DNA of 64,000 nucleotides, taken from assembly GCF_009720365.1 (NCBI RefSeq), contig NZ_WBZD01000017.1, positions 1 to 64,000 on the forward strand, in the 5' to 3' direction. A model generated the notes under the pieces. The model saw nothing but the letters and a program-made list of their open reading frames with translations, did not search any database and was not told where the DNA came from. This DNA comes from Catellatospora paridis (GTDB lineage Bacteria > Actinomycetota > Actinomycetes > Mycobacteriales > Micromonosporaceae). The position numbers were made by a program, and so were the translations under genes. Shown here piece by piece: positions 1 to 64,000 of this stretch; position 1 is the first letter of the stretch; each line of letters opens with the position of its first letter.

Positions 1-201
1 GCGCCGCCCGTCGCCGGGCCGGCCCGCCCGGCACCGGCCACCGCCGAACCGCCGAGCGCACCGCGGCGCCGGCGGGAGCCCGACCCGGCGGCCACGGCCG
101 CCACGCTGACCCGGTTGTACGAGGGCGTACGCCGAGGGCAGGCCGGCGACGGCACGGCGGTGCCGCCGGCAGCACCGGACGACATCAAGGGGGAGCCATG
201 A
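1..201 (+). CDS. C-terminal tail of a probable conservon-type sensor histidine kinase (partial)
   Basis: Frame 1 is open from the window edge to a TGA at 199-201. The visible 66 residues are Ala/Pro/Arg-rich and end with a short segment reading LTRLYEGVRRGQAGD before a Pro-rich tail. Such disordered, Pro-rich C-termini are typical of the large nitrate-sensor-like histidine kinases (CvnA type) that head actinomycete conservon operons. The stop overlaps the start of the next gene, a Roadblock/LC7 protein, by the ATGA arrangement, which is the usual CvnA-CvnB order. The identification rests on this context and the tail composition; the catalytic part lies outside the window. Confidence 0.55.
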   Translation, partial: APPVAGPARPAPATAEPPSAPRRRREPDPAATAATLTRLYEGVRRGQAGDGTAVPPAAPDDIKGEP

Positions 202-626
202 CCACTGCGACGCTCAGCAAGCCGGCCCAGGACCTCAACTGGCTGGTGGCCGGATTCGCCGATCGGGTGCCGGGAGCGCGCCACGCGATCGTGGCGTCCT
301 CGGACGGCCTGGTGGTCGCGGTCTCCGCGAACCTGGACCGGGCCACCGCCGACCAGCTGGCCGCGGTCACCTCCGGCCTGATCGGCATCGCGGGCTGTGT
401 GGCGCAGCTGTCCGACGGCGACGAGGTCCGCCAGACGGTGATCGAGATGGGGCGGGGCTACTTCCTCACCATGGCGATCCGGGACGGCTCGGTGCTGGCG
501 GTGGTCGCCGAGGCCGACGCCGACCTGGGCGTGGTCGGCTTCGAGATGGCGCGGCTGGCCAAGCAGACCGGGGAGATCCTCACCCCGGCGCTGCGCGCCG
601 AGCTGCAGCGCGCCCTGCCGCGCTGA
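198..626 (+). CDS. Roadblock/LC7 domain protein (CvnB-like)
   Basis: This 142-residue protein is one Roadblock/LC7 fold: an opening helix (LNWLVAGFADRVPGARHAIV), a segment reading ASSDGLVVAVSANL, and a beta-rich half with GYFLTMAIRDGSVLAVVAEADADLG. In conservons this protein works beside a histidine kinase, a DUF742 protein and a small Ras-like GTPase, probably as a GTPase regulator. The start ATG overlaps the upstream stop and is preceded by a GGGGGAG ribosome site. Here the operon ends: no DUF742 or GTPase gene follows, and the next gene lies on the other strand. It may be a truncated conservon or a stand-alone kinase-Roadblock pair. Confidence 0.85.
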   Translation: MTTATLSKPAQDLNWLVAGFADRVPGARHAIVASSDGLVVAVSANLDRATADQLAAVTSGLIGIAGCVAQLSDGDEVRQTVIEMGRGYFLTMAIRDGSVLAVVAEADADLGVVGFEMARLAKQTGEILTPALRAELQRALPR

Positions 627-658
627 GCGACGGCCGGGACATCGCGTCGCGCTGAGGC

Positions 659-2122
659 TCAGCCGTTGCGCCTGGCGAGCTTTTCCAGCTCGTCGAGCAG
701 CTTCTGCACCGGCTCGTAGGCCTCCTTGGCGTCGCCCTCGGCGTCCGCGGCCCAGTCCTCGACCTTCTTCTGCAGGTTCTCGGCGCGGCGGCGCGCCTCG
801 TCCCAGTCGCCCTGGAGCATCTTCCCGGAGATGTTCTTGAGCCCGTTCTCGAGCTCGGTCTTCTGCTTCGGCGTGATCACCTCGGTGTCGCGCAGTTTCT
901 GCACGGCGTCGTTGAGGTCGGAGATCAGCTTCACCACCTGGAACGGCCCGGCCCGCTCCGGGGTGGGGCTGGGCTTGGGGGCCGCCGTGGTGCGGGCGGG
1001 CCGGTTCGGCGACCGGGTCGGGGTGGTGGCGTTCGCGGGGTCCAGCGGCTCCCGCAGCGCTGACATGATCAGTAGTACGCCGCTGACCACGATGATCGCC
1101 ATCACCAGCGCGAGGGCCAGCAGCGGCTTGCGGTTGCGCTTGGGGCGGGCCGGGGGCGCGGCCTTGGCCCGCGGGGCGGCCTGCACCCGCGTGGCCGGGG
1201 CGGGCACCCGGGCCGCGCCGGCGATCGCACCGCCGGTGGGTGCGAGCAGCGTCGGAGGCGGTCCGGCGACCGCGGTGGCGGGCGCGGGGCCGGACACCGC
1301 GGGCACGGACAGGCCGCCCAGGGCGTGGGCCAGGTCGTCGGCGCGCGGGCGGCGCGCGGGGGAGGGGTCCACCGCGGCCGCGATCAGCGCCATGATCGCC
1401 GGGGGCACCCCGGGCAGGGCGGGCAGCGGCCGCGGGCGGGCGTGCTCGGACTCGAACTGCTCCCAGCTGTCGATGCCGTTGCGCCGCCGGCCGGACACCA
1501 TCTCGATCAGCAGCAGGCCGAGGGCGTACACGTCGGCGGCCGGATCGGCGGCCTTCTGGCGCAGCCGCTCCGGGGCCGCGTACGCCGGAGTGCCGATGAT
1601 CAGCGTGCCGGTCGCGTCGGGCAGGCCGGTCATCGCGGCGATGCCGAAGTCGAGCACCTTCGCGCCGGTCGCGGTGATCATGATGTTGCCCGGCTTGATG
1701 TCGCGGTGCACCACGTCCCGGGAGTGCGCGGCGGCCAGCGCCCCGGCGACCTGCGCGCCGATCGAGGCGGCGTGCGCCCAGGGCAGCGGCCCACGGGCCA
1801 TCAGGTCGGCCAGCGACTCGCCGGTGAGCAGCTCCATCACCAGATACGGCTCGACGTGGCCGTCGGGGAAGGTGACCTCGCCGAAGTCGTGCACCGCGGT
1901 GATGTGCGGGTGGGTGAGCTGCGCGGCCGAGCGGGCCTCGCGCAGTGCGCCCGCGCGCAGGGCCGGGTCGGCGGCCGTCGGCCCGGCGAGCACCTTCACC
2001 GCCACCGGGCGGCCCAGCACGAGGTCATGGGCCTGCCAGACCTCCGCCATGCCGCCGGAGCCGATGCGGCGATCCAGCAGGTAGCGGTCGTGCAGCTTGA
2101 GGCCGGGGGTGAAGGCGGACAT
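659..2122 (-). CDS. membrane serine/threonine protein kinase, PknB-like
   Basis: This is a 487-residue Hanks-type kinase. The glycine loop GSGGMAEV lies near residue 21, the ATP lysine in VAVKVL near 43, the catalytic loop HRDIKPGN near 138 and DFG near 157, so the kinase looks active. An Ala/Pro-rich linker leads to one transmembrane helix at about 332-356. The outer part of about 130 residues is Pro-rich and then highly charged and helical (EARRRAENLQKKVEDW). There are no PASTA repeats, so the ligand is not the usual peptidoglycan fragment sensor. I chose the ATG at 2122 because the 42-residue upstream extension has no family similarity and would overlap the divergent promoter. No neighbour reveals a substrate. 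Confidence 0.9.
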   Translation of the reverse strand: MSAFTPGLKLHDRYLLDRRIGSGGMAEVWQAHDLVLGRPVAVKVLAGPTAADPALRAGALREARSAAQLTHPHITAVHDFGEVTFPDGHVEPYLVMELLTGESLADLMARGPLPWAHAASIGAQVAGALAAAHSRDVVHRDIKPGNIMITATGAKVLDFGIAAMTGLPDATGTLIIGTPAYAAPERLRQKAADPAADVYALGLLLIEMVSGRRRNGIDSWEQFESEHARPRPLPALPGVPPAIMALIAAAVDPSPARRPRADDLAHALGGLSVPAVSGPAPATAVAGPPPTLLAPTGGAIAGAARVPAPATRVQAAPRAKAAPPARPKRNRKPLLALALVMAIIVVSGVLLIMSALREPLDPANATTPTRSPNRPARTTAAPKPSPTPERAGPFQVVKLISDLNDAVQKLRDTEVITPKQKTELENGLKNISGKMLQGDWDEARRRAENLQKKVEDWAADAEGDAKEAYEPVQKLLDELEKLARRNG

Positions 2123-2196
2123 GGTGGACAACCGTACCGTGTCCCAGCTGCCGGTGACACCAAGCGCAGGGCAGCGTGACTTCGGTCGCCCATGGT

Positions 2197-2202
2197 TATA
2201 TT
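2197..2202 (+). promoter_or_regulatory. -10 box TATATT, probable leaderless promoter of the PIG-V-like gene
   Basis: TATATT stands seven bases before the ATG at 2210. That spacing would put the transcription start on the start codon itself. There is no Shine-Dalgarno sequence upstream of the ATG, which supports a leaderless mRNA. A weak -35 (CGTGAC, 2175-2180) lies 16 bases upstream. Confidence 0.45.
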
Positions 2203-2209
2203 CCTGCCT

Positions 2210-3589
2210 ATGTCTGACTCCCCCGGACCAGGGCTCGTCCCGGTGCACCGCCGCCGCCCGGCGGACGCACCCGGCGACACCACCCTCCCTGCCGACGATC
2301 TGACCGAGTCGCCCGTTTTGTCACTGAACGACCAGGCGGGGGCGGCGGAGCCGGAACACGGCGTCAGGGCGGCGGCCTGGCGGCGGTGGCGGCCTTCGGT
2401 GGTCACCGGGTTCGTCGCCTGGGCGAGCGGCCTGCTGGCGTACTTCCTGGTCACCGCGGTCGCGTGGATGCCGACCGAGGGGCTGGAGAGCAAGGCCGGG
2501 CCCGTCCCGTCGACGTTCGGGCAGCTGATCCAGTCGTGGAACCACTGGGACACGGTCTGGTACGTGATCATCGCGGACTCCGGCTACGAGTACGACTCCC
2601 GCAGCACCGCGTTCTTCCCGCTCTACCCGATGACGGTGCGGGCGCTCAACCCGGTGCTGCCCGGGGGCACCTTCGAGGCCGGCCTCATCATCGGCGCGCT
2701 GGCCTGCCTGGCCGCGCTGATCCTGGTGCACCGGCTGGCCACCGAGATGATCGGGGCCGAGGACGCCCGGCGCACCACGGTCTACCTGCTCGCCTTCCCG
2801 ACCGCGTTCTACCTGGTGGCCGCATACAACGAATCGCTGTTCGTGGCGCTGGCGCTGGCCTCGCTCTACAACATGCGCCGCGGGCGCTGGTGGTGGGCGG
2901 CGATGTTCGCCGGATACGCCAGCGCCACCCGGATGGCGGGCGTCATGCTCGGCGCGGCCTTCGTCTACGAGTACCTGCGCCAGCGCGGGTTCTCGTGCCG
3001 AGCCACGGCCGCACAGATGCGCAACGGGCGGTGGCTGCCGTGGCCGGCGGGCACGTTCGACCGCAATGCGCTGGCCGTGGTCCTGGTCCCGACCGGACTC
3101 GCCGCGTACATGCTGTTCTGCTACCTGACCTTCGGCAACGCGCTGCAGTTCCTCGATGCCCAGAAGGCCTGGTTCCGGTCCGGGTTCACCGCACCGTGGA
3201 CGGTCATCGGCGATGTCGTCGATCTGATCAACGGCAGCGACTCGGTCTACCACCCCGACGCGATCCGCAACATCGTCAACCTGACCACAGCGCTGATCAT
3301 GCTGACGCTGCTGGTGCTGGCCCTGGTGGGCCCCTGGAAGCTGGGGGCGGACCACGCCTACCTGGTGGTCTTCGCGGCGTTCATCATCCTGATGCCGCTG
3401 TCGAACCCGATCCACACCCACTACCCGCTGAGCTCGACCTGGCGGTACGCGCTGGAGTGCACGGTGGCGTTCATGGTGCTGGCACGGATGGGACGCAACG
3501 TGCATTTCGACCGCGTCTACACCACCGTGATGCTCGCCCTGCAGGGCGCGATGGTCATCGTTTTCGTGCAGAACAACTTCGTCGCCTGA
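2210..3589 (+). CDS. multi-pass membrane mannosyltransferase, PIG-V-like (GT-C fold)
   Basis: The protein has 459 residues: about 75 soluble N-terminal residues, then many hydrophobic helices. After the first helix comes a conserved luminal loop with WNHWDTVWYVIIADSGY and FFPLYPMTVRALNPV, which is the pattern of actinobacterial PIG-V-type mannosyltransferases (polyprenyl-phosphate-sugar dependent, active on the outer face of the membrane). HWD is the likely catalytic acidic loop. I chose the ATG at 2210 because of the -10 box seven bases before it; a start at 2192 would lie inside the promoter. The acceptor (lipoglycan, protein or polymer) cannot be told from the sequence. It stands alone between a divergent kinase and a HAD gene. 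Confidence 0.75.
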   Translation: MSDSPGPGLVPVHRRRPADAPGDTTLPADDLTESPVLSLNDQAGAAEPEHGVRAAAWRRWRPSVVTGFVAWASGLLAYFLVTAVAWMPTEGLESKAGPVPSTFGQLIQSWNHWDTVWYVIIADSGYEYDSRSTAFFPLYPMTVRALNPVLPGGTFEAGLIIGALACLAALILVHRLATEMIGAEDARRTTVYLLAFPTAFYLVAAYNESLFVALALASLYNMRRGRWWWAAMFAGYASATRMAGVMLGAAFVYEYLRQRGFSCRATAAQMRNGRWLPWPAGTFDRNALAVVLVPTGLAAYMLFCYLTFGNALQFLDAQKAWFRSGFTAPWTVIGDVVDLINGSDSVYHPDAIRNIVNLTTALIMLTLLVLALVGPWKLGADHAYLVVFAAFIILMPLSNPIHTHYPLSSTWRYALECTVAFMVLARMGRNVHFDRVYTTVMLALQGAMVIVFVQNNFVA

Positions 3590-3643
3590 AGGACGGCCGT
3601 GGGACCGCGTCGTACTGATGCGGGCCGCGGCCGGGCCGGGCGG

Positions 3644-3649
3644 TAGGGT
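3644..3649 (+). promoter_or_regulatory. -10 box TAGGGT, probable leaderless promoter of the HAD gene
   Basis: TAGGGT ends six bases before the GTG at 3656. No Shine-Dalgarno sequence precedes that GTG. The arrangement matches that of several other genes in the window. Confidence 0.4.
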
Positions 3650-3655
3650 CCTGCC

Positions 3656-4303
3656 GTGATCGCTACGGTGGACCTCGTCATCTTCGACTGCGACGGCGTG
3701 CTGGTGGACTCCGAGACCATCGCCATCCGGGTCGCCTCGCAGATGCTGGCCGAGCTGGGCTGGCCGCTGACGGACGACGAGCTGCTGGAGAACTTCGTGG
3801 GCCGCTCGGCGGCCTCGATGGTGCCGGTGATCGAGCAGAAGCTGGGCCGCCCGCTGCCGCAGTGGCCGGAGATGTTCGTCGCGCGCCAGCTGGCCGCGCA
3901 CGAGGCCGGTCTGGTGCCGGTGCCCGGCATCGTCGAGGCGCTCGCCGCGATCACGCTGCCGACCTGCGTGGCCTCCAGCGGGCGGCACGACAAGATGCGC
4001 AACACGCTCGGGATCACCGGGCTCTACGAGCGGTTCGAAGGCCGCATCTTCTCGGCCACCGAGGTGGCCAACGGCAAGCCCGCGCCGGACCTGTTCCTGT
4101 ACGCCGCAGAGCGGATGGGGGCGGACCCGGCACGCTGCGTGGTGGTCGAGGACAGCCGGCCCGGCGTGCAGGCCGCGCGGGCGGCGGGCATGCGGGTCCT
4201 GGCGTACGCCGGGGGAGTGACACCGGCCGATTGGCTCGAAGGCCCGGACACCGTGGTCTTCCACGACATGCGCAAGCTCCCCGGCCTGCTCGGGCTGCGC
4301 TAG
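3656..4303 (+). CDS. HAD-superfamily hydrolase, beta-phosphoglucomutase/phosphoglycolate phosphatase-like
   Basis: The 215-residue protein has all HAD motifs. Motif I is FDCDGVLVDSE near residue 9 with the nucleophile and acid Asp pair. Motif II is the Ser in CVASSGRHDK, motif III the Lys in ANGKPAPDLFLYA, and motif IV is VVEDSRPGVQAARAAGM. An alpha-helical cap lies between motifs I and II (subclass IA). Such enzymes hydrolyse or mutate small sugar phosphates in the cytoplasm. The exact substrate cannot be read from the sequence, and neither neighbour is metabolic. The GTG start is supported by a TAGGGT box six bases upstream. Confidence 0.85.
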   Translation: MIATVDLVIFDCDGVLVDSETIAIRVASQMLAELGWPLTDDELLENFVGRSAASMVPVIEQKLGRPLPQWPEMFVARQLAAHEAGLVPVPGIVEALAAITLPTCVASSGRHDKMRNTLGITGLYERFEGRIFSATEVANGKPAPDLFLYAAERMGADPARCVVVEDSRPGVQAARAAGMRVLAYAGGVTPADWLEGPDTVVFHDMRKLPGLLGLR

Positions 4304-4417
4304 GGCGCGGCGTCGTCCTTTCACGGCGGTGTAGTCCGAACGGGCGGTCCTTGTCGCCGAACGTTCATCGTGTGACGGTCTGATCTGGACATCCCGTCCC
4401 GATCGGAGGTCGACCCC

Positions 4418-5941
4418 ATGTCGCCGTTCTCCCGTCCGCGTGCCCTCGCGGCCGCCGCCGCCGCCGCCGCCGTCGCGGCAGCGGCCGCGCTCACGCTCAC
4501 CGCACCGCCCGCCCAGGCCGCCGCGCTCACCCCGAAGGTGCTCGTGGTCGGCATGGACGGGCTGAACTGGGCCAAGGTCGTCGACGCGAACGCGCCGACG
4601 CTCGACGCGCTGGCCGCCGGCGGCACCCTCGGCGAGAGCCTGCTCTACTGCAACCCGGTGGCGAACTCGTCCAGCGGGCCCGGCTGGTCCACCATCGCCA
4701 CCGGCGTCATGCCCGACAAGCACGGCGTCAAGGACAACACCTTCAGCGGCAAGCAGTACGGCACGTACCCCGACTTCCTGACCCGGCTGGAGCAGGCCGA
4801 CCCGGCGTACTCCACGCTGTCCATCCTGGACTGGGCCGTGCTGCACACCCAGGGCACGTTCGGCGCGGCGATCGACACCCGGATCACCTACAACGGCGAC
4901 GCCAACGGCTACGTCGGCGAGGACGTGAAGGTCACCAACGACGCGGTGAACCACCTGCGGAACAACGACCCCGACGCGACCTTCGTCTACCTGGGCAACA
5001 CCGACGTGGTGGCGCACTCGACGGGCACCGGCACGGCGTACCGCACCGCGATCGAGACCCAGGACGCCCAGCTCGACCGGATGCTCGACGCCGTCGCTGC
5101 GCGGCCGACGTACGCGAGCGAGGACTGGCTGATCGTGGTCACCACCGACCACGGCCACAACAACCCGTCGGGCGGCCACGGCGGCTGCGGCGTCGACGCC
5201 GAGCGCCGCACGTTCGTGCTGGCCAAGGGCACCGGTCACGCCGCCGGCCTGCGCCCGATCGACACCCGGCTGTCCGACGTCGCCGGCACCGTGTTCGCGC
5301 ACCTGGGCGTGGCCGCCAACCCGGCCTGGAACCTCGACTCCAAGCCGCTGAACGTACGCGCCACCGACCCGTTCGACGGCCTCAACGCCTCGCTGCAGAC
5401 CCGCTCGCACGAGACCGGCATCCCGGCCACGGTGAAGGGCTGGACGCACACCGCCCCCGCCGGCTGGTCGGTCGACCGCTCGGCGATGCCGGCCGGCGGC
5501 GTGAACGAGTGGCGCGGCTGGTCGTTCACCAACGAGGAGTTCTGGAGCCGCGCCCAGTCGTCGCAGAACCGGGAGAACGGCCTGCGGCTGCGCGGGGTGT
5601 TCGCGGTGGCCGACTCCGACGAGTTCGACGACCGTTCGGGCGGCGCGTCGTTCGACTCGACGCTGGTCTCGCCCGCGTACCCGGTGACCGCCGGCACGGT
5701 GAAGACGCTGCGCTACGTCACGCACTACCTGCAGGAGGGCGCGCAGACCGGCGATGTGCTGGTCTCGTTCAACGGCGGCGCGAACCAGCTGGTCAAGCGC
5801 TACAGTGCCGACGCGCGGGCGAAGGCCGAGACGCTGACCGTCACGGTGCCCGCCGGGGCGACCTCGATGACGGTGAAGTTCCGCTACTACAACGCGAGCA
5901 ACAACTGGTACTGGGTCATCGACGATCTGCGGGTCGGCTGA
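4418..5941 (+). CDS. secreted type I phosphodiesterase/nucleotide pyrophosphatase-family protein
   Basis: A 507-residue exported protein. It opens with a Sec signal peptide (Arg-containing N-region, long poly-Ala core, PPAQAAA cleavage region near residue 35). The catalytic domain starts with KVLVVGMDGLNWAKV, then has the nucleophile region NSSSGPGWSTIATGVMPDKHGV, and later TDHGHNNPSGGHGG, the metal-binding DHG motif of alkaline-phosphatase-fold phosphodiesterases. The last 160 residues form a beta-sandwich-like domain (WSFTNEEFW to the C-terminus) that may bind carbohydrate. An ATG with GGAGG ten bases upstream gives the start. Likely role: release of phosphate or nucleotide from extracellular phosphodiesters. 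A strong terminator follows. Confidence 0.82.
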   Translation: MSPFSRPRALAAAAAAAAVAAAAALTLTAPPAQAAALTPKVLVVGMDGLNWAKVVDANAPTLDALAAGGTLGESLLYCNPVANSSSGPGWSTIATGVMPDKHGVKDNTFSGKQYGTYPDFLTRLEQADPAYSTLSILDWAVLHTQGTFGAAIDTRITYNGDANGYVGEDVKVTNDAVNHLRNNDPDATFVYLGNTDVVAHSTGTGTAYRTAIETQDAQLDRMLDAVAARPTYASEDWLIVVTTDHGHNNPSGGHGGCGVDAERRTFVLAKGTGHAAGLRPIDTRLSDVAGTVFAHLGVAANPAWNLDSKPLNVRATDPFDGLNASLQTRSHETGIPATVKGWTHTAPAGWSVDRSAMPAGGVNEWRGWSFTNEEFWSRAQSSQNRENGLRLRGVFAVADSDEFDDRSGGASFDSTLVSPAYPVTAGTVKTLRYVTHYLQEGAQTGDVLVSFNGGANQLVKRYSADARAKAETLTVTVPAGATSMTVKFRYYNASNNWYWVIDDLRVG

Positions 5942-5947
5942 CGGTCC

Positions 5948-5981
5948 GAGCCGCCGCCCGGCCCCGGGCGGCGGCTCGTTT
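5948..5981 (+). terminator. rho-independent terminator after the phosphodiesterase gene
   Basis: GAGCCGCCGCCCGG (5948-5961) pairs perfectly with 5964-5977 across a two-base loop. A short T-run (GTTT) follows. It begins seven bases after the stop codon. Confidence 0.8.
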
Positions 5982-6102
5982 CCCAAGGTCGATTGAGTCG
6001 TTCCTCCTGGCAGGTGCCGCGCGGGGGCGGTGCCGCGCGGGACGCCCGACGTTCCGCGGCAGCTTTGTGGACGCCGCGCGGGGGCGGCGGAAGGTGTGCG
6101 AC

Positions 6103-8007
6103 ATGGTCGACCGCAGGCGGATTCTTCAGGCGACGGCGGCCGCGGGGGCCGCCACGGTGATCTCCCAACGTGCCGGGTGGGCCTGGGCGGTGGGGCAGGG
6201 CCGGGCGGGCACGCTCGACCCGACGAAGATCCGCAAGTACGTGACGCCGCTGGCGGTGCCGTCGGTGATGCCGCCCGCCCACCGCGGCGAGGGCGGCCTG
6301 GCCCGCTACCTGATCGGCATCCGCCAGTTCCGCCAGCAGATCCTGCCGTCGAACCTGCCGCAGACCACGGTCTGGGGCTACGGCGACGTCTCGCAGCCGC
6401 GCAGCTTCCGGACCCCGTCGGACACCATCGAGGCCCGGGTGGACCGGCCGGTGCTGGTCACCTGGGTCAACGACCTGGTCGACGCGTACGGCGACTTCCG
6501 CCCGCACCTGCTGCCCGTCGACCCGACGCTGCACTGGGCCAACCCGCCGGGCGGCGACGCCGGGCGCGACTCGCGGCCCACGTTCACCTCGACCCCCGGG
6601 CCGTACCGGGGCCCGGTGCCGCTGGTCACGCACCTGCACGGCGGCCACTCGCACGAGGAGAGCGACGGTTACCCGGAGGCGTGGTACCTGCCGAAGGCCC
6701 GCAACATCCCGGCCGGGTACGCGACCGAGGGCACCTTCTACGACCAGTTCGGGGAGGAGTTCGAGCAGCGTTACGGGGTCGACTGGAAGCCGGGCACGGC
6801 GACGTTCCAGTACACCAACGACCAGCGTGCCTCGACCCTGTGGTACCACGACCACACGCTCGGCGTGACCCGCGTCAACGTGTACGCCGGACTCGCCGGT
6901 TTCTATCTGCTGCGCGGCGGCAAGAGCGACCTGCCCCCGGGCGTGCTGCCGGGCCCGGCCCCGCAGCTGGGCGACAAGCCGGGCATGCGCTACTACGAGA
7001 TCCCCGTGGTGGTGCAGGACCGCTCGTTCAACGCCGACGGCTCGCTGTTCTACCCGGCCAGCCGCGCGTTCGCCGACGACGCCGGCCCGTACATCCCCGA
7101 GGGCCCGTTCCCGCCGATCTGGAACCCGGAGTTCTTCGCGAACACCATCATGGTCAACGGCAACACCTGGCCGGAGCTGGAGGTCGAGCCGCGCCGCTAC
7201 CGGCTGCGCTTCCTCAACGGCTGCAACGGCCGCGTACTGATCATGAAGGTGACCACCGACCCGCTGGCCACCCGGCCCGCGCCGGTCGCGCTGCCCATCT
7301 GGCAGATCGGCAACGACGGCGGCTTCCTGCCCAAGCCCGCCAAGCTCCAGCAGCTGCTGATGGGCCCGGCTGAGCGCGCCGACGTCATCCTCGACTTCAC
7401 CGGGCTGCGCGAGGGCACCGAGCTGTACCTCATCAACGAGGGCCCGGACGAGCCCTACAACGGCACCTTCAACCCGTCCGACCCGGCCACCACCGGCCAG
7501 GTCATGCGCTTCACCGTCGGGCGGCTGACCGGCAAGGACCGCAGCACCCCGCCTGAGGACCTCGACCTGCCCTGGATCAAGCCGATCGGCCCGGCCGACA
7601 ACACCCGGCAGCTGTCACTGGACGAGGAGCTGGGCCACGACCAGTCCATTGAGCTCATGCTCGGCACGGTCGGCCCCGACGGCCACGCGATGCCGATGCA
7701 CTGGGACCACCCGATCACCGAGAACCCGAAGCTCGACGCCACCGAGATCTGGGAGCTGCACAACTTCAGCCAGGACGCGCATCCGATCCACCTGCACCTG
7801 GTGCAGTTCGAGATCCTCGGCCGGGGCGTGGACGGCAAGCAGCCGCCGGGGCCGGGCGAGCGCGGCACCAAGGACACCGTGATGGCGCTGCCGGGCGAGA
7901 TCACGCGGGTGAAGGCCAAGTTCGACCTGGCCGGGCAGTACGTGTGGCACTGCCACCTGCTGGAGCACGAGGACAACGAGATGATGCGGCCCTACCGGGT
8001 CGGCTGA
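6103..8007 (+). CDS. Tat-exported CotA-like multicopper oxidase
   Basis: The 634-residue protein opens with a twin-arginine leader (VDRRRILQATAAAGAATV), so it is probably exported folded. All four copper-binding segments of a multicopper oxidase are present: HLHGGHSHE near residue 177, WYHDH near 247, HPIHLHL near 560, and WHCHLLEHEDNEMM near 615, which holds the HCH type 2/3 ligands, the type 1 Cys and an axial Met. The order and the EHEDNEMMRPY ending match CotA/bilirubin-oxidase/PhsA-type enzymes. They oxidise phenolics or metal ions and reduce oxygen to water. I chose the ATG at 6103 because GGAAGG lies eight bases upstream; a GTG three codons earlier is possible. It stands between two terminators, so it is probably monocistronic. 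Confidence 0.93.
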   Translation: MVDRRRILQATAAAGAATVISQRAGWAWAVGQGRAGTLDPTKIRKYVTPLAVPSVMPPAHRGEGGLARYLIGIRQFRQQILPSNLPQTTVWGYGDVSQPRSFRTPSDTIEARVDRPVLVTWVNDLVDAYGDFRPHLLPVDPTLHWANPPGGDAGRDSRPTFTSTPGPYRGPVPLVTHLHGGHSHEESDGYPEAWYLPKARNIPAGYATEGTFYDQFGEEFEQRYGVDWKPGTATFQYTNDQRASTLWYHDHTLGVTRVNVYAGLAGFYLLRGGKSDLPPGVLPGPAPQLGDKPGMRYYEIPVVVQDRSFNADGSLFYPASRAFADDAGPYIPEGPFPPIWNPEFFANTIMVNGNTWPELEVEPRRYRLRFLNGCNGRVLIMKVTTDPLATRPAPVALPIWQIGNDGGFLPKPAKLQQLLMGPAERADVILDFTGLREGTELYLINEGPDEPYNGTFNPSDPATTGQVMRFTVGRLTGKDRSTPPEDLDLPWIKPIGPADNTRQLSLDEELGHDQSIELMLGTVGPDGHAMPMHWDHPITENPKLDATEIWELHNFSQDAHPIHLHLVQFEILGRGVDGKQPPGPGERGTKDTVMALPGEITRVKAKFDLAGQYVWHCHLLEHEDNEMMRPYRVG

Positions 8008-8015
8008 GCAGGACG

Positions 8016-8046
8016 CCCGGGGCGGCGCGGACCGCGTCGCCCCGGG
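8016..8046. terminator. bidirectional hairpin between convergent multicopper oxidase and corA
   Basis: A 15-base stem (8016-8030 with 8032-8046) has one mismatch and a one-base nominal loop. It sits exactly between the two converging stop codons and can serve both genes. There is no T-run. Confidence 0.65.
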
Positions 8047-8047
8047 G

Positions 8048-9166
8048 TCACAGCCAGCCGGACCGGCGGAACGCGCGGTACATCGCCGACGCCACCGCGA
8101 ACATCAGCGCCAGCACGATCACGTAGCCGTACTTCCAGTGCAGTTCGGGCATGTAGTCGAAGTTCATGCCGTAGATGCCCGCGATAGCGGTCTGCGCGGC
8201 GGCGATGGCGGCCCAGGCGGCGATCTTGCGCATGTCGTTGTTCTGGTCCACGGACAGCTGCGCCAGCCGCGCCTGCAGGATCGAGTTGAGCAGGTCGTCG
8301 TACGTGACGATGCGCTCCACCGTCCGTAGCAGGTGGTCGTTGACGTCGCGGAAGTAGCGCCGGATCTCCTTGGGCAGCCCTTCCTTGTCGTCGATCAGCG
8401 CGGCCAGCGGATGCTGCAGCGGGGCGACCGCCCGCTTGAACTCCATCAGCTCGCGCTTGAGCTGGTAGATCTGAGCGGCCCGGTTCTGCGACTGGGGGGC
8501 GAAGACGTGGTCCTCCAGTTCGTCGATGTCGTTCTCGAACGCGACCGCGACTTCGAGGTAGGAGTCGACCAGGCGGTCGGCCACCGCGTGCGCCACCGCC
8601 CACGGGCCCTGCGCCAGCCGGTCGGGCCGCTTCTCCAGGTCGGTGCGCACCGACCGGAGCTCTCCCGCGGGACCGTGGCGCACGCTGATGACGTAGGCGT
8701 CGCCGATGAACAGCACGACGGAGCCGGTCTCCACCACGTCGCAGGTCTCGGTCAGCGTCGAGTGCTCGACGTAGCGCGTGGTGCGCAGCACGAACAGGGC
8801 CACGTCCGCGAAGTGCTCGATCTTGGGGCGCTGGCGGCGCGTGGTCGCCGCCTCCACCGCGAGCTCGTCGAGGCCGAAGCGCTTGGCGATGGGGGCGAAG
8901 TCCGCCTCGCTCGGCTCGTGCAGGCCCAACCAGAGGAAGGAGCCGGGCGTCTGCCGCACGGTTGCCAGGCCGGAGTCGTAGTCGCACGCGCCCGGCCGGC
9001 GTCGCCCCTCGACGTACACCGCGCAGTCGACCACGGACTGGTCCGGCGCGTCGCCGTCGTCGTCGTCCGTGCCGGCAGGCCCCGGCGGGCGGATGCGGGA
9101 GGCGGCCTTGCGCAGCGGCGCGGTCCAGGTCCAGGCGAGGCCCTGCTGGTGCTGTTCGTCGCTCAT
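8048..9166 (-). CDS. corA: CorA-family magnesium/cobalt transporter
   Basis: The 372-residue protein has the CorA build: a long acidic and helical cytoplasmic domain, then two C-terminal transmembrane helices joined by the signature loop YGMNF (GMN near residue 333). The second helix ends in a positively charged tail (RAFRRSGWL). GMN is the selectivity motif of this pentameric Mg2+/Co2+ channel. The long helix region (DIDELEDHVF onward) matches the stalk. The ATG at 9166 has AGGAGG five bases upstream; an in-frame GTG two codons earlier is less well placed. It ends against the multicopper oxidase gene. Confidence 0.92.
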   Translation of the reverse strand: MSDEQHQQGLAWTWTAPLRKAASRIRPPGPAGTDDDDGDAPDQSVVDCAVYVEGRRRPGACDYDSGLATVRQTPGSFLWLGLHEPSEADFAPIAKRFGLDELAVEAATTRRQRPKIEHFADVALFVLRTTRYVEHSTLTETCDVVETGSVVLFIGDAYVISVRHGPAGELRSVRTDLEKRPDRLAQGPWAVAHAVADRLVDSYLEVAVAFENDIDELEDHVFAPQSQNRAAQIYQLKRELMEFKRAVAPLQHPLAALIDDKEGLPKEIRRYFRDVNDHLLRTVERIVTYDDLLNSILQARLAQLSVDQNNDMRKIAAWAAIAAAQTAIAGIYGMNFDYMPELHWKYGYVIVLALMFAVASAMYRAFRRSGWL

Positions 9167-9205
9167 GGTCACCTCCTGCAGGGCTCTCGCCGCGATCTTA
9201 GTCGG

Positions 9206-9730
9206 CTACAGGCGAAGGAACGGCTCCGCGTAGGTGAACAGTCCCCGCACCGCCGGGTCGTGGCCGGCCAGCGGCCGCGCCTGGAAGTGGATCCCCCACT
9301 CGGCCTCCGGCGCGAGCACGCCCAGCTCCTGCGCGGGCCGGAAGCCGAACCGGCGGTAGTAGCCGGGGTCGCCCAGCAGGGCCACCAGCGGTTCGCCGAG
9401 CGCGTCGGCCGCGCCCAGCACCGCGTGCATCAGCGCGCTGCCGACCCCGGCCCGCTGGTGGCCGGGATGCACGCTGAGCGGGCCGAGGCCCAGGGCCGGG
9501 GTGTCGCCGACGCGGCCCCGGGTGCACACCACGTGCCCGACGATCCCGCCGTCGACCTCGGCGACCAGTGACAGGGCGGGCAACCAGCCGGTGTCGGCGC
9601 GCAGCTGGTCGACCAGTCCCGGTTCGGGAGCCGGCTCGGGCGCGTACTGCGGCCCGAACGCGGCCTCGGTCAGCGTGCGGATGGCGTCGACGTCGGCAGG
9701 TGTCTCACGGCGGATGTGCACAGCGCTCAT
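9206..9730 (-). CDS. GNAT-family N-acetyltransferase
   Basis: This 174-residue protein is a single GNAT domain. It starts HIRRETPADVDAIRTLTEAAF, has a central beta strand with GIVGHVVCTRG, the acetyl-CoA loop HPGHQRAGVGSALM (the Q/RxxGxG/A motif), and the late segment LLGDPGYYRRFGF that is common in YhbS-type acetyltransferases. The acceptor amine is unknown. Its ATG overlaps the stop of the NAD kinase gene, so translation of the two is probably coupled. The partnership with an NAD kinase says nothing clear about the substrate. Confidence 0.85.
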   Translation of the reverse strand: MSAVHIRRETPADVDAIRTLTEAAFGPQYAPEPAPEPGLVDQLRADTGWLPALSLVAEVDGGIVGHVVCTRGRVGDTPALGLGPLSVHPGHQRAGVGSALMHAVLGAADALGEPLVALLGDPGYYRRFGFRPAQELGVLAPEAEWGIHFQARPLAGHDPAVRGLFTYAEPFLRL

Positions 9731-10638
9731 CGTGCCGTATGCGGCACGGGCGCCACGGCACCGAGGTCGCCGGGGCTGTCGACCTCGGCGCTGCCGCGCA
9801 CCTGGAGCTTGCGCCGGGCCCGCTCGTAGAACGTGGTGAGCCCGAGCCGCACCACCCGGCCGGCGTCGGGCAGCGCGGTGATCGCGAGCCGGTCGCCCGG
9901 CGCCACGTAGCCGTCGACGCGCCCGTCGACCTCCACGGCGAGCCGGCCGCTGCTCGGCAGCACCTGCAGGGCCAGCTGCTCGTCGGCGGAGAGCACCAGC
10001 GCGCGGTTGAAGCTGGAGTGGGCGGCGGCGGCCGTCACCAGCACGGCCCGCACGGTGGGGGAGACGATCGGGCCGCCGCTGGAGAAGGCGTACGCCGTCG
10101 ACCCGGTGGGCGTGGCGACGATGACGGCGTCGGCGGCGTAGCGCACGAAAGCGTGGTCCTCGACGGTGATGGCGACCCCGGCCAGGCCGTCGCCGGGGAT
10201 CCGGCACAGCGCGATGTCGTTGAACGCGGTGACCTCGTGGTCGCCGGGCAGCGTGGTGCGCACCGCCAGCCGCGACTCGATCGAGTAGTGATGGTTGTCG
10301 ATCGCGGACAGGGCCGCGGGCAGGCCGTCCACGTCGATCTCGGGCAGGAAGCCGAGCCGGCCGAGGTTGACCCCGAGCACCGGCGTGGTCCGGCCCGCGC
10401 CCAGCCGCATGGTGCGCAGCATCGTCCCGTCGCCGCCCAAACTCACCAGCAGGCTGGACCGCTCGGCGAGCTCCTGCGGATCGACCGCGACCGCGCCGCA
10501 GAAGATGCGGTCGACCTCGTCGGGCAGGCCGAGCACGGTGACGTCGCGGCGGCGCGCCCACGCCATGATGGTCTCGATCGCGGGCACGGAGTCACGCTGC
10601 GGATGCAGCACCAGACCCACCGTATGCACCAGGCCCAC
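9727..10638 (-). CDS. NAD kinase (ATP-NAD kinase family)
   Basis: The protein has 303 residues. The hallmark GGDGTML lies at about 68-74, followed by PVLGVNLGRLGFL and, in the beta-sandwich half, the NE/D-type segment VTAFNDIALCR and TPTGSTAYAFSSGGPIV, all diagnostic of NAD kinases. It phosphorylates NAD+ to NADP+ in the cytoplasm. The GTG start at 10638 has a TAGAGT box six bases upstream and no ribosome site, so a leaderless transcript is likely. It is coupled to the downstream acetyltransferase by ATGA overlap. Actinomycetes often have two NAD kinases; which paralogue this is cannot be told here. Confidence 0.92.
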   Translation of the reverse strand: MGLVHTVGLVLHPQRDSVPAIETIMAWARRRDVTVLGLPDEVDRIFCGAVAVDPQELAERSSLLVSLGGDGTMLRTMRLGAGRTTPVLGVNLGRLGFLPEIDVDGLPAALSAIDNHHYSIESRLAVRTTLPGDHEVTAFNDIALCRIPGDGLAGVAITVEDHAFVRYAADAVIVATPTGSTAYAFSSGGPIVSPTVRAVLVTAAAAHSSFNRALVLSADEQLALQVLPSSGRLAVEVDGRVDGYVAPGDRLAITALPDAGRVVRLGLTTFYERARRKLQVRGSAEVDSPGDLGAVAPVPHTAR

Positions 10639-10644
10639 GCTGCC

Positions 10645-10650
10645 ACTCTA
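10645..10650 (-). promoter_or_regulatory. -10 box TAGAGT, probable leaderless promoter of the NAD kinase gene
   Basis: On the minus strand TAGAGT is followed by six bases and then the GTG start. This spacing would start the transcript at the start codon. It implies that the kinase-acetyltransferase pair is transcribed separately from hrpB. Confidence 0.45.
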
Positions 10651-10694
10651 CGGCCCACCCCTCCCCCAGCAGCCCCTATCGCCCTGCTACTCGC

Positions 10695-10789
10695 CCCTTG
10701 ATCGCGACGATCTTGCGCGAACTGTTGTCGATCTGCCCGAATAGTGCGTGTCGTACCCACCGTCCACGCAAGATCGTCGCGATCAAGGG
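10695..10789. repeat. perfect 23-base inverted repeat of the GATC-palindrome family
   Basis: The arm at 10695-10717 (core TTGATCGCGACGATCTTG) is perfectly repeated in reverse at 10767-10789, with a 49-base spacer. The right arm covers the hrpB stop codon. It lies between two minus-strand genes and could end hrpB transcription, but the arms are too far apart and too regular for a plain terminator. Three similar elements lie elsewhere in the window. Confidence 0.75.
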
Positions 10790-13299
10790 TTACGGGGCTG
10801 TAGGCGGCGTGTTGGCTGGGCCGTCGTCGGGTCCTCCGGCCACGGGTGGCGCGGGTAGCGGCCGCGCAGTTCCGCGCGGACCTGGGGGTAGCCGTTGCGC
10901 CAGAAGGAGACCAGGTCGCCGGTGACGGCGGCAGGGCGCCCGGCTGGGGAGAGCAGGTGCAGCACCACGGGCACCCGTCCGCCGGCCAGCCGGGGCGTCT
11001 GCGTCCAGCCGAACGCCTCCTGCACCTTGACTGCCAGCACCGGCGCGGCCGGATCCGAGTAGTCGATCCGCACCCGCGACCCGCTGGGCACCTCCAGCCG
11101 CTCCGGGGCGAGCTGGTCCAGCTGCGCCGCCTGTGCCCAGGGCAGCAGGGCGCGCAAGGCCGCGGCGACGTCCACCCGTTGCAGGTCGTCGCGGCGGCGC
11201 GCGGTGTGCAGCGCCCCGCCCAGCCACTGCCCGGCGGTGGCCAGCAGGGACTCGTCGTCGACCGCGGGCCACGGCTCGCCGAGCGCGTGGGCCAGGAACG
11301 CCAGGCGCTCGCGCAGCGCGCTCGCCTCGGGCGTCCAGCGCAGCAGCCGCAGCCCTTCCCGGCGCAGCCCTTCGGCGAGCGCCTGGGCGACCAGCTCCCG
11401 GTCGGGCCGGTCGAGCGGGCGCTCCGCCAGCACGATCGCGCCCAGCCGGGTCACCTGCCGGGCCACCACGTCCCCATCGGACCAGGCGATCTCCGCGCCG
11501 GTCACCAGCAGCGGGGCCGCCGCCTGCCGCGCGGTCGCCTCGTCGGTCGCGGCGGCCAGCCGGATCCGGGCCGAGCTGCTGCCCGGCTGCCGGTCCGCGG
11601 CGGCCACGGCCAGCCAGGGCACGCCGGTCAGCGGTGAGCCCGGCGGCAGCTCGGCGGCGGTGCCTCCGGCCATCAGATACGTCCGGCTGCCGGCGCCCCG
11701 GATCCGCGCCACCCGCTCCGGGTAGGCCAGCCCCACGACCAGCGCACCGGCCAGGTCGTCGGTCAGCCGGCCCGGCGCGGGCCGCTCCCGTGCACCGGCC
11801 GCACCGCCGGCGCTGCCGGTCAGGCGGCGGACCTCGGTGCGCCAGGCGGCGCTCGCGGCGGCGTCGACCCCGTCGCGCAGCCGCCGCCAGCCCGCGGCCA
11901 GGTCGTCGGTCCCGAGCGGAGCGTCCGCGCCGAGCAGGGCGACGACCTCGGCGGCACGGTGCGGCCCGAGTTCACCGGCGGCGTCGAGCAGCGCCCGGGC
12001 CAGGCGCGGGTGCGCGCCGATACCCGCCATGGCCCGGCCGCGCCCGGTGACCCGCCCGTCGCCGTCGAGCGCGCCCAGCGCGGTCAGCGTCTCGCGGGCC
12101 ACCGTCGCGGCGGCCGCCGGGGGCGGGTCGAGCAGGGCCAGGCCCGCGCCGTCCGCACTGGACCAGCAGGCCAGCTGCAGCACGAACGCGGTCAGGTCGG
12201 CCGAGGCGATCTCAGGGTCGGGGTGCTCGGGCAGCCGCTCGTGCTCGGCCTGCGACCAGCAGCGGTAGACCACACCGGGCCCCTCGCGGCCGGCGCGTCC
12301 GGCGCGCTGGTGCGCCGAGGCCCGCGAGGCCCGCACCGTGACCAGCGAGCCCAGCCCGCGGCCGAGGTCGGTCCGCGGCACCCGGGCCAGGCCCGCGTCG
12401 ACGACGACGCGTACGCCCGGCACGGTCAGGCTGCTCTCGGCGACCGCGGTGGCCAGCACGACGCGGCGGCGCGGTCCCGGCCGCAGCGCGGCGTCCTGGG
12501 TGCCCGCGGCCTGGCGGCCGTGCAGGGTGAGCAGGTCCACCTCGGCGCGCAGCCCTGCCAGCCGCCCGGCGACGCCCTCGATCTCGCCCGCGCCGGGCAG
12601 GAACACCAGCAGGTCCCCGGCGGCCTCGGACAGCGCCTGCCGGATCACGGCGGCGACGTGGTCGAGCAGGCGCGGATCGACGCGCAGCCCGTACGCCGCG
12701 TGCACCGGGCCGGTCGGCGGCCGCCAGCGCACCTCGATCGGGAACGGCGTGCCGCCCGCCGCGACCACGGGCGTGCCCGGGCCGAGCACGGCGGCGAGCC
12801 GCTCGGCCTGCGCGGTGGCGGAAGCGGCCACCAGCCGCAGGTCGGGGCGCAGCGCGGCACGCACGTCGGTGGTGAACGCCAGGGCCAGGTCGGAGTCGAG
12901 CTGGCGCTCGTGCACCTCGTCGAGCAGGATCGCGTCGACCCCGGACAGCTCCGGGTCGTGCTGCAGGCGCTGCACCAGCAGGCCGGTGGTGACCACCTCG
13001 ATCCGGGTGGCCGCGCTGGTGCGGCTGTCGCCGCGCACGCTGTACCCGACGGGGCCGCCCAGCGGCGTGCCGGTGAGCTCGGCCATCCGGCGGGCCGCGG
13101 CGCGGGCGGCGACCCGGCGCGGCTCGGCGACGATCACCCGGCCGGCGACCTCGCCCGCCAGGGCCAGCGGCGCGAGCGTGGTCTTGCCCGAGCCCGGCGG
13201 CGCGACCAGCACCGCCGCGCCGTGCCCGGCAAGCGCCGCGAGCAGCGCGGGCAGCGCCTCCCGCACCGGGAGGTCGGTTCCAGCCACGTCACGAAGCAC
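10783..13299 (-). CDS. hrpB: ATP-dependent helicase HrpB
   Basis: An 838-residue DExH helicase of full HrpB length. Walker A is APPGSGKTT near residue 34; Walker B is LLDEVHERQ with DEVH near 127; motif III is SATAQ; motif VI is QRAGRAGREGPGVVYRCW. The HA2 domain follows and the C-terminus carries the HrpB-specific region (PWAQAAQLDQLAPERLEVPSG and YPQVRAELRGRYPRHPWPEDP). HrpB is a putative RNA helicase of uncertain role. The GTG start at 13299 has a CAGACT box six bases upstream and may be leaderless. The ECF sigma gene is divergent. Confidence 0.93.
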   Translation of the reverse strand: MLRDVAGTDLPVREALPALLAALAGHGAAVLVAPPGSGKTTLAPLALAGEVAGRVIVAEPRRVAARAAARRMAELTGTPLGGPVGYSVRGDSRTSAATRIEVVTTGLLVQRLQHDPELSGVDAILLDEVHERQLDSDLALAFTTDVRAALRPDLRLVAASATAQAERLAAVLGPGTPVVAAGGTPFPIEVRWRPPTGPVHAAYGLRVDPRLLDHVAAVIRQALSEAAGDLLVFLPGAGEIEGVAGRLAGLRAEVDLLTLHGRQAAGTQDAALRPGPRRRVVLATAVAESSLTVPGVRVVVDAGLARVPRTDLGRGLGSLVTVRASRASAHQRAGRAGREGPGVVYRCWSQAEHERLPEHPDPEIASADLTAFVLQLACWSSADGAGLALLDPPPAAAATVARETLTALGALDGDGRVTGRGRAMAGIGAHPRLARALLDAAGELGPHRAAEVVALLGADAPLGTDDLAAGWRRLRDGVDAAASAAWRTEVRRLTGSAGGAAGARERPAPGRLTDDLAGALVVGLAYPERVARIRGAGSRTYLMAGGTAAELPPGSPLTGVPWLAVAAADRQPGSSSARIRLAAATDEATARQAAAPLLVTGAEIAWSDGDVVARQVTRLGAIVLAERPLDRPDRELVAQALAEGLRREGLRLLRWTPEASALRERLAFLAHALGEPWPAVDDESLLATAGQWLGGALHTARRRDDLQRVDVAAALRALLPWAQAAQLDQLAPERLEVPSGSRVRIDYSDPAAPVLAVKVQEAFGWTQTPRLAGGRVPVVLHLLSPAGRPAAVTGDLVSFWRNGYPQVRAELRGRYPRHPWPEDPTTAQPTRRLQPRNP

Positions 13300-13385
13300 C
13301 CGCCCAGTCTGCCGGACGCCCCTTCCCGCGAGGCCCGGCGGTGCTGCAACCTGGCGGCGGTCCGGCCCGTGTCCTTGGAGTGACA

Positions 13386-13859
13386 GTGTCAGATTTCGAG
13401 GCGTTCTACCGGGGCACCGCCCCGCGGCTGATGCGCTTCGCGTACGGCCTCACGGGTGGCCTGGCCGAGGCGCAGGACTTCACCCAGGAGGCGTACGCCC
13501 GTGCCTGGCAGCGCTGGCCGACCCTGCAGCGCTACGACAACCCCGAGGCGTGGCTGCGGCTGGTGGTGACCCGGCTGGCCACCGACTGGTGGCGTCGGCT
13601 GACCGTGCGCCGGGCCGCCGCCCTGCCCGAACCCCCGAACGTGCCGCCCCCCGACGAGGAGCTGATGACCGTCGTCGCGGCGCTGAAGAAGCTGCCCATC
13701 GACCAGCGTCGCGTCCTGGCGATGCACTACCTGCTCGACCAGTCCGTGGCGGAGATCGCCGCGGAGCTGTCGGTGCCGGTCAACACCGTCAAGTCCTGGC
13801 TCGCCCGCGGACGGGCCGGCCTCGCCGCCGCACTGGGGGAGCGCAGCCATGTCAACTGA
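13386..13859 (+). CDS. SigE-family ECF RNA polymerase sigma factor
   Basis: The protein is 157 residues. Region 2 is FEAFYRGTAPRLMRFAYGLTGGLAEAQDFTQEAYARAWQRW, and region 4 ends with DQSVAEIAAELSVPVNTVKSWLARGRAGLAAAL, a clear helix-turn-helix for the -35 element. The length and the ALKKLPIDQRRVLAMHYL link are typical of the SigE-like ECF group abundant in Micromonosporaceae and Streptomyces. The GTG at 13386 has GGAG five bases upstream. Its last 11 bases overlap the next gene, a membrane beta-propeller protein that is probably its sensor or anti-sigma partner. Confidence 0.88.
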   Translation: MSDFEAFYRGTAPRLMRFAYGLTGGLAEAQDFTQEAYARAWQRWPTLQRYDNPEAWLRLVVTRLATDWWRRLTVRRAAALPEPPNVPPPDEELMTVVAALKKLPIDQRRVLAMHYLLDQSVAEIAAELSVPVNTVKSWLARGRAGLAAALGERSHVN

Positions 13860-15279
13860 ACCGGAGGCCTTCTACGCGAGGCTGGCCGACCGGGTCGACG
13901 CGGTGCCGCCGCCGGAGCTGTCCGCGGTGCTGGCCCGCGCCGCCCAGCGCCGCCGCCGCTCGTTCGGCGGGCTGCTCGCCGCCGGGGCGGCCGTCGTCGC
14001 CGCGCTGCTCGGCGCGCAGGCCGTGCTGGCGCCCGCCACCACACCGGTGCGGCCGGTCCTTCCCGCGTTGCCGGCCGTGACGGAGTTCGTCCCGTTCGAC
14101 GGCGCCGCCGAGCCGGTCATCCGCTTCGCCGGGCCGGTCACCTTCGGCATGACCACGACCGTCGGCGACCGTGCGTACGCCATGTGGATGGCCGAGGACG
14201 GGGCCGAATGGGTCGGCGCGGTCGATCTGACCACGGCTAAGCCGCTGTGGCCCGCACGGTCGCTGGGCAGGTTCGGCGACACCAACGGCATGGAGGTGTC
14301 CGCTGGCGCGATCCTGCTGCTCACCGAGCAGGGCTTCGACAACCCGCTGATCAAGGACGGCAGTGACACGATCATCGCGATCGACCCGGCCACCGGGCAG
14401 CTCATGTGGACGCTGCCGTACTCCTTCAACGACACCGACCGCGTCCTCTACGACGACACGCTCGTGATCACCTGGCACCAGCGCGGCGTCACCGAGGCCC
14501 TCGACCTGCGCACCGGCAAGCCGCGATGGACGGCCGCCGAGCGGGTGATCCAGTCCGGCACCAACGCGATCCGCACCATGTCCGAGCTGTACGCCGTGGG
14601 CGGCTTCGCCGGCCGGACGCCCGCGGACCGGCGCGTCGTGCTGCACCTGGCCACCGGCCGGGCACAGCTGCGTGAGGTGACCACCGGCCGGGTGGAGCAG
14701 GAACTCGCCGCGCCGGTGGTGCCCCTGGACGGGGACCGGTTGCGGCAGGAGATCGTCGTCGACGGGGTGATGTACCAGTTCGCCGGGGGTCGGGTCAAAG
14801 CGCAGCCGCTCGACGGGAGGCCGTCCATGCCGGACCAGGCGGTCCAGGCGAAACTCGACGGGGCCTGGCCGTCGCCGTGCATGGCCACGCTTTTCTGCGC
14901 CGTCACCGGCGACACGGGCGAGAGCGCCACGCTGACGGTCGTCGACCCGGGCCTCGGCTGGACGGTCTGGGAGCGCGAGGTGAAGTCCAGGGTGCGCGGG
15001 TTGTTCCCGGCGCAGGTCGGACTGCTGGTCATGGGCGAGCCGTCCGTGGTCATCGCCCCGGACGGCACGCCACTGGCAAGCCTGGACGGCCAGGCGATGT
15101 GGATCGAGTCCGGCAACCTCCTGGTCTTCGGCCAGGCCGGCGTCTTCGGTCATCAGCTGTCCACCGGCGAGAACGTCGCGCTCGGGGAGCCGGCCGTCGC
15201 CGGCTACTGCTCGGCGAACGCGACCATGCTGACCTGTCCGACCAGGGACGGCATCGGCGTGTACCGGTACGCCCGGTGA
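13849..15279 (+). CDS. membrane-anchored PQQ-like beta-propeller protein, probable sigma-factor partner
   Basis: The 476-residue protein has about 45 cytoplasmic residues (YARLADRVDAVPPPELSAVLARAAQRRRRS), one transmembrane helix near 46-66, and an outer part made of propeller repeats such as DPATGQLMWTLPYSF, DLRTGKPRWTA and DPGLGWTVWEREV. These are the blades of PQQ-binding-like/BamB-type repeats. The overlap with the sigma gene and the cytosolic-TM-outer layout suggest that the short N-terminus binds the sigma factor while the propeller senses something outside. That role is inferred: I do not see a zinc-type anti-sigma HxxxCxxC motif. A perfect 17-base hairpin ends the operon. Confidence 0.7.
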   Translation: MSTEPEAFYARLADRVDAVPPPELSAVLARAAQRRRRSFGGLLAAGAAVVAALLGAQAVLAPATTPVRPVLPALPAVTEFVPFDGAAEPVIRFAGPVTFGMTTTVGDRAYAMWMAEDGAEWVGAVDLTTAKPLWPARSLGRFGDTNGMEVSAGAILLLTEQGFDNPLIKDGSDTIIAIDPATGQLMWTLPYSFNDTDRVLYDDTLVITWHQRGVTEALDLRTGKPRWTAAERVIQSGTNAIRTMSELYAVGGFAGRTPADRRVVLHLATGRAQLREVTTGRVEQELAAPVVPLDGDRLRQEIVVDGVMYQFAGGRVKAQPLDGRPSMPDQAVQAKLDGAWPSPCMATLFCAVTGDTGESATLTVVDPGLGWTVWEREVKSRVRGLFPAQVGLLVMGEPSVVIAPDGTPLASLDGQAMWIESGNLLVFGQAGVFGHQLSTGENVALGEPAVAGYCSANATMLTCPTRDGIGVYRYAR

Positions 15280-15283
15280 ACGC

Positions 15284-15318
15284 TGCGGCGCCCCACCCGG
15301 ACCGGGTGGGGCGCCGCA
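15284..15318. terminator. bidirectional terminator hairpin
   Basis: Arms 15284-15300 and 15302-15318 pair perfectly over 17 bases (TGCGGCGCCCCACCCGG). The element lies between the convergent ends of the propeller gene and the GT-C-like membrane gene. Confidence 0.75.
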
Positions 15319-15346
15319 CCGTGCAGGCTCAGGGGGCAGCGCAGGC

Positions 15347-16762
15347 TCAGGGGCGGATGAAGGCGATCATCGGGGTGGTCGTCGCGATCTGCAGCATCAG
15401 CGCCGCGGTGACCACGGCGAACGGCCACACCCGGGGCGAGCGGGCGCACACCCAGGCGACCGGGATCATCAGGAACACCGCGAGGAAGATCCAGAGCCGG
15501 GTGGTCTCGCCGCGGTTGATCCCGACCAGGTCGAGGAAGGCCAGCACGGCCAGCCCGGACAGGGTCAGCGCGGCGATGGGGCGGGTCGCGCCGCGGCGCA
15601 CCGCGTCCCACGCGGCGTACCCGATCAGCACGGTGGCCGCGAACCCGGCGCAGAGGGCGAAGTCGCCGAGGTTGCGCACCACCCACACGTCGTACGGCCG
15701 GTGCGCGCGCTCGTTGAAGTCGGTGGCGTCGGCCAGCACCTCGGCGAGGTTGACGAAAAGGTCGTAGCCGAACACCAGCTTCGTGCCGAGGTACGCCCCG
15801 GCGAACGCGGCCAGCGTCAACGACACCAGCTTGAGCAGCCCCACCCAGTCCAGCTGCCGCCGGTACAGCGCCAGCGCGGCCAGTGCGGCGAACGTCAGCC
15901 CCATCACCAGCGGCAGCGGCTCGAAGAAGAACACCAGGTAGAGCGACGCGCCCAGGCCCACCGCCCAGCCCCAGTGCGCGGCACGCAGGTAACGCGTGAA
16001 CAGCCACAGCGACAGCAGGATCGGCACCGGCGAGACGGCGTTGAGGATGGGCAGGAAGTACAGCCGACCCGGCACCAGCAGGCACAGGATCAGGGCGTAC
16101 AGCGCCACCCGGCGGTCGCCGAGCACCTCGCGCACCACCAGGTAGACCAGCAGCGCGCACAGGCTGGAGACCGCGACGACCAGGATGCCGAGCGCGGCCG
16201 GGTTCGTGGTGAGGGTGCCGAGCAGGTGGTAGAGCAGCGTCTTGCCGGGCATGTTCGAGCGGGCGTGCTGCGGCAGCGCGTGCACGATCTCCTCGAAGCG
16301 CGACAGGTACTCGTACGCGGTGAAGCGCAGCGACGGCGTGTAGAACGAGTTTGCCCGGTCGCTGCCGACGATCGCGCCCAGCGACGCCTCGTCGGCGGCG
16401 CGCACCACCAGTTGCAGCGGGACGGCGGCGGCCAGCCACATGCCCAGCGCGAGCCGCTCCCGGCGCGCGCCGAGCCGGTGGGTCAGCCACAGCAGGGCCA
16501 GCACCGCGGCCACGCCGCCCGCGAACGGCAGCAGCATCTCCCAGGAGAACGTGTGGGCGTAGCGGTAGCGCCATGCGCCCGCCCGCGAGCCCGCGGGCAG
16601 CAGCTGCAGCGCGGCAAGCACCGCGGCGACGACGGTGAGTCCCGCTCCCGCCAGCACGGCGATCGCGACCGGGCGCGGGGTCCGGCCCGCGGCGGGCACG
16701 GGACCGGGCACCGGCGCGGCGGGGCGGGTCCGTTCGGCGGTGAGCAGTGAGCCGTCGTGCAC
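15347..16762 (-). CDS. polytopic membrane protein, GT-C glycosyltransferase-like
   Basis: The protein has 471 residues and about twelve hydrophobic helices. A large first outer loop contains FTAYEYLSRFEEIVHALPQ and ARSNMPGKTLLYHLLG, which looks like the luminal loop of GT-C glycosyltransferases that use polyprenyl-linked sugars, though no perfect family motif is visible. I chose the GTG at 16762 because AAGGGA lies about eight bases upstream; the ATG 22 codons earlier has no ribosome site. Neighbours give no pathway. It is best called a probable glycosyltransferase; a polymerase or ligase of cell-surface glycan is another possibility. Confidence 0.55.
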   Translation of the reverse strand: MHDGSLLTAERTRPAAPVPGPVPAAGRTPRPVAIAVLAGAGLTVVAAVLAALQLLPAGSRAGAWRYRYAHTFSWEMLLPFAGGVAAVLALLWLTHRLGARRERLALGMWLAAAVPLQLVVRAADEASLGAIVGSDRANSFYTPSLRFTAYEYLSRFEEIVHALPQHARSNMPGKTLLYHLLGTLTTNPAALGILVVAVSSLCALLVYLVVREVLGDRRVALYALILCLLVPGRLYFLPILNAVSPVPILLSLWLFTRYLRAAHWGWAVGLGASLYLVFFFEPLPLVMGLTFAALAALALYRRQLDWVGLLKLVSLTLAAFAGAYLGTKLVFGYDLFVNLAEVLADATDFNERAHRPYDVWVVRNLGDFALCAGFAATVLIGYAAWDAVRRGATRPIAALTLSGLAVLAFLDLVGINRGETTRLWIFLAVFLMIPVAWVCARSPRVWPFAVVTAALMLQIATTTPMIAFIRP

Positions 16763-16980
16763 GTTCGATCCCTTCGATGGCGGGTCGACTTCGAACCCGC
16801 GCACACGTGGGGCGCGGGTCCGGGTCACTCATCAAGAACGGTCCGCTCGCGGGCGGGATACGCGGGCGTACGCCCGACGGTCAGTCCGTGCGGCCCGGCG
16901 GTCCCGCGAGCCGGGTCCGCGGCGGCGGCGCGGGTTAGGGTGTTCGCCGGAGTGGGCGAGCGACCCGGGAGGCACGCCCG

Positions 16981-17352
16981 ATGGAACTCAAGATCGACAA
17001 TGACAGCGCCGTTCCGCCGTACGAGCAGGTGCGGGCGGGGGTCGCCACGATGATCGCCGACGGGACGCTGGCCCCCGGTGCGCACCTGCCCACGATCCGG
17101 CAGCTCGCCGCGGACCTGGGCCTGGCCGTGAACACCGTGGCCCGCTCCTACCGTGAGCTGGAGGCCGCGGGCCTCGTGGTGAGCCGGGTACGGCACGGCA
17201 CCACGGTCGCGGAGCGCCGCCCCGACCTGCCGCCCGCCGAGGCGATGGCCAGGCTCGACGAGGCCGCACGGACATACCGCACCGCGGCCCGCGCACTCGG
17301 GGTCAGCCTGGACGGCGCGCTCCAGGCGCTGCGCCGGGTCGACGCGGAGTAG
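16981..17352 (+). CDS. GntR-family (YtrA-type) transcriptional regulator
   Basis: The 123-residue protein is a winged helix (DNDSAVPPYEQVRAGVATMIADGTLAPGAHLPTIRQLAADLGLAVNTVARSYRELEAAGLV) followed by about 40 helical residues that are too short for a large effector domain, as in the YtrA subgroup. Such regulators usually control adjacent transporter genes, but none is present here. GGGAGG lies before the ATG, and a TAGGGT box at 16936-16941 may be its -10. The flanking genes are a divergent membrane protein and the GH15 enzyme, so its target is unknown. Confidence 0.87.
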   Translation: MELKIDNDSAVPPYEQVRAGVATMIADGTLAPGAHLPTIRQLAADLGLAVNTVARSYRELEAAGLVVSRVRHGTTVAERRPDLPPAEAMARLDEAARTYRTAARALGVSLDGALQALRRVDAE

Positions 17353-17422
17353 GCCGCTCCCCACCGGTGCGGCCAAGCCCACCCTGGACGGGCAACGGGG
17401 GTCGGTTGCCGCATTTCGGTCA

Positions 17423-17428
17423 TATGCT
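17423..17428 (+). promoter_or_regulatory. -10 box TATGCT, possible leaderless promoter of the GH15 gene
   Basis: TATGCT ends six bases before the GTG at 17435, which has no ribosome site. No convincing -35 is visible. Confidence 0.35.
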
Positions 17429-17434
17429 GGGCGG

Positions 17435-19249
17435 GTGGCGGACGGGAACGCAGGATGCTACCTGGCGATCGCCGATCACGGGCTGATCGGCGACATGCGC
17501 AGCGTGGCGCTGGTCGGCGTGAACGGCACCATCGACTGGTACTGCTGCCCGCGGTTCGACTCGCCCAGCGTCTTCGCCTCCCTGCTGGACGCCGACCGCG
17601 GCGGGCGGTTCGAACTGGCCGCGGCCGTCCCGGCGCAGACCAAGCAGTTCTACTTCCCGGACACCAACGTCCTGATCACCCGCTTCTACGCCTACGACGG
17701 GGTGGGGGAGATCCAGGACTTCATGCCCATCGTCGGCGACCCCACCGAGGCGGGGCGGCACCGGTTGATCCGCCGCGTGATCTGCGTACGCGGCACTCTG
17801 CCCTTCGCCGCGCTGGTCGCGCCGCGCTTCGACTACGGGCGCCAGTCGCACATGCTGCGCCGCGACGGCGACCGGGTGCTTTTCGAGTGCCCGCTGCTGT
17901 CCCTGGCGCTGACCAGCAGCGTCGAGGTCACCGAGGAGGACGGCGACGTGCGCGCGGCCTTCACCCTGAACGAGGGCGAGACGGCGGTGTTCGCGCTGGA
18001 CCGGGTCTCCGACGAGGTGCGTCCCCGGTCGTGCCCGCTGGCGGAGGCGGAGGAGCAGTTCAACGACACGGTGCGCTACTGGCGGAGCTGGCTGTCCAGG
18101 TCGCGGTACCGGGGCCGGTGGCGGGAGATGGTGCACCGCTCGGCGCTCACCCTGAAGCTGATGACCTACGCGCCGACCGGTGCGATCGTCGCGGCCGCCA
18201 CGACCAGCCTGCCGGAGCAGATCGGCGGCGAGCGCAACTGGGACTACCGCTACGTCTGGATCCGCGACGCCGCGTTCTGCGTGTACGCGCTCCTGCGGCT
18301 CGGCTTCACCGACGAGGCGTCGGCGTTCATGGACTTCCTGGAACGCCATGTGGCCATGCGCGGCGACGGCCCGGACGGCCCGTTGCAGATCATGTACGGC
18401 ATCGACGGCCGCACCGACATCGACGAGCATGAACTGCCTCACCTGGAGGGTTACCGGTGCTCGGCCCCGGTCCGGGTCGGCAACGCCGCGGTGGACCAGA
18501 TGCAGCTCGACATCTACGGCGCGCTGATCGACTCGATCTACCTCTACGACAAATGGGCCCAGCCGATCTCCAGCGACCGCTGGGAGGAGGTGTCGGAGCT
18601 GGTCGAGTGGGTGTGCGGGCACTGGGACCAGCCCGACGAGGGCATCTGGGAGACCCGCGGCGGCCGCAAGAACTTCCTGTACTCACGGCTCATGTGCTGG
18701 GTGGCGATCGAGCGGGCGATCCGGATGGCCAACCGCCGCGGCCTGCCGGCAGACCTGCGCCGCTGGCGGGAGGCCCGGGACGCGGTCTACCACCAGATCA
18801 TGCGCAAGGGCTGGTCGCCGGAGCGTGCGGCGTTCACCCAGCACGAGGACGACGACGTGCTCGACGCCGCGGTGCTGATGATGCCGCTGTCGAAGTTCGT
18901 CTCGCCAACCGATCCGAAGTGGCTGTCCACGCTGGACGCGCTCGGCAACGACCTGGTCTCGGACTCCCTGGTCTACCGCTACGACCCGGCGGTCAGCCCC
19001 GACGGCCTGCGCGGCGCGGAGGGCACCTTCTCCATCTGCTCTTTCTGGTACGTCGAGGCGCTGTCCCGGGCGGGCCGCCTGGACGAGGCCCGCCTGGCGT
19101 TCGAGAAGATGCTCACCTACGCCAACCACGTGGGCCTGTTCGCCGAGCAGATCGGCCACACCGGAGAGCAGCTCGGCAACTTCCCCCAGGCCTTCACCCA
19201 CCTGGCCCTGATCAGCGCCGCCTTCAACCTCGACCGCGCCCTCGGCTGA
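17435..19249 (+). CDS. glycoside hydrolase family 15 enzyme (glucoamylase/trehalase type)
   Basis: The protein has 604 residues. The N-terminal beta-sandwich starts ADHGLIGDMRSVALVGVNGTIDWYCCPRFDSPSVFASLLD, the standard opening of bacterial GH15 enzymes. The (alpha/alpha)6 barrel holds RNWDYRYVWIRDAAFCVYALLRLGF, the general acid region DEGIWETRGG, and the general base region GEQIGHTGEQLGNFPQAFTHLALI with a catalytic Glu. No signal peptide is present, so it is cytoplasmic. Mycobacterial and streptomycete relatives hydrolyse trehalose; others cleave maltodextrins. The two cannot be separated by eye. It is monocistronic, and a palindromic repeat lies just downstream. Confidence 0.88.
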   Translation: MADGNAGCYLAIADHGLIGDMRSVALVGVNGTIDWYCCPRFDSPSVFASLLDADRGGRFELAAAVPAQTKQFYFPDTNVLITRFYAYDGVGEIQDFMPIVGDPTEAGRHRLIRRVICVRGTLPFAALVAPRFDYGRQSHMLRRDGDRVLFECPLLSLALTSSVEVTEEDGDVRAAFTLNEGETAVFALDRVSDEVRPRSCPLAEAEEQFNDTVRYWRSWLSRSRYRGRWREMVHRSALTLKLMTYAPTGAIVAAATTSLPEQIGGERNWDYRYVWIRDAAFCVYALLRLGFTDEASAFMDFLERHVAMRGDGPDGPLQIMYGIDGRTDIDEHELPHLEGYRCSAPVRVGNAAVDQMQLDIYGALIDSIYLYDKWAQPISSDRWEEVSELVEWVCGHWDQPDEGIWETRGGRKNFLYSRLMCWVAIERAIRMANRRGLPADLRRWREARDAVYHQIMRKGWSPERAAFTQHEDDDVLDAAVLMMPLSKFVSPTDPKWLSTLDALGNDLVSDSLVYRYDPAVSPDGLRGAEGTFSICSFWYVEALSRAGRLDEARLAFEKMLTYANHVGLFAEQIGHTGEQLGNFPQAFTHLALISAAFNLDRALG

Positions 19250-19263
19250 CCCCCTCCCGAGCG

Positions 19264-19320
19264 TCGATCATGAACATATGGCACGGTTCGACGGCGTGTC
19301 GCTGCCACAACTTCATGATC
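19264..19320. repeat. imperfect inverted repeat of the GATC-palindrome family
   Basis: GATCATGAACATATGGCA starting at 19266 pairs with the reverse complement of 19303-19320 (GATCATGAAGTTGTGGCA). Nine bases match perfectly, four do not, and five match again. It lies 15 bases after the GH15 stop and upstream of the riboswitch, where it may end transcription of the GH15 gene. Confidence 0.6.
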
Positions 19321-19390
19321 AACTGTCCGGGATGTGGGCGCGGGCGGTGCGGCGGCGGGCGGGGGCGGGCCGGGATTGTTAGGCTGGGCG

Positions 19391-19476
19391 GTGGGCCGTG
19401 ACTGGCGCGCTGGGATGGGTCACCATCGGGGAGCGGCTCCGTCGTCGTGACGCTGTGCCGAGCGCCTGGGCCTCTT
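19391..19476 (+). ncRNA. ZTP (pfl) riboswitch upstream of glyA
   Basis: The conserved pfl-motif blocks appear in order and spacing: CGTGACTGGC (19397-19406), GGGT-CACCATCGGGGAGCGG (around 19417-19436), a variable stem, and GCGCCTGGGC near 19462-19471. ZTP riboswitches sense the purine intermediate ZMP/ZTP, which builds up when 10-formyl-tetrahydrofolate is short, and they commonly precede purH, glyA and other one-carbon genes. The aptamer ends about 15 bases before AGGAGGT of glyA. CCTC at 19471-19474 could pair with GAGG at 19490-19493 of the ribosome site, so control of translation is a reasonable inference. Confidence 0.88.
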
Positions 19477-19497
19477 CCGTATCGTCTAGGAGGTCCG

Positions 19498-20940
19498 ATG
19501 TCTGACGCGTCCCTGTCCAGCGAGTCCCTGGCCTACCGCCATGCACTGGACACCATCCGCGCCGTCGAGCCGGCGGTGGCCGCCGCGATCGGCGCCGAGC
19601 TGCACGACCAGCGCGAATCGCTCAAGCTGATCGCCAGTGAGAACTACGCCTCGCCCGCGACCCTGCTGGCGATGGGCAACTGGTTCAGCGACAAGTACGC
19701 CGAGGGCACCGTCGGCCGCCGCTTCTACGCCGGCTGCAAGAACGTCGACACCGTCGAGGCGCTGGCCGCGCAGCACGCCCGCGAGCTGTTCGGGGCGCAG
19801 CACGCGTACGTGCAGCCGCACTCCGGCATCGACGCCAACCTGGTCGCCTTCTGGGCCGTGCTCGCCCAGCGGGTGGAGATTCCGGCGCTGGCCAAGGCGC
19901 AGGCCCGCCATGTCAACGACCTGAACGAGGCAGACTGGGCGGCGCTGCGCCGCGAGCTCGGCGACCAGCGCATGCTCGGCATGTCATTGGACGCGGGCGG
20001 TCACCTGACGCATGGCTTCCGCCCCAACATCTCCGGCAAGATGTTCGAGCAGCGCAGCTACGGCACCGACCCGGCGACCGGCCTGGTCGACTACGACGCA
20101 CTGGCCAGGTCGGCGCGCGAGTTCCGGCCGCTGATCATCGTGGCGGGCTACTCGGCGTACCCGCGGCTGGTGAACTTCCGGATCATGCGCGAGATCGCCG
20201 ACGAGGTCGGCGCGACCCTGCTGGTCGACATGGCCCACTTCGCGGGCCTGGTCGCGGGCAAGGTGCTGACCGGCGACTTCGACCCGATCCCGCACGCGCA
20301 GATCGTCACCACCACCACGCACAAGTCGCTGCGCGGCCCGCGCGGCGGCATGGTGCTGTGCCAGACCGAGCTCGCCGACCAGGTCGACCGCGGCTGCCCG
20401 ATGGTGCTCGGCGGCCCGCTGCCGCACGTCATGGCGGCCAAGGCGGTGGCGCTGGCCGAGGCGCGCCGGCCGGAGTTCCGCGACTACGCCCAGCGCATCG
20501 TCGACAACGCGCACGCGCTGGCCCAGGGCCTGCTGCGCCGCGGCGCGAAGCTGGTCACCGGCGGCACCGACAACCACCTGGTGCTGCTCGACGTGTCGTC
20601 GTACGGCATCACCGGCCGTCAGGCCGAGTCGGCGCTGCTGGACTCGAACATCGTCACCAACCGCAACGCGGTGCCGCAGGACGCCAACGGCGCCTGGTAC
20701 ACCTCCGGCATCCGGCTGGGCACCCCGGCGCTGACCACGCGCGGCCTGGGCACGGCCGAGATGGACGAGATCGCCGACCTGATCCACACCGTGCTGGCGG
20801 GCACCACGCCCGGCACCACCGACGGCAAGCCGTCCAAGGCCGCGTACGTGCTGGCCGACGGCGTCGCCGACCGGGTCGCCGGGCAGACCACCGACCTGCT
20901 CAAGGGCTTCCCGCTGTACCCGACGATCGACCTGGGCTGA
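19498..20940 (+). CDS. glyA: serine hydroxymethyltransferase
   Basis: The protein has 480 residues. It converts serine and tetrahydrofolate to glycine and methylene-tetrahydrofolate with PLP. Visible motifs are [29 protein letters not shown] near the N-terminus, the GRRFYAGC segment, [10 protein letters not shown], and the PLP-lysine box [14 protein letters not shown] with Lys276. It is longer than the usual 420 residues because of an insertion around 130-180 ([21 protein letters not shown]), a form known in actinomycetes beside a shorter GlyA. The ATG at 19498 follows AGGAGGT; an upstream ATG/GTG at 19447 lies inside the riboswitch. Regulation by ZTP fits its role in folate one-carbon supply. 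Confidence 0.95.
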
Positions 20941-20950
20941 GCGTCACGAG

Positions 20951-20987
20951 GGCGCGAGGGGTGACCCGGTCACTCCTCGCGCCTTTT
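20951..20987 (+). terminator. rho-independent terminator of glyA
   Basis: Arms 20951-20965 and 20969-20983 (GGCGCGAGGGGTGAC with one mismatch) are followed at once by TTTT. Confidence 0.88.
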
Positions 20988-21070
20988 CCATGCCCGCCGC
21001 ATCGCGCGGCTCGGGTGACGGCGGCGGCGGGGTCGGTTCCTGACGGTGTGAAGGAATGGCGCGAGACGTC

Positions 21071-21076
21071 TACATT
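21071..21076 (+). promoter_or_regulatory. -10 box TACATT, probable leaderless promoter
   Basis: TACATT ends six bases before the ATG at 21083. No ribosome site lies between them. Confidence 0.45.
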
Positions 21077-21082
21077 GGCCCG

Positions 21083-21445
21083 ATGGAATCATTCGTCCTT
21101 CTTGTCGCCGGAGTGGCGTGCCTGTTCCTCGTCGTGATCGTCGTCGTGATGGTGAGCGTCGCCGCGTCGCGCGGCACGGCGCGCCAGGGCCAGGGGCCCA
21201 AGCGCCGCCCCGGCGGGTACGTCGGACCGGTGTACAGCGGCTCCACCTCCGGTGACCCTGTCTGGACCGACGAACAGACCTGGGTCCACAACTCCGGCGG
21301 CAGCGGCTGGTCGGGCAGCTCGGACTCCGGCGGCTCGTCGGGCGGGAGCGACTCCGGCGGCGGCTGGTCCGGCGGCGGCAGCGATTCCGGTGGTGGCAGC
21401 TCGTCCGGTGGCGGCGGCAGCGACTCCGGCAGCAGCAGTTCCTAG
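21083..21445 (+). CDS. small membrane protein with a Gly/Ser-rich tail
   Basis: The 120-residue protein has one N-terminal membrane helix (SFVLLVAGVACLFLVVIVVVMV) and then a polar region ending in about 55 residues of Gly, Ser and Asp with repeated SDSGG units. The tail is low-complexity and probably disordered. I do not recognise a family and give no function. The start at 21083 fits the -10 box; a longer form from 21056 would begin upstream of the predicted transcript start. A strong terminator follows within 12 bases. Confidence 0.65.
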   Translation: MESFVLLVAGVACLFLVVIVVVMVSVAASRGTARQGQGPKRRPGGYVGPVYSGSTSGDPVWTDEQTWVHNSGGSGWSGSSDSGGSSGGSDSGGGWSGGGSDSGGGSSSGGGGSDSGSSSS

Positions 21446-21456
21446 GGGGTATGCGG

Positions 21457-21496
21457 AAAGGCCCCGTCCCCGCCGTGCGGCGGGAACGGGGCCTTT
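21457..21496. terminator. bidirectional terminator between convergent genes
   Basis: Arms 21457-21475 and 21478-21496 (AAAGGCCCCGT... with one mismatch over 19 bases) give a hairpin flanked by A-run and T-run, suitable for both strands. Confidence 0.88.
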
Positions 21497-21509
21497 GTCG
21501 TGCGGAGCG

Positions 21510-24281
21510 TCAGCGCTTGGCCGGCGTCCCGCCTACCTTGTCGACCGCGATCAGCGAGATCAGGTCGTTGATGTCCGCGCCGACATACGCGACGTCGCCC
21601 GCCGCGTAGTAGCGGCAGATGCCCGCGTCGAGCACGACCGGCTTGGTGCCGTGCTCGCAGGCGACCGCCCGGTGCCCCGCGGCGACCTTCAGCGAGCTGA
21701 TGTCGTCGTTGCCGGCCTCGCCGAGGTCGCCCCGCGACGCCTCGAAGACGCCCAGGCCCAGGGCGGACTCCCCGCCCTCGAACTCCTGGTCGGAGTACGC
21801 GGTCAGGTTCGCTCCCTTGACCGGGTCGCCCGAGACCAGCAGCAGCGAGATGGCGTCGTCGAGGTCGGTGCCGGTCAGCGTGTGCTCCCCGGCGGGGAAG
21901 GACCGGCAGCGGCCGAGCGTGGCGACACCGGCCCCGGTGCTGCCGTCACCGGCGCAGGCGACGAGCCGGTAGCCCGGCTCCAGGCGCAGCGAGGTGATCG
22001 CGTTGTCGCCGACGCCCGCGAGCTCGCCCCGGGTGCCCTCGTGGACCCCGGCCTCGAAACTCTGGCTCTTGCCCTTGCCCTTGGCCTCGGAGAACACGGT
22101 CAGCGGCGGCCCGACGACGCCGATCAGCGAGATCTTGTCGTTGAGCGCCCCGATCGTGGCGTGCTCGCCGCTGCCGAGGATGCGGCAGACCCCGAGGTCG
22201 GTGCCGGCCGAGCGGTCCTTGTCGCAGGCGATCAGCCGGTATCCCGCGCCGACCTTCAGCGAGCTGATCGACGTGCTCTCGCCGCCGCCGAGCTCGCCCG
22301 CGACCGACTCGTGCATGCCCGCGCCCAGCGGCTGCGCGGCGCCCTTGAGGCCGGTCTCGCCGTAGCCGACGACGCCCTTGCCCTCGACCGGGCCGCCGAA
22401 GACGGTCAGTGACGAGACCTTGTCGTTGAAGTCGCCGAGCGCGCCGTGCTCGCCGGGCCCGAAGTAGCGGCAGGCGCCGAGGTCGGGCGCGGTCGCCGGG
22501 CTGTCGCAGGCGACGGCCCGGTAGCCGCCGGCCACCCGCAGGGAGCTGACGGTGTTGTCCTTGACCTTGCCGAACGCGGCGGTGTCGAAGATCCCGGTGC
22601 CCAGGCCCTTGGACTCGCCCTTGAACCCGCTGTCGGAGTACAGCGTCACCGGCGAGCCGGTGTCCTTGCGCACGTACCGCACGCGCAGCACCTTGGCGCC
22701 GGAGTCGGTGGCGTCGCCGCTCTTGGTGTACAGCGTGGTGAAGTAGAGCCCGTCGGGTCCCGGGGCGAGGCCGGCGACGCTGGTCTTGCCGCTGCCGGTG
22801 TACTCGATCAGGGTCTTCGGGTCGTCGACCGAGCCGTCCTCGTTGAACGAGAACTCGACGATCTTCTTGCCCCGCCGCTGCGGGCCGCTGGCGTAGGTCG
22901 GGCCGCTCAGGGTCACGAAGCCGTTGCCGTACTTCTCCTGCGGGAAACCGGCCGCGTGGTAGACGCCGGGCTCGGTGAACGCGATGTTGACCGGTCCCTG
23001 CGTCTCCTTCCAGTTGTAGAGGGCGTTCTTGGTCAGGCCGCTGGCGCCGCCGGTCCAGTGGTAGCGCCCGCCCTTGGTGATCCGGGCCAGGCGGTCGTTG
23101 ACCGACGGGCCGTTCTCCACCGAGTAGTGCTGGCCGTCCGCGGCCCGCCACGCCCCGCCGAACGGGTTGCGCAGGCCGTACGCGTAGATGTAGTCCTTGG
23201 CCTGGAACTTGCCGGTGCCCTTGTAGAACGGGTTGTCGCTGGGCGCGGTGCCGTCCAGGTTCATTCGCAGCACCTTGCCGCGGAAGGAGTCCATGTCCTC
23301 GGCGGTGTCGGCGATGAAGCCGTCGCCCATGTGCACGTAGAGCTTCTTGTCGGGCCCGAGGCTCAGGTTCGAGATCTGGTGCGAGGTCGACTGCTCCTCG
23401 CCCGGCGCCTTGAAGATCGTGGTCTTGGTGGCGGCGGTCAGGCCGCCGTCCGCGCTGTGGAAGCGCACGATCTTGGGAAGCAGGTCGCCGTCGTCCTTGT
23501 ACAGCATGGACACGAACAGGTCGCCGGTTTCCGGCTCGACCACGATGCCGGTCACGCCCATCTCGCCGGTGCCCGGGAACTGCGCGCTCGGGTCGAAGTC
23601 GAGCAGGTCGTCGGCGTAGGTGTGCTTCTTGTAGTCACCGGTCACCACGCGGATGCGGCCGTAGAGCTCGGTGACGTAGAACAGCGGCTTGGTGGGGTCG
23701 CCGGAGTAGTTCGGCACCATCGCGATGTTCACCGGCAGCGCCAGGTCGCCGGTGACCTCCTCGACCACGAAGCCGGGCTGGTGGATCTTCCAGTCGCCCG
23801 CGCCGGGCAGCGGCTTGCGCTCGACGTCGGTCTTGAACGGCCGGGTGGAGTACGCGCTCCACACGCCGCTCGCGTCGCGGTGCCGCACGCGCAACGTGTA
23901 GGCCTTGTCCGCGATCAGGTCCTTGCGACCGGCGAACGAGTTCTCGAACACCCCGTCGCCCAGGTGCACGTGCACCCGGCCGGTGCCGCTGGCGCAGGAG
24001 TCGAACCAGACCCGCTCGCCGGAGCCGGCGTTGCCGGCCCAGATCTCCCAGTCGGTGCACAGGTGGGCGTCGCCGGCGTCGTTGTTCTGCATCGCCCGCG
24101 TCTCCATGTGCACGTCGGCGGCGCTGAGCAGTCTGTTGTCCTTCTCCGGTTCGGTGATGACCGGGGCCGCGGGGCCTGCGGCGCGGGCGGCGACCGGGGC
24201 CGGCGCGGCCGCGGTGCCGAACATCAGGACAGCGGACAGCAGTGAGGTGCCGAGCGCGCCTGCTCTTAATCCGTTATTCAT
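21510..24281 (-). CDS. secreted PQQ-type sugar dehydrogenase-like beta-propeller with four beta/gamma-crystallin domains
   Basis: The 923-residue protein starts with a signal peptide (to about residue 35). An N-terminal Ig-like region reads ITEPEKDNRLLSAADVHMETRAMQ. The propeller of the soluble glucose/sorbosone dehydrogenase family follows (LPVNIAMVPN, FVTELYGRIRVV-like blade, LRNPFGGAWR, PDGLYFTTLY). Residues 543-923 are four repeats of about 95 residues, each with two motifs of the calcium-binding beta/gamma-crystallin type (D/N)(D/N)xx(S/T)S, for example DNTVSS, NDKVSS, DNAITS and NDDISS. AGGAGG lies before the ATG at 24281. A paralogue with the same N-terminal and propeller parts but another tail lies at 46003. 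Substrate and use of PQQ are unproven. Confidence 0.82.
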   Translation of the reverse strand: MNNGLRAGALGTSLLSAVLMFGTAAAPAPVAARAAGPAAPVITEPEKDNRLLSAADVHMETRAMQNNDAGDAHLCTDWEIWAGNAGSGERVWFDSCASGTGRVHVHLGDGVFENSFAGRKDLIADKAYTLRVRHRDASGVWSAYSTRPFKTDVERKPLPGAGDWKIHQPGFVVEEVTGDLALPVNIAMVPNYSGDPTKPLFYVTELYGRIRVVTGDYKKHTYADDLLDFDPSAQFPGTGEMGVTGIVVEPETGDLFVSMLYKDDGDLLPKIVRFHSADGGLTAATKTTIFKAPGEEQSTSHQISNLSLGPDKKLYVHMGDGFIADTAEDMDSFRGKVLRMNLDGTAPSDNPFYKGTGKFQAKDYIYAYGLRNPFGGAWRAADGQHYSVENGPSVNDRLARITKGGRYHWTGGASGLTKNALYNWKETQGPVNIAFTEPGVYHAAGFPQEKYGNGFVTLSGPTYASGPQRRGKKIVEFSFNEDGSVDDPKTLIEYTGSGKTSVAGLAPGPDGLYFTTLYTKSGDATDSGAKVLRVRYVRKDTGSPVTLYSDSGFKGESKGLGTGIFDTAAFGKVKDNTVSSLRVAGGYRAVACDSPATAPDLGACRYFGPGEHGALGDFNDKVSSLTVFGGPVEGKGVVGYGETGLKGAAQPLGAGMHESVAGELGGGESTSISSLKVGAGYRLIACDKDRSAGTDLGVCRILGSGEHATIGALNDKISLIGVVGPPLTVFSEAKGKGKSQSFEAGVHEGTRGELAGVGDNAITSLRLEPGYRLVACAGDGSTGAGVATLGRCRSFPAGEHTLTGTDLDDAISLLLVSGDPVKGANLTAYSDQEFEGGESALGLGVFEASRGDLGEAGNDDISSLKVAAGHRAVACEHGTKPVVLDAGICRYYAAGDVAYVGADINDLISLIAVDKVGGTPAKR

Positions 24282-24486
24282 GCTGGATATGCCTCCTGAA
24301 ATGTCAACAAATGCGACAAACCAGGTCAGGCTACCTATAGCGCAGAGTGGTATAAAGCGCACGCGCCGTGCGGGAGTCGTCTCAGCAATGTCGCCGGTGC
24401 GCGCCGCGCGTGCGGGAGGAGTGCGCGCGCGCCGCGCCCGGCCGCCATGGGCTGCGACGGAGGACGCGCTCACCATGGACGGATCA

Positions 24487-24519
24487 TGGGACCAGCAGGG
24501 GTGCGTCCTGCTGGTCCCA
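24487..24519 (-). terminator. hairpin terminator downstream of the sigma/anti-sigma operon
   Basis: TGGGACCAGCAGG (24487-24499) pairs perfectly with 24507-24519, with a seven-base loop. It lies about 45 bases after the stop of the minus-strand gene ending at 24563. There is no T-run. Confidence 0.65.
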
Positions 24520-24562
24520 CTCTGCTAGCGCCGGGCGTCGCCCGCATGTCACGCGCGTGCCG

Positions 24563-25258
24563 TCAGCCGTGCTTAGTCTTCTTCGCGGAGGGTGCGGGGT
24601 TGGCCTTGCTCGGCCTCGGCGAGGGCCCGTTGCCGGGATTCCCGCTGGGCCGAGCGCCGTTCGGCTCGATCAGCGCGGTGCAGTAGCCGGTCAGGTCCTG
24701 CCCGGCCGCCGCGGCGACCAGCGCGGCGTACGCCGGGCTGTCCGTCGCCTTCGGCTTGTCCCTGTCCGCGGTGGCCAGGAACGAGCGGCACAGGCCGTGC
24801 AGGTTCGCCGGGGCCGAGGGCAGGGCCGGCGGCGAGCCGCTCGGCGACGGCGTGCCACTCGGCGACGGCAGGGCGCTGTGGCCCGGTGTGGCGCCCGGCC
24901 GGGACTTCGACGGCGACACCGGAGACTGCGGGCCGATCGGGAACGGGTTGGGCAGCACGCCCGAGTGGGCCGCGAACGCGACGCCGCCGACCGTCAACGC
25001 GGCGACGATCGCCCCGACCTTCAGCGCCAGGGCCCGCCGCAGCGTGTGCCGCCGGCGCGCCGCCGGCTGCGGGTACGCCGCACGGAAGGCGGCCAGCACG
25101 GTGGCCGCCCCGGCGAGTTCCTCGGGTCGTCCCGGAGCGGCGGCACGGGCCAGCAGGTCGCCGACCGGTCCCTGGTCGGCGGCCTGGGTCCGGGCGCCAT
25201 CGAGCAGCCGCTCGCTCGTGCCGGGGTCGATTCCGCCGGTCGTGGAAAACTCGCTCAT
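24563..25258 (-). CDS. single-pass membrane protein, probable anti-sigma factor
   Basis: The 231-residue protein has about 95 cytoplasmic residues (LLDGARTQAADQGPVGDLLARAAAPGRPEELAGAATVLAAFRAAY), a membrane helix near residues 100-120 (LKVGAIVAALTVGGVAFAA), a Pro/Ser-rich spacer, and an outer part with two Cys (LHGLCRSFLATADRDK and LTGYCTALIEPNG). Its ATG overlaps the stop of an ECF sigma gene, the typical position of a regulator of that sigma factor. The region LARAAAPGRPEELAGAATVLAAFR is common in membrane partners of actinomycete sigma factors. No zinc-binding anti-sigma motif is visible, so the role is inferred from position. Confidence 0.65.
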   Translation of the reverse strand: MSEFSTTGGIDPGTSERLLDGARTQAADQGPVGDLLARAAAPGRPEELAGAATVLAAFRAAYPQPAARRRHTLRRALALKVGAIVAALTVGGVAFAAHSGVLPNPFPIGPQSPVSPSKSRPGATPGHSALPSPSGTPSPSGSPPALPSAPANLHGLCRSFLATADRDKPKATDSPAYAALVAAAAGQDLTGYCTALIEPNGARPSGNPGNGPSPRPSKANPAPSAKKTKHG

Positions 25259-25869
25259 GTCACCTCGTTGAGCGTCGGATCCGCGCGGGGTGTCACTGCC
25301 TCGCCACCGTGACGTGCGCCACCCAGCATCTCGCCCAGCCGCCGCAGCCCCCGGTGCGCCGCCATGCGCACCGCGCCGGACCGCTTGCCCAGCACGTCGG
25401 CGGCAGACTGGGCGTCCAGGCCCATCACCGCCCGCAGCAGCACCGCCTCGGCCTGGTCGGCGGGCAGCGAGGCGATGAGCGACAGCGCCTCGTCGGTCGT
25501 CATCGACTGCTCGGCGGAGGCCGCGGTGTCGTCGGCGGCGGGCAGGTCGGCCATCGCCTCGACCGGGAACGGCACCGACGGGCGGCGCTGGTGATGGCGC
25601 AGGTGGTCCATGGCCCGGTGCCGGCCCACGGTCGCCGCCCAGCGCCGGAAACCGCCCTCGTCGCCACGGAACGTGTGCAGGTCGCGCACGATCTGCAGCC
25701 AGGTCTCGGAGGCGACGTCCTCGGCGTCCGAGCCCACGAGCATCCGCAGGTAGCGCAGCAGTCCCGGCTGAACCGCCAGGTAGAGGCTGTTGAACGCCGC
25801 CTCGTCGCCGTGCCGGGCCGCATCGACCGCTGCCGTCAGGTCGGCAGCAGAGGGCCGCAGCTCGGTCAC
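25255..25869 (-). CDS. ECF RNA polymerase sigma factor
   Basis: The protein has 204 residues. Region 2 reads AAFNSLYLAVQPGLLRYLRMLVGSDAEDVASETWLQIVRDLHTFRGDEGGFRRWAATVGRHRAMDHLR. Region 4 reads LIASLPADQAEAVLLRAVMGLDAQSAADVLGKRSGAVRMAAHRGLRRLGEML, which is a helix-turn-helix. I chose the GTG at 25869 because GGGAG lies upstream and homology starts here; an ATG 34 codons earlier gives an extension unlike the family. It forms an operon with the overlapping membrane protein downstream. The target promoter is unknown. Confidence 0.86.
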   Translation of the reverse strand: MTELRPSAADLTAAVDAARHGDEAAFNSLYLAVQPGLLRYLRMLVGSDAEDVASETWLQIVRDLHTFRGDEGGFRRWAATVGRHRAMDHLRHHQRRPSVPFPVEAMADLPAADDTAASAEQSMTTDEALSLIASLPADQAEAVLLRAVMGLDAQSAADVLGKRSGAVRMAAHRGLRRLGEMLGGARHGGEAVTPRADPTLNEVT

Positions 25870-26075
25870 CGGCAGCTCCCCTCCCACACGTCTCTGGCTG
25901 AGCGCTTGATTGTGCACACATCGCACCCGCCAGTGCGAACCGGCTGACCCCTGCCTTGGGATACGCGTCACCCGGTGTGACGTTCGGCGGGCGTGCGGCG
26001 CTCTACCGGTGGCGCATGTCGTGCGCGGTGACAGGCCTCCTCCAGGAGGCGAGGGCTAGGTCAGGGCAGCAGGGG

Positions 26076-26459
26076 ATGAGCAGAAGAAAAGGCGCGAACC
26101 GGCCGGTGTTCGTGGACCGCACGGGCCGCAGGCGGCGCCTGTTCACCGTGCTCGCCGCGGGTGGCGGGATAGCGCTCACGCTGATGCTGGGCGTCGTGGT
26201 GGCGGGATTCCTCGGGGTGGACGGGGCGGGGCTGCCCGGCCTGCCCCAGTTGCTGCCCGACCGTCCCGCGGCCGAGGAGTCGCCCAGCCCGGCGCCGGCC
26301 GACTCGACGCCGCAGCCGCGGCCGCAACCGGTCACGGAGCCCTCCGCGTCGCCGACGAAGACCACCGGCAAGCCGAGCGCCGCGCCCAGCTCCTCGTCGA
26401 CCATCCACGGCAACCGGCCCACCGACCGGCCGCACCCGACCGCGTCGAAGAAGAAGTAG
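26076..26459 (+). CDS. small membrane protein with Pro/Ser/Thr-rich outer tail
   Basis: The 127-residue protein has a basic N-terminus, one membrane helix (LFTVLAAGGGIALTLMLGVVVAGFLGV, about residues 21-47), and an outer tail rich in Pro, Ser and Thr ending in SKKK. The stop is two bases before the ATG of the deacetylase-glycosyltransferase gene, so the two form an operon. Small Pro-rich membrane proteins often precede such synthases in actinomycetes and may help assemble or anchor the surface polymer. That role is inferred from position only. Confidence 0.7.
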   Translation: MSRRKGANRPVFVDRTGRRRRLFTVLAAGGGIALTLMLGVVVAGFLGVDGAGLPGLPQLLPDRPAAEESPSPAPADSTPQPRPQPVTEPSASPTKTTGKPSAAPSSSSTIHGNRPTDRPHPTASKKK

Positions 26460-26461
26460 CG

Positions 26462-28594
26462 ATGTCGCGACACGCGAGACGGCGCGAGTCCCCGCGCCGG
26501 GCGCCCAAGGCGCACTGGCTGCTGCTGGCGCTGTCCCTGCTGCTCGCCCTGGCCGGACTGTCCCTCAACGGCTATGTCGAGCACATCGGCGCGGAGGGCA
26601 GCGGCCCGCACCCCGTCGCCGACGAGCGCCCCGCCCCCGACGAGGTGGTCGACGGCGGCCCGGTGCAGCGGCTCGCCGCCGACGGCACGGTGACCACGCG
26701 CGCGATGCCGGCCAAGACGATCGCCCTGACCTTCGACGACGGACCCGACCCGCGCTGGACGCCCGCGATCCTCGACGTGCTGCGCCGTCACGACGCGGCC
26801 GGCACCTTCTTCGCCGTCGGCGCGCAGGTCAACCAGCACCCCGACATCGCGCGGCAGATCGTCGACAGCGGCAGCGAGGTCGCCGCGCACACCTTCACCC
26901 ACCTCGACCTGACCGCCGCGCCGAGCTGGCAGCGCTCGGCGGAGACGACGCTGACCGGCAACGCGATCGCCGCCGCGACCGGCCTGCGCCCGACGCTGAT
27001 GCGCCCGCCCTATTCGGCGACCCCGGACGCGGTGACCGTGCCCGCGTACGAGGCGATGCGGCAGGCCGCCGACGAGGGATACCTCACCGTGCTGGCCGAC
27101 CTCGACACGAAGGACTGGAGCCGGCCCGGCGTCGACGCGATCGTCGCCGCGGCCACGCCCTCCCGCGGCGCGGGCGCGATCGTGATGATGCACGACGCTG
27201 GCGGCGACCGCGCGCAGACCGTGGCCGCCCTGGAGATCCTCATCCCGAGGCTGCAGGAGCAGGGCTACCGGTTCACCACCGTGTCGCAGGCCATGGAGCT
27301 GCCCGCCGCACCCGCCGCGCCCGCCGGGCAGCGGATACGCGGACAGGCCCTGCGGTTCGCGCAGCTCGGCGCGGGCTGGCTGGCCGGCGCGATGACCTGG
27401 CTCATGCTCGCCGCGGTGGTGCTCGCCGTGCTGCGGCTGATCGTGCAGGTATGGTGCGCCCGCGTGCACGTGCGCCGGGTGCGCAAGCTGACCCGCGGGC
27501 GCAAGCGGTACGTCGGCGCGGTGTCGGTGATCGTGCCCGCCTACAACGAGTCGGCCAACATCGAGGCGACCGTGCGCTCGCTGATCGGCGGCGACTACCC
27601 GAGCGTCGAGGTCATCGTCGTCGACGACGGCTCCACCGACGGCACCGCCGAGCTGGTGCGCCGCCTGCGGCTGCCGAACGTCTACGTGGTCGAGCAGGAG
27701 AACGCCGGCAAGCCGACCGCGCTGAACACCGGGGTCATGTTCGCCCGCGGCGACATCCTGGTGATGGTCGACGGCGACACGGTCTTCGAGCCCGACGCGA
27801 TCGGCGAGCTGGTGCAGCCCCTGGCCGACCCGGCGGTCGGCGCGGTGTCCGGCAACACCAAGGTGGCCAACCGCGGCGGGCTGCTGGGCCGCTGGCAGCA
27901 CCTGGAGTACGTGATCGGCTTCAACCTGGACCGCCGGATGTTCGACGTCGCGCAGTGCATGCCGACCGTGCCCGGCGCGATCGGCGCGTTCCGCCGCGAG
28001 GCGGTCGTCGACGTCGGCGGGGTTTCCACGCAGACGCTGGCCGAGGACACCGACTTCACCATGGCGATCATCCGGGCCGGATGGCGCGTGGTGTACGCGC
28101 CCGACGCCATCGCCTGGACCGAGGCCCCGGCCTCGCTGCGGCAGCTGTGGCGGCAGCGCTACCGGTGGTGCTACGGCACGATGCAGGCGATGTGGAAGCA
28201 CCGCCGGGCGCTGGCCGAGGGCGGAGCGTCGGGGCGGCTGGGCCGGCGCGGCCTGTCCTACCTGACGCTGTTCCAGGTGCTGCTGCCGCTGTCCGCGCCG
28301 ATGGTCGACGTCTACGGCGTGTACGGCGCGATCTTCCTGCCCCCGACGCAGGTGGCGGCGGTGTGGCTGGGCTTCACCATGGTCCAGGTACTGACCGCGG
28401 CGTACGCCCTCAAGCTCGACGGGGAGCGCTACGGCCCACTGTGGAGCCTGCCGTTGCAGCAGGTCGTGTACCGGCAGCTGATGTACCTCGTGGTGATCCA
28501 GTCGACGGTCATGGCGCTGGTCGGCGACCGCCTGCGCTGGCACCGCATGGCCCGCACCGGCGCCGCCACCGCCCACGCCCGCATCAGCGCCTGA
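26462..28594 (+). CDS. bifunctional polysaccharide deacetylase-family 2 glycosyltransferase
   Basis: The 710-residue fusion has an N-terminal membrane helix, then a NodB deacetylase domain (IALTFDDGPDPRWTPAIL, the metal-binding HTFTHLDL, RPPYSATPDAV, ending with MMHDAGGDR), another membrane segment near residue 305-330, a GT2 domain (VSVIVPAYNESANIEATVRSL, VVDDGSTDGTAEL, DGDTVFEP, EDTDFTMAI, and QRYRWCYG, the QxxRW motif of processive synthases), and two or three C-terminal helices. It probably makes and N-deacetylates a beta-linked amino-sugar polymer at the membrane, as PgaB/PgaC-like functions in one chain. The partner upstream is a small membrane protein. The polymer is not known. Confidence 0.9.
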   Translation: MSRHARRRESPRRAPKAHWLLLALSLLLALAGLSLNGYVEHIGAEGSGPHPVADERPAPDEVVDGGPVQRLAADGTVTTRAMPAKTIALTFDDGPDPRWTPAILDVLRRHDAAGTFFAVGAQVNQHPDIARQIVDSGSEVAAHTFTHLDLTAAPSWQRSAETTLTGNAIAAATGLRPTLMRPPYSATPDAVTVPAYEAMRQAADEGYLTVLADLDTKDWSRPGVDAIVAAATPSRGAGAIVMMHDAGGDRAQTVAALEILIPRLQEQGYRFTTVSQAMELPAAPAAPAGQRIRGQALRFAQLGAGWLAGAMTWLMLAAVVLAVLRLIVQVWCARVHVRRVRKLTRGRKRYVGAVSVIVPAYNESANIEATVRSLIGGDYPSVEVIVVDDGSTDGTAELVRRLRLPNVYVVEQENAGKPTALNTGVMFARGDILVMVDGDTVFEPDAIGELVQPLADPAVGAVSGNTKVANRGGLLGRWQHLEYVIGFNLDRRMFDVAQCMPTVPGAIGAFRREAVVDVGGVSTQTLAEDTDFTMAIIRAGWRVVYAPDAIAWTEAPASLRQLWRQRYRWCYGTMQAMWKHRRALAEGGASGRLGRRGLSYLTLFQVLLPLSAPMVDVYGVYGAIFLPPTQVAAVWLGFTMVQVLTAAYALKLDGERYGPLWSLPLQQVVYRQLMYLVVIQSTVMALVGDRLRWHRMARTGAATAHARISA

Positions 28595-28615
28595 GCCTGC
28601 GTGATCGTCCCGCTT

Positions 28616-28692
28616 TGATCGTTCGACCTGCCTGGCACCTGTGCGTATCTTGACCCCGCATTCGCCCACCTGCCCGGCAAGTCGAACGATCA
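28616..28692. repeat. inverted repeat of the GATC-palindrome family
   Basis: TGATCGTTCGACCTGCC (28616-28632) pairs with 28676-28692 with one mismatch over 17 bases; the spacer is 43 bases. It begins 21 bases after the synthase stop. It may form a large hairpin in the 3' region. Confidence 0.65.
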
Positions 28693-28790
28693 TGGTGCGC
28701 CTGGGGCCCGTGACACATCGGCGTTCGTTGACGCCTTAACGGTGAACCTTCTTTCCGGTTTCTGTTCAGGCACCATCAACGGAGGTCCTC

Positions 28791-29888
28791 ATGAGACGCC
28801 TCACGCTGCTCCTCGCCGTACTGATCGGGCTGGCCGGCCCGCTGCCCGCGGCGGCCGCGCCCCCGCCCACGCCGCAGGCCGCGGCGATCACACCGATCCA
28901 GATCTACGGCGCCTGGCACTGCAGCAACGACGCCTGCCTGTGGGCGACGCCGCGCACCGTGGCCGAGTTCGACAGCCAGAACCACTGGCTCGTCGACCGC
29001 GGTGACGGCCGGCCGTCGGTCAACCTGGTCGTGCTCAGCTTCGTCAACCCGCTGAAGCTGCTGAACCAGACCACCGACGCGGCCACCCTCAACGGTGTGC
29101 CGCGGGGTATGACGCAGGAGATCGTCAACCACTTCACCTCGCGCGGCATCCGGGTGATGTTGTCGATCGGCGGCATCACCTACACCGACGACTGGGACAC
29201 CGCGCTCGCCACGAGCGGCACCCTGCTCGGGCAGCGCGCGGCCGCGGTGGCGACGCAGTTCGGGGTCGGCATCGAGATCGACTACGAGCAGAACAGCAGC
29301 CCGAACGTCGCGGCGCTGCAGAACTTCATCACCGCGTACCGGGCGGTCCACCCGTACGACGCGAGCGGCGCGAACCCGCGGGCGCGGCTGACCATCGACG
29401 TGGCCGCGGGTGACCGCTGGCTGATCGCGCTCAACCAGAAGGCGACCGCCGACTGGCTGCGCACCGACAACCCGGTGCTGGACTGGGCCAACGCGATGGT
29501 GCCGGCCCGGCAGCCGGCGGCGTCGACGGCGCAGGCCAACTGGCAGGAGCACATCGACGGCAAGCCGCAGTACAACCCGCCGGTGCCGCCGCTGGCCCCG
29601 GCGAAGTTCACCGGCGGCCTCTACATCGCCGAGGGCAGCAAGGTCCGCGCGGAGTGCACGAACTTTGCGAACTCGGTGCAGCAGGCCGCGGCCCCGTACG
29701 TGCAGTCGGTGGCTCCGAACGGTGCGGGCACCACGGCGGGCATGCTGGGCTTCATGTTCTGGGCCGCGGAGAAGCCGTCGACCCGCGGGGTCGGCACCGC
29801 CCCGCCGAACACCTGCGAGGGTGGCATGGGCGTCGGCGCGACCAGCCTGAACATCCCCGTGCCGATGCCTGCACTGCGGCAGAGCTGA
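28791..29888 (+). CDS. secreted glycoside hydrolase family 18-like protein (chitinase type)
   Basis: The 365-residue protein has a Sec signal peptide (RRLTLLLAVLIGLAGPLPAAAA). The mature part shows the GH18 barrel strands: LVVLSFVNPL, then IRVMLSIGGITY, then VGIEIDYEQN, where the final Glu (residue 166) takes the place of the catalytic acid of the usual DxxDxDxE. The first Asp positions of that motif are replaced (GVGIEIDYE). GGAGG precedes the ATG. Likely substrates are chitin-like polymers or N-glycans (endo-beta-N-acetylglucosaminidase). It follows a gene set for an amino-sugar polymer, so a role in trimming that polymer is possible but only inferred. Confidence 0.72.
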   Translation: MRRLTLLLAVLIGLAGPLPAAAAPPPTPQAAAITPIQIYGAWHCSNDACLWATPRTVAEFDSQNHWLVDRGDGRPSVNLVVLSFVNPLKLLNQTTDAATLNGVPRGMTQEIVNHFTSRGIRVMLSIGGITYTDDWDTALATSGTLLGQRAAAVATQFGVGIEIDYEQNSSPNVAALQNFITAYRAVHPYDASGANPRARLTIDVAAGDRWLIALNQKATADWLRTDNPVLDWANAMVPARQPAASTAQANWQEHIDGKPQYNPPVPPLAPAKFTGGLYIAEGSKVRAECTNFANSVQQAAAPYVQSVAPNGAGTTAGMLGFMFWAAEKPSTRGVGTAPPNTCEGGMGVGATSLNIPVPMPALRQS

Positions 29889-29938
29889 CCGACACCGGGC
29901 CCCGGCACCCACCTGTCGCCGGGACCCGGCGAACAGGA

Positions 29939-29970
29939 GTGGGGCCCGGCGCGGACGCACCGGGCCCCAC
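29939..29970. terminator. bidirectional hairpin between GH18 and M43 genes
   Basis: GTGGGGCCCGG (29939-29949) pairs perfectly with 29960-29970 over 11 bases, with a ten-base loop, between two converging genes. Confidence 0.65.
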
Positions 29971-29976
29971 CTGCCG

Positions 29977-30921
29977 TCACGCGCGGTACGCGGTCCAGGC
30001 GTCGAGCATGCGGGTCGCCTGGCCCGCGGTGAACTCGAACATGCAGGCGTCGTCGGTGTAGTCCATGAAGTTGTGGATCGGGTCCAGGCCCGGCTTGTTC
30101 TTGCAGGTGTCCAGGTTGGTCGGGCACCCGAAGGCGGCGGCCTTCTCCGCCGGGGTGTCGGCGACCTGGTCGCCCTGGCCGTTACAGCCGCCCTGGAAGG
30201 TGTGGTACAGGTTCAGCCAGTGGCCGATCTCGTGGGTGGCGGTGTCGCCCAGGTTGTACGGGCTGGCGTTGCCGCCGGGCAGCGACTCGGCGAGGATCAC
30301 CGCGCCGTCGTACGAGGTGATGTTCGACTGGGGGAAGGTGGCCCAGCCGAGCAGGTCCTGGCTGAGCAGGCCGGTGTAGATGTTCAGGGTGCCGTCGCCG
30401 CCGACGCGCAGCGCCGACTTCATCGCCTTCTCCGTGTTGGAGTTGTAGACGATCGGATACCAGGCGGCGTTGGTGACCCGGTTGATCGACTGCAGCTGGA
30501 ACGCGAACGCGGTCGCCGCGCCGCCGGTGCCGCCGGAGTACGCCTGGTTCAGCACGCTGATCTGGTTGTTGATCATCGAGTCGGGGATGTTGCCGTTGGC
30601 GCGGGTGCCGTCCTCGGAGATCACGTGCACGACCACCGGGATGGTGACGGTGGCCGCCGCGGCGGCCGCGGTGGCACGGGCCTTGCCCTTGGCCTTGAGG
30701 GCGGCTTCCAGTGCCTTCTCGTTGGCGGCCACCTGCTCCGTGGTGAGCTCGTTGGGGTCGTGCTTGGCGGAGCCGCCCGGCTTGGCCTTCATCGCGGCGG
30801 CCGGCTCCACGCACACCGGCGCGGGTGCCGCGGCCACACCGACCGCCGCCCCTCCGGTGAGCGTGGACGCCGCGACGAGCGCGGTCAGTCCGAGTGTGCT
30901 GAGGGAGCGCCTCAGGTTCAT
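29977..30921 (-). CDS. secreted zinc metalloprotease, M43 family (pappalysin/cytophagalysin type)
   Basis: The 314-residue protein has a signal peptide of about 32 residues and a propeptide-like region (HDPNELTTEQVAANEKALEAAL). The catalytic site is HEIGHWLNLYH at residues 230-240, the metzincin HExxHxxGxxH-type zinc site (Gly replaced by Asn). The Met-turn region is HNFMDYTDDACMFEFTAGQATRM. Cysteines around CNGQGDQVADTPAE and CPTNLDTC match M43 disulfides. AGGAGAGGTG precedes the ATG. It should act outside the cell on proteins; no inhibitor or partner gene is adjacent. Confidence 0.9.
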   Translation of the reverse strand: MNLRRSLSTLGLTALVAASTLTGGAAVGVAAAPAPVCVEPAAAMKAKPGGSAKHDPNELTTEQVAANEKALEAALKAKGKARATAAAAAATVTIPVVVHVISEDGTRANGNIPDSMINNQISVLNQAYSGGTGGAATAFAFQLQSINRVTNAAWYPIVYNSNTEKAMKSALRVGGDGTLNIYTGLLSQDLLGWATFPQSNITSYDGAVILAESLPGGNASPYNLGDTATHEIGHWLNLYHTFQGGCNGQGDQVADTPAEKAAAFGCPTNLDTCKNKPGLDPIHNFMDYTDDACMFEFTAGQATRMLDAWTAYRA

Positions 30922-31120
30922 CGAATCACCTCTCCTGCCCCTGGCGCGGTGGGGTAGTCCGCGCCGTTCCCATGCATGTGGAAGGGACGCTAGAGCTGAT
31001 CGATGGACATCGAAATCATGTGTACGGATGGTGGGTCTGTCGCGGCCGTGTCACGGATTCGCCGTGCCGCTCCGATGTGGCCGGACGACGCGGGGTCACG
31101 TGGACCCGGACTGGTCTTGC

Positions 31121-31549
31121 TCAGCCTCCGGCGCAGGTGTTGGTGCCGCCACTGCGGGAGTAGCAACCGGTGGGCGTGACGTCGGGCGTCGGGGTGCCGC
31201 CGGGGGCGCGCAACCCGATCGTGACCAGCGAGAGCAGCAGTGTCGCGGCTGCCAGCGCCACGCCGGTCCCGCGCTTGCCGCGCTGCGCCAGGAAGAGCAG
31301 CGCGCCCGCGCCCTGAATCGCGAGCAGTGCGTTCAGGCAGCCGACGGTCAGCCGCAGTTCCGCCGCGTTCTCCGCCGGCGTGTCCCAGCCGTCGAACAGC
31401 TCGAACTTCGACAACGCCAGCGCCACCAACGCGCCGATCCACGCGATGAGAAGCAGGTGTCCGAGCGTCTCCAGCAACTTTGCGCCGCGACGCGAAGGCC
31501 TGCCGGCCGGGTCGCCGTCCGGCCGCGTCTGCGATGTCGTCGGCGTCAT
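31121..31549 (-). CDS. small multi-pass membrane protein of unknown function
   Basis: The 142-residue protein has three hydrophobic helices (GHLLLIAWIGALVALALS, LRLTVGCLNALLAIQGAGALLFLA, GTGVALAAATLLLSLVTIGL) and a short outer tail with two Cys (TGCYSRSGGTNTCAGG) that could form a disulfide. I do not recognise the family. The ATG at 31549 is preceded by CACACT seven bases earlier, a possible leaderless promoter. It neighbours the small Cys protein and GntR gene but shares no obvious operon with them. Confidence 0.55.
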   Translation of the reverse strand: MTPTTSQTRPDGDPAGRPSRRGAKLLETLGHLLLIAWIGALVALALSKFELFDGWDTPAENAAELRLTVGCLNALLAIQGAGALLFLAQRGKRGTGVALAAATLLLSLVTIGLRAPGGTPTPDVTPTGCYSRSGGTNTCAGG

Positions 31550-31626
31550 GCGGGAGAGTGTGCCCGTTGCATCCCGGCTCCGCTGCCCCGCCGGCTGCGG
31601 CAGGTCGTCGCGCGGCTCGGGGGCAT

Positions 31627-31824
31627 TCACCCGAAGAGCGGCCAGGTCCGTCTGCCGGGCTGGGTGGGTTGCCGACCGGCCATGAGCAGCTCCGCCGTCG
31701 CCTGCCAGGTCGCCTGGCAGCTCACCCGGGAGCAGATACGGCAGCGGCCCGTCCGCTTCCTGTTGCGGTGCCGGTACAGCTCCTCGTAGAGGAAGGCCGC
31801 CCGCTTGTCGGTGATCGGCTCCAT
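31627..31824 (-). CDS. small Cys-containing protein, divergent partner of a short GntR regulator
   Basis: The 65-residue protein starts EPITDKRAAFLYEELYRHRNRKRTGRC and has CRICSRVSC, three Cys that could bind a metal, then QATWQATAELLMAG. GAGGAG lies before the ATG. I do not recognise a characterised family. It is divergent from a one-domain GntR repressor across a 230-base region that holds an inverted repeat, which suggests that the regulator controls this gene. Confidence 0.6.
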   Translation of the reverse strand: MEPITDKRAAFLYEELYRHRNRKRTGRCRICSRVSCQATWQATAELLMAGRQPTQPGRRTWPLFG

Positions 31825-31961
31825 GCTGCTTACTCCTCACCAAGCAGGGCACCCCGCCGCCCGGTCTCGGTGGGCGCGAACGGCAGGGGCGGTCCTGGAG
31901 GCGGGCTGGGGTGCGTTCCAGCCCGCTCGTGAGCCTCAAGTGCCGACCGGAGGCTCTTCTG

Positions 31962-31981
31962 CAACCTACTGTAAGAGGTTG
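31962..31981. promoter_or_regulatory. candidate GntR operator between divergent genes
   Basis: CAACCT (31962-31967) is inverted as AGGTTG (31976-31981) with an eight-base spacer. The surrounding region is clearly lower in GC than the rest of the window. The site lies between the small Cys protein gene and the short GntR gene. Confidence 0.4.
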
Positions 31982-32055
31982 TAGAGCCACAAGACTTGAT
32001 TGCCATGAAGTAACTAGACGTGATCAACTCGGGCAGCCGACCCGAGGAAGTCACC

Positions 32056-32280
32056 ATGCCTGCCATCCCCATGAGTTCTGCGCAGATCGCAGAGGACATC
32101 ACTGCCCGTATCGCGGCTGGGGAGTATGCGCCGGGCAGCCAACTGCCGACCATCGCGCAGCTCGCCAGCCTCTACAACGTCAGCGACGGAACGATCTCGC
32201 GCGTGATGATCGTGCTGCGCACGCGCGGAACGATCGTGGGGGTCCCCGGGCGCGGCACCTTCGTGCCCGAGCAGGACTGA
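32056..32280 (+). CDS. short GntR-type winged-helix protein (DNA-binding domain only)
   Basis: The 74-residue protein is just a GntR winged helix: SAQIAEDITARIAAGEYAPGSQLPTIAQLASLYNVSDGTISRVMIVLRTRGTIVGVPGRGTFV. There is no effector domain. GAGGAAG precedes the ATG at 32056; a GTG 12 codons upstream is less well placed. Stand-alone GntR wings of this type are frequent in actinomycete accessory and plasmid-derived DNA. With the divergent Cys protein and the low-GC intergenic repeat it looks like a small regulatory pair, perhaps acquired. Confidence 0.82.
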   Translation: MPAIPMSSAQIAEDITARIAAGEYAPGSQLPTIAQLASLYNVSDGTISRVMIVLRTRGTIVGVPGRGTFVPEQD

Positions 32281-32357
32281 CGACGCCCGGCGTCAACCTG
32301 ACCGTTGTGCAGGGCAAACCAGGTCCGCATGTGCCTGCGGCGGGGTAGAACTGCACT

Positions 32358-33797
32358 GTGGCCGACAAGCTCGCGCCGTACCGGGGGAAGCGGTCGGCGG
32401 TGCGTACGCCCGAGCCGGTGCCCGCGGCCGGGCCGCTGCCGCGTGGGCATGACGACACCTTCGTCATCCAGGAGCACCACGCCCGCGCGCTGCACTGGGA
32501 CTTCCGCCTGGAGCACGGCGGCGTGCTCGTCTCCTGGGCCGTCCCCAAGGGCCTGCCACTGGACCCGAAGGACAACCGCCTCGCCGTCCACACCGAAGAC
32601 CACCCACTCGAGTACGCCGACTTCGCCGGTCACATCCCGGCGGGCGAGTACGGTGCGGGCGAGGTGAGCATCTGGGACCGGGGCGCGTACGAGCTGGAGA
32701 AGTGGACCGACGACGAGGTCAAGGTGGTCCTGCACGGGCAACGGGTGGAGGGGCGCTACGTGCTCATCCATACGAAGGGCACGCAGTGGTTGATGCACCG
32801 CATGGACCCGCCCCCGGCGGACCGGACCGCGCCGCCGGACCTGATCCGGCCCATGATGGCGACGCTGGGGGAACTGCCGCCGAAGGCGCAGGACGGCCGG
32901 TACGGCTACGAGCTGAAGTGGGACGGGGTGCGGGCCGTCGTCTACGCCGAGGGCGGCCGGGTGCGGGCGCTGAGCCGCAACGACCTGTACGTCACTGCGG
33001 CGTACCCGGAGCTGCGCGCGTTCGCGGAGGCGCTCGGGTCGACCACCGCGGTGTTCGACGGCGAGCTGGTGGCGTTCGACCGCTCGGGGCGGATCTCGTT
33101 CGGCGCGCTACAGCCGCGGATGCATGTGCAGGACGCGGCGCGGGTGCGCCGGCTGGCCGCGCAGACGCCGGTCACCTACGTCATCTTCGATCTGCTGCAC
33201 CTGGACGGGCGGGACACCACGAAGCTGCCCTACCGGCAGCGGCGTGAACTGCTGGAGGGGCTGGGCCTGTCGGGGGCGCACTGGGACACCCCGCCGTACA
33301 CCGAGGGCGGCGGGACGCGGCTGCTGGAGACCTCGCGGGAGCAGGGCCTGGAGGGAGTCGTAGCGAAGCTGCTGGACTCGGCGTATGAGCCGGGGCGGCG
33401 GTCACGGGCCTGGATCAAGGTGAAGAACCTGCGTACGCAGGAGGTGGTCGTCGCGGGGTGGCGGCCGGGCCAGGGCAACCGTGCGGACACGATCGGGGCG
33501 CTGCTACTGGGGATTCCCGGGCCGGACGGGTTGCGCTACGTCGGCTCGGTCGGCACCGGCTTCACCCGGCAGATGCTCGACGACCTGCGGCAGCGGCTGT
33601 CCAAGCTGGAGCGGAGCACGTCGCCGTTCGCGGAAGCATTGCCGACCCGCGACGCCAAGGACGCGCACTGGGTCACACCGAAGCTGGTCGGGGAGGTGCG
33701 GTTCACCGAATGGACCCGCGACGGCAGGCTGCGCCACCCCGCCTGGCGCGGCCTACGCCCGGACAAGTCCCCGTCCGAGGTGGTCCCCGAGTCCTGA
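32358..33797 (+). CDS. ligD: LigD-like two-domain protein: 3'-phosphoesterase plus ATP-dependent DNA ligase
   Basis: The 479-residue protein begins with a LigD 3'-phosphoesterase domain (DTFVIQEHHARALHWDFRLEHGGVLVSWAVPKG, the metal-binding His/Asp set; HIPAGEYGAGEV; residues 30-150). The ligase domain follows, with the nucleotidyl lysine in YELKWDGVR at Lys187, then FDGELVAFD, EGVVAKLLDSAYEPGRRSRAWIKVK and the OB-fold. The N- or C-terminal primase-polymerase domain of full LigD is missing. It should heal and seal DNA ends in Ku-dependent end joining, but no ku gene lies in the window. TAGAAC six bases before the GTG may be its -10. Confidence 0.9.
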   Translation: MADKLAPYRGKRSAVRTPEPVPAAGPLPRGHDDTFVIQEHHARALHWDFRLEHGGVLVSWAVPKGLPLDPKDNRLAVHTEDHPLEYADFAGHIPAGEYGAGEVSIWDRGAYELEKWTDDEVKVVLHGQRVEGRYVLIHTKGTQWLMHRMDPPPADRTAPPDLIRPMMATLGELPPKAQDGRYGYELKWDGVRAVVYAEGGRVRALSRNDLYVTAAYPELRAFAEALGSTTAVFDGELVAFDRSGRISFGALQPRMHVQDAARVRRLAAQTPVTYVIFDLLHLDGRDTTKLPYRQRRELLEGLGLSGAHWDTPPYTEGGGTRLLETSREQGLEGVVAKLLDSAYEPGRRSRAWIKVKNLRTQEVVVAGWRPGQGNRADTIGALLLGIPGPDGLRYVGSVGTGFTRQMLDDLRQRLSKLERSTSPFAEALPTRDAKDAHWVTPKLVGEVRFTEWTRDGRLRHPAWRGLRPDKSPSEVVPES

Positions 33798-33820
33798 CCG
33801 GGTTCAGCAGGTGGCCTTTC

Positions 33821-34354
33821 TTACCTGCCTAGGAGGGGGATGTCGAGGAGGCCGGCGTGGTAGTCGCGGACGGCCTGGGCGAGTTCGTCGATGCTGAGCT
33901 GGCCGTCGTGGTTCTCGTCGATCTGGTCGAAGGCCTCCTCGGCGTGGGGCTTGGTCACGCCGATGGCCTCGATCCAGCGGCGGAACTCGGCCGGATTGAC
34001 CTGGCCGTCGCCGTCGGTGTCGCACAGGTCGAGGGTGGCGCTGATGGTCGGGCGCAGCACGGTGCTGAAACCGGTGTTGCCCATGAGGATGATCTCGGTC
34101 TGCGCGATGCGGTCGAACTGCTTGGCCGAGAGCGTGTCGTCGGGCTGCAGGCTCGCCTTGGCGGCCAGGTACTCCCACATCGCCAGGTATGAGTCGAGCA
34201 CGGCCCGGCCGCGCGGGGACTGCTCGTCCTCGCCGAACGCCGCCACGATGCGCCGGCCCTCGGCCTCGAAGTCCGACCGGTCGACGTGGCCGTTGCCGTC
34301 GGTGTCCCACAGCCGGAACCGCCGCGCGAGCCGCTCGCTCCGAACGTCCAACAT
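33821..34354 (-). CDS. EF-hand calcium-binding protein
   Basis: The 177-residue protein has at least three EF-hand loops: DTDGNGHVDRSDF near residue 17, DTDGDGQVNPAEF near 111, and DENHDGQLSIDEL near 145. The organisation resembles calerythrin/CabB-like sarcoplasmic calcium-binding proteins of actinomycetes, which buffer or sense Ca2+ in the cytoplasm. There is no signal peptide. I chose the ATG at 34354 because GGGGG lies six bases upstream; the GTG three codons earlier overlaps that site. Confidence 0.9.
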   Translation of the reverse strand: MLDVRSERLARRFRLWDTDGNGHVDRSDFEAEGRRIVAAFGEDEQSPRGRAVLDSYLAMWEYLAAKASLQPDDTLSAKQFDRIAQTEIILMGNTGFSTVLRPTISATLDLCDTDGDGQVNPAEFRRWIEAIGVTKPHAEEAFDQIDENHDGQLSIDELAQAVRDYHAGLLDIPLLGR

Positions 34355-34564
34355 GTGTCGCACCCCCTGCTCTACCGGCGCGAACGCCGATCCGGAACCG
34401 AAGGCCGTATGGGAACCGGGTGAGCCACGCGGAACCCGAGGCCTGACAGGACACTACCAAGCGCGAGGAACCGGCGGCGGAGCGTTGCGATTCTGTGACA
34501 GAGTGTGCGCGAGAGCCGGTCACGGCGCGTTTGGCGAATGCCGTCCCGGGGAATGGAGACGGCT

Positions 34565-35944
34565 ATGGCCCGGCCTCGCATCGTCATCGTCGGAGCGGGA
34601 TTCGCGGGCTTCCACGCTGCCCGCAGCCTGTCGCGCAAGTCGCGCGGCCACGCCGACATCACGCTCATCAACCCGGCGGACTACCTGCTCTACGTGCCGC
34701 TGCTGCCGGAGGTGATGGCGGGCCTGCTGGAGCCGCGCCGGATCGCGGTGTCGCTGACCGGCACGCTGCGGCACGTGCGGCAGGTGCCCGGCATGGTCAC
34801 GAACGTCGACCTGGCGAACCGGCGGCTCGCCTACACCGGCCCCGAGGGCGCGGAGAACACGATCGACTACGACCGGCTCGTGCTCACGCCGGGCAGCGTC
34901 AACCGGCTGCTGCCCATCCCGGGCGTCGGCATGTACGCGCACGGCCTGCGCGGCCTGGCCGAGGCGATGTTCCTGCGCGACCACATCACGCTGCAGGTGG
35001 AGCTGGCCGCGCAGGCCACCGACCCGGAGGAGCGCCGCGCCCGGTGCACCTTCGTCGTGGTCGGCGCCGGGTACACCGGCACCGAGGTCGCCGCGCACGG
35101 GCAGCTGTTCACCGACGCGCTGGCCAAGTCGCTGCCCCGGTTGCGGGAACGGCCCCGCTGGCTGCTGCTGGACACCGCCGAGCGGGTGCTGCCCGAGCTC
35201 GACCCGCGGCTGTCGCGCACCGCCGCGCGGGTGCTGGCCCGGCGCGGGGTCGACGTGCGGATGCGTACTTCGGTGCGCCAGGCCGAGGCCGAGGGCGTGC
35301 AGCTCACCGACGACTCGTACGTGCCGACGCGCTCGCTGATCTGGTGCGTCGGCGTGCGCCCCGACCCGCTGGTGGACGGGCTCGGGCTGCCGTCGGCGGA
35401 GGGCCGCCTGATCGTCGACGAATACCTCACCGTGACCGGCCACCCCGAGGTGTTCGCCTGCGGCGACGCCGCCGCCGTGCCCGACCTGACCCGTCCGGGC
35501 CACCACACCCCGATGACCGCCCAGCACGCGGTACGGCAGGGCCGGGTCGCCGCGCACAACGTCGCCGCCTCCTGCGGGGTCGGCACGCGCAAGCCGTACC
35601 GGCACCACGACCTGGGTTTCCTGGTCGACCTCGGCGGGCTGGACGCGGCCGCGAACCCGTTCGGCGTGCCCCTGTCCGGGCTGCCCGCGTCGCTGGTGAC
35701 CCGCGGCTACCACCTGGTCTCGCTGCCCGGCAACCGGGCGAGAGTGGCCGCCGACTGGCTGCTCGACGCCGTGCTGCCCACCCCGTCGGTGCGCCTCGGC
35801 CTGGTCCCGCCGCAGGCCGCGGACCTGCAGATGTCGTCCGAGCCGGTAACCGAATCAGGCCGCCACGCCGTGTCCGCGTCCCCCCAGGTCCCCGCCGGCT
35901 TCGTCCCCGCCGACGACGACCGCCCGCCGTCCGACGAGCGCTGA
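34565..35944 (+). CDS. FAD-dependent NAD(P)H oxidoreductase, type II NADH dehydrogenase-like
   Basis: The 459-residue protein has an N-terminal FAD-binding Rossmann motif (IVIVGAGFAGFHAARSL), the NADH-binding motif FVVVGAGYTGTEVAAHG near residue 160, and the second FAD motif VFACGDAAAVPD near 297. The late segment TPMTAQHAVRQGRVAAHNV is characteristic of NDH-2. NDH-2 passes electrons from NADH to quinone at the inner membrane face. The C-terminus is long and Pro-rich, without a clear membrane helix. ATG with GGAG about eight bases upstream. The exact electron acceptor is not certain. Confidence 0.82.
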   Translation: MARPRIVIVGAGFAGFHAARSLSRKSRGHADITLINPADYLLYVPLLPEVMAGLLEPRRIAVSLTGTLRHVRQVPGMVTNVDLANRRLAYTGPEGAENTIDYDRLVLTPGSVNRLLPIPGVGMYAHGLRGLAEAMFLRDHITLQVELAAQATDPEERRARCTFVVVGAGYTGTEVAAHGQLFTDALAKSLPRLRERPRWLLLDTAERVLPELDPRLSRTAARVLARRGVDVRMRTSVRQAEAEGVQLTDDSYVPTRSLIWCVGVRPDPLVDGLGLPSAEGRLIVDEYLTVTGHPEVFACGDAAAVPDLTRPGHHTPMTAQHAVRQGRVAAHNVAASCGVGTRKPYRHHDLGFLVDLGGLDAAANPFGVPLSGLPASLVTRGYHLVSLPGNRARVAADWLLDAVLPTPSVRLGLVPPQAADLQMSSEPVTESGRHAVSASPQVPAGFVPADDDRPPSDER

Positions 35945-35967
35945 GCGTCGCCCCGTCCGCGCTTCCA

Positions 35968-36032
35968 ATAGACATTGGCCTATCTAGATGGATTCGATCT
36001 ACGATTTCTCATCTAGATAGGCCAACGTCTAT
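35968..36032. repeat. AT-rich 23-base inverted repeat between convergent genes
   Basis: Arms 35968-35990 and 36010-36032 match with one mismatch over 23 bases (core TTGGCCTATCTAGATG); the spacer is 19 bases. The arms are far richer in A and T than their surroundings. There is no T-run. It could be a bidirectional terminator or a small mobile-element remnant. Confidence 0.6.
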
Positions 36033-36079
36033 CTCGGATCAGCCGGGACACCGCTCCGCACAACGGATCATGAGCGGGG

Positions 36080-37540
36080 TCAGGCGGCGGCGGGCACGGT
36101 TGGGCGCGCCGGTTGCGCCGGTATGGTCCGGCGTGGCTCGCGCAGCACGGTGTACGCGACCGCGAAGGCGGCGACCATCAGTCCCGCCCCGACCGTGTAC
36201 GCCAACCGGTAACCGCCGGTCAGTGCCGCGGCCTGGCTCGCGCCCCCGGCCAGCGCGTGTCCGGTGTGCCCCGCGGCCAGGGTCGACAGCACCGCGACGC
36301 CGACCGCCATGCCGATCTGCTGCGTGGTGTTGAACAGGCCGGACGCGAGCCCGGCGTCGTCCGGCCCCGCGCCGGACATGCCGAGCGTGGTCAGCGCGGG
36401 CAGGGCCAGCCCGAACCCGGCCGCCAACAGCATCGCCGGGAGCAGGTCGGTGACGTACGACGCGTGCACCGGGATGCGGGCCAGCAGCCCCAGCAGCACG
36501 ATCAGCAGGGCGAGGCCGGTCAGCAGCACCCGGCGCTCGCCGAAGCGGGTGTTGAGCCGGGCCGAGACCCCCAGCGACACCGCGCCGATCACCAGCGCGG
36601 CGGGCAGCATCGCCAACCCGGTCTCGCCCGCGCCGTACCCGAGGACCTTCTGCAGGTACAGCGCGGTGATGATCTGGAAGGAGAAGAGGGCCGCGACCAT
36701 CAGCATCTGCACCAGGTTCGCCCCGGCGACGCTGCGCGAGCGCAGGACGCGGGGCGGCATCAGCGGCCGCCGGGCGGTGGCCTGTCGGACCACGAACGCG
36801 GCCAGCAGCAGCACGGCCACCGCGCCGGTGGTCAGCGTCCGGGTCGACGTCCAGCCGTGCTCCTCGACCTTGACCACGGTGTAGATGCCCAGCATCAGCC
36901 CGGCCGTGACCAGCAGCGCGCCGATCGTGTCGGCTCCGGCGGCCAGTCCCAGGCCGCGGTCGGCGGGCAGCACCGCGACGGCGACCGCCAGGGCGGCGAC
37001 GCCGATGGGCAGGTTGACGAAGAAGATCCAGTGCCAGTCGAGCGCATCGGTGAGCACGCCGCCGAGCACCTGGCCGAGCGAGGCCCCGGCCGCGCCGGTG
37101 AAGCTGAACACCGCGATCGCCTTGGCCCGCTCGGCGGGCTTGGGGAACAGGTTGACCAGGATGCCCAGGCCGACCGCGGCGGCCATGGCGCTGCCGAGGC
37201 CCTGGCCGAAGCGGGCGGCGATGAGCAGCGCCGGGGTGTCGGCGAGCCCGGCCAGCAGCGAGGCGGCGGTGAACACCGCGGTTCCGGCCAGGAACAGCCG
37301 GCGGCGGCCGATGAGGTCGCCGAGCCGCCCGGCCAGCAGCAGCAGGCTGCCGAACGCGATCAGGTAGGCGTTGACCACCCAGCTCAGGCCGGCGGGGGAG
37401 AAGCCCAGATCCTGCTGGATGGCGGGCATCGCGACGGTGACGATGCTGCCGTCGAGGACGGTCATCAGCAGCCCGGTCGCGATCACCCCCAGGGCGATCC
37501 AGCGGGAACGGGGCGGGGCGGACGAGACGGGCGTGGACAT
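36080..37540 (-). CDS. MFS drug efflux transporter, DHA2 family
   Basis: The 486-residue protein has about 14 membrane helices. Motif C-like and N-terminal signatures of the EmrB/QacA group are clear: LLMTVLDGSIVTVAMPAIQ in helix 1 and GRLGDLIGRRRLFLAG in the loop 2-3 (motif A). It should export drugs by proton antiport. AGGAGG lies six bases before the ATG. The gene upstream on the same strand is a MarR repressor, so the two form a regulated efflux unit. Substrate unknown. Confidence 0.9.
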   Translation of the reverse strand: MSTPVSSAPPRSRWIALGVIATGLLMTVLDGSIVTVAMPAIQQDLGFSPAGLSWVVNAYLIAFGSLLLLAGRLGDLIGRRRLFLAGTAVFTAASLLAGLADTPALLIAARFGQGLGSAMAAAVGLGILVNLFPKPAERAKAIAVFSFTGAAGASLGQVLGGVLTDALDWHWIFFVNLPIGVAALAVAVAVLPADRGLGLAAGADTIGALLVTAGLMLGIYTVVKVEEHGWTSTRTLTTGAVAVLLLAAFVVRQATARRPLMPPRVLRSRSVAGANLVQMLMVAALFSFQIITALYLQKVLGYGAGETGLAMLPAALVIGAVSLGVSARLNTRFGERRVLLTGLALLIVLLGLLARIPVHASYVTDLLPAMLLAAGFGLALPALTTLGMSGAGPDDAGLASGLFNTTQQIGMAVGVAVLSTLAAGHTGHALAGGASQAAALTGGYRLAYTVGAGLMVAAFAVAYTVLREPRRTIPAQPARPTVPAAA

Positions 37541-37624
37541 GCGGGTCCTCCTGTGGACTGTGCCGATAGGAGTGACCGTAGTGGATAGTTTCGTTGCAGA
37601 CAATCTTTTACGGGAGCAGATTGG

Positions 37625-38104
37625 CTACTGGCGCGCCCGCCGCACCGGCTGCGCAGACTCGGCAGGGGTGGCCAGATGCCCGCCGACCAGGCCTTCCAGG
37701 GCGCGCAGCAGGGCCTCGCGCTGCGCCGCGGGCAGCGCCGACAGCGTCTCCTCGTGCACCCGGTCGACGATCTCCTGGCTCCGCGCGGCCACCTTCGCGC
37801 CGTCCGGGGTCACCGCGATGATGCGGGCCCGCCGGTCGGTGCTCGACGCGCGGCGTTCGGCCAGGCCGGCCTTCTCCAGCGCGTCGACGGTGACCACCAT
37901 CGTGGTCTTGTCCATGTCCCCGAGTGCGGCGAGCTGGATCTGGGTCCGCTCCTCCGCCAGCGCGTGCACCAGCACGCAGTGCATCCGCGCGGTGAGCCCG
38001 ATCTCGCCCAGCGCCGCGGCCATCCGGCTGCGCAGCACGTGGCTGGTGTGGTCCAGCAGGAAGGACAGGTCGGGGCTGGTGCGGGTGGGCGCCATCGCGG
38101 TCAT
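37625..38104 (-). CDS. MarR-family transcriptional regulator
   Basis: The 159-residue protein has the MarR build: an N-terminal dimer helix (DLSFLLDHTSHVLRSRMAAAL), the winged helix with IQLAALGDMDKTTMVVTVDALEKAGLAERRASSTDRRARIIAVTPDG, and a C-terminal dimer helix. The DRRARIIAVT wing is diagnostic. It lies upstream of the MFS exporter on the same strand with an 84-base gap, and probably represses it until a drug-like ligand binds. The ATG at 38104 is preceded at seven bases by a TACACT box; it has no ribosome site. Confidence 0.9.
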   Translation of the reverse strand: MTAMAPTRTSPDLSFLLDHTSHVLRSRMAAALGEIGLTARMHCVLVHALAEERTQIQLAALGDMDKTTMVVTVDALEKAGLAERRASSTDRRARIIAVTPDGAKVAARSQEIVDRVHEETLSALPAAQREALLRALEGLVGGHLATPAESAQPVRRARQ

Positions 38105-38111
38105 GCCCGCC

Positions 38112-38117
38112 AGTGTA
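38112..38117 (-). promoter_or_regulatory. -10 box TACACT, probable leaderless promoter of the marR-like gene
   Basis: On the minus strand TACACT is followed by seven bases and the ATG at 38104. Confidence 0.45.
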
Positions 38118-38152
38118 CGCAAATTCGATCCGTAGCAGATCATCTGCGCTGG

Positions 38153-38821
38153 TCAGCCCGCGGCACGCGACGGCCTGCGGGCGGGCACGGGCAGGCCGAG
38201 CTGCTCGCGGATGGCGCGCTGCACGGCGGCCTTGGCGGCCCGGGCGTCCACGCTGATCACGAGTTCCTTGCCGCGGAAAAGCTCCAGCGCCGGGTCGGTC
38301 TTGGCGTGGTAGTCGGCCAGCCGGGAGGCGAGCGCCTCCTCGGTGTCGTCGGCGCGGCTGACCAGCTCGCCGCCGCAGGCGTCGCAGCGGCCCTCGCGGG
38401 CCGGGCGGTGCTCGATGAGGTTGTAGTCCATGCCGCAGTTCGAGCACAGCCGCCGGGCCAGCACGCGGCGGCGCACCTCGCTGTCGGGCAGGTCGAGGTG
38501 GATCACCGCGTCGACGTCGTAGCTCTCCAGGAAGAACTGCGCCTGGCGGCGGTTGCGGGGGAAGCCGTCGAGCACGAAGCCGTAGTTCCAGTCGTGCAGC
38601 GCCAGCCGGTCGCGCACCACGGATTCGGTGGTGGCGTCGTCGACCAGGTCGCCGGCGTTCATCGCCCGGCGCACCTGCGCCCCGAGCTTGGTGTGGTACT
38701 GCACGTGCCAGCGGTAGACGTCGCCGACGCTGATGTGCACGAGGTCGAAGTCGGCGGCCAGCTGCTTGGCCTGGGTGCCCTTGCCACTGCCCTGGACGCC
38801 CATGATCACGTACTTGCGCAC
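38153..38821 (-). CDS. adenylate kinase-family protein with zinc-type LID
   Basis: The protein is 222 residues. The P-loop GVQGSGKGTQAK lies near residue 9, the NMP-binding region has HISVGDVYRWHV and the typical LDGFPRN segment, and the LID has two Cys pairs (CSNCGMDYN and CDACGG) that can hold a structural zinc. It interconverts ATP + AMP and 2 ADP. It differs from a canonical Adk in the GDVYR segment, so it may be a second, divergent nucleoside monophosphate kinase rather than the housekeeping enzyme, which normally sits next to secY. The GTG at 38821 is the most likely start, but no ribosome site is visible. Confidence 0.8.
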   Translation of the reverse strand: MRKYVIMGVQGSGKGTQAKQLAADFDLVHISVGDVYRWHVQYHTKLGAQVRRAMNAGDLVDDATTESVVRDRLALHDWNYGFVLDGFPRNRRQAQFFLESYDVDAVIHLDLPDSEVRRRVLARRLCSNCGMDYNLIEHRPAREGRCDACGGELVSRADDTEEALASRLADYHAKTDPALELFRGKELVISVDARAAKAAVQRAIREQLGLPVPARRPSRAAG

Positions 38822-38889
38822 ACATGAAGTCAACCACGGGTGGGTATCGGTGATGAGTGATTTATGACGCCGAGCACACCCGGCGGCGG

Positions 38890-38895
38890 TACGTT
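38890..38895 (+). promoter_or_regulatory. -10 box TACGTT, probable leaderless promoter of the tmsA-like operon
   Basis: TACGTT ends six bases before the GTG at 38902. No ribosome site is present. Confidence 0.35.
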
Positions 38896-38901
38896 TCGAG
38901 C

Positions 38902-40263
38902 GTGGGGCCATCCGTTGAGGACCATGCCGGTGCGGTACGCGCGCTGTGGGCGCAGTACCAGGCTCTGCCCCGCACGGAACCGGTGCGGCTGGCCAAGCGC
39001 ACGTCCAACCTGTTCCGCTTCGGCCGCTCGGACGCCGGGCGCGGCCTGGACGTAAGCGCGTTCGACTCGGTGATCTACGTGGACGAGACCGAGCGCACCG
39101 CCCAGGTGCAGGGCATGGTCACCTACGAGCGGCTGGTCGACGAGACCCTGCGCTTCGGGCTGATGCCGCTGGTCGTGCCGCAGCTCAAGACCATCACCAT
39201 CGGCGGGGCGGTGGCCGGGCTGGGCATCGAGTCGTCGTCGTTCCGCAACGGGCTGCCACACGAGTCCGTGCTGGAGATGGAGATCCTCACCGGCGACGGG
39301 CGGGTGGTCGTCGCCCGGCCCGACAACGAGCACGCCGAGCTGTTCCGCGCGTTCCCCAACTCGTACGGCACGCTCGGCTACGCGCTGCGGCTGACCATCG
39401 AACTGGAGCCCGTGCAGCCGTATGTGCGGCTGCGGCACCGCCGGTTCGACAACGCCGCCGCCTGCTTCGCCGCGCTCGACGAGCTGTGCAGCACCGGCCG
39501 CGACGGCGACGCCCGGGTCGACTTCCTCGACGGCACCGTCTTCCACGGCCGCCAGATGTACCTGACCATCGGCACGCTCACCGACACCGCGCCGTGGACC
39601 AGCGACTACACCGGTCAGGAGATCTACTACCGGTCGCCCGCCCGGCGGCCCATCGACTACCTGTCGGTGCGCGACTACCTGTGGCGCTGGGACACCGACT
39701 GGTTCTGGTGCTCGCGGGCCTTCGGCGCGCAGCATCCCCTGGTCCGCAGGCTGTGGCCGAGCGCCTACCGGCGCTCCGACGTCTACCACCGCATCGTCGC
39801 CTTCGACCGCAGGCACCGGCTCAGCGCCCGCCTGGACAAGGTGCGCGGGCGGCCCGCCCAGGAGGCGGTGGTGCAGGACGTCGAGGTGCCGGTGCGCCAG
39901 GGCCCGGAGTTCCTGGACTTCTTCCTCGGCGAGGTCGGCATCACCCCGCTGTGGCTGTGCCCGCTGCGGCTGCGCGATCCCGTGCCGTGGCCGCTCTACC
40001 CGCTCAAACCCGACGACCTGTACGTCAACTTCGGGTTCTGGTCCAGCGTCGCGCGGCGGCCGGGCCAGGCCGCGGACTTCCACAACCGGCTCATCGAGTC
40101 CCGCGTCGACGCGCTCGGCGGGCACAAGTCCCTCTATTCCACGGTGCACTACACGCGCGAGGAGTTCTGGGATCTCTACAACGGCCCCGCGTACGCGGCG
40201 GTGAAGGGCGAGTACGACCCGGACGGTCGGCTGCCCGACCTTTACGACAAGTGTGTTCGGTGA
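38902..40263 (+). CDS. tmsA: FAD-binding oxidoreductase, probable 10-methylene fatty acid reductase (TmsA-like)
   Basis: The 453-residue protein has a PCMH-type FAD domain: SAFDSVIYVDETERTAQVQGMVTYERLVDETLRFGLMPLVVPQLKTITIGGAVAGLGIESSSFRNGLPHESV. The GG-V-GxGxxSSS segment binds FAD. It is most like the DIMINUTO/DHCR24 group of oxidoreductases. It is followed after seven bases by a cyclopropane-synthase-like methyltransferase. In actinobacteria this pair makes 10-methylstearic (tuberculostearic) acid: the methyltransferase makes a 10-methylene acyl chain and the flavoprotein reduces it. I infer the function from that pairing. The GTG at 38902 follows a -10 box at six bases. Confidence 0.78.
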   Translation: MGPSVEDHAGAVRALWAQYQALPRTEPVRLAKRTSNLFRFGRSDAGRGLDVSAFDSVIYVDETERTAQVQGMVTYERLVDETLRFGLMPLVVPQLKTITIGGAVAGLGIESSSFRNGLPHESVLEMEILTGDGRVVVARPDNEHAELFRAFPNSYGTLGYALRLTIELEPVQPYVRLRHRRFDNAAACFAALDELCSTGRDGDARVDFLDGTVFHGRQMYLTIGTLTDTAPWTSDYTGQEIYYRSPARRPIDYLSVRDYLWRWDTDWFWCSRAFGAQHPLVRRLWPSAYRRSDVYHRIVAFDRRHRLSARLDKVRGRPAQEAVVQDVEVPVRQGPEFLDFFLGEVGITPLWLCPLRLRDPVPWPLYPLKPDDLYVNFGFWSSVARRPGQAADFHNRLIESRVDALGGHKSLYSTVHYTREEFWDLYNGPAYAAVKGEYDPDGRLPDLYDKCVR

Positions 40264-40270
40264 GGCTGAG

Positions 40271-41506
40271 ATGGCGATTGCGAAGGTAGTCCAGGGGCTC
40301 GTCACGGGCCCGGTCCCGGTGCGATTCTCCGCCTACGACGGCAGCGTCGCGGGCCCGTCCGACGCCGCCGTCGGTTTCGAGGTGCGCAGCGAGCGCGCGC
40401 TGTCCTACCTGGCCACCGGCCGCAACGAGCTGGGCCTGGCCCGCGCCTACGTCTCCGGTGACCTGGAGGTGCACGGCGACATGTACGAGGCGCTGGTCGC
40501 CGTCAACGGGCTGAAGCTGGACCAGTCCTGGTCCGGCCGCTACCACGCGCTGCGCGACCTGGGCGGGCTGCGGCTGCTGAAGCCGCCGCCCCGGCCGCCG
40601 ATGGAGGCCCGGCTGCACGGCCGCCGCCACTCCAAGGAGCGCGACCAGGCCGCGATCTCCCACCACTACGACGTGTCCAACCGGTTCTACGAGTGGCTGC
40701 TCGGCCCGTCCATGGCGTACACCTGCGCGGTCTTCCCCGACGCGGCGGCGACCCTGGAGCAGGCCCAGTTCGCCAAGCACGACCTGGTCGCCCGCAAGCT
40801 CGACCTGCAGCCCGGCAAACGGCTGCTGGACGTCGGTTGCGGCTGGGGCGGCATGGTCATGCACGCCGCCCGCGAGTACGGCGTGAAGGCGCTGGGGGTC
40901 ACCCTGTCCCGGCGGCAGGCCGAGTGGGCGGCCAAGGCGATCGCCGACGCGGGCCTGTCCGACCTGGCGGAGGTGCGCCACATGGACTACCGCGACGTGC
41001 CGGTCAACCACTACGACGCGATCAGCTCGATCGGGCTGACCGAGCACATCGGCCGTGCCCAGCTGCCCGGCTACTTCCGGTTCCTGCAGCAGCGGCTGCG
41101 CTACGGCGGGCGGCTGCTCAACCACTGCATCACCCGGCCCGACAACCGCGACCCGGGGCGCTACCGGCGCACGTTCATCAACCAGTACGTGTTCCCCGAC
41201 GGCGAGCTGGAGGGCATCGGCCACCTGATCGGCGTGATGAACGAGAACGGGTTCGAGATCCGCCACGAGGAGAACTTCCGCGAGCACTACGCGCTGACGC
41301 TGGCTCAGTGGTCGGCGAACCTGGAACGGCACTGGGCGGAGGCGGCCGAGGAGATCGGGCACAGCCGGGCCCGCGTGTGGCGGCTCTACCTGGCCGGCTG
41401 CCGCCTCGGCTTCGAACGTGACCAGGTCCAGCTGCACCAGGTGCTGGGCGTACGCCTGGACACGCGCGGAGGCAGCGGTATGCCGCTGCGCCCGACCTGG
41501 CTCTGA
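40271..41506 (+). CDS. tmsB: SAM-dependent fatty-acyl methyltransferase, cyclopropane synthase family (TmsB-like)
   Basis: The 411-residue protein has the CFA synthase N-terminal domain (LGLARAYVSGDLEVHGDMYEALV), AISHHYDVSNRFYEWLLGPSMAYTCAVFP, the SAM-binding LLDVGCGWGGMVMHAAREYGV near residue 190, and the catalytic region SSIGLTEHIGRAQLPGYF. It transfers a methyl from SAM to the double bond of an unsaturated phospholipid acyl chain at the membrane. With the upstream FAD enzyme it is the probable TmsB/UfaA1 partner in 10-methyl fatty acid synthesis, rather than a cyclopropane synthase. A GTGAGGCTGAG sequence precedes the ATG. Its stop is one base from the stop of the next, convergent gene. 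Confidence 0.82.
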   Translation: MAIAKVVQGLVTGPVPVRFSAYDGSVAGPSDAAVGFEVRSERALSYLATGRNELGLARAYVSGDLEVHGDMYEALVAVNGLKLDQSWSGRYHALRDLGGLRLLKPPPRPPMEARLHGRRHSKERDQAAISHHYDVSNRFYEWLLGPSMAYTCAVFPDAAATLEQAQFAKHDLVARKLDLQPGKRLLDVGCGWGGMVMHAAREYGVKALGVTLSRRQAEWAAKAIADAGLSDLAEVRHMDYRDVPVNHYDAISSIGLTEHIGRAQLPGYFRFLQQRLRYGGRLLNHCITRPDNRDPGRYRRTFINQYVFPDGELEGIGHLIGVMNENGFEIRHEENFREHYALTLAQWSANLERHWAEAAEEIGHSRARVWRLYLAGCRLGFERDQVQLHQVLGVRLDTRGGSGMPLRPTWL

Positions 41507-41507
41507 C

Positions 41508-42068
41508 TCACCGCGGCCCGGACGGCGCCCAGATCTTCGCGGTGACCGTGGTGCCCAGCGCGCTGGAGTCGATGGTCAGCCGCTCGGAGAAGCATCGGGC
41601 GATCCACAGGCCCCGGCCGGAGGTCTGCGTCCCCGACGGTGGCTGCCAGCCCGCCGTGTAAGGCCGGCTCACTCCCGACCCGACGTCGCTGACCTGGCAG
41701 AACACCCATCCCGGGTAGCGGGACAGCCGCAGCCTGCCCTGCCCCTCGGCGTGCATGACGACGTTGACGACCAGTTCCGTCGTCACCAGCTCCAGCGCCC
41801 AGCCGACCGGTTCCGGCAGCCGCCACGACGCGCCCAGCTCGTGGATGCGCCGACGGATCCCGCGCAGGTCGACCCGGGTGAACGGGCCCTCCACGAGGAC
41901 CTGGTCGTGCGGCGTCATCGGGGTCGGCCCGGTCGGGACGTCGTGCCCGGCCGCCTCCTCGTGCTCCGGCACCGGCGGGGCAGGGGGAGGCAGCAGGTTC
42001 CGCCGGGTCCTGCGGTACGGGGCGGTACCAGCGGGCGTGCCGTAGCGCGTTCTGGCGGCGGGGTTCAT
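41508..42068 (-). CDS. anti-sigma regulatory factor-type ATP-binding protein (RsbW-like)
   Basis: The 186-residue protein has a 55-residue Pro-rich head, then a GHKL ATPase fold: VTTELVVNVVMHAEGQGRL (N-box), VFCQVSDVGSGVSRPY (G1), and TSGRGLWIARCFSERLTI (G2 with the GRGL turn). This is the histidine-kinase-like domain of RsbW/SpoIIAB-type serine kinases, which in streptomycetes often work alone against anti-sigma antagonists or PP2C phosphatases. No sigma or antagonist gene lies next to it, so its partner is unknown. Confidence 0.86.
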   Translation of the reverse strand: MNPAARTRYGTPAGTAPYRRTRRNLLPPPAPPVPEHEEAAGHDVPTGPTPMTPHDQVLVEGPFTRVDLRGIRRRIHELGASWRLPEPVGWALELVTTELVVNVVMHAEGQGRLRLSRYPGWVFCQVSDVGSGVSRPYTAGWQPPSGTQTSGRGLWIARCFSERLTIDSSALGTTVTAKIWAPSGPR

Positions 42069-42164
42069 GCGTCACCTCGATCCGGTGGGTGCGGCTGACC
42101 TCTGGCCCATACCCATTCCCTCACGTTCTGATCGTCTACCCGGCGACCGGTGTGCCGGGCGTGA

Positions 42165-43271
42165 TCAGCCCAGCCGGTAGACCCGGGCCGCGTTGCCCGC
42201 GCCGACCTGCTCGGCGATGCGCCGCGCGTCGGCCGGGGCCGCCGCGCCGTCGTCGACCATCTCGGCCAGCACCAGGCCCAGGCTGTGCCGCAGCTGCGCC
42301 GCGGCGATCAGGTAAAGCTCCGGCAGGCCGTACGCGTCGGAAGAGTAGATCACCTTGCCGAACGGGGCCAGCTCCAGGAACTCGCCGAGCACCGCCGTGG
42401 CCCGGCCGCCCAGGTGCGGGACGGCCAGCCCCAGGTCGGCGTGGACGTGCGGATACACCTGGGCCAGCCAGCCGGCCTGGCGGTGGTACGGGTAACAGTG
42501 CAGCAGCACCAGGGGCACCCCGAACGGCAGCGTGGCCTCGCAGAACGGCTGCAGCAGCGCCGGGTCGGCGCGGGCCAGCGCCGCGTCGCGGTCGCCGAAA
42601 CCGGTGTGCAGCTGGATCGGCAGCCCCGCGTCGACCGCGCTCCACAGCAGGTGGCGCAGCAGCACCGGATCGGCCAGCCGCCCGCCGTCGCGTAACCAGC
42701 GCGCCGCCGCCGCGCTCACCTCGTACGGTTCCGGCCGCGCCGGGTCCAGGTCCAGGCCGTGCCGGTACGCCGCGATCGACTTCGTCGCCACCGCCCCGGG
42801 CAGTGCCTCGTCGAGCGCCTCGGCGAACGCGGCCGCGAACCCGCCCGCGTCGGCTCCCGGCGCGACCTGCTCGGCCAGCAGCTCCAGGCGTACCACCTGG
42901 TGGGTTGGGGCTCCGGCCAGCGTGCCCAGCACGCCGCGGTCGGCCAGGCCGCCCGCGACCGGGCCGGTGTCCACCAGCAGCGCGGACAGGCCCGCCGCCC
43001 GCAGCAGCCGCCCCGCGACCTCGTCCGGCCCCAGCCTGCGCCGCCGCCGCAGGTACTCCTCGACCGGGGCGTGCGCGGGCAGCTCCAGCACTGGCGCACA
43101 CCAGCGGCGCAGCGCCAGCCCGACCTGGCTGTCCAGGTAGGACGTGCCCGCCGGCGGCGGCTCGTCCGCCTCGGTGCACCACATCTCGAACGCCGCGTCG
43201 TCCAGCGGAGCCATCGTGATCGCATGGCAGTGCCCGTCGATCAGCGGGAGGTCCTCGGTCAGCCCATCCAT
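42165..43271 (-). CDS. amidohydrolase, FluG N-terminal-like (metal-dependent hydrolase)
   Basis: The 368-residue protein has the TIM-barrel amidohydrolase signature: LPLIDGHCHAI at the start (HxH metal ligands), AVATKSIAAYRHGL with the bridging Lys region, PIQLHTGFGDRD, LVLLHCYPYHRQ, and KVIYSSDAYGLPELY with the final Asp. The order and the next upstream gene (a glutamine synthetase homologue, 67 bases away) match the two halves of eukaryotic FluG and of bacterial amidohydrolase-GS pairs. The reaction is not established. ATG chosen at MDGLTED because the family begins there. Confidence 0.78.
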   Translation of the reverse strand: MDGLTEDLPLIDGHCHAITMAPLDDAAFEMWCTEADEPPPAGTSYLDSQVGLALRRWCAPVLELPAHAPVEEYLRRRRRLGPDEVAGRLLRAAGLSALLVDTGPVAGGLADRGVLGTLAGAPTHQVVRLELLAEQVAPGADAGGFAAAFAEALDEALPGAVATKSIAAYRHGLDLDPARPEPYEVSAAAARWLRDGGRLADPVLLRHLLWSAVDAGLPIQLHTGFGDRDAALARADPALLQPFCEATLPFGVPLVLLHCYPYHRQAGWLAQVYPHVHADLGLAVPHLGGRATAVLGEFLELAPFGKVIYSSDAYGLPELYLIAAAQLRHSLGLVLAEMVDDGAAAPADARRIAEQVGAGNAARVYRLG

Positions 43272-43338
43272 CGGACCGCCGCTGCCTGCCGCGTCGCGGT
43301 GAGCGCCGCTCGGGCCGCCGCCTTCGGGCACCTCGCGG

Positions 43339-44700
43339 TCAGTAGCGCCACCGGACGGCCTCCACGAGCTGGGCGGTGGTCAGGCGGCCGAGGGTGTCGG
43401 CCTCGGCGCGGTGCACCGCGCCGAACGCGTCGAGCAGCGGCTCGCCGAGCATCGCGACCAGGCCCGCGTCGGCGCGCAGGCGCTCGGCGGCCAGCGCGGG
43501 GGAGTCCGGCAGCCGGGGTGGGCGGCGCGCCTCGGCGAGCGTGAACGGGTCGACCCGCACCTCGTCGGGCAGCCGTATGCCCGCCCCCGCGGCGTCCGTG
43601 GCCAGCGCGCAGACGGCCCCGGCCACCAGGTACGGGTTCGCCGAGCCGTCCACGCACTTGATCTCGGCGTTGGCGGCGGTGTCCCGGTGGCCGGTCGCGC
43701 CGGTGACGAAGCGCAGCGCCGCCTCCCGGTTCTCGTGCCCCCAGCACTGGTAGGCCCCGGCCCAGCGCTGCGGGGCCTGGCGCAGCGCGCTGGCCGGGCT
43801 CGGCGCGCCCAGCCCGGCCAGCGCGGGCAGCCGTTGCAGCACCCCGGCCAGCACCGACTCCCCGCGGCGCGTCATGCCGTAGGGGCCGTCGCCGCCGGAG
43901 AGCAGGTTCACCCCGCCCGCCCAGGGCGAGAAGTGCAGGTGCATGCCGTTGCCCACCTGGTCCGCGACGGACACCGGGGCGAACGAGGCGCGGAACCCGT
44001 GCCGGAACGCCAGCGCCCGGATCGTCTCCCGGACCAGCACCACCCGGTCGGCGGCGGTGACCGGGTCCGCGTGCGCGACCGACACCTCGAGTTGCCCCGG
44101 GCCGTACTCGGGATGGAACTGCTCCACCGCCACCCCCTGCGCGGCCAGCGCGGCCAGCAGGTCCCTGCCGAAGCCCGACAGCTCCGCCAGCCGCGCCATG
44201 CCATAGGCCGGACCGTCGGCCGCGGGGCTCCCGTCGGGCCTCGCCAGATACCACTCGATCTCGAACGCCATGCGCAGATGCAGGCCCGCGGCACGGGCCC
44301 GCTCGACCATGCGCTTGGCGAACAGCCGCTGGTCCACAGGGTACGGCTCGCCGTCCTGGGTCCAGCGGTCCACCGGCGCCCAGGCCCAGCCGGGCATCGC
44401 GGCCAGCACCGTCAGCGCGTCCAGGTCGGGGTGCAGGCGCAGGTCGCCGACCGGGCCGCCGATCAGGTCGCCGGCGGTGATGCTGTCGTCGACGCAGAAC
44501 ACGTCGTGCACCGGGGACATGCCGACGCCCCACGCTGCGGCGTGGTCCAGACGCTCGGTGGGGACGCCCTTGACCCGGGTCACCCCGGCGTTGTCGACCC
44601 AGGTCAGGGCGACGGCGTGCACGCCCGCGGACGCCAGTCGGGCGGCGGCGGCCCGTGCTGCGGTGCCGCGCGCGTCGCGGTCCAGCACCGGCTCCCACAT
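43339..44700 (-). CDS. glutamine synthetase-family ligase (GlnA-like, probably not a housekeeping GS)
   Basis: The 453-residue protein keeps the GS fold: VALTWVDNAGVTRVKGVPTERLDHAA in the beta-grasp, then FEIEWYLARPDG, EQFHPEYGPGQLEVSVAHADPVTAAD, NGMHLHFSPWAGG, and NAEIKCVDGSANPYLVAGAVCALA at the ATP and glutamate sites. The divergent N-terminus and the lack of the adenylylation-loop Tyr region suggest a gamma-glutamyl-polyamine/ethanolamine or related amine ligase rather than GlnA. Neighbour to a FluG-type amidohydrolase on the same strand. The ATG at 44700 starts the conserved region; a longer in-frame start at 44904 would run through a palindromic repeat and is rejected. Confidence 0.82.
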   Translation of the reverse strand: MWEPVLDRDARGTAARAAAARLASAGVHAVALTWVDNAGVTRVKGVPTERLDHAAAWGVGMSPVHDVFCVDDSITAGDLIGGPVGDLRLHPDLDALTVLAAMPGWAWAPVDRWTQDGEPYPVDQRLFAKRMVERARAAGLHLRMAFEIEWYLARPDGSPAADGPAYGMARLAELSGFGRDLLAALAAQGVAVEQFHPEYGPGQLEVSVAHADPVTAADRVVLVRETIRALAFRHGFRASFAPVSVADQVGNGMHLHFSPWAGGVNLLSGGDGPYGMTRRGESVLAGVLQRLPALAGLGAPSPASALRQAPQRWAGAYQCWGHENREAALRFVTGATGHRDTAANAEIKCVDGSANPYLVAGAVCALATDAAGAGIRLPDEVRVDPFTLAEARRPPRLPDSPALAAERLRADAGLVAMLGEPLLDAFGAVHRAEADTLGRLTTAQLVEAVRWRY

Positions 44701-44845
44701 GCCTGAATTCTCGCTGGCCAGGCCGGACAGCGCGCCATGGACGGCCGAATTCGACCCGTTGCGGGGCGATCTTCGGTCCAGCAACGTCCTTGCGTGTTCG
44801 GTTGCGTTGCGGACGAGCGGCATCGCCTGAGCGAACCTGACACCG

Positions 44846-44919
44846 CTCCATGATCCGTTTTTGCGGACGATAGCTGCCCCTATATGGGCAACCGGCGTCC
44901 ACAAAAACGGATCATGGAG
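44846..44919. repeat. perfect 18-base inverted repeat of the GATC-palindrome family
   Basis: CTCCATGATCCGTTTTTG (44846-44863) is perfectly inverted at 44902-44919. Inside it GGACG pairs with CGTCC, and GCCC-CTATAT-GGGC forms a further stem. It lies between the start of the GS-like gene and the end of a methyltransferase gene. Confidence 0.75.
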
Positions 44920-44967
44920 TCAGCCCGTACATGCCGTCGGGCCTTTTGTCCTCTTTGTAATAGCTGG

Positions 44968-45759
44968 TCAGGAGGCTCGGCCCCGCACCGTCCAGGCTCG
45001 GGCCGTCAGGGAGATCGTGCCGTCCGGGCTGGACGGGAGCCGGGAGCGCAGCAGCTCGCGCAGTTCGGTGCGATGCGCGTCGGGCAGCCCGCGCAGGTAT
45101 CCGGGCGCGGAACCCTGCCCGCCCAGGAACGGTCCCCAGTAGTCGCCGAGGCCGGCGAAGACCGTCGGGACCTGGACGGATTCGACGGCCACCGCCGTCA
45201 GCCCGGCCTCGGTCCACAGCGCGCGCAGCGCGTCAGGGTTGCACACCGACGGGCGGCGGCCCTCGTCCCACGCGGCCGAAGCAGGGTCGAGCTCGGCGGC
45301 GGCGTCCCAGAAGTGCCGCATCATGGCCATACCCTCGGCGTAGTCCCAGACGTAGGCGGCGGCCACGCCGCCCGGCCGCAGCACCCGCGCGATCTCGGCG
45401 ACAGCCTGCGCCGGATCGGGTACGAAGTTCAGGACCAGGCCGCTGACGGCCACATCGATGCTGTGGTCGGTCAGCGGCAGGGCCCCGGCGTCGCCGACCT
45501 CGAAGCTCGACCGCGCGTCGCCGAGGCGGGTCCGCGCCAGGTCGACGAAGGTCTCGGACTTGTCCACCCCGGTGACCCGCGCGGGATCGGCCATGTCCAG
45601 GATGGTCTCGCTCAGCGCGCCGGTGCCGCAGCCCACGTCGAGCCACTCGCGTCCGGCCGGCACGCCCAGCCGCCGGAGGAAGGCCCGCGCGACGGGACGG
45701 CTCCACCGGCCCACATAGGCCTCGTAGGCGTCACCGTCGGCGAAGGTCGCATGCGTCAT
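44968..45759 (-). CDS. class I SAM-dependent methyltransferase
   Basis: The 263-residue protein opens with ATFADGDAYEAYVGRWSRPVARAFL, then has the SAM-binding motif WLDVGCGTGALSETILD near residue 38, an acidic strand VTGVDKSETFVDLAR, GDAGALPLTDHSIDVAVSGLVLNFVPDPAQAVAEIARVLRPGG and a C-terminal substrate cap. This is the UbiE/COQ5-like Methyltransf_11 type. The substrate cannot be inferred and the neighbours are unrelated. Confidence 0.85.
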   Translation of the reverse strand: MTHATFADGDAYEAYVGRWSRPVARAFLRRLGVPAGREWLDVGCGTGALSETILDMADPARVTGVDKSETFVDLARTRLGDARSSFEVGDAGALPLTDHSIDVAVSGLVLNFVPDPAQAVAEIARVLRPGGVAAAYVWDYAEGMAMMRHFWDAAAELDPASAAWDEGRRPSVCNPDALRALWTEAGLTAVAVESVQVPTVFAGLGDYWGPFLGGQGSAPGYLRGLPDAHRTELRELLRSRLPSSPDGTISLTARAWTVRGRAS

Positions 45760-46002
45760 CCGGACACGCTATGGCAATATTCGACTCCGCCTCCAGTGCG
45801 AGCAGGGCGGAACCCTGCTCTCCGGCCGGTGCCGATCCGCAAGGCCTGCGTGACGACAGCGCCCGCAGCCCCGGCAGAGATAAACGGACAAATGGGTCGT
45901 TGTTCGTAATAATGGGCGTGTAATACACAACAGCCCCCAAAAGTCTCTGTACCCTCGCCCGAGTTACGTGAGGTGACGACACGACCCCGGGGGACAGCCC
46001 GC

Positions 46003-48081
46003 ATGAACGCTCGCAAGATCGCGCTCGCCGGCGAGTCCATCCTGGTCGCGATCCTGCTCACCATCCTGGGTGTGATCGCCGCGTGCCAGCACACCGGTGG
46101 CCCGGTGCTGCCCGCCACGTCGGCCCCGCTCGGCCCGGTGATCACCGAGCCGGAGAACGCCGGCCAGCTGCTCAGCGGCGCGGACGTGCACATGGAGACC
46201 AGCCCCATGCAGGATGTCGACGCGGGCAGCGAGCACGTCTGCACCGACTGGGAGATCTGGACGGTGCAGCCGCACGAGCGGGTGTGGTTCGCCGACTGCA
46301 TCAGCGGCGTGCAGAAGACGCACACCCACTTCGGCGACGGCGTCTTCGAGAACGCCTTCGCGACGCGCCGTGACCTGCCCGGCGACCGCGACTACGAGCT
46401 GCGGGTCCGGCACAAGGACAGCAGCGGCAACCCGGCGACGGAGTGGAGCCCGTACACCTCGCGGCCGTTCCGGACCGACAAGGAGCGCAAGCCGCTGCCC
46501 GGCGCGCCGCAGTGGGTGGTGGCCCAGCCCGGGTACAAGGTCGAGGAGGTGGCGTCGGGGTTCGAGCTGCCGGTGAACATCGCCATGGTGCCCTCGCACG
46601 CCATCGCGCCCGACAAGCCGATGTTCTACGTCACCGAGCTTTACGGCACGATCAAGGTGGTGCGCGGCGACCTGAAGGTCGGGGTGTACGCCAAGAACCT
46701 GCTGAACTGGGACCCGTACGCGGACTTCCCGGGCACCGGCGAGATCGGCCTGACCGGCGTCGTGGTCGAACCGACGACCGGCGACGTGTTCGCCAGCATG
46801 CTGTACAAGGCGGGGTTGGAGTTCTTCCCGAAGGTCGTGCGCATCCACAGCGAGGACGGCGGCCTGACCGGCAAGACCGTCACCACCGTCCTGGACCTCA
46901 AGGACGATCCGCTGGTCGCCTCGCATCAGATCTCGAACCTGACCATCGGGCCGGACGGCAAGCTGTACATCCACATCGGGGACGGGTTCGTCCCGACCAG
47001 CGCGCGCGATCTCACCGACGCCCGGGGCAAGGTGCTGCGGGTCAACCTGGACGGCACCGCGCCCGAGGACAACCCGTTCTACGACCCGGCGGACAAGAGC
47101 AAGGTCAAGGACCTGGTCTTCGCGTCGGGCTTCCGCAACCCGTTCGGCGGGGCCTGGCGGGCGGCGGACGGCCAGCACTACTCGGTGGAGAACGGCTCGA
47201 CCAACAACGACCGGCTGGCCCGGATCCTCAAGGGCGCCGACTACGGCTGGAACTCCAACACCTCCAGCCTGAAGAAGAAGGCGCTCTACAACTGGGCGCC
47301 GACGCACGCGCCGGTGGGCATCACCTTCATCCAGAAGGAGGGCAACCAGACGGCCGGGTTCCCCGACACGAAGCTCGGCAACGCGTTCGTGTCCGAAAGC
47401 GGCCCGACCTACGGGACCGGTCCGCAGCTGCGGGGCAAGCGCATCGTCGAGTTCACCTTCGGCAAGGACGGCTCGGTGTCCAAGCCCAAGACCCTGGTCG
47501 AATACAACGGGTACGGCAAGACGACGGTCGCAGGCATCGCCGCCGGCCCGGACGGGCTCTACTTCTCGGGGCTCTACCCCGACCAGGGCTACAACCCGAT
47601 CCTGCCGACCGCGAAGATCTACCGCGTGCGGTACGCGCCGCAGGCGGCCGGGGCCAAGCCCAAGCCGGTGGCGGCGAAGGAGTCCTGCACCGACGGCGAC
47701 CTGCAGGTGATCGCGCGGGCGTCGAAGACCGAGGTGAAGAGCGGTACCCCGATCGGCTTCACGCTGGTGCTCAAGAACCTGTCGAAGCACACCTGCAACC
47801 GCGACATCGGGGCCGACGCGCAGGAGCTGTTCCTGATGCACGGCACCGACAAGGTGTGGTCGTCGGACCACTGCGGCGCGCCGAAGGGCAAGCAGGTCAC
47901 CGGGCTCGCGGCGGGCCGGGAGATGGTGTTCACCGTGCTCTGGAACGGCAAGTCCAGCAGCGCCTGCGCCAAGAACCAGGTGCGGGTGGCCACCGGGCCC
48001 GCGCCGGCGGCGGGGTCGTATCAGCTGTTCGCCAGGGTCGGCACCGACCGCAGTGTGCCGGTGTCGATCAAGATCAAGTAG
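46003..48081 (+). CDS. lipoprotein PQQ-type sugar dehydrogenase-like beta-propeller (paralogue of the gene at 21510-24281)
   Basis: The 692-residue protein begins with a lipoprotein signal peptide, with lipobox VIAAC near residue 28. The N-terminal module (VITEPENAGQLLSGADVHMETSPMQ) and the propeller (LPVNIAMVPS, TGEIGLTGVVVEP, FRNPFGGAWRAADGQHYSVENGS) match the crystallin-tailed protein almost residue for residue in places. Instead of beta/gamma-crystallins it ends with an Ig-like domain of about 130 residues (LQVIARASKTEVKSGTPIGFTLVLKNLSKHTC). The ATG at 46003 follows GGGGGA; a GTG/ATG ten codons earlier would break the lipoprotein signal. Sugar oxidation at the cell surface is inferred from the family. 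Confidence 0.8.
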   Translation: MNARKIALAGESILVAILLTILGVIAACQHTGGPVLPATSAPLGPVITEPENAGQLLSGADVHMETSPMQDVDAGSEHVCTDWEIWTVQPHERVWFADCISGVQKTHTHFGDGVFENAFATRRDLPGDRDYELRVRHKDSSGNPATEWSPYTSRPFRTDKERKPLPGAPQWVVAQPGYKVEEVASGFELPVNIAMVPSHAIAPDKPMFYVTELYGTIKVVRGDLKVGVYAKNLLNWDPYADFPGTGEIGLTGVVVEPTTGDVFASMLYKAGLEFFPKVVRIHSEDGGLTGKTVTTVLDLKDDPLVASHQISNLTIGPDGKLYIHIGDGFVPTSARDLTDARGKVLRVNLDGTAPEDNPFYDPADKSKVKDLVFASGFRNPFGGAWRAADGQHYSVENGSTNNDRLARILKGADYGWNSNTSSLKKKALYNWAPTHAPVGITFIQKEGNQTAGFPDTKLGNAFVSESGPTYGTGPQLRGKRIVEFTFGKDGSVSKPKTLVEYNGYGKTTVAGIAAGPDGLYFSGLYPDQGYNPILPTAKIYRVRYAPQAAGAKPKPVAAKESCTDGDLQVIARASKTEVKSGTPIGFTLVLKNLSKHTCNRDIGADAQELFLMHGTDKVWSSDHCGAPKGKQVTGLAAGREMVFTVLWNGKSSSACAKNQVRVATGPAPAAGSYQLFARVGTDRSVPVSIKIK

Positions 48082-48093
48082 TGGGCGAGGGGC

Positions 48094-49068
48094 TCAGAGC
48101 CAACCCCGCCGCACCGCCTCGGCGCCGGCCTGGAAGCGGCTCTCGACCCCGAGCCGCTTCATCAGGTCGGCCACGATCCGCCGGGCGGTGCGCCCGGACA
48201 CGCCGAGCTTGCGGCCCACCGACTCGTCGGTGTGCCCGGCGTTGAGCAGCCGCAGCACGGTGAGTTCCTGCGGGTTGAGCCCGTGCTCGTCGAGCTGGGG
48301 CGTCTCGCCGAACGGGGTGGCCAGCTCCCAGGTCTGGTCGAACAGCAGGCACAGCGCGGCGACCATGCTGCCGCTGCGGATCTCCAGCGCGCCCTTGCTG
48401 CTGTCGGCGACGTCCAGCGGCAGCAGCGCGATCTCCCGGTCGACCAGGGTCAGGCGCATCGGCACGGTCGCCACGGTGCGGCTGCGGCCGCCGATCGAGG
48501 CCATCCAGGTCGCGTACGCCAGTGTCGCCGGATCGTTGCGGCTGCTCTCCTGGTAGATGTTGCGGATCGCGACGCCGCGCTCCAGCGCCAGCTGGTTGAG
48601 CGACTTGCCGGACGCGATCGCGGTGGGCGGCAGGGCGTTGCCGGCCGTGAACGTGGCGCACTCGTGCCGCGCCGTGCGGGCCAGCTCGGCCAGCCGGTCG
48701 CGCACCGCGTCCAGGCCGTCGAGGCGCACCACCTCGTCGCGCTCGTGGCCGTTGTCGTACGCGTCGGCCACCGCGACGATGGACGCCCGGACCGTCGCGA
48801 AGTACTGCTGGCGTTCGGACAGCTCGGCCTCGACATGCGCCAGCAGCGCGGTGAGCCCCAGCTTCGGGCTGACCGCGCGCAGCATCCCCGGACGGCCCGC
48901 CGCCGGCTGGATCATCGCCCGTTCCGCGAGGAAGCCGAGCGCCTCCCTGACCCGGGACTCCGGCAGGCTGAGCGCCTCGGCGATCTCCTCGACGTCCCAG
49001 GTGGGGTGCTTCAGCATGGCCCAGTAGACAGACTCGGCCTCGGCCGACACCCCGAGTCGCTCCAGCAT
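48094..49068 (-). CDS. TrmB-like/LuxR-type transcriptional regulator
   Basis: The 324-residue protein starts with a winged-helix of TrmB type (LERLGVSAEAESVYWAMLKHPTWDVEEIAEALSLPESRVREALGFLAE) and ends with a LuxR helix-turn-helix (LNPQELTVLRLLNAGHTDESVGRKLGVSGRTARRIVADLMKRLGVESRFQAGAEAVRRGWL). The middle 180 residues look like a phospholipase-D-like sensor region of TrmB (FTAGNALPPTAIASGKSLNQLALERGVAIRNIYQE). Such two-HTH regulators are frequent beside RiPP clusters in actinomycetes. GGGGGAAG precedes the ATG at 49068. It is divergent from the RiPP operon across about 520 bases and may control it. Confidence 0.8.
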   Translation of the reverse strand: MLERLGVSAEAESVYWAMLKHPTWDVEEIAEALSLPESRVREALGFLAERAMIQPAAGRPGMLRAVSPKLGLTALLAHVEAELSERQQYFATVRASIVAVADAYDNGHERDEVVRLDGLDAVRDRLAELARTARHECATFTAGNALPPTAIASGKSLNQLALERGVAIRNIYQESSRNDPATLAYATWMASIGGRSRTVATVPMRLTLVDREIALLPLDVADSSKGALEIRSGSMVAALCLLFDQTWELATPFGETPQLDEHGLNPQELTVLRLLNAGHTDESVGRKLGVSGRTARRIVADLMKRLGVESRFQAGAEAVRRGWL

Positions 49069-49587
49069 GCTTCCCCCGTCGTCCTCAGAGCGCGCCTCGG
49101 CCACATTGTGCAACACATTCGGTCCATTGTGGAGTGGCGGAATAGGACAGCAAACGTGACCGAGAATATGACAACCGGCTTATTGGCATGAGCCGTTCGG
49201 CTGATGGTGGATCGTTACCCGGCGGTAGATGTGCGCTGCTCCGCAGCCCGCATCGCGGGTGCCCGGCCCGGGTGGGCCCGGCCCATCGGCGGCCGGCCGC
49301 GGCTGGCCGTTTCCGGCCACCTAGACCACCCTTCACCTGCCCGGACGCTCGCGAACCCGTGCGCCGCAACGGATCGCGCGCCTCGGCACCCGGGCTAGCT
49401 CCGGCGCGCCTGTCCGGATGAACCGGCCCTGAGCTGCTGTTTCTCCGCTGCGGGCGTGGACGGAAGTGGCCAGGGCCGCTTCGGTCCAATACAGAATCGA
49501 TGACACGGCGGCTTGCTGGATGCACGCTTATCCCAGAGCGAGAAAAGCACCGGAGAAAACGACCTACTAGCTTGGGGAGAAGCTGTC
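49069..49587. promoter_or_regulatory. 519-base divergent control region between the TrmB/LuxR gene and the RiPP operon
   Basis: No gene of credible length or composition lies here on either strand. CATTGTG occurs at 49104-49110 and again at 49125-49131, 21 bases apart (two helical turns), a possible regulator site near the start of the TrmB/LuxR gene. A GC-rich block with GGCC-rich inverted arms lies at about 49250-49320. The last 110 bases are lower in GC and contain TACAGA (49489) and TACTAG (near 49564) boxes that may be -10 elements for the peptide gene. No exact SARP heptad repeats are evident by eye. Confidence 0.4.
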
Positions 49588-49770
49588 ATGAAGGTCATGA
49601 AAATGTCTGTCGCAATGCGCTGCGGACTCGCCGTCGCCGCATTCTTCAGCCTCTCGGTCATCGCGTCCAATGCTGCATTCACCGGCGTACCGCAACACCG
49701 CACCGACACCGTCGCGGATGGCTTCGACTGGAGCCGGGTGCCGCAGAGCCCGACAGCCAAGACCGACTAG
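49588..49770 (+). CDS. short peptide with signal-sequence-like N-terminus
   Basis: This 60-residue peptide has a basic start (MKVMKMSVAMR), a hydrophobic stretch (CGLAVAAFFSLSVIASNAA) with a plausible cleavage site after SNA-A, and a polar 30-residue end with DGFDWSRVPQSP. GGGGAG lies seven bases before the ATG. The next genes are an 89-residue unknown protein and a SARP. It is unlikely to be the azole precursor, because its end has no Cys and few Ser/Thr. A secreted signalling peptide that acts on this cluster is possible but unproven. Confidence 0.6.
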   Translation: MKVMKMSVAMRCGLAVAAFFSLSVIASNAAFTGVPQHRTDTVADGFDWSRVPQSPTAKTD

Positions 49771-49784
49771 AACGGCACCAGGAA

Positions 49785-50054
49785 ATGCTGCTGACAATGA
49801 TCGTCCTCCGGCCGCCGGAAAGCCCCGGCATCCACCTGTCAGTCAGCGAGATCGTCGACCTGTTATGGCTCAACGCGGCTCTGTCTGACGGAGTGAAGCA
49901 CATCCACGCCCGTGCCGGCGCCGACTGTGTGGAAGTCGGCGTATTCACGGTCGCCTCCGAGCAGAGCATCTCCGACTACATCGTCCGCAAGGTCTGCGGA
50001 CGCGCGATTCACAACGTGCCGGCACTCCGCGGTTGGTCCATTCACCGGCCGTGA
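49785..50054 (+). CDS. 89-residue conserved-looking protein of unknown function, upstream of SARP
   Basis: The protein starts LLTMIVLRPPESPGIHLSVSEIVDLLWLNAALSDGVKHIHARAGADCVEVGVFTVASEQSISDYIVRKVC and ends ALRGWSIHRP. The pattern of a beta strand, helix, beta hairpin (VEVGVFTV) and helix suggests a small alpha/beta fold. The start is uncertain: ATG at 49785 or 49797, with AGGAA just upstream of the first. I do not recognise the family. Its place between a short peptide and a SARP suggests a regulatory role, and this is inference. Confidence 0.55.
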   Translation: MLLTMIVLRPPESPGIHLSVSEIVDLLWLNAALSDGVKHIHARAGADCVEVGVFTVASEQSISDYIVRKVCGRAIHNVPALRGWSIHRP

Positions 50055-50139
50055 CCCGTGCCAGACCGGCCGGCCCCGCCGCAGCCGAGTGTTCCACCGC
50101 CCGCTGGGCCCTCAGATCCCGCCGAGAGGTGCCATCGCC

Positions 50140-52143
50140 ATGCAGCAAATACGCAACGCCTGGACCATCGACGGTCCGGGACCGGGGCACGAGACGCCAC
50201 CGGCGCCAGGTCAGGCCGACCCGGCGCCGGGCCGGACCCGCTTCCAACTGCTCGGGCCGCTGACCATCACCGACGGCTCGGACTCCGTCGTGCTCGCACC
50301 GTCGAAGCCGACGATCCTGCTGGCCGTGCTGCTGCTCAACCCCAACGCGGTGGTCTCGGTCGGGGCACTGCAGCGCGCGATCTGGGGCGAGGACCAGCCG
50401 GTCACCGCGAAGGCCGCGCTGCAGACCTGCGCCATGCGACTGCGGCAGCTGTTCGGCCGGCACGGCATCGTCGCCAACGCCATCGAGACCGTGCCCGGCG
50501 GTTACCGCATCCTGGCCGGCCCGCAGTCGCTGGACCTGCTCAGGTTCCGCGAGCTGGTGCGCCGGGCAGCCGCGGAGGTCGACGCCGAGGCCGAGCTCTC
50601 GCTGCTGGAGGGCGCGCTGTCGCTGTGGCGCGGCCCGCTGCTCACCAACGTGCCCTCGGACGCCCTGCACCGCGACGTGGTGCCGCGGGTGACCGAGGAG
50701 CGGCTGAAGGTGCTGGAGCGGGCCAGCGACATCAAGATCTCGCTCGGCCGGTCCCGGTCGGCGCTGGTCGACCTGTGGGAGGCCGCGCGCAGCCACCCCG
50801 GCCACGAACGTTTCGGTGAGCAGCTCATCGAGGCGCTCTACCGCACCGGCCGGCAGGCCGACGCGCTCAGCGAGATCCGCCGGATCAAGGAGTACCTGCT
50901 CGACGAGCTGGGTGTCGATCCGGGGCGCGGGCTGCAGCGGCTCGAGATGGTCATCCTGCGGGGCGAGGAGCTGCCGCCGGTGGCTGTGGCCGAGCGGCCC
51001 GATCCCGGCCCCGCCGCCTCGGCGGTGCCCGTCGCCACGCACGGCATGCCGACGGTGTCCAGCTTCACCGGGCGGGCCGTGGTCAGCGACGCGATCGTCG
51101 CCCGGCTGGCCGATCCCGGCGCGGCGACCGTGCTGCTCACCGGGCCGCCCGGGATCGGCAAGACGGCGCTGGCCGTGCACGTCGCCGGGCTCGTCCAGGC
51201 GGGCTTTCCCGGCGGCGAGCTGTTCGTGGCGATGACCGGCCCGGACGGGCTGGCCCGCCCGGCCGCAGAGATCACTCGGCAGCTCGACGCCGCCTTCGGG
51301 CCGGCCGGCCACCGGCCGGTGACCGGCAATCCGCGCGGCCTGCTGGTGCTCGACGACGTGCTCGGGGTGGAGCAGGTGCGCCCGCTGCTGCCGGGTTACG
51401 GCGCGGCCGCGGGCAACGCCGTCGTCATCACCAGCCAGCGCAGCCTCGCCGGCCTGGTCGCCACGCACGGCGGCTGGGTGCACCGGCTGGACGTGCTGGA
51501 CCCCGACGAGTCCGACCAGCTGCTGGCCACGGTGCTCGGCGCGGAGCGGTCCGGGGCCGAGCCACACGAGCTGTCCCGGCTCGCCATCGCCTGCGGCCAC
51601 CTGCCGCTGGCGCTGCGCATCGTCGGCGCGCGGCTGCAGACCCGCCCCCGCCTGCGCATCGCCGACGCGGTGACCTGGCTGCGCGACGACCGGATCGCCC
51701 GGCTCGCGCTGCCCGACGAGCCGCTGCTGTCGGTGCGCAACAGCTTCCAGCGGGCGCTGGCCCGCCTGGAACCAGCCCTCGCCGAAGCCTTCACCAGGCT
51801 CGGCGCGGCCGCTGACCCCGTCTTCACGGTCACCGACAGCGCCCAGCTGTTCGGTGCCGCTCGCGCGTCGGCCGAAGAGCTGTTGGACCAGCTTGTCGAC
51901 GCGAACCTCCTGGAGGAAGGGCCGGGCCACTACGCGCTGCACGAACTGCTGTGGCTGTACGCGCGCAGCCGGCTCGTGCCAGCGGTGGCCGAACCGGTCG
52001 GCCCGGCCCTTCCCCGCACCACCGGCACCACCCGCCTGGTCGACGTCAACCGCAAACCCAGCGCCGCGCGTACCGCCGGCCGCGGCATGGTCGCCATCCC
52101 GGGCGAACCGGCCGTATCCCTCCGCGTTGTCAACGCCGCATAG
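50140..52143 (+). CDS. SARP-family regulator with NB-ARC domain (AfsR-like, no TPR), probable cluster activator
   Basis: The 667-residue protein has an OmpR-type winged helix (FQLLGPLTITDGSDSVVLAPSKPTILLAVLLLNPNAVVSVGALQRAIWG), the BTAD bacterial transcriptional activation domain (LDLLRFRELVRRAAAEVDAEAELSLLEGALSLWRGPLL to about residue 285), and an NB-ARC ATPase domain with P-loop LLTGPPGIGKTALAV and LLVLDDVL (Walker B). The TPR part of AfsR is missing. SARPs activate antibiotic clusters by binding direct repeats upstream of the promoter. GAGAGGT lies nine bases before the ATG. It directly precedes the biosynthetic genes and is probably their activator. Confidence 0.88.
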   Translation: MQQIRNAWTIDGPGPGHETPPAPGQADPAPGRTRFQLLGPLTITDGSDSVVLAPSKPTILLAVLLLNPNAVVSVGALQRAIWGEDQPVTAKAALQTCAMRLRQLFGRHGIVANAIETVPGGYRILAGPQSLDLLRFRELVRRAAAEVDAEAELSLLEGALSLWRGPLLTNVPSDALHRDVVPRVTEERLKVLERASDIKISLGRSRSALVDLWEAARSHPGHERFGEQLIEALYRTGRQADALSEIRRIKEYLLDELGVDPGRGLQRLEMVILRGEELPPVAVAERPDPGPAASAVPVATHGMPTVSSFTGRAVVSDAIVARLADPGAATVLLTGPPGIGKTALAVHVAGLVQAGFPGGELFVAMTGPDGLARPAAEITRQLDAAFGPAGHRPVTGNPRGLLVLDDVLGVEQVRPLLPGYGAAAGNAVVITSQRSLAGLVATHGGWVHRLDVLDPDESDQLLATVLGAERSGAEPHELSRLAIACGHLPLALRIVGARLQTRPRLRIADAVTWLRDDRIARLALPDEPLLSVRNSFQRALARLEPALAEAFTRLGAAADPVFTVTDSAQLFGAARASAEELLDQLVDANLLEEGPGHYALHELLWLYARSRLVPAVAEPVGPALPRTTGTTRLVDVNRKPSAARTAGRGMVAIPGEPAVSLRVVNAA

Positions 52144-52161
52144 GACAGAGGTGTATCCACC

Positions 52162-54396
52162 ATGACCACCGCCTACGAACGAGTCGCCGACACCCGCCCG
52201 CGGGTCCGCCGTGACCTGCTGTTCACCCGCACACCCGACGGTGTGCTGTTCCACAACTCGCAGGGAGGCTTCCGGGTCAACGCCAAGACGGCGTACCGGC
52301 TGGCGTCGCTGCTGATGCCGCACTTCACCGGTCGCAACCGGGTCGCGGACATCTGCCAGGGGCTCGGCGACGACCAGCGGGAGATGGTCGGCGAGCTGGT
52401 GAGCGCGCTGTACGCACGGGACTTCGCGCGGGCGGCGGAGCCGACCGACGACGGAACCGGCGAGCCGATCCTGGCCGCCGCGGTCGCCGAGCGCTTCGCC
52501 GCGCAGATCGCCTACATCGACCACTACGCCGACGCCCCGGAGACCCGGTTCGACCGGTTCCGGCAGGCCCGGATCGCCGTGCTCGGCGAGTCGCCGGTCG
52601 CCCGCTGGTGCGCCTCCAGCCTGGTCCGCAACGGTGCGGCCGCCATCGGCGTGGTGCCCGGCGGCGGTGAGGCGGCCGACCTGCACGAGCAGAACCTGGC
52701 CGAGGCCGCCGAGCTCACCGCGGCCGCCGCGCCGGTGACCATCCTGCCGCTGGGCGGGGCCGGGTCCGTGTTCGACTGGGCCGACCTCGCCGACTACGAC
52801 GTGGTCGTGGTGGCGGGCGGCGAGCGCGCGCCGTACCAGACGCTGCGCCTGCTGTCGGCGGGCGTGCCCGAGGGCAAGACGCTGGTGCCGACCTGGGTCT
52901 TCGGCGAGCGGGCCGTCGTCGGCCCGCTGATGACCGCCGGCTCGACCGGCTGCTGGACCTGCTCCGCGCTGCGGCTGAGCGCCAACGGCGACGCCGGTGT
53001 CGGCGCCGCGCTGTGGAGCACGGTGGCGCTGCCCGAGGCGGTGGCCGCCCCCGTGCGCCGCCCGGGCGGCCCGCTGGCCGCGATGATCGGCAACCTGCTC
53101 GGCTACGAGGTGTTCCGGATCGCCACCGGCGCGCTGCCGGCCGAGACCGCGGGCAAGGTGATCATCCAGAACCTGGCCTCGCTGGACGTGATCAGCGAGC
53201 GGCTGCTGCCGCATCCGCGCTGCCCGCACTGCGGCCCGTCGACGACGGCCGTCGACGACGTGCTCGACACCTCCTGGCGCACCACGGCCGACGTGGTGCT
53301 CGCCGCCGCGGCCGCCGCGCGCGCCGACGCCGAGGCCAACGCCGACGACGCGGCCGATGCCCTGGTCGAGGAGCTCAACGCCCGCGCGATGCTGCTGCAG
53401 CCGCACACCGGCGTGTTCGTGAAGTACACCGACGAGCAGTGGACGCAGACCCCGCTCAAGCTCAGCACCGTCGAGCTGGCCACCGTCGCCGGGCAGCGCC
53501 GCCAGGTGTCCGCCTTCGACGTGCACCACGTCGCGGGCGCGCGCCGCCGGGCACTGCACGAGGCCGCGGTGGTCTACGTGGAGCGGGCGGGACTGCTGCC
53601 CGCCGCGGACCCGGCCCTGCCGCGGTGCGACGCGGCGGCCTTCGGCACGGCCACGGGCGTGCCCGCGGTCGGCGACCCGGCCGGCCCGCAGACCACGGCG
53701 GTCTGCCTGACCACCGGCGAGGCCGTGCAGGTGCCGGTGGCGGCGGTGCAGCCGTTCGGCCCGGCCAACCAGCGGCGGGTCTTCGCCGCCACCCGGGCCG
53801 GTGCGGGCGCGGGCGCCGACCTGACCGAGGCGGTCGGGCAGGGCCTGCTGTCCGCGCTGGCGCACCGGGCGCTGACCGCGGCGATCCGCGGCGGCGAGGT
53901 GACCCGGATCGGGCTGGACACCATGGACGGTGACGCCGAGCTGACCTTCCTGGTCAAGTCGGCGCACAACCTCGGCATCCGGCTCGACCTGCTGCAGCTG
54001 CCGAGCGACGGGGCCGGGCACGCGCTGTTCGCGCGCACCCCCGCGCCCGAGGGGGCCGGCTGGGTGTGGGCGGTGGCCGCCGACACCTCCTGGCAGGCCG
54101 CGGCGCTGGCCGCGGTGCGCGACCTGCTCGGCCAGGTGCAGCTGCGCCAGCAACTGCCCGCGGATGCCGACGTCGACTGCGGCGACCCCGTGCTCGGCGA
54201 CTTCGACGCCGGCACCCTGCACCCGGCCGGGTCCGCCGCCGCGACCCTCGACGCCGCCACCACCTGGACCGGGGTCCTCGACGCGCTGACCTGCCTCGGG
54301 CTGACCGCGCTGGCCGTCCCGACCACCCCCGAGGACCTGCGCACGGCCGGGATCCACACGGCCCGGGTGCTGCTCGCACGGAGGGCCGACCGATGA
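52162..54396 (+). CDS. E1-like TOMM precursor leader-binding protein (ocin-ThiF/F-protein type)
   Basis: The 744-residue protein starts with an RRE-like winged helix (RVRRDLLFTRTPDGVLFHNSQGGFRVNAKTAYRLASLLMPHFTGRNRVADICQGL) that should bind the leader of the precursor. The E1/ThiF-like part follows (RIAVLGESPVARWCASSLVRNGAAAIGVV), with a zinc site of two Cys pairs, CWTC (264, 267) and CPHC (354, 357). The C-terminal half is less conserved. It presents the peptide to the YcaO enzyme, whose ATG overlaps its stop. A good GAGGT ribosome site precedes it. Confidence 0.85.
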   Translation: MTTAYERVADTRPRVRRDLLFTRTPDGVLFHNSQGGFRVNAKTAYRLASLLMPHFTGRNRVADICQGLGDDQREMVGELVSALYARDFARAAEPTDDGTGEPILAAAVAERFAAQIAYIDHYADAPETRFDRFRQARIAVLGESPVARWCASSLVRNGAAAIGVVPGGGEAADLHEQNLAEAAELTAAAAPVTILPLGGAGSVFDWADLADYDVVVVAGGERAPYQTLRLLSAGVPEGKTLVPTWVFGERAVVGPLMTAGSTGCWTCSALRLSANGDAGVGAALWSTVALPEAVAAPVRRPGGPLAAMIGNLLGYEVFRIATGALPAETAGKVIIQNLASLDVISERLLPHPRCPHCGPSTTAVDDVLDTSWRTTADVVLAAAAAARADAEANADDAADALVEELNARAMLLQPHTGVFVKYTDEQWTQTPLKLSTVELATVAGQRRQVSAFDVHHVAGARRRALHEAAVVYVERAGLLPAADPALPRCDAAAFGTATGVPAVGDPAGPQTTAVCLTTGEAVQVPVAAVQPFGPANQRRVFAATRAGAGAGADLTEAVGQGLLSALAHRALTAAIRGGEVTRIGLDTMDGDAELTFLVKSAHNLGIRLDLLQLPSDGAGHALFARTPAPEGAGWVWAVAADTSWQAAALAAVRDLLGQVQLRQQLPADADVDCGDPVLGDFDAGTLHPAGSAAATLDAATTWTGVLDALTCLGLTALAVPTTPEDLRTAGIHTARVLLARRADR

Positions 54397-56312
54397 CCAC
54401 CGCGCAGGTCCTGTGGGACCGCACCTGCGCGCCGCTCGACGCCGCGCTGCGCCGCAGCGCCCAGCGCTGGGGCGGGACGCGCCGGCCGGTCGAGGTGAGC
54501 GCGCTCGGGGTACGCGACGAGCTGTCGCGTCCCGCGACCGAGGCGTCGGCGGGCGGCGTGCCCGTGCACGTGTACGGCCGCACCGCCATCGTGGGCCCGA
54601 TCGGCACGGCCGGCGCCTGCGGGCGCTGCCTGGCCCGGCGGTGGCAGTCGATCCGCTCGACGGAGCTGCGGGACGCGCTGGAGCTCGGCTCGGACACCGA
54701 GGCGGTCGGGGACAACCCGTACGCGACGGCGTTCGCCGCCGACACGGTCGCCGCCCTGATCACCGAGCTGGTCCGCGCGGAGCAGACGGCGCGCGCCGAC
54801 GCGGCGGCCTGCGTCTACCAGGTCGACCTGGAGACGCTGCGGGTGCGGCGCTGGCCGCTGGTGCCCGACGCCGAGTGCCCCGACTGCGCCCGGCAGCTCG
54901 ACGACACCGCCGAAGGCGCGCAGATCACGCTGCGTCCCGCGCCGAAGCTGGACCAGAACTCGTTCCGGGTGCGCCGGGTCGAGGACTACGGCTTCGAACT
55001 GGAGGCCTTCGCCAACCCCGTGTGCGGGGCGCTGAGCACCAACCTGCTCTACGACATGTCCTCGGTGTCCACCTCGCCGACCATCGGCGCGTTCACCCTG
55101 CGCTCCGGGGTGTACCTGCGGGAGACGCTCTACGGCGGCCACGCCGACACGTACGCCCGCAGCGCGCGCATCGGGGTGCTGGAGGGCATGGAACGGGCCG
55201 CCGGGCTGCGTGCCCGCGCCAAACCGGCGAAGGTCGTCGCGTCGCTGCTCGAACTGGGCGACGCCGCGCTCGACCCGCGGGTGTGCGGGGTGCACTCCGA
55301 CGAGTTCTACGAGAAGAACCCCTACGTCACCCGGTTCACCCCGGAGCGGGAGATCCCCTGGGTGTACGGCTGGTCGTTGCGCGACCAGCGGCCCGTGCTC
55401 GTGCCCGAGGTGCTGGTGTACTACCACGCCACCGGCATGGAGAACCGGTTCGTGCAGGAGACCTCCAACGGCTGCGCCTCCGGCGGGTCGCTGGAGGAGG
55501 CCATCTACTTCGGGCTCATGGAGCTCGTCGAGCGCGACGCGTTCCTGCTGATGTGGCACGGGCGCAGCGCGCTGCCGGAGATCGACCCCCAGTCCAGCGC
55601 CCGGCCGGCGACCCGGCACATGGTGGACCGGATGGCGATGTACGGCTACCAGGCCCGCTTCTTCGACACCCGCATCACCTTCGACATCCCGGTGGTCACC
55701 GGCGTGGCCGTACGCCGCGACGGGGGCCTGGGCACGCTGTGCTTCGGCGGCGGCGCGAGCCTCGACCCGGAGGCGGCGATGAGCGCCGCGCTGTGCGAGA
55801 TCGCCACCGACTCGGTGAAGGTGCGCGGGCGCACGCTGGCCGACGAGGCCCGGCTGCGCACGCTGACCGAGGACTTCGACCTGGTCCGCGGCCTGCACGA
55901 CCACCCGCTGATGTACGGCGTGCCGCAGATGCGGCGCTACGCCGAGTTCCTCATCGGACCGGAGGGGCAGCCGCACACGCCCGCACGCCCGGTCGCCGAG
56001 ATCTACGGGGGCAGCCGCCCCGCCCCGCCGCTCGCCATCGACCTGCGCGAGGACCTGCAGCGCTGCGTGGAGGCGGTGGCGGACAAGGGCTTCGACGTGA
56101 TCGTGGTCGACCAGACCATGCCCGAGCAGCGCGACCTCGGCCTGCACACGGTCAGCGTGCTGGTGCCCGGACTGCTGCCGATCGACTTCGGCTGGATGCG
56201 CCAGCGGGCCCCGCTGATGCCCCGGGTGCGCACCGCGCTGCGGGCGGCGGGACTGCGCGACTCCGACCTGCGTCCGCAGGACCTGAACCCGGCGCCACAC
56301 CCCTTCCCCTGA
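54393..56312 (+). CDS. YcaO-domain azoline-forming cyclodehydratase
   Basis: The 639-residue protein has two parts. The first 170 residues hold two further Cys pairs, CGRC (76, 79) and CPDC (162, 165), a second putative zinc site. The YcaO domain follows, with the ATP- and Mg-binding signature ETSNGCASGG then LEEAIYFGLMELVERD (near residue 380). The C-terminus reads PAPHPFP, the PxPxP(xP) tail needed by peptide-cyclising YcaOs. It uses ATP to turn Cys, Ser or Thr of the precursor into thiazolines or (methyl)oxazolines. It is translationally coupled to the E1-like protein. Confidence 0.92.
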   Translation: MTTAQVLWDRTCAPLDAALRRSAQRWGGTRRPVEVSALGVRDELSRPATEASAGGVPVHVYGRTAIVGPIGTAGACGRCLARRWQSIRSTELRDALELGSDTEAVGDNPYATAFAADTVAALITELVRAEQTARADAAACVYQVDLETLRVRRWPLVPDAECPDCARQLDDTAEGAQITLRPAPKLDQNSFRVRRVEDYGFELEAFANPVCGALSTNLLYDMSSVSTSPTIGAFTLRSGVYLRETLYGGHADTYARSARIGVLEGMERAAGLRARAKPAKVVASLLELGDAALDPRVCGVHSDEFYEKNPYVTRFTPEREIPWVYGWSLRDQRPVLVPEVLVYYHATGMENRFVQETSNGCASGGSLEEAIYFGLMELVERDAFLLMWHGRSALPEIDPQSSARPATRHMVDRMAMYGYQARFFDTRITFDIPVVTGVAVRRDGGLGTLCFGGGASLDPEAAMSAALCEIATDSVKVRGRTLADEARLRTLTEDFDLVRGLHDHPLMYGVPQMRRYAEFLIGPEGQPHTPARPVAEIYGGSRPAPPLAIDLREDLQRCVEAVADKGFDVIVVDQTMPEQRDLGLHTVSVLVPGLLPIDFGWMRQRAPLMPRVRTALRAAGLRDSDLRPQDLNPAPHPFP

Positions 56313-56339
56313 GCCGACGACGACGAGAGAGGAACCACC

Positions 56340-57944
56340 GTGGGATACGCCCATGACTACGCCACGGCGATCATGCACCGGGGGCGGGTCGCGATGCCAC
56401 CGTTCAACTTCGAGCCGAACTGGCCGGACGCGCCGCGCAAGAGCAAGTTCTACCCGGACGCGGAGAACCTCCCGCTGCCCGACGCGCCGCCCCCGGCGGA
56501 GGCCACCGTGCAGGCCGGGCTCGACGCGCTCGGCGAGCAGGCGGCCGGGTTCACCCTGCCACTGCTCGGCGGGATGCTGCGCGACTCGTACGGGCTGCTC
56601 GGCCGCCGCCTCGGCGTGCAGGCCAACACCGACATGGCGGCGCTGCCGCAGTACGCGTACGCCAACTGGCACCGGGGCACCGCCTCGGGCGGCGGGCTCT
56701 ACCCGTGCTCCGTCTACTGGGTGTCCGGGTCGAGCGGCCCGATGACCCCCGGGATCTACTACTACGCCAACCCGCAGCACGCCTTCCAGCGGCTGCTCAC
56801 CGGCGACGTGACCGACCGGGTCCGCCGCGCGCTGGGCGACCTGCCGCTGCCGGAGGGGACCGACCAGTTCCTCGTGATCGGCGTGAAGTACTGGCAGAAC
56901 GCCTTCAAGTACAACAGCTTCTCCTACCACGCCGTCAGCATGGACGTCGGCACGGTGCTGCAGACCTGGCGGATGTGGGCGCAGGCACAGGGCCTGCGCA
57001 TCGAGCCCGCGCTGTGGTTCGACGCGGCCGCGCTGGGCGACCTGGTCGGTGCGGGCGGCGACGCAGAAGGCGTCTTCGCGGTCGTGCCGCTGGCCTGGGC
57101 CGGCACCGCGGCGTCCCGGCCGGCCGGGACCGCCGACGGCGAGCTGGGCGACGACCCGGCCCCCGCGGTGCGGCTGCGCGACCGGGAACGGTCGCGGACC
57201 ATGCTGCACTTCCCGACCCTGACGAAGATCCACCGGGCCACCAGCGCGCACGCCGCAGAGCGGCCGGACCCCGGGGCGCTCGCCGCCGCGGCGGCCGTGC
57301 CCGTCCCTGCGGACGGCGAGCGGATCACCCTGCCCGCCCCGCAGCCGCTGGACGCGGGGATCCGGGCCACGCTGCGCAGCCGGCGCAGCAGCTTCGGCCG
57401 GTTCGAGGCCGAGCGGGCGATGACCGCGGGGGAGCTGGGCACGCTGCTCGCGGCGACCGCGACGGCCAACCTCAACGGCGACGCGGGACCGGCCGAGGTG
57501 AACCTGACCAAGCTCTACGCCTTCGTCAACCACGTCCAGGGCGTGCCCGCGGGCAGCTACGAGTACGACCCGAGGGCGCACGCGCTGCGGCTGGTCGACC
57601 CGGTGCCGCCGGGCGACTTCCTGCAGCGCAACTACTTCCTGTCCAACTACAACCTGGAGCAGGCGGGCGCGGTGGTGGTGCCCACCATCCGCACCGCGGC
57701 CGTGCTCGACGCCGTCGGCGACCGCGGCTACAACGTGGTCAACGCGACCATCGGCGCCGTGGCGCAGATCTTCTACACCGCCTCCGCGGCCCTCGATCTG
57801 GGCTGCGGCGTCGCGCTGGGATTCGACAACATCTCGTACATCGAGCAGCTCGGCATCGAGCAGACGGGCGAGATGCCCCTGCTGATCATGCTGGTCGGGC
57901 ACGAGCGTCGCCACCCTGCCGACTTCCGCTACGAGCTGGTCTGA
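56340..57944 (+). CDS. SagB-type azoline dehydrogenase (tandem nitroreductase domains)
   Basis: The 534-residue protein has two nitroreductase-like halves. The first covers about residues 60-260 (NWHRGTASGGGLYPCSVYWVSG, TDQFLVIGVKYWQNAFKYNSFSYHAVSMDVGTVLQTW). The second starts near 330 (LRSRRSSFGRFEAERAMTAGELGTLLAATA, NVVNATIGAVAQIFYTASAALDLGCGVALGF). It should oxidise azolines to azoles with FMN. LanB-containing thiopeptide and goadsporin clusters have the same kind of enzyme. GTG start with AGAGAGGAA upstream. Confidence 0.85.
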   Translation: MGYAHDYATAIMHRGRVAMPPFNFEPNWPDAPRKSKFYPDAENLPLPDAPPPAEATVQAGLDALGEQAAGFTLPLLGGMLRDSYGLLGRRLGVQANTDMAALPQYAYANWHRGTASGGGLYPCSVYWVSGSSGPMTPGIYYYANPQHAFQRLLTGDVTDRVRRALGDLPLPEGTDQFLVIGVKYWQNAFKYNSFSYHAVSMDVGTVLQTWRMWAQAQGLRIEPALWFDAAALGDLVGAGGDAEGVFAVVPLAWAGTAASRPAGTADGELGDDPAPAVRLRDRERSRTMLHFPTLTKIHRATSAHAAERPDPGALAAAAAVPVPADGERITLPAPQPLDAGIRATLRSRRSSFGRFEAERAMTAGELGTLLAATATANLNGDAGPAEVNLTKLYAFVNHVQGVPAGSYEYDPRAHALRLVDPVPPGDFLQRNYFLSNYNLEQAGAVVVPTIRTAAVLDAVGDRGYNVVNATIGAVAQIFYTASAALDLGCGVALGFDNISYIEQLGIEQTGEMPLLIMLVGHERRHPADFRYELV

Positions 57945-57967
57945 GCGAAGGGAATGGAGGGACCGCC

Positions 57968-60781
57968 GTGAACACATCACCCCCGACCCGCGCTCCGCGG
58001 GGCGAGGACATCGGGCCGGCCGGGGCGACCGCCCCGGCCTGGAGCCTGGGGCCGCAGTTCATGCTCCGCAGCGCCGGCCTGCCGGTGCAGGCGGTGCACG
58101 GGCTGCGCAGCGCCGGCGCGAGCGCGTGGGCCGACGAGGTCATCGCGCTGGAGGAGCAGCTGCGCGGCCGTGCCGCGCACCTGAGCGACCTGCTGCACGA
58201 ACTGATCGGGGCCAACTCCGACGACCAGTCGCGCCGCGCGCTGCTGGCGCTGCGCCGGCAGGTCTTCAAGAACGCGCTGCCCGCCGACCCGGCCGAGGCC
58301 GTGCGGCTGGTGCTGGCGCAGGACGTGTTCACGGCCGCCCAGCTGTCGGACTGGATCGACGACCGGCGGCGCGTCGACGCGAAACGGGCCCAGGGCGCGG
58401 CGCTGCTCGCCGCGGACCTGGACCGCAACCGCGCGGCGCTGCGCGAGCTGATCGTCGAGGACCGGCTGCGGCTGGGCCTGCTGCTGGCCTCCCCGGTGCT
58501 GGAAGGGCAGCTCGACGCCCTGCACCGGGAGGTCCCCGGCGGCAAGGTGGACAAGAAGCTGCGCAAGCTGGAGCGCTCGGTGCTGTCCTACCTGTACCGC
58601 ACCGCCTGCAAGACCAGCCCCTTCAGTACCTTCACGGGTATCGGGCTGGGCGATTTCGCCGACACGGACGCGGCCGGCGGGGACGGGTCGCACCGCATCA
58701 CCGCCGACCCGCGCTGGTCCAGCCACGTCCGGCTGAACGTGGTCGTGCTGGGCCGGCTCGCCGAGCTGATCCTGGCCGACCCGGCCCGCCGCGGCGACCT
58801 GCCGGTGACGCTCAGCCCGGGCTGGCGGCGCGAGGAGGACCGGGTCCGCTACGTACGCCGCTGGGTGACCGTCGGCGACGACAGCGCCTCGGTCAGCTTC
58901 GACTCGGTCAAGGACGGGCTGTTCTTCCTGCGCCGCAGCGGGATCCTGGACCGGATCATCGAGCTGTTCGCCGACGGGGCGCGGCTGCGCTGCCGCGACA
59001 TCGTGGACTGGCTGGCCCGCCAGCCGGGCACCCTGCCGCACGAGTGCGAGCAGTACCTGTCCACACTGCTGCGCCTGGGCATGCTCCAGGTGCAGGGCCT
59101 GGAGACCGATGTGCACACCGCCGACCCGGTGCGCGCCTTCCAGGCGTCGCTGCGTGCGGTCGGCGCGTCCTGGGCGTTCGAGGTGGCGGGGTGGCTGGAC
59201 ACGCCGCTTGCCTGCCTCGACGCGTACCCGGCGGGTGACGTCGGGCAGCGGCGGCGGCTGCTGGCGCAGCTGCGGGAGAGCCTGCAGGCGATCCAGCACC
59301 GGCTCGGCGACGAGTCGGCGACCCTGCCGCAGGCGCTGGTCTACGAGGACGTACGGGCCGGCGAGCAGCCGGTCCGTGCCGCCGGCGCGGCCTGGCGGGA
59401 GCTGTTCGGGCCGGCGATCTCCGGGATCGAGCGCATCCTGCCCGCGTTCGACATGACGCTGGCGCACCGGATCACCTTCAAGGGCTTCTTCCTGGCCCGC
59501 TTCGGCCGCGGCGGGCGCTGCGACGACATGCTCGGCCTGGTCGAGGACTTCCACGAGGACCTGTACGACCAGTACGTGTCCTACACCGCCGACCGGCGGC
59601 CGTTCGGCGACGACCACGAGTACGTGCCGGAGGAGAACTGGCTGGCGCTGCCCGGGATCGCCGCGCTCGACGCGGCCCGGCGGCAGTTCGCCGGCCGGAT
59701 GCGCAAGCTGTGGGAGGACGCGGCCGGGCGCGACGAGATCGTCATCGACGACGACTTCATCGCCCACGTCGCGGAGGAGCTGGCCCCGGTCGCGGGGGGC
59801 TTCGTGCCGCAGGGCCACTTCATGCAACTGGTGGACCGGCCCGATGACCCGCTGCTGGTGCTCAACCAGTCCTTCGGCGGGCTGTCTTTCCCGTTCAGCC
59901 GGTTCACGCACTGCTTCGACGGCTCCGCCCAGGACGGCGCGGCGGGTCCGCTGTCGGCCGGGCTGCGCCGCCACGCGGCCGCCATCCAGCCGGCGGGGGC
60001 GGTGTTCGCCGAGGTCACCGGTGGCAGTGCGTCCACCAACCTCAACCTGCACGGGCAGCTCACCGACTACGTGATCGTCTGCCCGGGTGAGTCGAGCACC
60101 GTGCCGGAGGCCGACCAGCTGCCGCTGGACGACCTCTACCTGGAGCACGACGCGGACGCCGACCGGGTGGTGCTGCGCTCGCGGCGGCTGGACCGCGAGG
60201 TGATCCCGGTGTACCTCGGCTACCTGATGCCGATGGCGCTGCCGGAGATCTCTCGCGCCCTGCTGCTGCTGTCGCCGGCCTCGATGGCCCGGCTCGACGT
60301 GTGGGGCGGCGTCGCGCCGGCCGTGCCGGACCGGGGCGTGTCCCGCCGGCCGCGGGTGCGCCACGGCCGCCTCGTGGTGAGCCGCCGCAGCTGGTCGGTG
60401 CTGGTCGCCGACCTGCCGCTGCGCAACCCCGCGGGCACGGACGCCGACTGGTTCCTCGACTGGAACCGCTGGCGGGCCGAGCACGGGGTGCCGCGCCGGG
60501 TGTTCGCCACCCTGTACGGCAACGGCGGCCGCGCCGTCGGCGGGGCCAAGCCGCAGTACCTCGACTTCGACAGCTTCCTGTCGCTGACCGCGTTCGAGGC
60601 GCTCGTGAAGAGCCCCGAGGCCCGGGTCGTGCTGCGGGAGATGCTGCCGGCCGAGGACGAGCTGCACGTCGGCTCGGCGCGCGGCGACCACGTCGCCGAG
60701 TTCGCGATCGAGACCCTGCACCACGCGGCGTCGCCGGCGCCGCTTGCCGCGCACACGGACCCCAGGGGTGCATCGTCATGA
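57968..60781 (+). CDS. LanB N-terminal-type dehydratase (glutamylation protein of a split LanB)
   Basis: The 937-residue protein is the lantibiotic dehydratase N-terminal domain. Visible landmarks are RLVLAQDVFTAAQLSDWIDDRR, the family stretch LSYLYRTACKTSPFSTFTGIGLG near residue 215, and a C-terminal half with NLNLHGQLTDYVIVCPG and YLDFDSFLSLTAFEALVKS. Such proteins use glutamyl-tRNA to glutamylate Ser and Thr of the precursor. The GTG at 57968 has GGAGGG six bases upstream, and the next gene (the elimination domain) overlaps its stop. Length and position match GodF/TbtB-type proteins. Confidence 0.88.
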   Translation: MNTSPPTRAPRGEDIGPAGATAPAWSLGPQFMLRSAGLPVQAVHGLRSAGASAWADEVIALEEQLRGRAAHLSDLLHELIGANSDDQSRRALLALRRQVFKNALPADPAEAVRLVLAQDVFTAAQLSDWIDDRRRVDAKRAQGAALLAADLDRNRAALRELIVEDRLRLGLLLASPVLEGQLDALHREVPGGKVDKKLRKLERSVLSYLYRTACKTSPFSTFTGIGLGDFADTDAAGGDGSHRITADPRWSSHVRLNVVVLGRLAELILADPARRGDLPVTLSPGWRREEDRVRYVRRWVTVGDDSASVSFDSVKDGLFFLRRSGILDRIIELFADGARLRCRDIVDWLARQPGTLPHECEQYLSTLLRLGMLQVQGLETDVHTADPVRAFQASLRAVGASWAFEVAGWLDTPLACLDAYPAGDVGQRRRLLAQLRESLQAIQHRLGDESATLPQALVYEDVRAGEQPVRAAGAAWRELFGPAISGIERILPAFDMTLAHRITFKGFFLARFGRGGRCDDMLGLVEDFHEDLYDQYVSYTADRRPFGDDHEYVPEENWLALPGIAALDAARRQFAGRMRKLWEDAAGRDEIVIDDDFIAHVAEELAPVAGGFVPQGHFMQLVDRPDDPLLVLNQSFGGLSFPFSRFTHCFDGSAQDGAAGPLSAGLRRHAAAIQPAGAVFAEVTGGSASTNLNLHGQLTDYVIVCPGESSTVPEADQLPLDDLYLEHDADADRVVLRSRRLDREVIPVYLGYLMPMALPEISRALLLLSPASMARLDVWGGVAPAVPDRGVSRRPRVRHGRLVVSRRSWSVLVADLPLRNPAGTDADWFLDWNRWRAEHGVPRRVFATLYGNGGRAVGGAKPQYLDFDSFLSLTAFEALVKSPEARVVLREMLPAEDELHVGSARGDHVAEFAIETLHHAASPAPLAAHTDPRGASS

Positions 60782-61836
60782 CCCAGACCATTCCGGCGCC
60801 CTCGGGCGTCGACACCGGCGAGTGGCTCGCCATCCACGTCTTCTACGCCGCCAACCCGCAGCCGCTGCTGACCCACTGCGTGGGCCCGCTGGTGAAGGAG
60901 CTGACCGAGGACGGCCTGCTGGCCGGGTACTTCTTCATCAACTACTGGCTGGAGGGCACGCACATCCGGCTGCGGCTCAAGCCGGCCCGGCCGGAGCTCA
61001 CCGACGAGGTCAAGGCCCGCGCCGAGGCGGAGATCAACGCCTTCCTGCGGCGGCGGCCCGCGCTGTACGAGATGGGCACCGGCTTCCTCGGCGAGCTCTA
61101 CAACAAGCTGTTCGAGCTGGAGTTCCCCGACGGCCGCCCGGCGCACCTGATCGGCGACGACGGCCAGATGCGCATGCAGCCGAACAACTCCTTCGCCTAC
61201 CGCGACTACGAGCCCGAGTACGGCAAGTACGGCGGCCCGGCCGGCATCGCCCTGGCGGAGTGGCACTTCCAGCACTCCAGCGACACGGTGCTGCACGCGA
61301 TCCGCACCATGAACCTGCACCTGCGGCCCGTGCTGTTCGGCGTCGCCGCGCAGCTGATGCTGGTGATGACGGCCTGCTTCCTGCCCGACCGGCGCAAGCT
61401 GGTCGACTTCCTGGACAGCTACCACACGTTCTGGCACAGCGCGTTCGCCGGCACGAACTTCATCGGCACCAACGAGTACGCCCGCATGTACGACGACATG
61501 GCCGGCGACCTGTCGGCCCGCTTCGTGGAAGTCCTGGACGTGCTGGAGCGCCGCGAGCTGGACCGCTTGCCGGAGTTCCTGCGCGCCTGGGCGGTGCACT
61601 GCTTCGAGCTGGCCGACCGGGCCCGCGAGCTGTCCGTGCGCGGCGAACTGGTGCTGCGCTCGTGGGACGGCTCCGGCGACCGGGCGGTCACCGACCCGGA
61701 GCGGGCGCTGCCGCTGGTGCTGTCGCCGTACCTGCACATGACCAACAACCGCTTCCACGTCACCATCCGCGACGAGGCGTACCTGTCCTACCTGCTGGGC
61801 CGGTCGCTGCGGGAACGGCTGGAGGCGGCGCCGTGA
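60778..61836 (+). CDS. thiopeptide-type LanB C-terminal (SpaB_C) protein: elimination domain, or pyridine synthase
   Basis: The 352-residue protein has the SpaB_C/Lant_dehydr_C fold: WLAIHVFYAANPQPLLTHCVGPLVKELTEDGLLAGYFFINYWLEGTHIRLRLKP at the start and YLHMTNNRFHVTIRDEAYLSYLL at the end. Right after a LanB N-terminal protein it should eliminate the glutamate to give dehydroalanine or dehydrobutyrine. The same fold also includes the [4+2] pyridine synthases of thiopeptides, but only one such protein is in the window, so elimination is the better call. The ATG overlaps the previous stop. Confidence 0.82.
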   Translation: MTQTIPAPSGVDTGEWLAIHVFYAANPQPLLTHCVGPLVKELTEDGLLAGYFFINYWLEGTHIRLRLKPARPELTDEVKARAEAEINAFLRRRPALYEMGTGFLGELYNKLFELEFPDGRPAHLIGDDGQMRMQPNNSFAYRDYEPEYGKYGGPAGIALAEWHFQHSSDTVLHAIRTMNLHLRPVLFGVAAQLMLVMTACFLPDRRKLVDFLDSYHTFWHSAFAGTNFIGTNEYARMYDDMAGDLSARFVEVLDVLERRELDRLPEFLRAWAVHCFELADRARELSVRGELVLRSWDGSGDRAVTDPERALPLVLSPYLHMTNNRFHVTIRDEAYLSYLLGRSLRERLEAAP

Positions 61837-63044
61837 GCACCCGCACCCTCACCGACGCCCGCCCGCGGCTGCGCGGCGACCTGCTGCTGAGCGCGCCGCT
61901 GCAGCGCGGGCCGGGAACCGTCTACCTGGTCAAGGACCCGTGCAGCGGGCGCGCGTTCGAGATCGCCCAGCGTGAGCATTTCCTGATCACCAGGCTCGAC
62001 GGGGCGCGCTCGCTGGCGCAGATCGGCGCGGAGTACGCGGCGGCCTTCGGCCGCAGGCTGGGCGACGGCCACTGGGAGCAGCTGCTGTGGCTGCTGCACG
62101 GGCGGCAGCTGCTGGCCGGCGGCCCGGTGGCCGTGGCGGACCCGGAGCAGGTCGGCCGGATCCACCGGTTCCGCCTGGTCCGCGACGCCGCGGCGGTGGT
62201 GGACCGGGTCCACGGGTGGGTGCGCCTCGCCATCCGCGGCCCGGTCGTGCTGGCCGTAGCGCTGGCCTGCGCGGCCATGCTGGCCGTGCTCGGCCTGCAC
62301 GTGGGCGAGCTGGTCGACGGGTTCCTCGGCCTCGGCGGGCAGCCGGGGGCGATCGTCGCGGTGTTCGCGCTGGTCTGGGTGAGCGCTGCGCTGCACGAAC
62401 TGGCGCACGGCGTGTCGGCGCGACACTTCGGCTGCACGGTCAGCGGTATCAGCATGCTGACGCTATCGTGCACTGTGGACAACCTCCTGTACCTCCAATC
62501 ACGACGGAGGCAGGCCGCTATCGCGGCGTCGGGAGCCCTGGTCAACGCGGCCTACCTGCTGCCGTTCGCGGCGGCCTGGCTGCTGCTGCCGGAGCAGTCC
62601 GCGGTGCGGGCGCCGTTGGCGGGCTTCCTGCTCGTCGGCGCGGTGCAGTCGCTGGTGAACCTGATCCCGCTCGCGCCGCTGGACGGCTACCGCATGCTCA
62701 GCTACGCGCTGCGGGTGACGAACCTGTCCGGGGAGAGCCGCCGCTTCCTGCAGCTGTCGCTGTGGCGGCTGTTCGGGCGCGGACCGGGTGTCGCAGGCTA
62801 CCCGTATCGTGCGAAGGTCACCTATGTCTCGTACGGGCTGTGGTCCGCCGCCGTCATCCTACTGGTCGGTACGGGATTGACGTTGATCTGCTACTCCCCG
62901 TTGGCAGATCATTTCGGTACATCGGCCGCCGTCATCCCCGGACTGATCGTCGTACTGACGCTCGCCGGCTGGTTGGCGCGTCCATCACGCATCCAGGCTC
63001 CACAAGCGACCGCAAGTGTCAGAGGAGAGGCAAAGGACCGATGA
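61833..63044 (+). CDS. M50-family membrane metalloprotease with RRE-like N-terminus
   Basis: The 403-residue protein has a soluble N-terminus (RGDLLLSAPLQRGPGTVYLVKDPCSGRAFEIAQREHFLITRLDGARSLAQIGAEYAAAF) that looks like a PqqD/RRE winged helix. At least six membrane helices follow. The zinc site is HELAH (188-192), and the second motif NLIPLAPLDGYR supplies Asp284. These are the marks of site-2-protease (YydH-like) enzymes. The GTG overlaps the previous stop, so it is part of the operon. It could remove the leader in the membrane. That is an inference from the fold and context. Confidence 0.85.
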   Translation: MSTRTLTDARPRLRGDLLLSAPLQRGPGTVYLVKDPCSGRAFEIAQREHFLITRLDGARSLAQIGAEYAAAFGRRLGDGHWEQLLWLLHGRQLLAGGPVAVADPEQVGRIHRFRLVRDAAAVVDRVHGWVRLAIRGPVVLAVALACAAMLAVLGLHVGELVDGFLGLGGQPGAIVAVFALVWVSAALHELAHGVSARHFGCTVSGISMLTLSCTVDNLLYLQSRRRQAAIAASGALVNAAYLLPFAAAWLLLPEQSAVRAPLAGFLLVGAVQSLVNLIPLAPLDGYRMLSYALRVTNLSGESRRFLQLSLWRLFGRGPGVAGYPYRAKVTYVSYGLWSAAVILLVGTGLTLICYSPLADHFGTSAAVIPGLIVVLTLAGWLARPSRIQAPQATASVRGEAKDR

Positions 63045-63988
63045 GTGAGGTTGAGGAATTGAGCGTCGTAGACGCGGTCGACGCGGGCAGCACACCCGCG
63101 ATCGTGATTGACGGGGTGTCCAAGAGCTACGGCGACGTGCACGCGGTGCAGGGCGTGTCCCTGTCCATCGGGCAGGGCGAGTTCTTCGGCATCCTCGGCC
63201 CCAACGGCGCGGGCAAGACCACCCTGATCGAGATCGTGGAGGGTCTGCGCGATCCGGACGCCGGCCGTGTGTCGATCTTTGGGTTGTCGCCGCATCCGCG
63301 CAACCCGGCACTGCTGCCCCGGATGGGGGTGCAGACGCAGAAGTCGGCGTTCTTCACCCGGCTCACCGCGCGCGAGCACCTGGAGACGGTGGCCGCGCTG
63401 TACGGCAAGGACGCCGCGGCGGCGCAGCGCGCGCTGACCGTGGTCGGCCTGGACGGCTCGGCGAACGTACGCGTCACCGACGTGTCCGGCGGGCAGCGGC
63501 AGCGGCTGGCGATCGCCTCCGCGCTGGTGCACGACCCGGAGGTCATCTTCCTGGACGAGCCCACCGCGGCGCTCGACCCGCAGGCCCGTCGCGACCTGTG
63601 GAAGCTGCTGCGTGAGCTCAAGGCGGCCGGCAAGACCATCGTCTACACCACGCACCACCTGGACGAGGCCGAAGCCCTCTGCGACCGCGTCGCGATCGTG
63701 GTCGCCGGCAAGGTCGTCTCGCTGGGCAGCCCGCACCAGCTGGTGAACGCCGCCGGCCTGCCGACCCGCCTGCTGGTGGCGGTCGACCGGATCACCGTCG
63801 AGCAGGCCCGCGCCATCCACGGCGTGGACTCGGTCACCGTGGAGGGCGGCTCCGTCGTCATCTCCAGCCGCAACGCCGCCAAGGTGCTGGCGGCCGTCGC
63901 CGAGGTCGCCGGCCTCGACGGCGTGCAGACCCGCACCGCGACCCTGGAAGACGTCTACCTCGAACTGACCGGAACGGAGCAGCAGTGA
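63041..63988 (+). CDS. ABC transporter ATP-binding protein, peptide exporter
   Basis: The 315-residue protein has Walker A GPNGAGKT (53-60), the signature VSGGQRQRLAIA, Walker B VIFLDEPTAALD, a His-switch (TTHHLDEAE) and a C-terminal extension typical of DrrA/CcmA-type exporters. Its ATG overlaps the protease stop, and a further start (GTG 63985) overlaps its own stop. It should energise export of the mature peptide and/or self-resistance together with the permease that starts at the window edge. Confidence 0.93.
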   Translation: MSEVEELSVVDAVDAGSTPAIVIDGVSKSYGDVHAVQGVSLSIGQGEFFGILGPNGAGKTTLIEIVEGLRDPDAGRVSIFGLSPHPRNPALLPRMGVQTQKSAFFTRLTAREHLETVAALYGKDAAAAQRALTVVGLDGSANVRVTDVSGGQRQRLAIASALVHDPEVIFLDEPTAALDPQARRDLWKLLRELKAAGKTIVYTTHHLDEAEALCDRVAIVVAGKVVSLGSPHQLVNAAGLPTRLLVAVDRITVEQARAIHGVDSVTVEGGSVVISSRNAAKVLAAVAEVAGLDGVQTRTATLEDVYLELTGTEQQ

Positions 63989-64000
63989 GCGCCTACGCAG
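63985..64000 (+). CDS. start of the next operon gene, probably the ABC permease (partial)
   Basis: A GTG at 63985 overlaps the ATPase stop (GTGA). Only MSAYA is visible before the window ends. ABC-2-type permeases normally follow such ATPases, so a permease is likely, but this rests on position only. Confidence 0.4.

Follow-up and report, generated by a model that had tools for sequence, protein, structure and literature searches.

A complete RiPP cluster in Catellatospora paridis, probably for a linear peptide with azoles and dehydroamino acids

Results

A biosynthetic operon at the window's end

We analysed a 64,000-nucleotide stretch of contig NZ_WBZD01000017.1 from Catellatospora paridis, a soil-type actinomycete, referred to here as the window; the contig extends beyond its end. 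A preliminary description of the window had listed a SARP, an E1-like protein (the F protein below), a YcaO, a nitroreductase, a split LanB, an M50 protease and an ABC exporter, and coordinates, domain matches and motifs confirm each of them, all on the forward strand (Table 1). The tight operon it described is equally evident, with four-base ATGA or GTGA overlaps at six of the nine junctions from the SARP gene to YcaO2. Past the window end, the contig continues with the ABC permease, YcaO2, three precursor genes on the reverse strand and an M20 gene. The reading frames of all ten operon genes are open, and every YcaO, M50, LanB-C and ABC motif that we looked for is present.

Table 1. Features of the cluster and its surroundings, in contig coordinates; the window ends at 64,000
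Feature	Position	Strand	Evidence
TrmB/LuxR-type regulator, possible cluster regulator	48094..49116	-	TrmB and GerE Pfam matches
SARP-family activator with NB-ARC domain	50140..52143	+	BTAD, Trans_reg_C, NB-ARC
Ocin-ThiF-like F protein with YcaO-like C terminus, presumed leader binder	52162..54396	+	
YcaO1, cyclodehydratase with truncated C domain	54393..56312	+	TIGR03604 304 bits, TIGR03882 108 bits, both above cut-off
SagB-type azoline dehydrogenase, two nitroreductase-like halves	56340..57944	+	TIGR03605 129 bits, above cut-off in two stretches; PF00881
LanB-N, N-terminal (glutamylation) enzyme	57968..60781	+	PF04738
LanB-C, read as glutamate eliminase	60778..61836	+	PF14028 141 bits
M50 intramembrane metalloprotease, presumed leader peptidase	61833..63044	+	PF02163 above cut-off; HELAH and PLDG motifs
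ABC exporter ATPase, DrrA-like	63041..63988	+	PF00005; TIGR01188 230 bits, under cut-off 312
ABC permease, DrrB-like	63985..64740 (in window to 64000)	+	PF01061 86 bits
YcaO2	64737-66734 (beyond window)	+	TIGR03604 331 bits; motifs; own clade
Precursor 1	66904-67080 (beyond window)	-	TIGR03892 19.4 bits (cut-off 25); hairpin z -4.9
Precursor 2	67390-67566 (beyond window)	-	TIGR03892 29.4 bits (cut-off 25); hairpin z -4.6
Precursor 3	67861-68037 (beyond window)	-	TIGR03892 29.4 bits (cut-off 25); hairpin z -6.6
M20 amidohydrolase/peptidase	68187-69473 (beyond window)	+	PF01546, PF07687

The cluster's upstream boundary had been placed at 49588, about 550 bases ahead of the SARP start codon that we chose, and the TrmB/LuxR-type gene further upstream may also belong. 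Homologues of this regulator (>60 bits) occur in 27 of 47 related loci of at least 22 kb with two YcaOs and in none of 19 loci with one; some are only about 30% identical and lie on the cluster's other side. The SARP gene is found in 44 of the 47 two-YcaO loci.

Three precursor genes lie just past the window

The cluster had been described as lacking a visible precursor. That absence is an artefact, because the window ends before the precursor genes: when we followed the sequence past 64,000, three tandem genes appeared 2.9-4.0 kb further on, between YcaO2 and M20 and on the strand opposite the operon. Two of the three pass the NCBI precursor model TIGR03892 and the third falls below its cut-off; a search of the genome with this model (E ≤ 0.001) hit two places, both past the window end. 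The cores, for example SCSSSATTSTTSSTTSTTSCSA, consist almost only of Ser, Thr and Cys. The genes sit in 189-nt repeats that are 79-97% identical, each with its own upstream repeat and, judging by sequence, its own downstream hairpin, an arrangement suggesting that the three are separately transcribed. TGACAG/CTGTCA, searched for as a SARP box, is enriched upstream of the precursors; the search established no clear heptamer spacing there. We also considered a three-residue phase for the core (Dha-azole-X). The 21-residue consensus has Cys at 1, 4, 10 and 19, and the model is only a guess because Cys also occurs at position 2 in several loci and at position 3 in precursor 1.

Predicted azole-forming enzymes

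The cluster has the gene combination of azole-containing RiPPs (TOMM/LAP), a YcaO cyclodehydratase together with a Cys/Ser/Thr-core precursor. YcaO1 carries SNGCASG, ELVERD and a C-terminal PAPHPFP. Both YcaOs combine TIGR03882 and YcaO domains and an F protein adjoins them, the pairing of truncated fused cyclodehydratase and F protein that marks thiopeptide clusters; from the domain positions, the leader-binding part appears to be missing from the YcaOs. The F protein is distant from TIGR03693 (73 bits, far under the cut-off of 562) and passes TIGR03882 (60 bits, cut-off 36.9). It gave a YcaO match of 37.9 bits in the genome search, and a Pfam scan of the protein returned no family.

In a tree, 25 YcaO2 sequences form one clade, and 15 single YcaOs cluster with YcaO1. 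The Cys share of Cys, Ser and Thr in the cores is 0.08-0.21 in 43 two-YcaO loci and 0.24-0.33 for 12 of the 15 loci that were scored as having one YcaO, an association among related loci that amounts to essentially one contrast on the tree. The three low values among the latter come from two contig-truncated clusters of the two-YcaO type (L091, L105) and from a locus (L120, 0.149) whose Cys-rich precursors were missed by the motif. Since YcaO2 is the copy that clusters with Cys-rich cores lack, it may serve the Ser/Thr-rich ones.

A split LanB read as a dehydratase

Separate LanB N and C proteins are present, as in goadsporin-type clusters. By profile, LanB-N matches chain 6ec7 (248 bits), which we take to be TbtB, ahead of the goadsporin protein 9jhq (135 bits), presumably GodF. 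The central question is whether LanB-C eliminates glutamate or instead catalyses the [4+2] reaction of a pyridine synthase, in which case the product would be a macrocyclic thiopeptide. The pyridine synthase TbtD is its best solved relative by both single sequence and profile (53 bits, against 40 for TsrE and 26 for the lantibiotic dehydratase 5ehk). The nearness of LanB-N to TbtB, the thiazolylpeptide-type name of the precursor model and the F protein, typical of thiopeptides (PMC4603692, in its relevant part), point the same way. Profile ranking alone would not decide the matter, and LanB-C scores about equally on the pyridine-synthase model NF045556 (78-79.2 bits) and on TIGR03891 (80.6 bits).

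The former score, however, is far below the model's cut-off of 325. Within the same bacterial family, 8 of 250 genomes do encode proteins above this cut-off, nine in all (418-479 bits). LanB-C also retains the HMxxNR motif of LanB enzymes: its HMTNNR is unchanged in all 13 sequences aligned and matches up with HMTCNRL of full-length 5ehk, although that HMTCNRL stretch by itself reaches just 3.8 bits. No protein of this genome passes the pyridine-synthase cut-off. Close LanB-N relatives occur in 33 genomes of the family, and a single one of these (G075) has a passing protein, on contigs other than that of its cluster. Finally, LanB-C is the sole PF14028 protein found in the genome, so that if it were a pyridine synthase, Dha would have to form without an eliminase. 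A PADLOC scan of LanB-C gave no match. Cut-offs and motif thus favour a putative eliminase, and we regard the thiopeptide reading, whether this activity replaced elimination or came in addition to it, as improbable. Since the elimination motif is kept and no pyridine synthase passes the cut-off, we predict a linear azole-plus-Dha/Dhb peptide. Of the two product types first proposed, goadsporin-like and thiopeptide, the second is therefore disfavoured.

Protease, exporter and M20 protein

The M50 protein scores 76 bits on the daptide protease model, whose cut-off is 300. The M20 gene occurs in 40 of the 47 two-YcaO loci and in none of the 19 one-YcaO loci; 38 of the 40 have a precursor no more than 1.5 kb from it. 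It does not always adjoin one: in the Micromonospora loci L065 and L096 it lies about 17 kb away, at the cluster's other end.

The gene set recurs and its core is conserved

The gene set with a precursor recurs across genera. The F protein and split LanB occur together in all 66 loci of at least 22 kb, and the order from F protein to YcaO2 is the same in 44 of the 47 two-YcaO loci, this one counted; the other 19 carry a single YcaO, and their cores are mostly Cys-rich. The gene order had been named among the features that set the cluster apart from well-known ones; it is not a one-off, being shared by these 44 loci. Salinispora clusters at first seemed to lack a precursor, an idea we rejected when 4 of 4 genomes tested had one outside the 10 kb flank. 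Plasmid records with a LanB-N relative number two, at 39% and 29% identity.

The most striking fact, and a new one, is how the core has been kept. Nearly the same peptide occurs in numerous actinomycetes, both relatives and more distant ones. Across 33 named loci from three families, the C-terminal 17 residues of the core do not differ at all, while the LanB-N proteins of loci sharing this tail are only 52-94% identical and the codons have drifted. Core residues are held by selection in relatives. This bears on the idea of a partly disused cluster whose precursors are modified by the YcaOs only or by LanB only. Besides such selection, the ten open operon genes, their intact motifs and the 94-98% identity of all ten proteins to those of another genome from this genus speak against it, and we give it very little credence. 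A literature search with core and leader strings, the described family and the precursor model name, most subscription papers lying outside its scope, found no product for the cluster.

Discussion

We conclude that the locus is a complete RiPP cluster, probably for a linear peptide bearing azoles and dehydroamino acids. The preliminary description had expected both modifications from the enzyme families, and domains and motifs support that expectation. In the proposed pathway, the F protein would bind the leader around ETFAISDY and hand the core to the two YcaOs, which would cyclise some Cys, Ser and Thr residues; the nitroreductase would then turn azolines into azoles. LanB-N would glutamylate remaining Ser and Thr, and LanB-C would remove the glutamate to give Dha and Dhb. 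Leader cleavage near ILA/SC may fall to M50 and export to the ABC pair, and the M20 protein may trim the product or act late in some other way. For a cut before SC, the calculated [M+H]+ of the unmodified 22-residue core is 2045.81 and that of the 21-residue consensus 1960.76; each azole would lower it by 20.03 and each dehydration by 18.01.

Why would one core persist in such different hosts? A speculative and rather unlikely answer is that the product is a hormone-like shared peptide. A near-single product (core tail SSTSTCSSTTSTTSCSA) would be unchanged across Streptomyces, Micromonospora and Actinokineospora, with LanB down to 52% identity, and be kept by a conserved target or receptor, not by an arms race. 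The cyclodehydratase pair would divide Cys from Ser/Thr, and Dha/Dhb would alternate with azoles over nearly the full length of the peptide.

These loci point to an extensive family of clusters for azole/dehydroamino-acid peptides. NCBI models give the precursors no name other than thiazolylpeptide-type, and such genes are easy to overlook because, in this cluster, they run antisense to the operon. The presence or absence of YcaO2 among the clusters offers a natural experiment on Ser/Thr cyclisation by a second enzyme; a core that selection has kept fixed in several bacterial families offers another, on the product's binding partner.

As first described, the cluster differs from known ones, matching neither goadsporin nor thiopeptides gene for gene. 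With thiopeptides (TbtA-type) it shares the F protein, truncated YcaO, split LanB and precursor model TIGR03892, and its LanB-N is nearest TbtB among solved structures; it differs in that the genome has no [4+2] pyridine synthase over the cut-off. F proteins outside heterocycloanthracin and thiopeptide clusters amount to two cases in the pertinent part of Cox 2015 (PMC4603692). Coryneazolisins, in the same source, likewise have two YcaOs, lanthipeptide-like dehydratases and no [4+2] enzyme. They come from Corynebacterium, with one discrete and one fused YcaO and with precursors in which an Ile separates two Cys/Ser/Thr blocks, and the portion describing them mentions no F protein (PMC4603692). 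Dehydrazoles and carnazolamide also place Dha beside azoles on one hypermodified peptide, with a LanM-type DUF4135 dehydratase and a nitrile-hydratase-like leader where this cluster has a split LanB and a short leader; we rejected dehydrazole membership because, in the account given by PMC10676384, those clusters use DUF4135 enzymes.

The expected functional parallel is goadsporin, whose cluster, as outlined in PMC5303826, has one cyclodehydratase (GodD), the peptidase-transporter GodB and the acetyltransferase GodH. The shared chemistry, in which a YcaO, a dehydrogenase and a split LanB install azoles and Dha on a linear peptide (PMC5303826, PMC10676384, each in part), could suggest a goadsporin or spongiicolazolicin cluster gene for gene, and hence a known compound type. 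In a comparison limited to goadsporin, the gene set differs: two YcaOs and an F protein take the place of a single cyclodehydratase, accompanied by M50, a DrrAB-like ABC exporter, M20 and a nearly all-Ser/Thr/Cys core. No acetyltransferase exceeds the Pfam cut-off among the 16 proteins scanned (ten from the operon and six neighbours), so GodH has no counterpart there; an ArsR-type gene gave a match of 17.8 bits, under the cut-off of 23.6. Such gene-for-gene identity is highly improbable. The cluster described here should nonetheless work like goadsporin's, with a different set of genes.

Gene content and precursors

We consider it likely that the operon and the precursor genes beyond it (table) form a complete RiPP cluster for a probably linear peptide with azoles and dehydroamino acids. 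The cluster sits on a contig (C8) of 366,398 bases, the first 64,000 of which make up the window, in a genome of 8.97 Mb. All ten operon frames are tracked by the third-position G+C plot and six of the nine junctions are 4-base overlaps, while the last two genes, for the ABC permease and YcaO2, extend beyond the window end. We infer each chemical step of the proposed pathway from the enzyme families named.

Features of the cluster and of related loci
Feature	Sequence	Position (strand)	Remark
Operon	contig	from 50140	SARP, F protein, YcaO1, nitroreductase, LanB-N, LanB-C, M50, ABC ATPase, ABC permease, YcaO2
F protein C terminus	contig	53665-54372	YcaO Pfam match
Precursor 1	contig	66904-67080 (-)	
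Precursor 2	contig	67390-67566 (-)	
Precursor 3	contig	67861-68037 (-)	
Open frame	contig	66826-68160 (+)	444 residues, antisense to all three precursors
TGACAG/CTGTCA boxes	contig	67184-67222, 67665-67775, 68136-68163	around precursor upstream regions
M20 gene	contig	68187-69473 (+)	amidohydrolase/peptidase
Precursor-like frame	NZ_CP108024 (L159, Streptomyces plasmid)	7944-8117 (+)	
Annotated "hypothetical protein"	NZ_CP108024 (L159)	7925-8176 (-)	in the gene table instead, antisense
Precursor and M20 pair	L160 (Salinispora)	10709-12222	~8 kb from YcaO2, other DNA between
Precursor and M20 pair	L161 (Salinispora)	3060-4573	~6 kb from YcaO2, other DNA between

The preliminary description had found no visible precursor, because the window ends 2.9 kb before them; three tandem copies are in fact present past YcaO2, spaced by 486 and 471 bases, the outer ones matching the middle copy at 79% and 97% identity across 189 bases. 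Every leader contains ETFAISDYADAAE and, if cut before SC, each of the three cores is 22 residues long, 20 of them Ser, Thr or Cys. Two precursors pass the thiazolylpeptide-type model TIGR03892 (29.4 bits, cut-off 25), and precursor 1, scored without its first Met, reaches 19.4 bits. A strong hairpin lies 3' of each (z -4.9, -4.6 and -6.6; none of 200 shuffles equally stable). Antisense frames cover the precursors here and the precursor-like frame on NZ_CP108024, so such genes are easily missed. TGACAG/CTGTCA boxes occur in 14 of 19 upstream regions of the family, with a total of 21 where mononucleotide shuffles give 0.6 on average, the 19 regions being mutually related and one (locus L099) taken from a doubtful start.

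In both YcaO1 and YcaO2 the TIGR03882 C domain contains CxxC pairs; the SNGxAxG and ERD motifs are present as well, and both proteins terminate in PHPFP. The F protein, the presumed leader binder, weakly matches an ocin-ThiF-like model. We read its C terminus as a putative degenerate YcaO end; this is a reading because the genome search matches the YcaO model there (37.9 bits, cut-off 25.7), while a direct Pfam scan of the protein lists no family, YcaO included. A scan of this region for the YcaO catalytic motifs found none, and a match that lacks them would fit an old YcaO fusion.

LanB-C as eliminase or pyridine synthase

Among solved structures, LanB-N, the presumed glutamylation enzyme, matches the TbtB chain (248 bits) above the goadsporin protein (135 bits). 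If LanB-C were a pyridine synthase, the product would be a thiopeptide, which we regard as improbable. LanB-C does score alike on TIGR03891 (80.6 bits) and on the pyridine-synthase model (79.2 bits), its best solved relative is TbtD, and its profile ranks TbtD (53 bits) and TsrE (40 bits) above the lantibiotic dehydratase 5ehk (26 bits). However, it reaches 78 bits against a pyridine-synthase cut-off of 325, and the control set of 250 genomes from the same bacterial family contains nine proteins, spread over 8 genomes, that reach 418-479 bits. In addition, its HMTNNR motif is unchanged across all 13 sequences compared and aligns to HMTCNRL of 5ehk, though that piece alone gives only 3.8 bits; TsrE lacks His-Met at the aligned position, and the TbtD alignment stops short of it. 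The corresponding His is presumably catalytic in NisB. LanB-C is also the sole PF14028 protein found in the genome. We therefore retain glutamate elimination as its predicted role.

Distribution among relatives

Of 250 genomes from the bacterial family, 51 contain a LanB-N relative at E <= 1e-20, own genome counted, and 33 of these do so at E <= 3e-175. Only one of these 33 (G075) has a pyridine synthase over the cut-off, on contigs other than its cluster's. In named genomes, 165 stretches fitted the patterns, 101 encoded a relative and 80 were retained, giving with the window and L042, a near-copy of its cluster, 82 loci. Sixty-six of them extend over 22 kb or more; 47, the window's among them, have two YcaOs and 19 have one, the second YcaO of Actinomadura loci L110, L113 and L114 being a fragment cut off at the locus end. 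The enzyme families, their motifs and their conservation are direct observations: the F protein, nitroreductase, LanB-N, LanB-C and M50 are present in 66/66. Two-YcaO loci have the SARP (44/47), ABC permease (44/47) and M20 gene (40/47), compared with 2/19, 0/19 and 0/19 of one-YcaO loci, and the one-strand order from F protein to YcaO2 is kept in 44/47, the exceptions being the three Actinomadura loci named above.

A motif search found precursors in 42/47 two-YcaO and 12/19 one-YcaO loci, and looser criteria recovered them in L103 and the remaining seven one-YcaO loci. Of the 40 loci with an M20 gene, 38 have it no more than 1.5 kb from a precursor; in L065 and L096 the distance is ~17 kb. 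All four Salinispora genomes have precursors outside the flank; in the two fetched, the M20 gene adjoins the displaced precursor.

A quick tree was built for 68 YcaO domains, which represent 43 of the 82 loci, with three locus-end fragments left out. In it, 25 second copies form one clade (SH-aLRT 100), and 15 single YcaOs (85) group with 28 first copies (92). The Cys/(Cys+Ser+Thr) share of cores is 0.08-0.21 in 43 two-YcaO loci versus 0.10-0.33 in 15 loci scored as one-YcaO (Mann-Whitney p 2e-6), a count that omits L042 and loci without a motif match (looser-search ones among them), in which the low one-YcaO values of L091 and L105 belong to two-YcaO-type clusters cut by contig ends and L120 scores 0.149, yet the motif missed its Cys-rich precursors; because the loci are related, the association amounts to about one evolutionary contrast, not many independent ones. 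The contrast has good chemical reason, and tree and cores together suggest a division of labour between YcaO1 and YcaO2.

Both types are found within what is in all probability a single genus, since locus L116 of another species, Catellatospora coxensis, is a one-YcaO locus whose cores are Cys-rich. Many Cys-rich cores of one-YcaO loci L119-L140 carry a recurring block, SCSCSSCCSCSTSSCC, which spans Micromonospora, Streptomyces and Sphaerisporangium, often in at least two different precursors of a cluster; the Jiangella version has one Cys replaced by Ser.

Conservation of the core

The collection comprises 93 precursors. SA or TA is the C terminus of 41, and within this group 34 precursors, belonging to 33 loci, are identical in their last 17 residues. 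These loci span Streptomycetaceae, Micromonosporaceae and Pseudonocardiaceae, and their LanB-N identities range from 52 to 94% (median 59%; 496 of 528 pairs with sufficient overlap). We compared codons in 35 loci with common last 12 residues. Synonymous and non-synonymous differences amount to 33% and 1.3% of comparisons in the last 17 codons, the latter lowered because the set was selected for an identical end. For the leader hinge the two figures are 18% and 19%, and for codons 1-14 of the leader motif 14% and 8%. Ser is encoded by TCN in some places and by AGC in others. The weight of this result rests on the number of qualifying loci and their differing codons. The cores of the cluster described here retain the terminal SSTTSTTSCSA or SATTSTTSCSA, with the middle Cys replaced by Thr.

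Comparison with known systems

We found no described product for this cluster in the literature searched. NCBI precursor models matching such peptides exist, so the peptides are already catalogued. The enzymes are similar to those of thiopeptides and the predicted chemistry to that of goadsporin (PMC5303826), but for each of the two a defining feature was looked for here and not found. The coryneazolisins (PMC4603692) likewise combine two YcaOs with a dehydratase.
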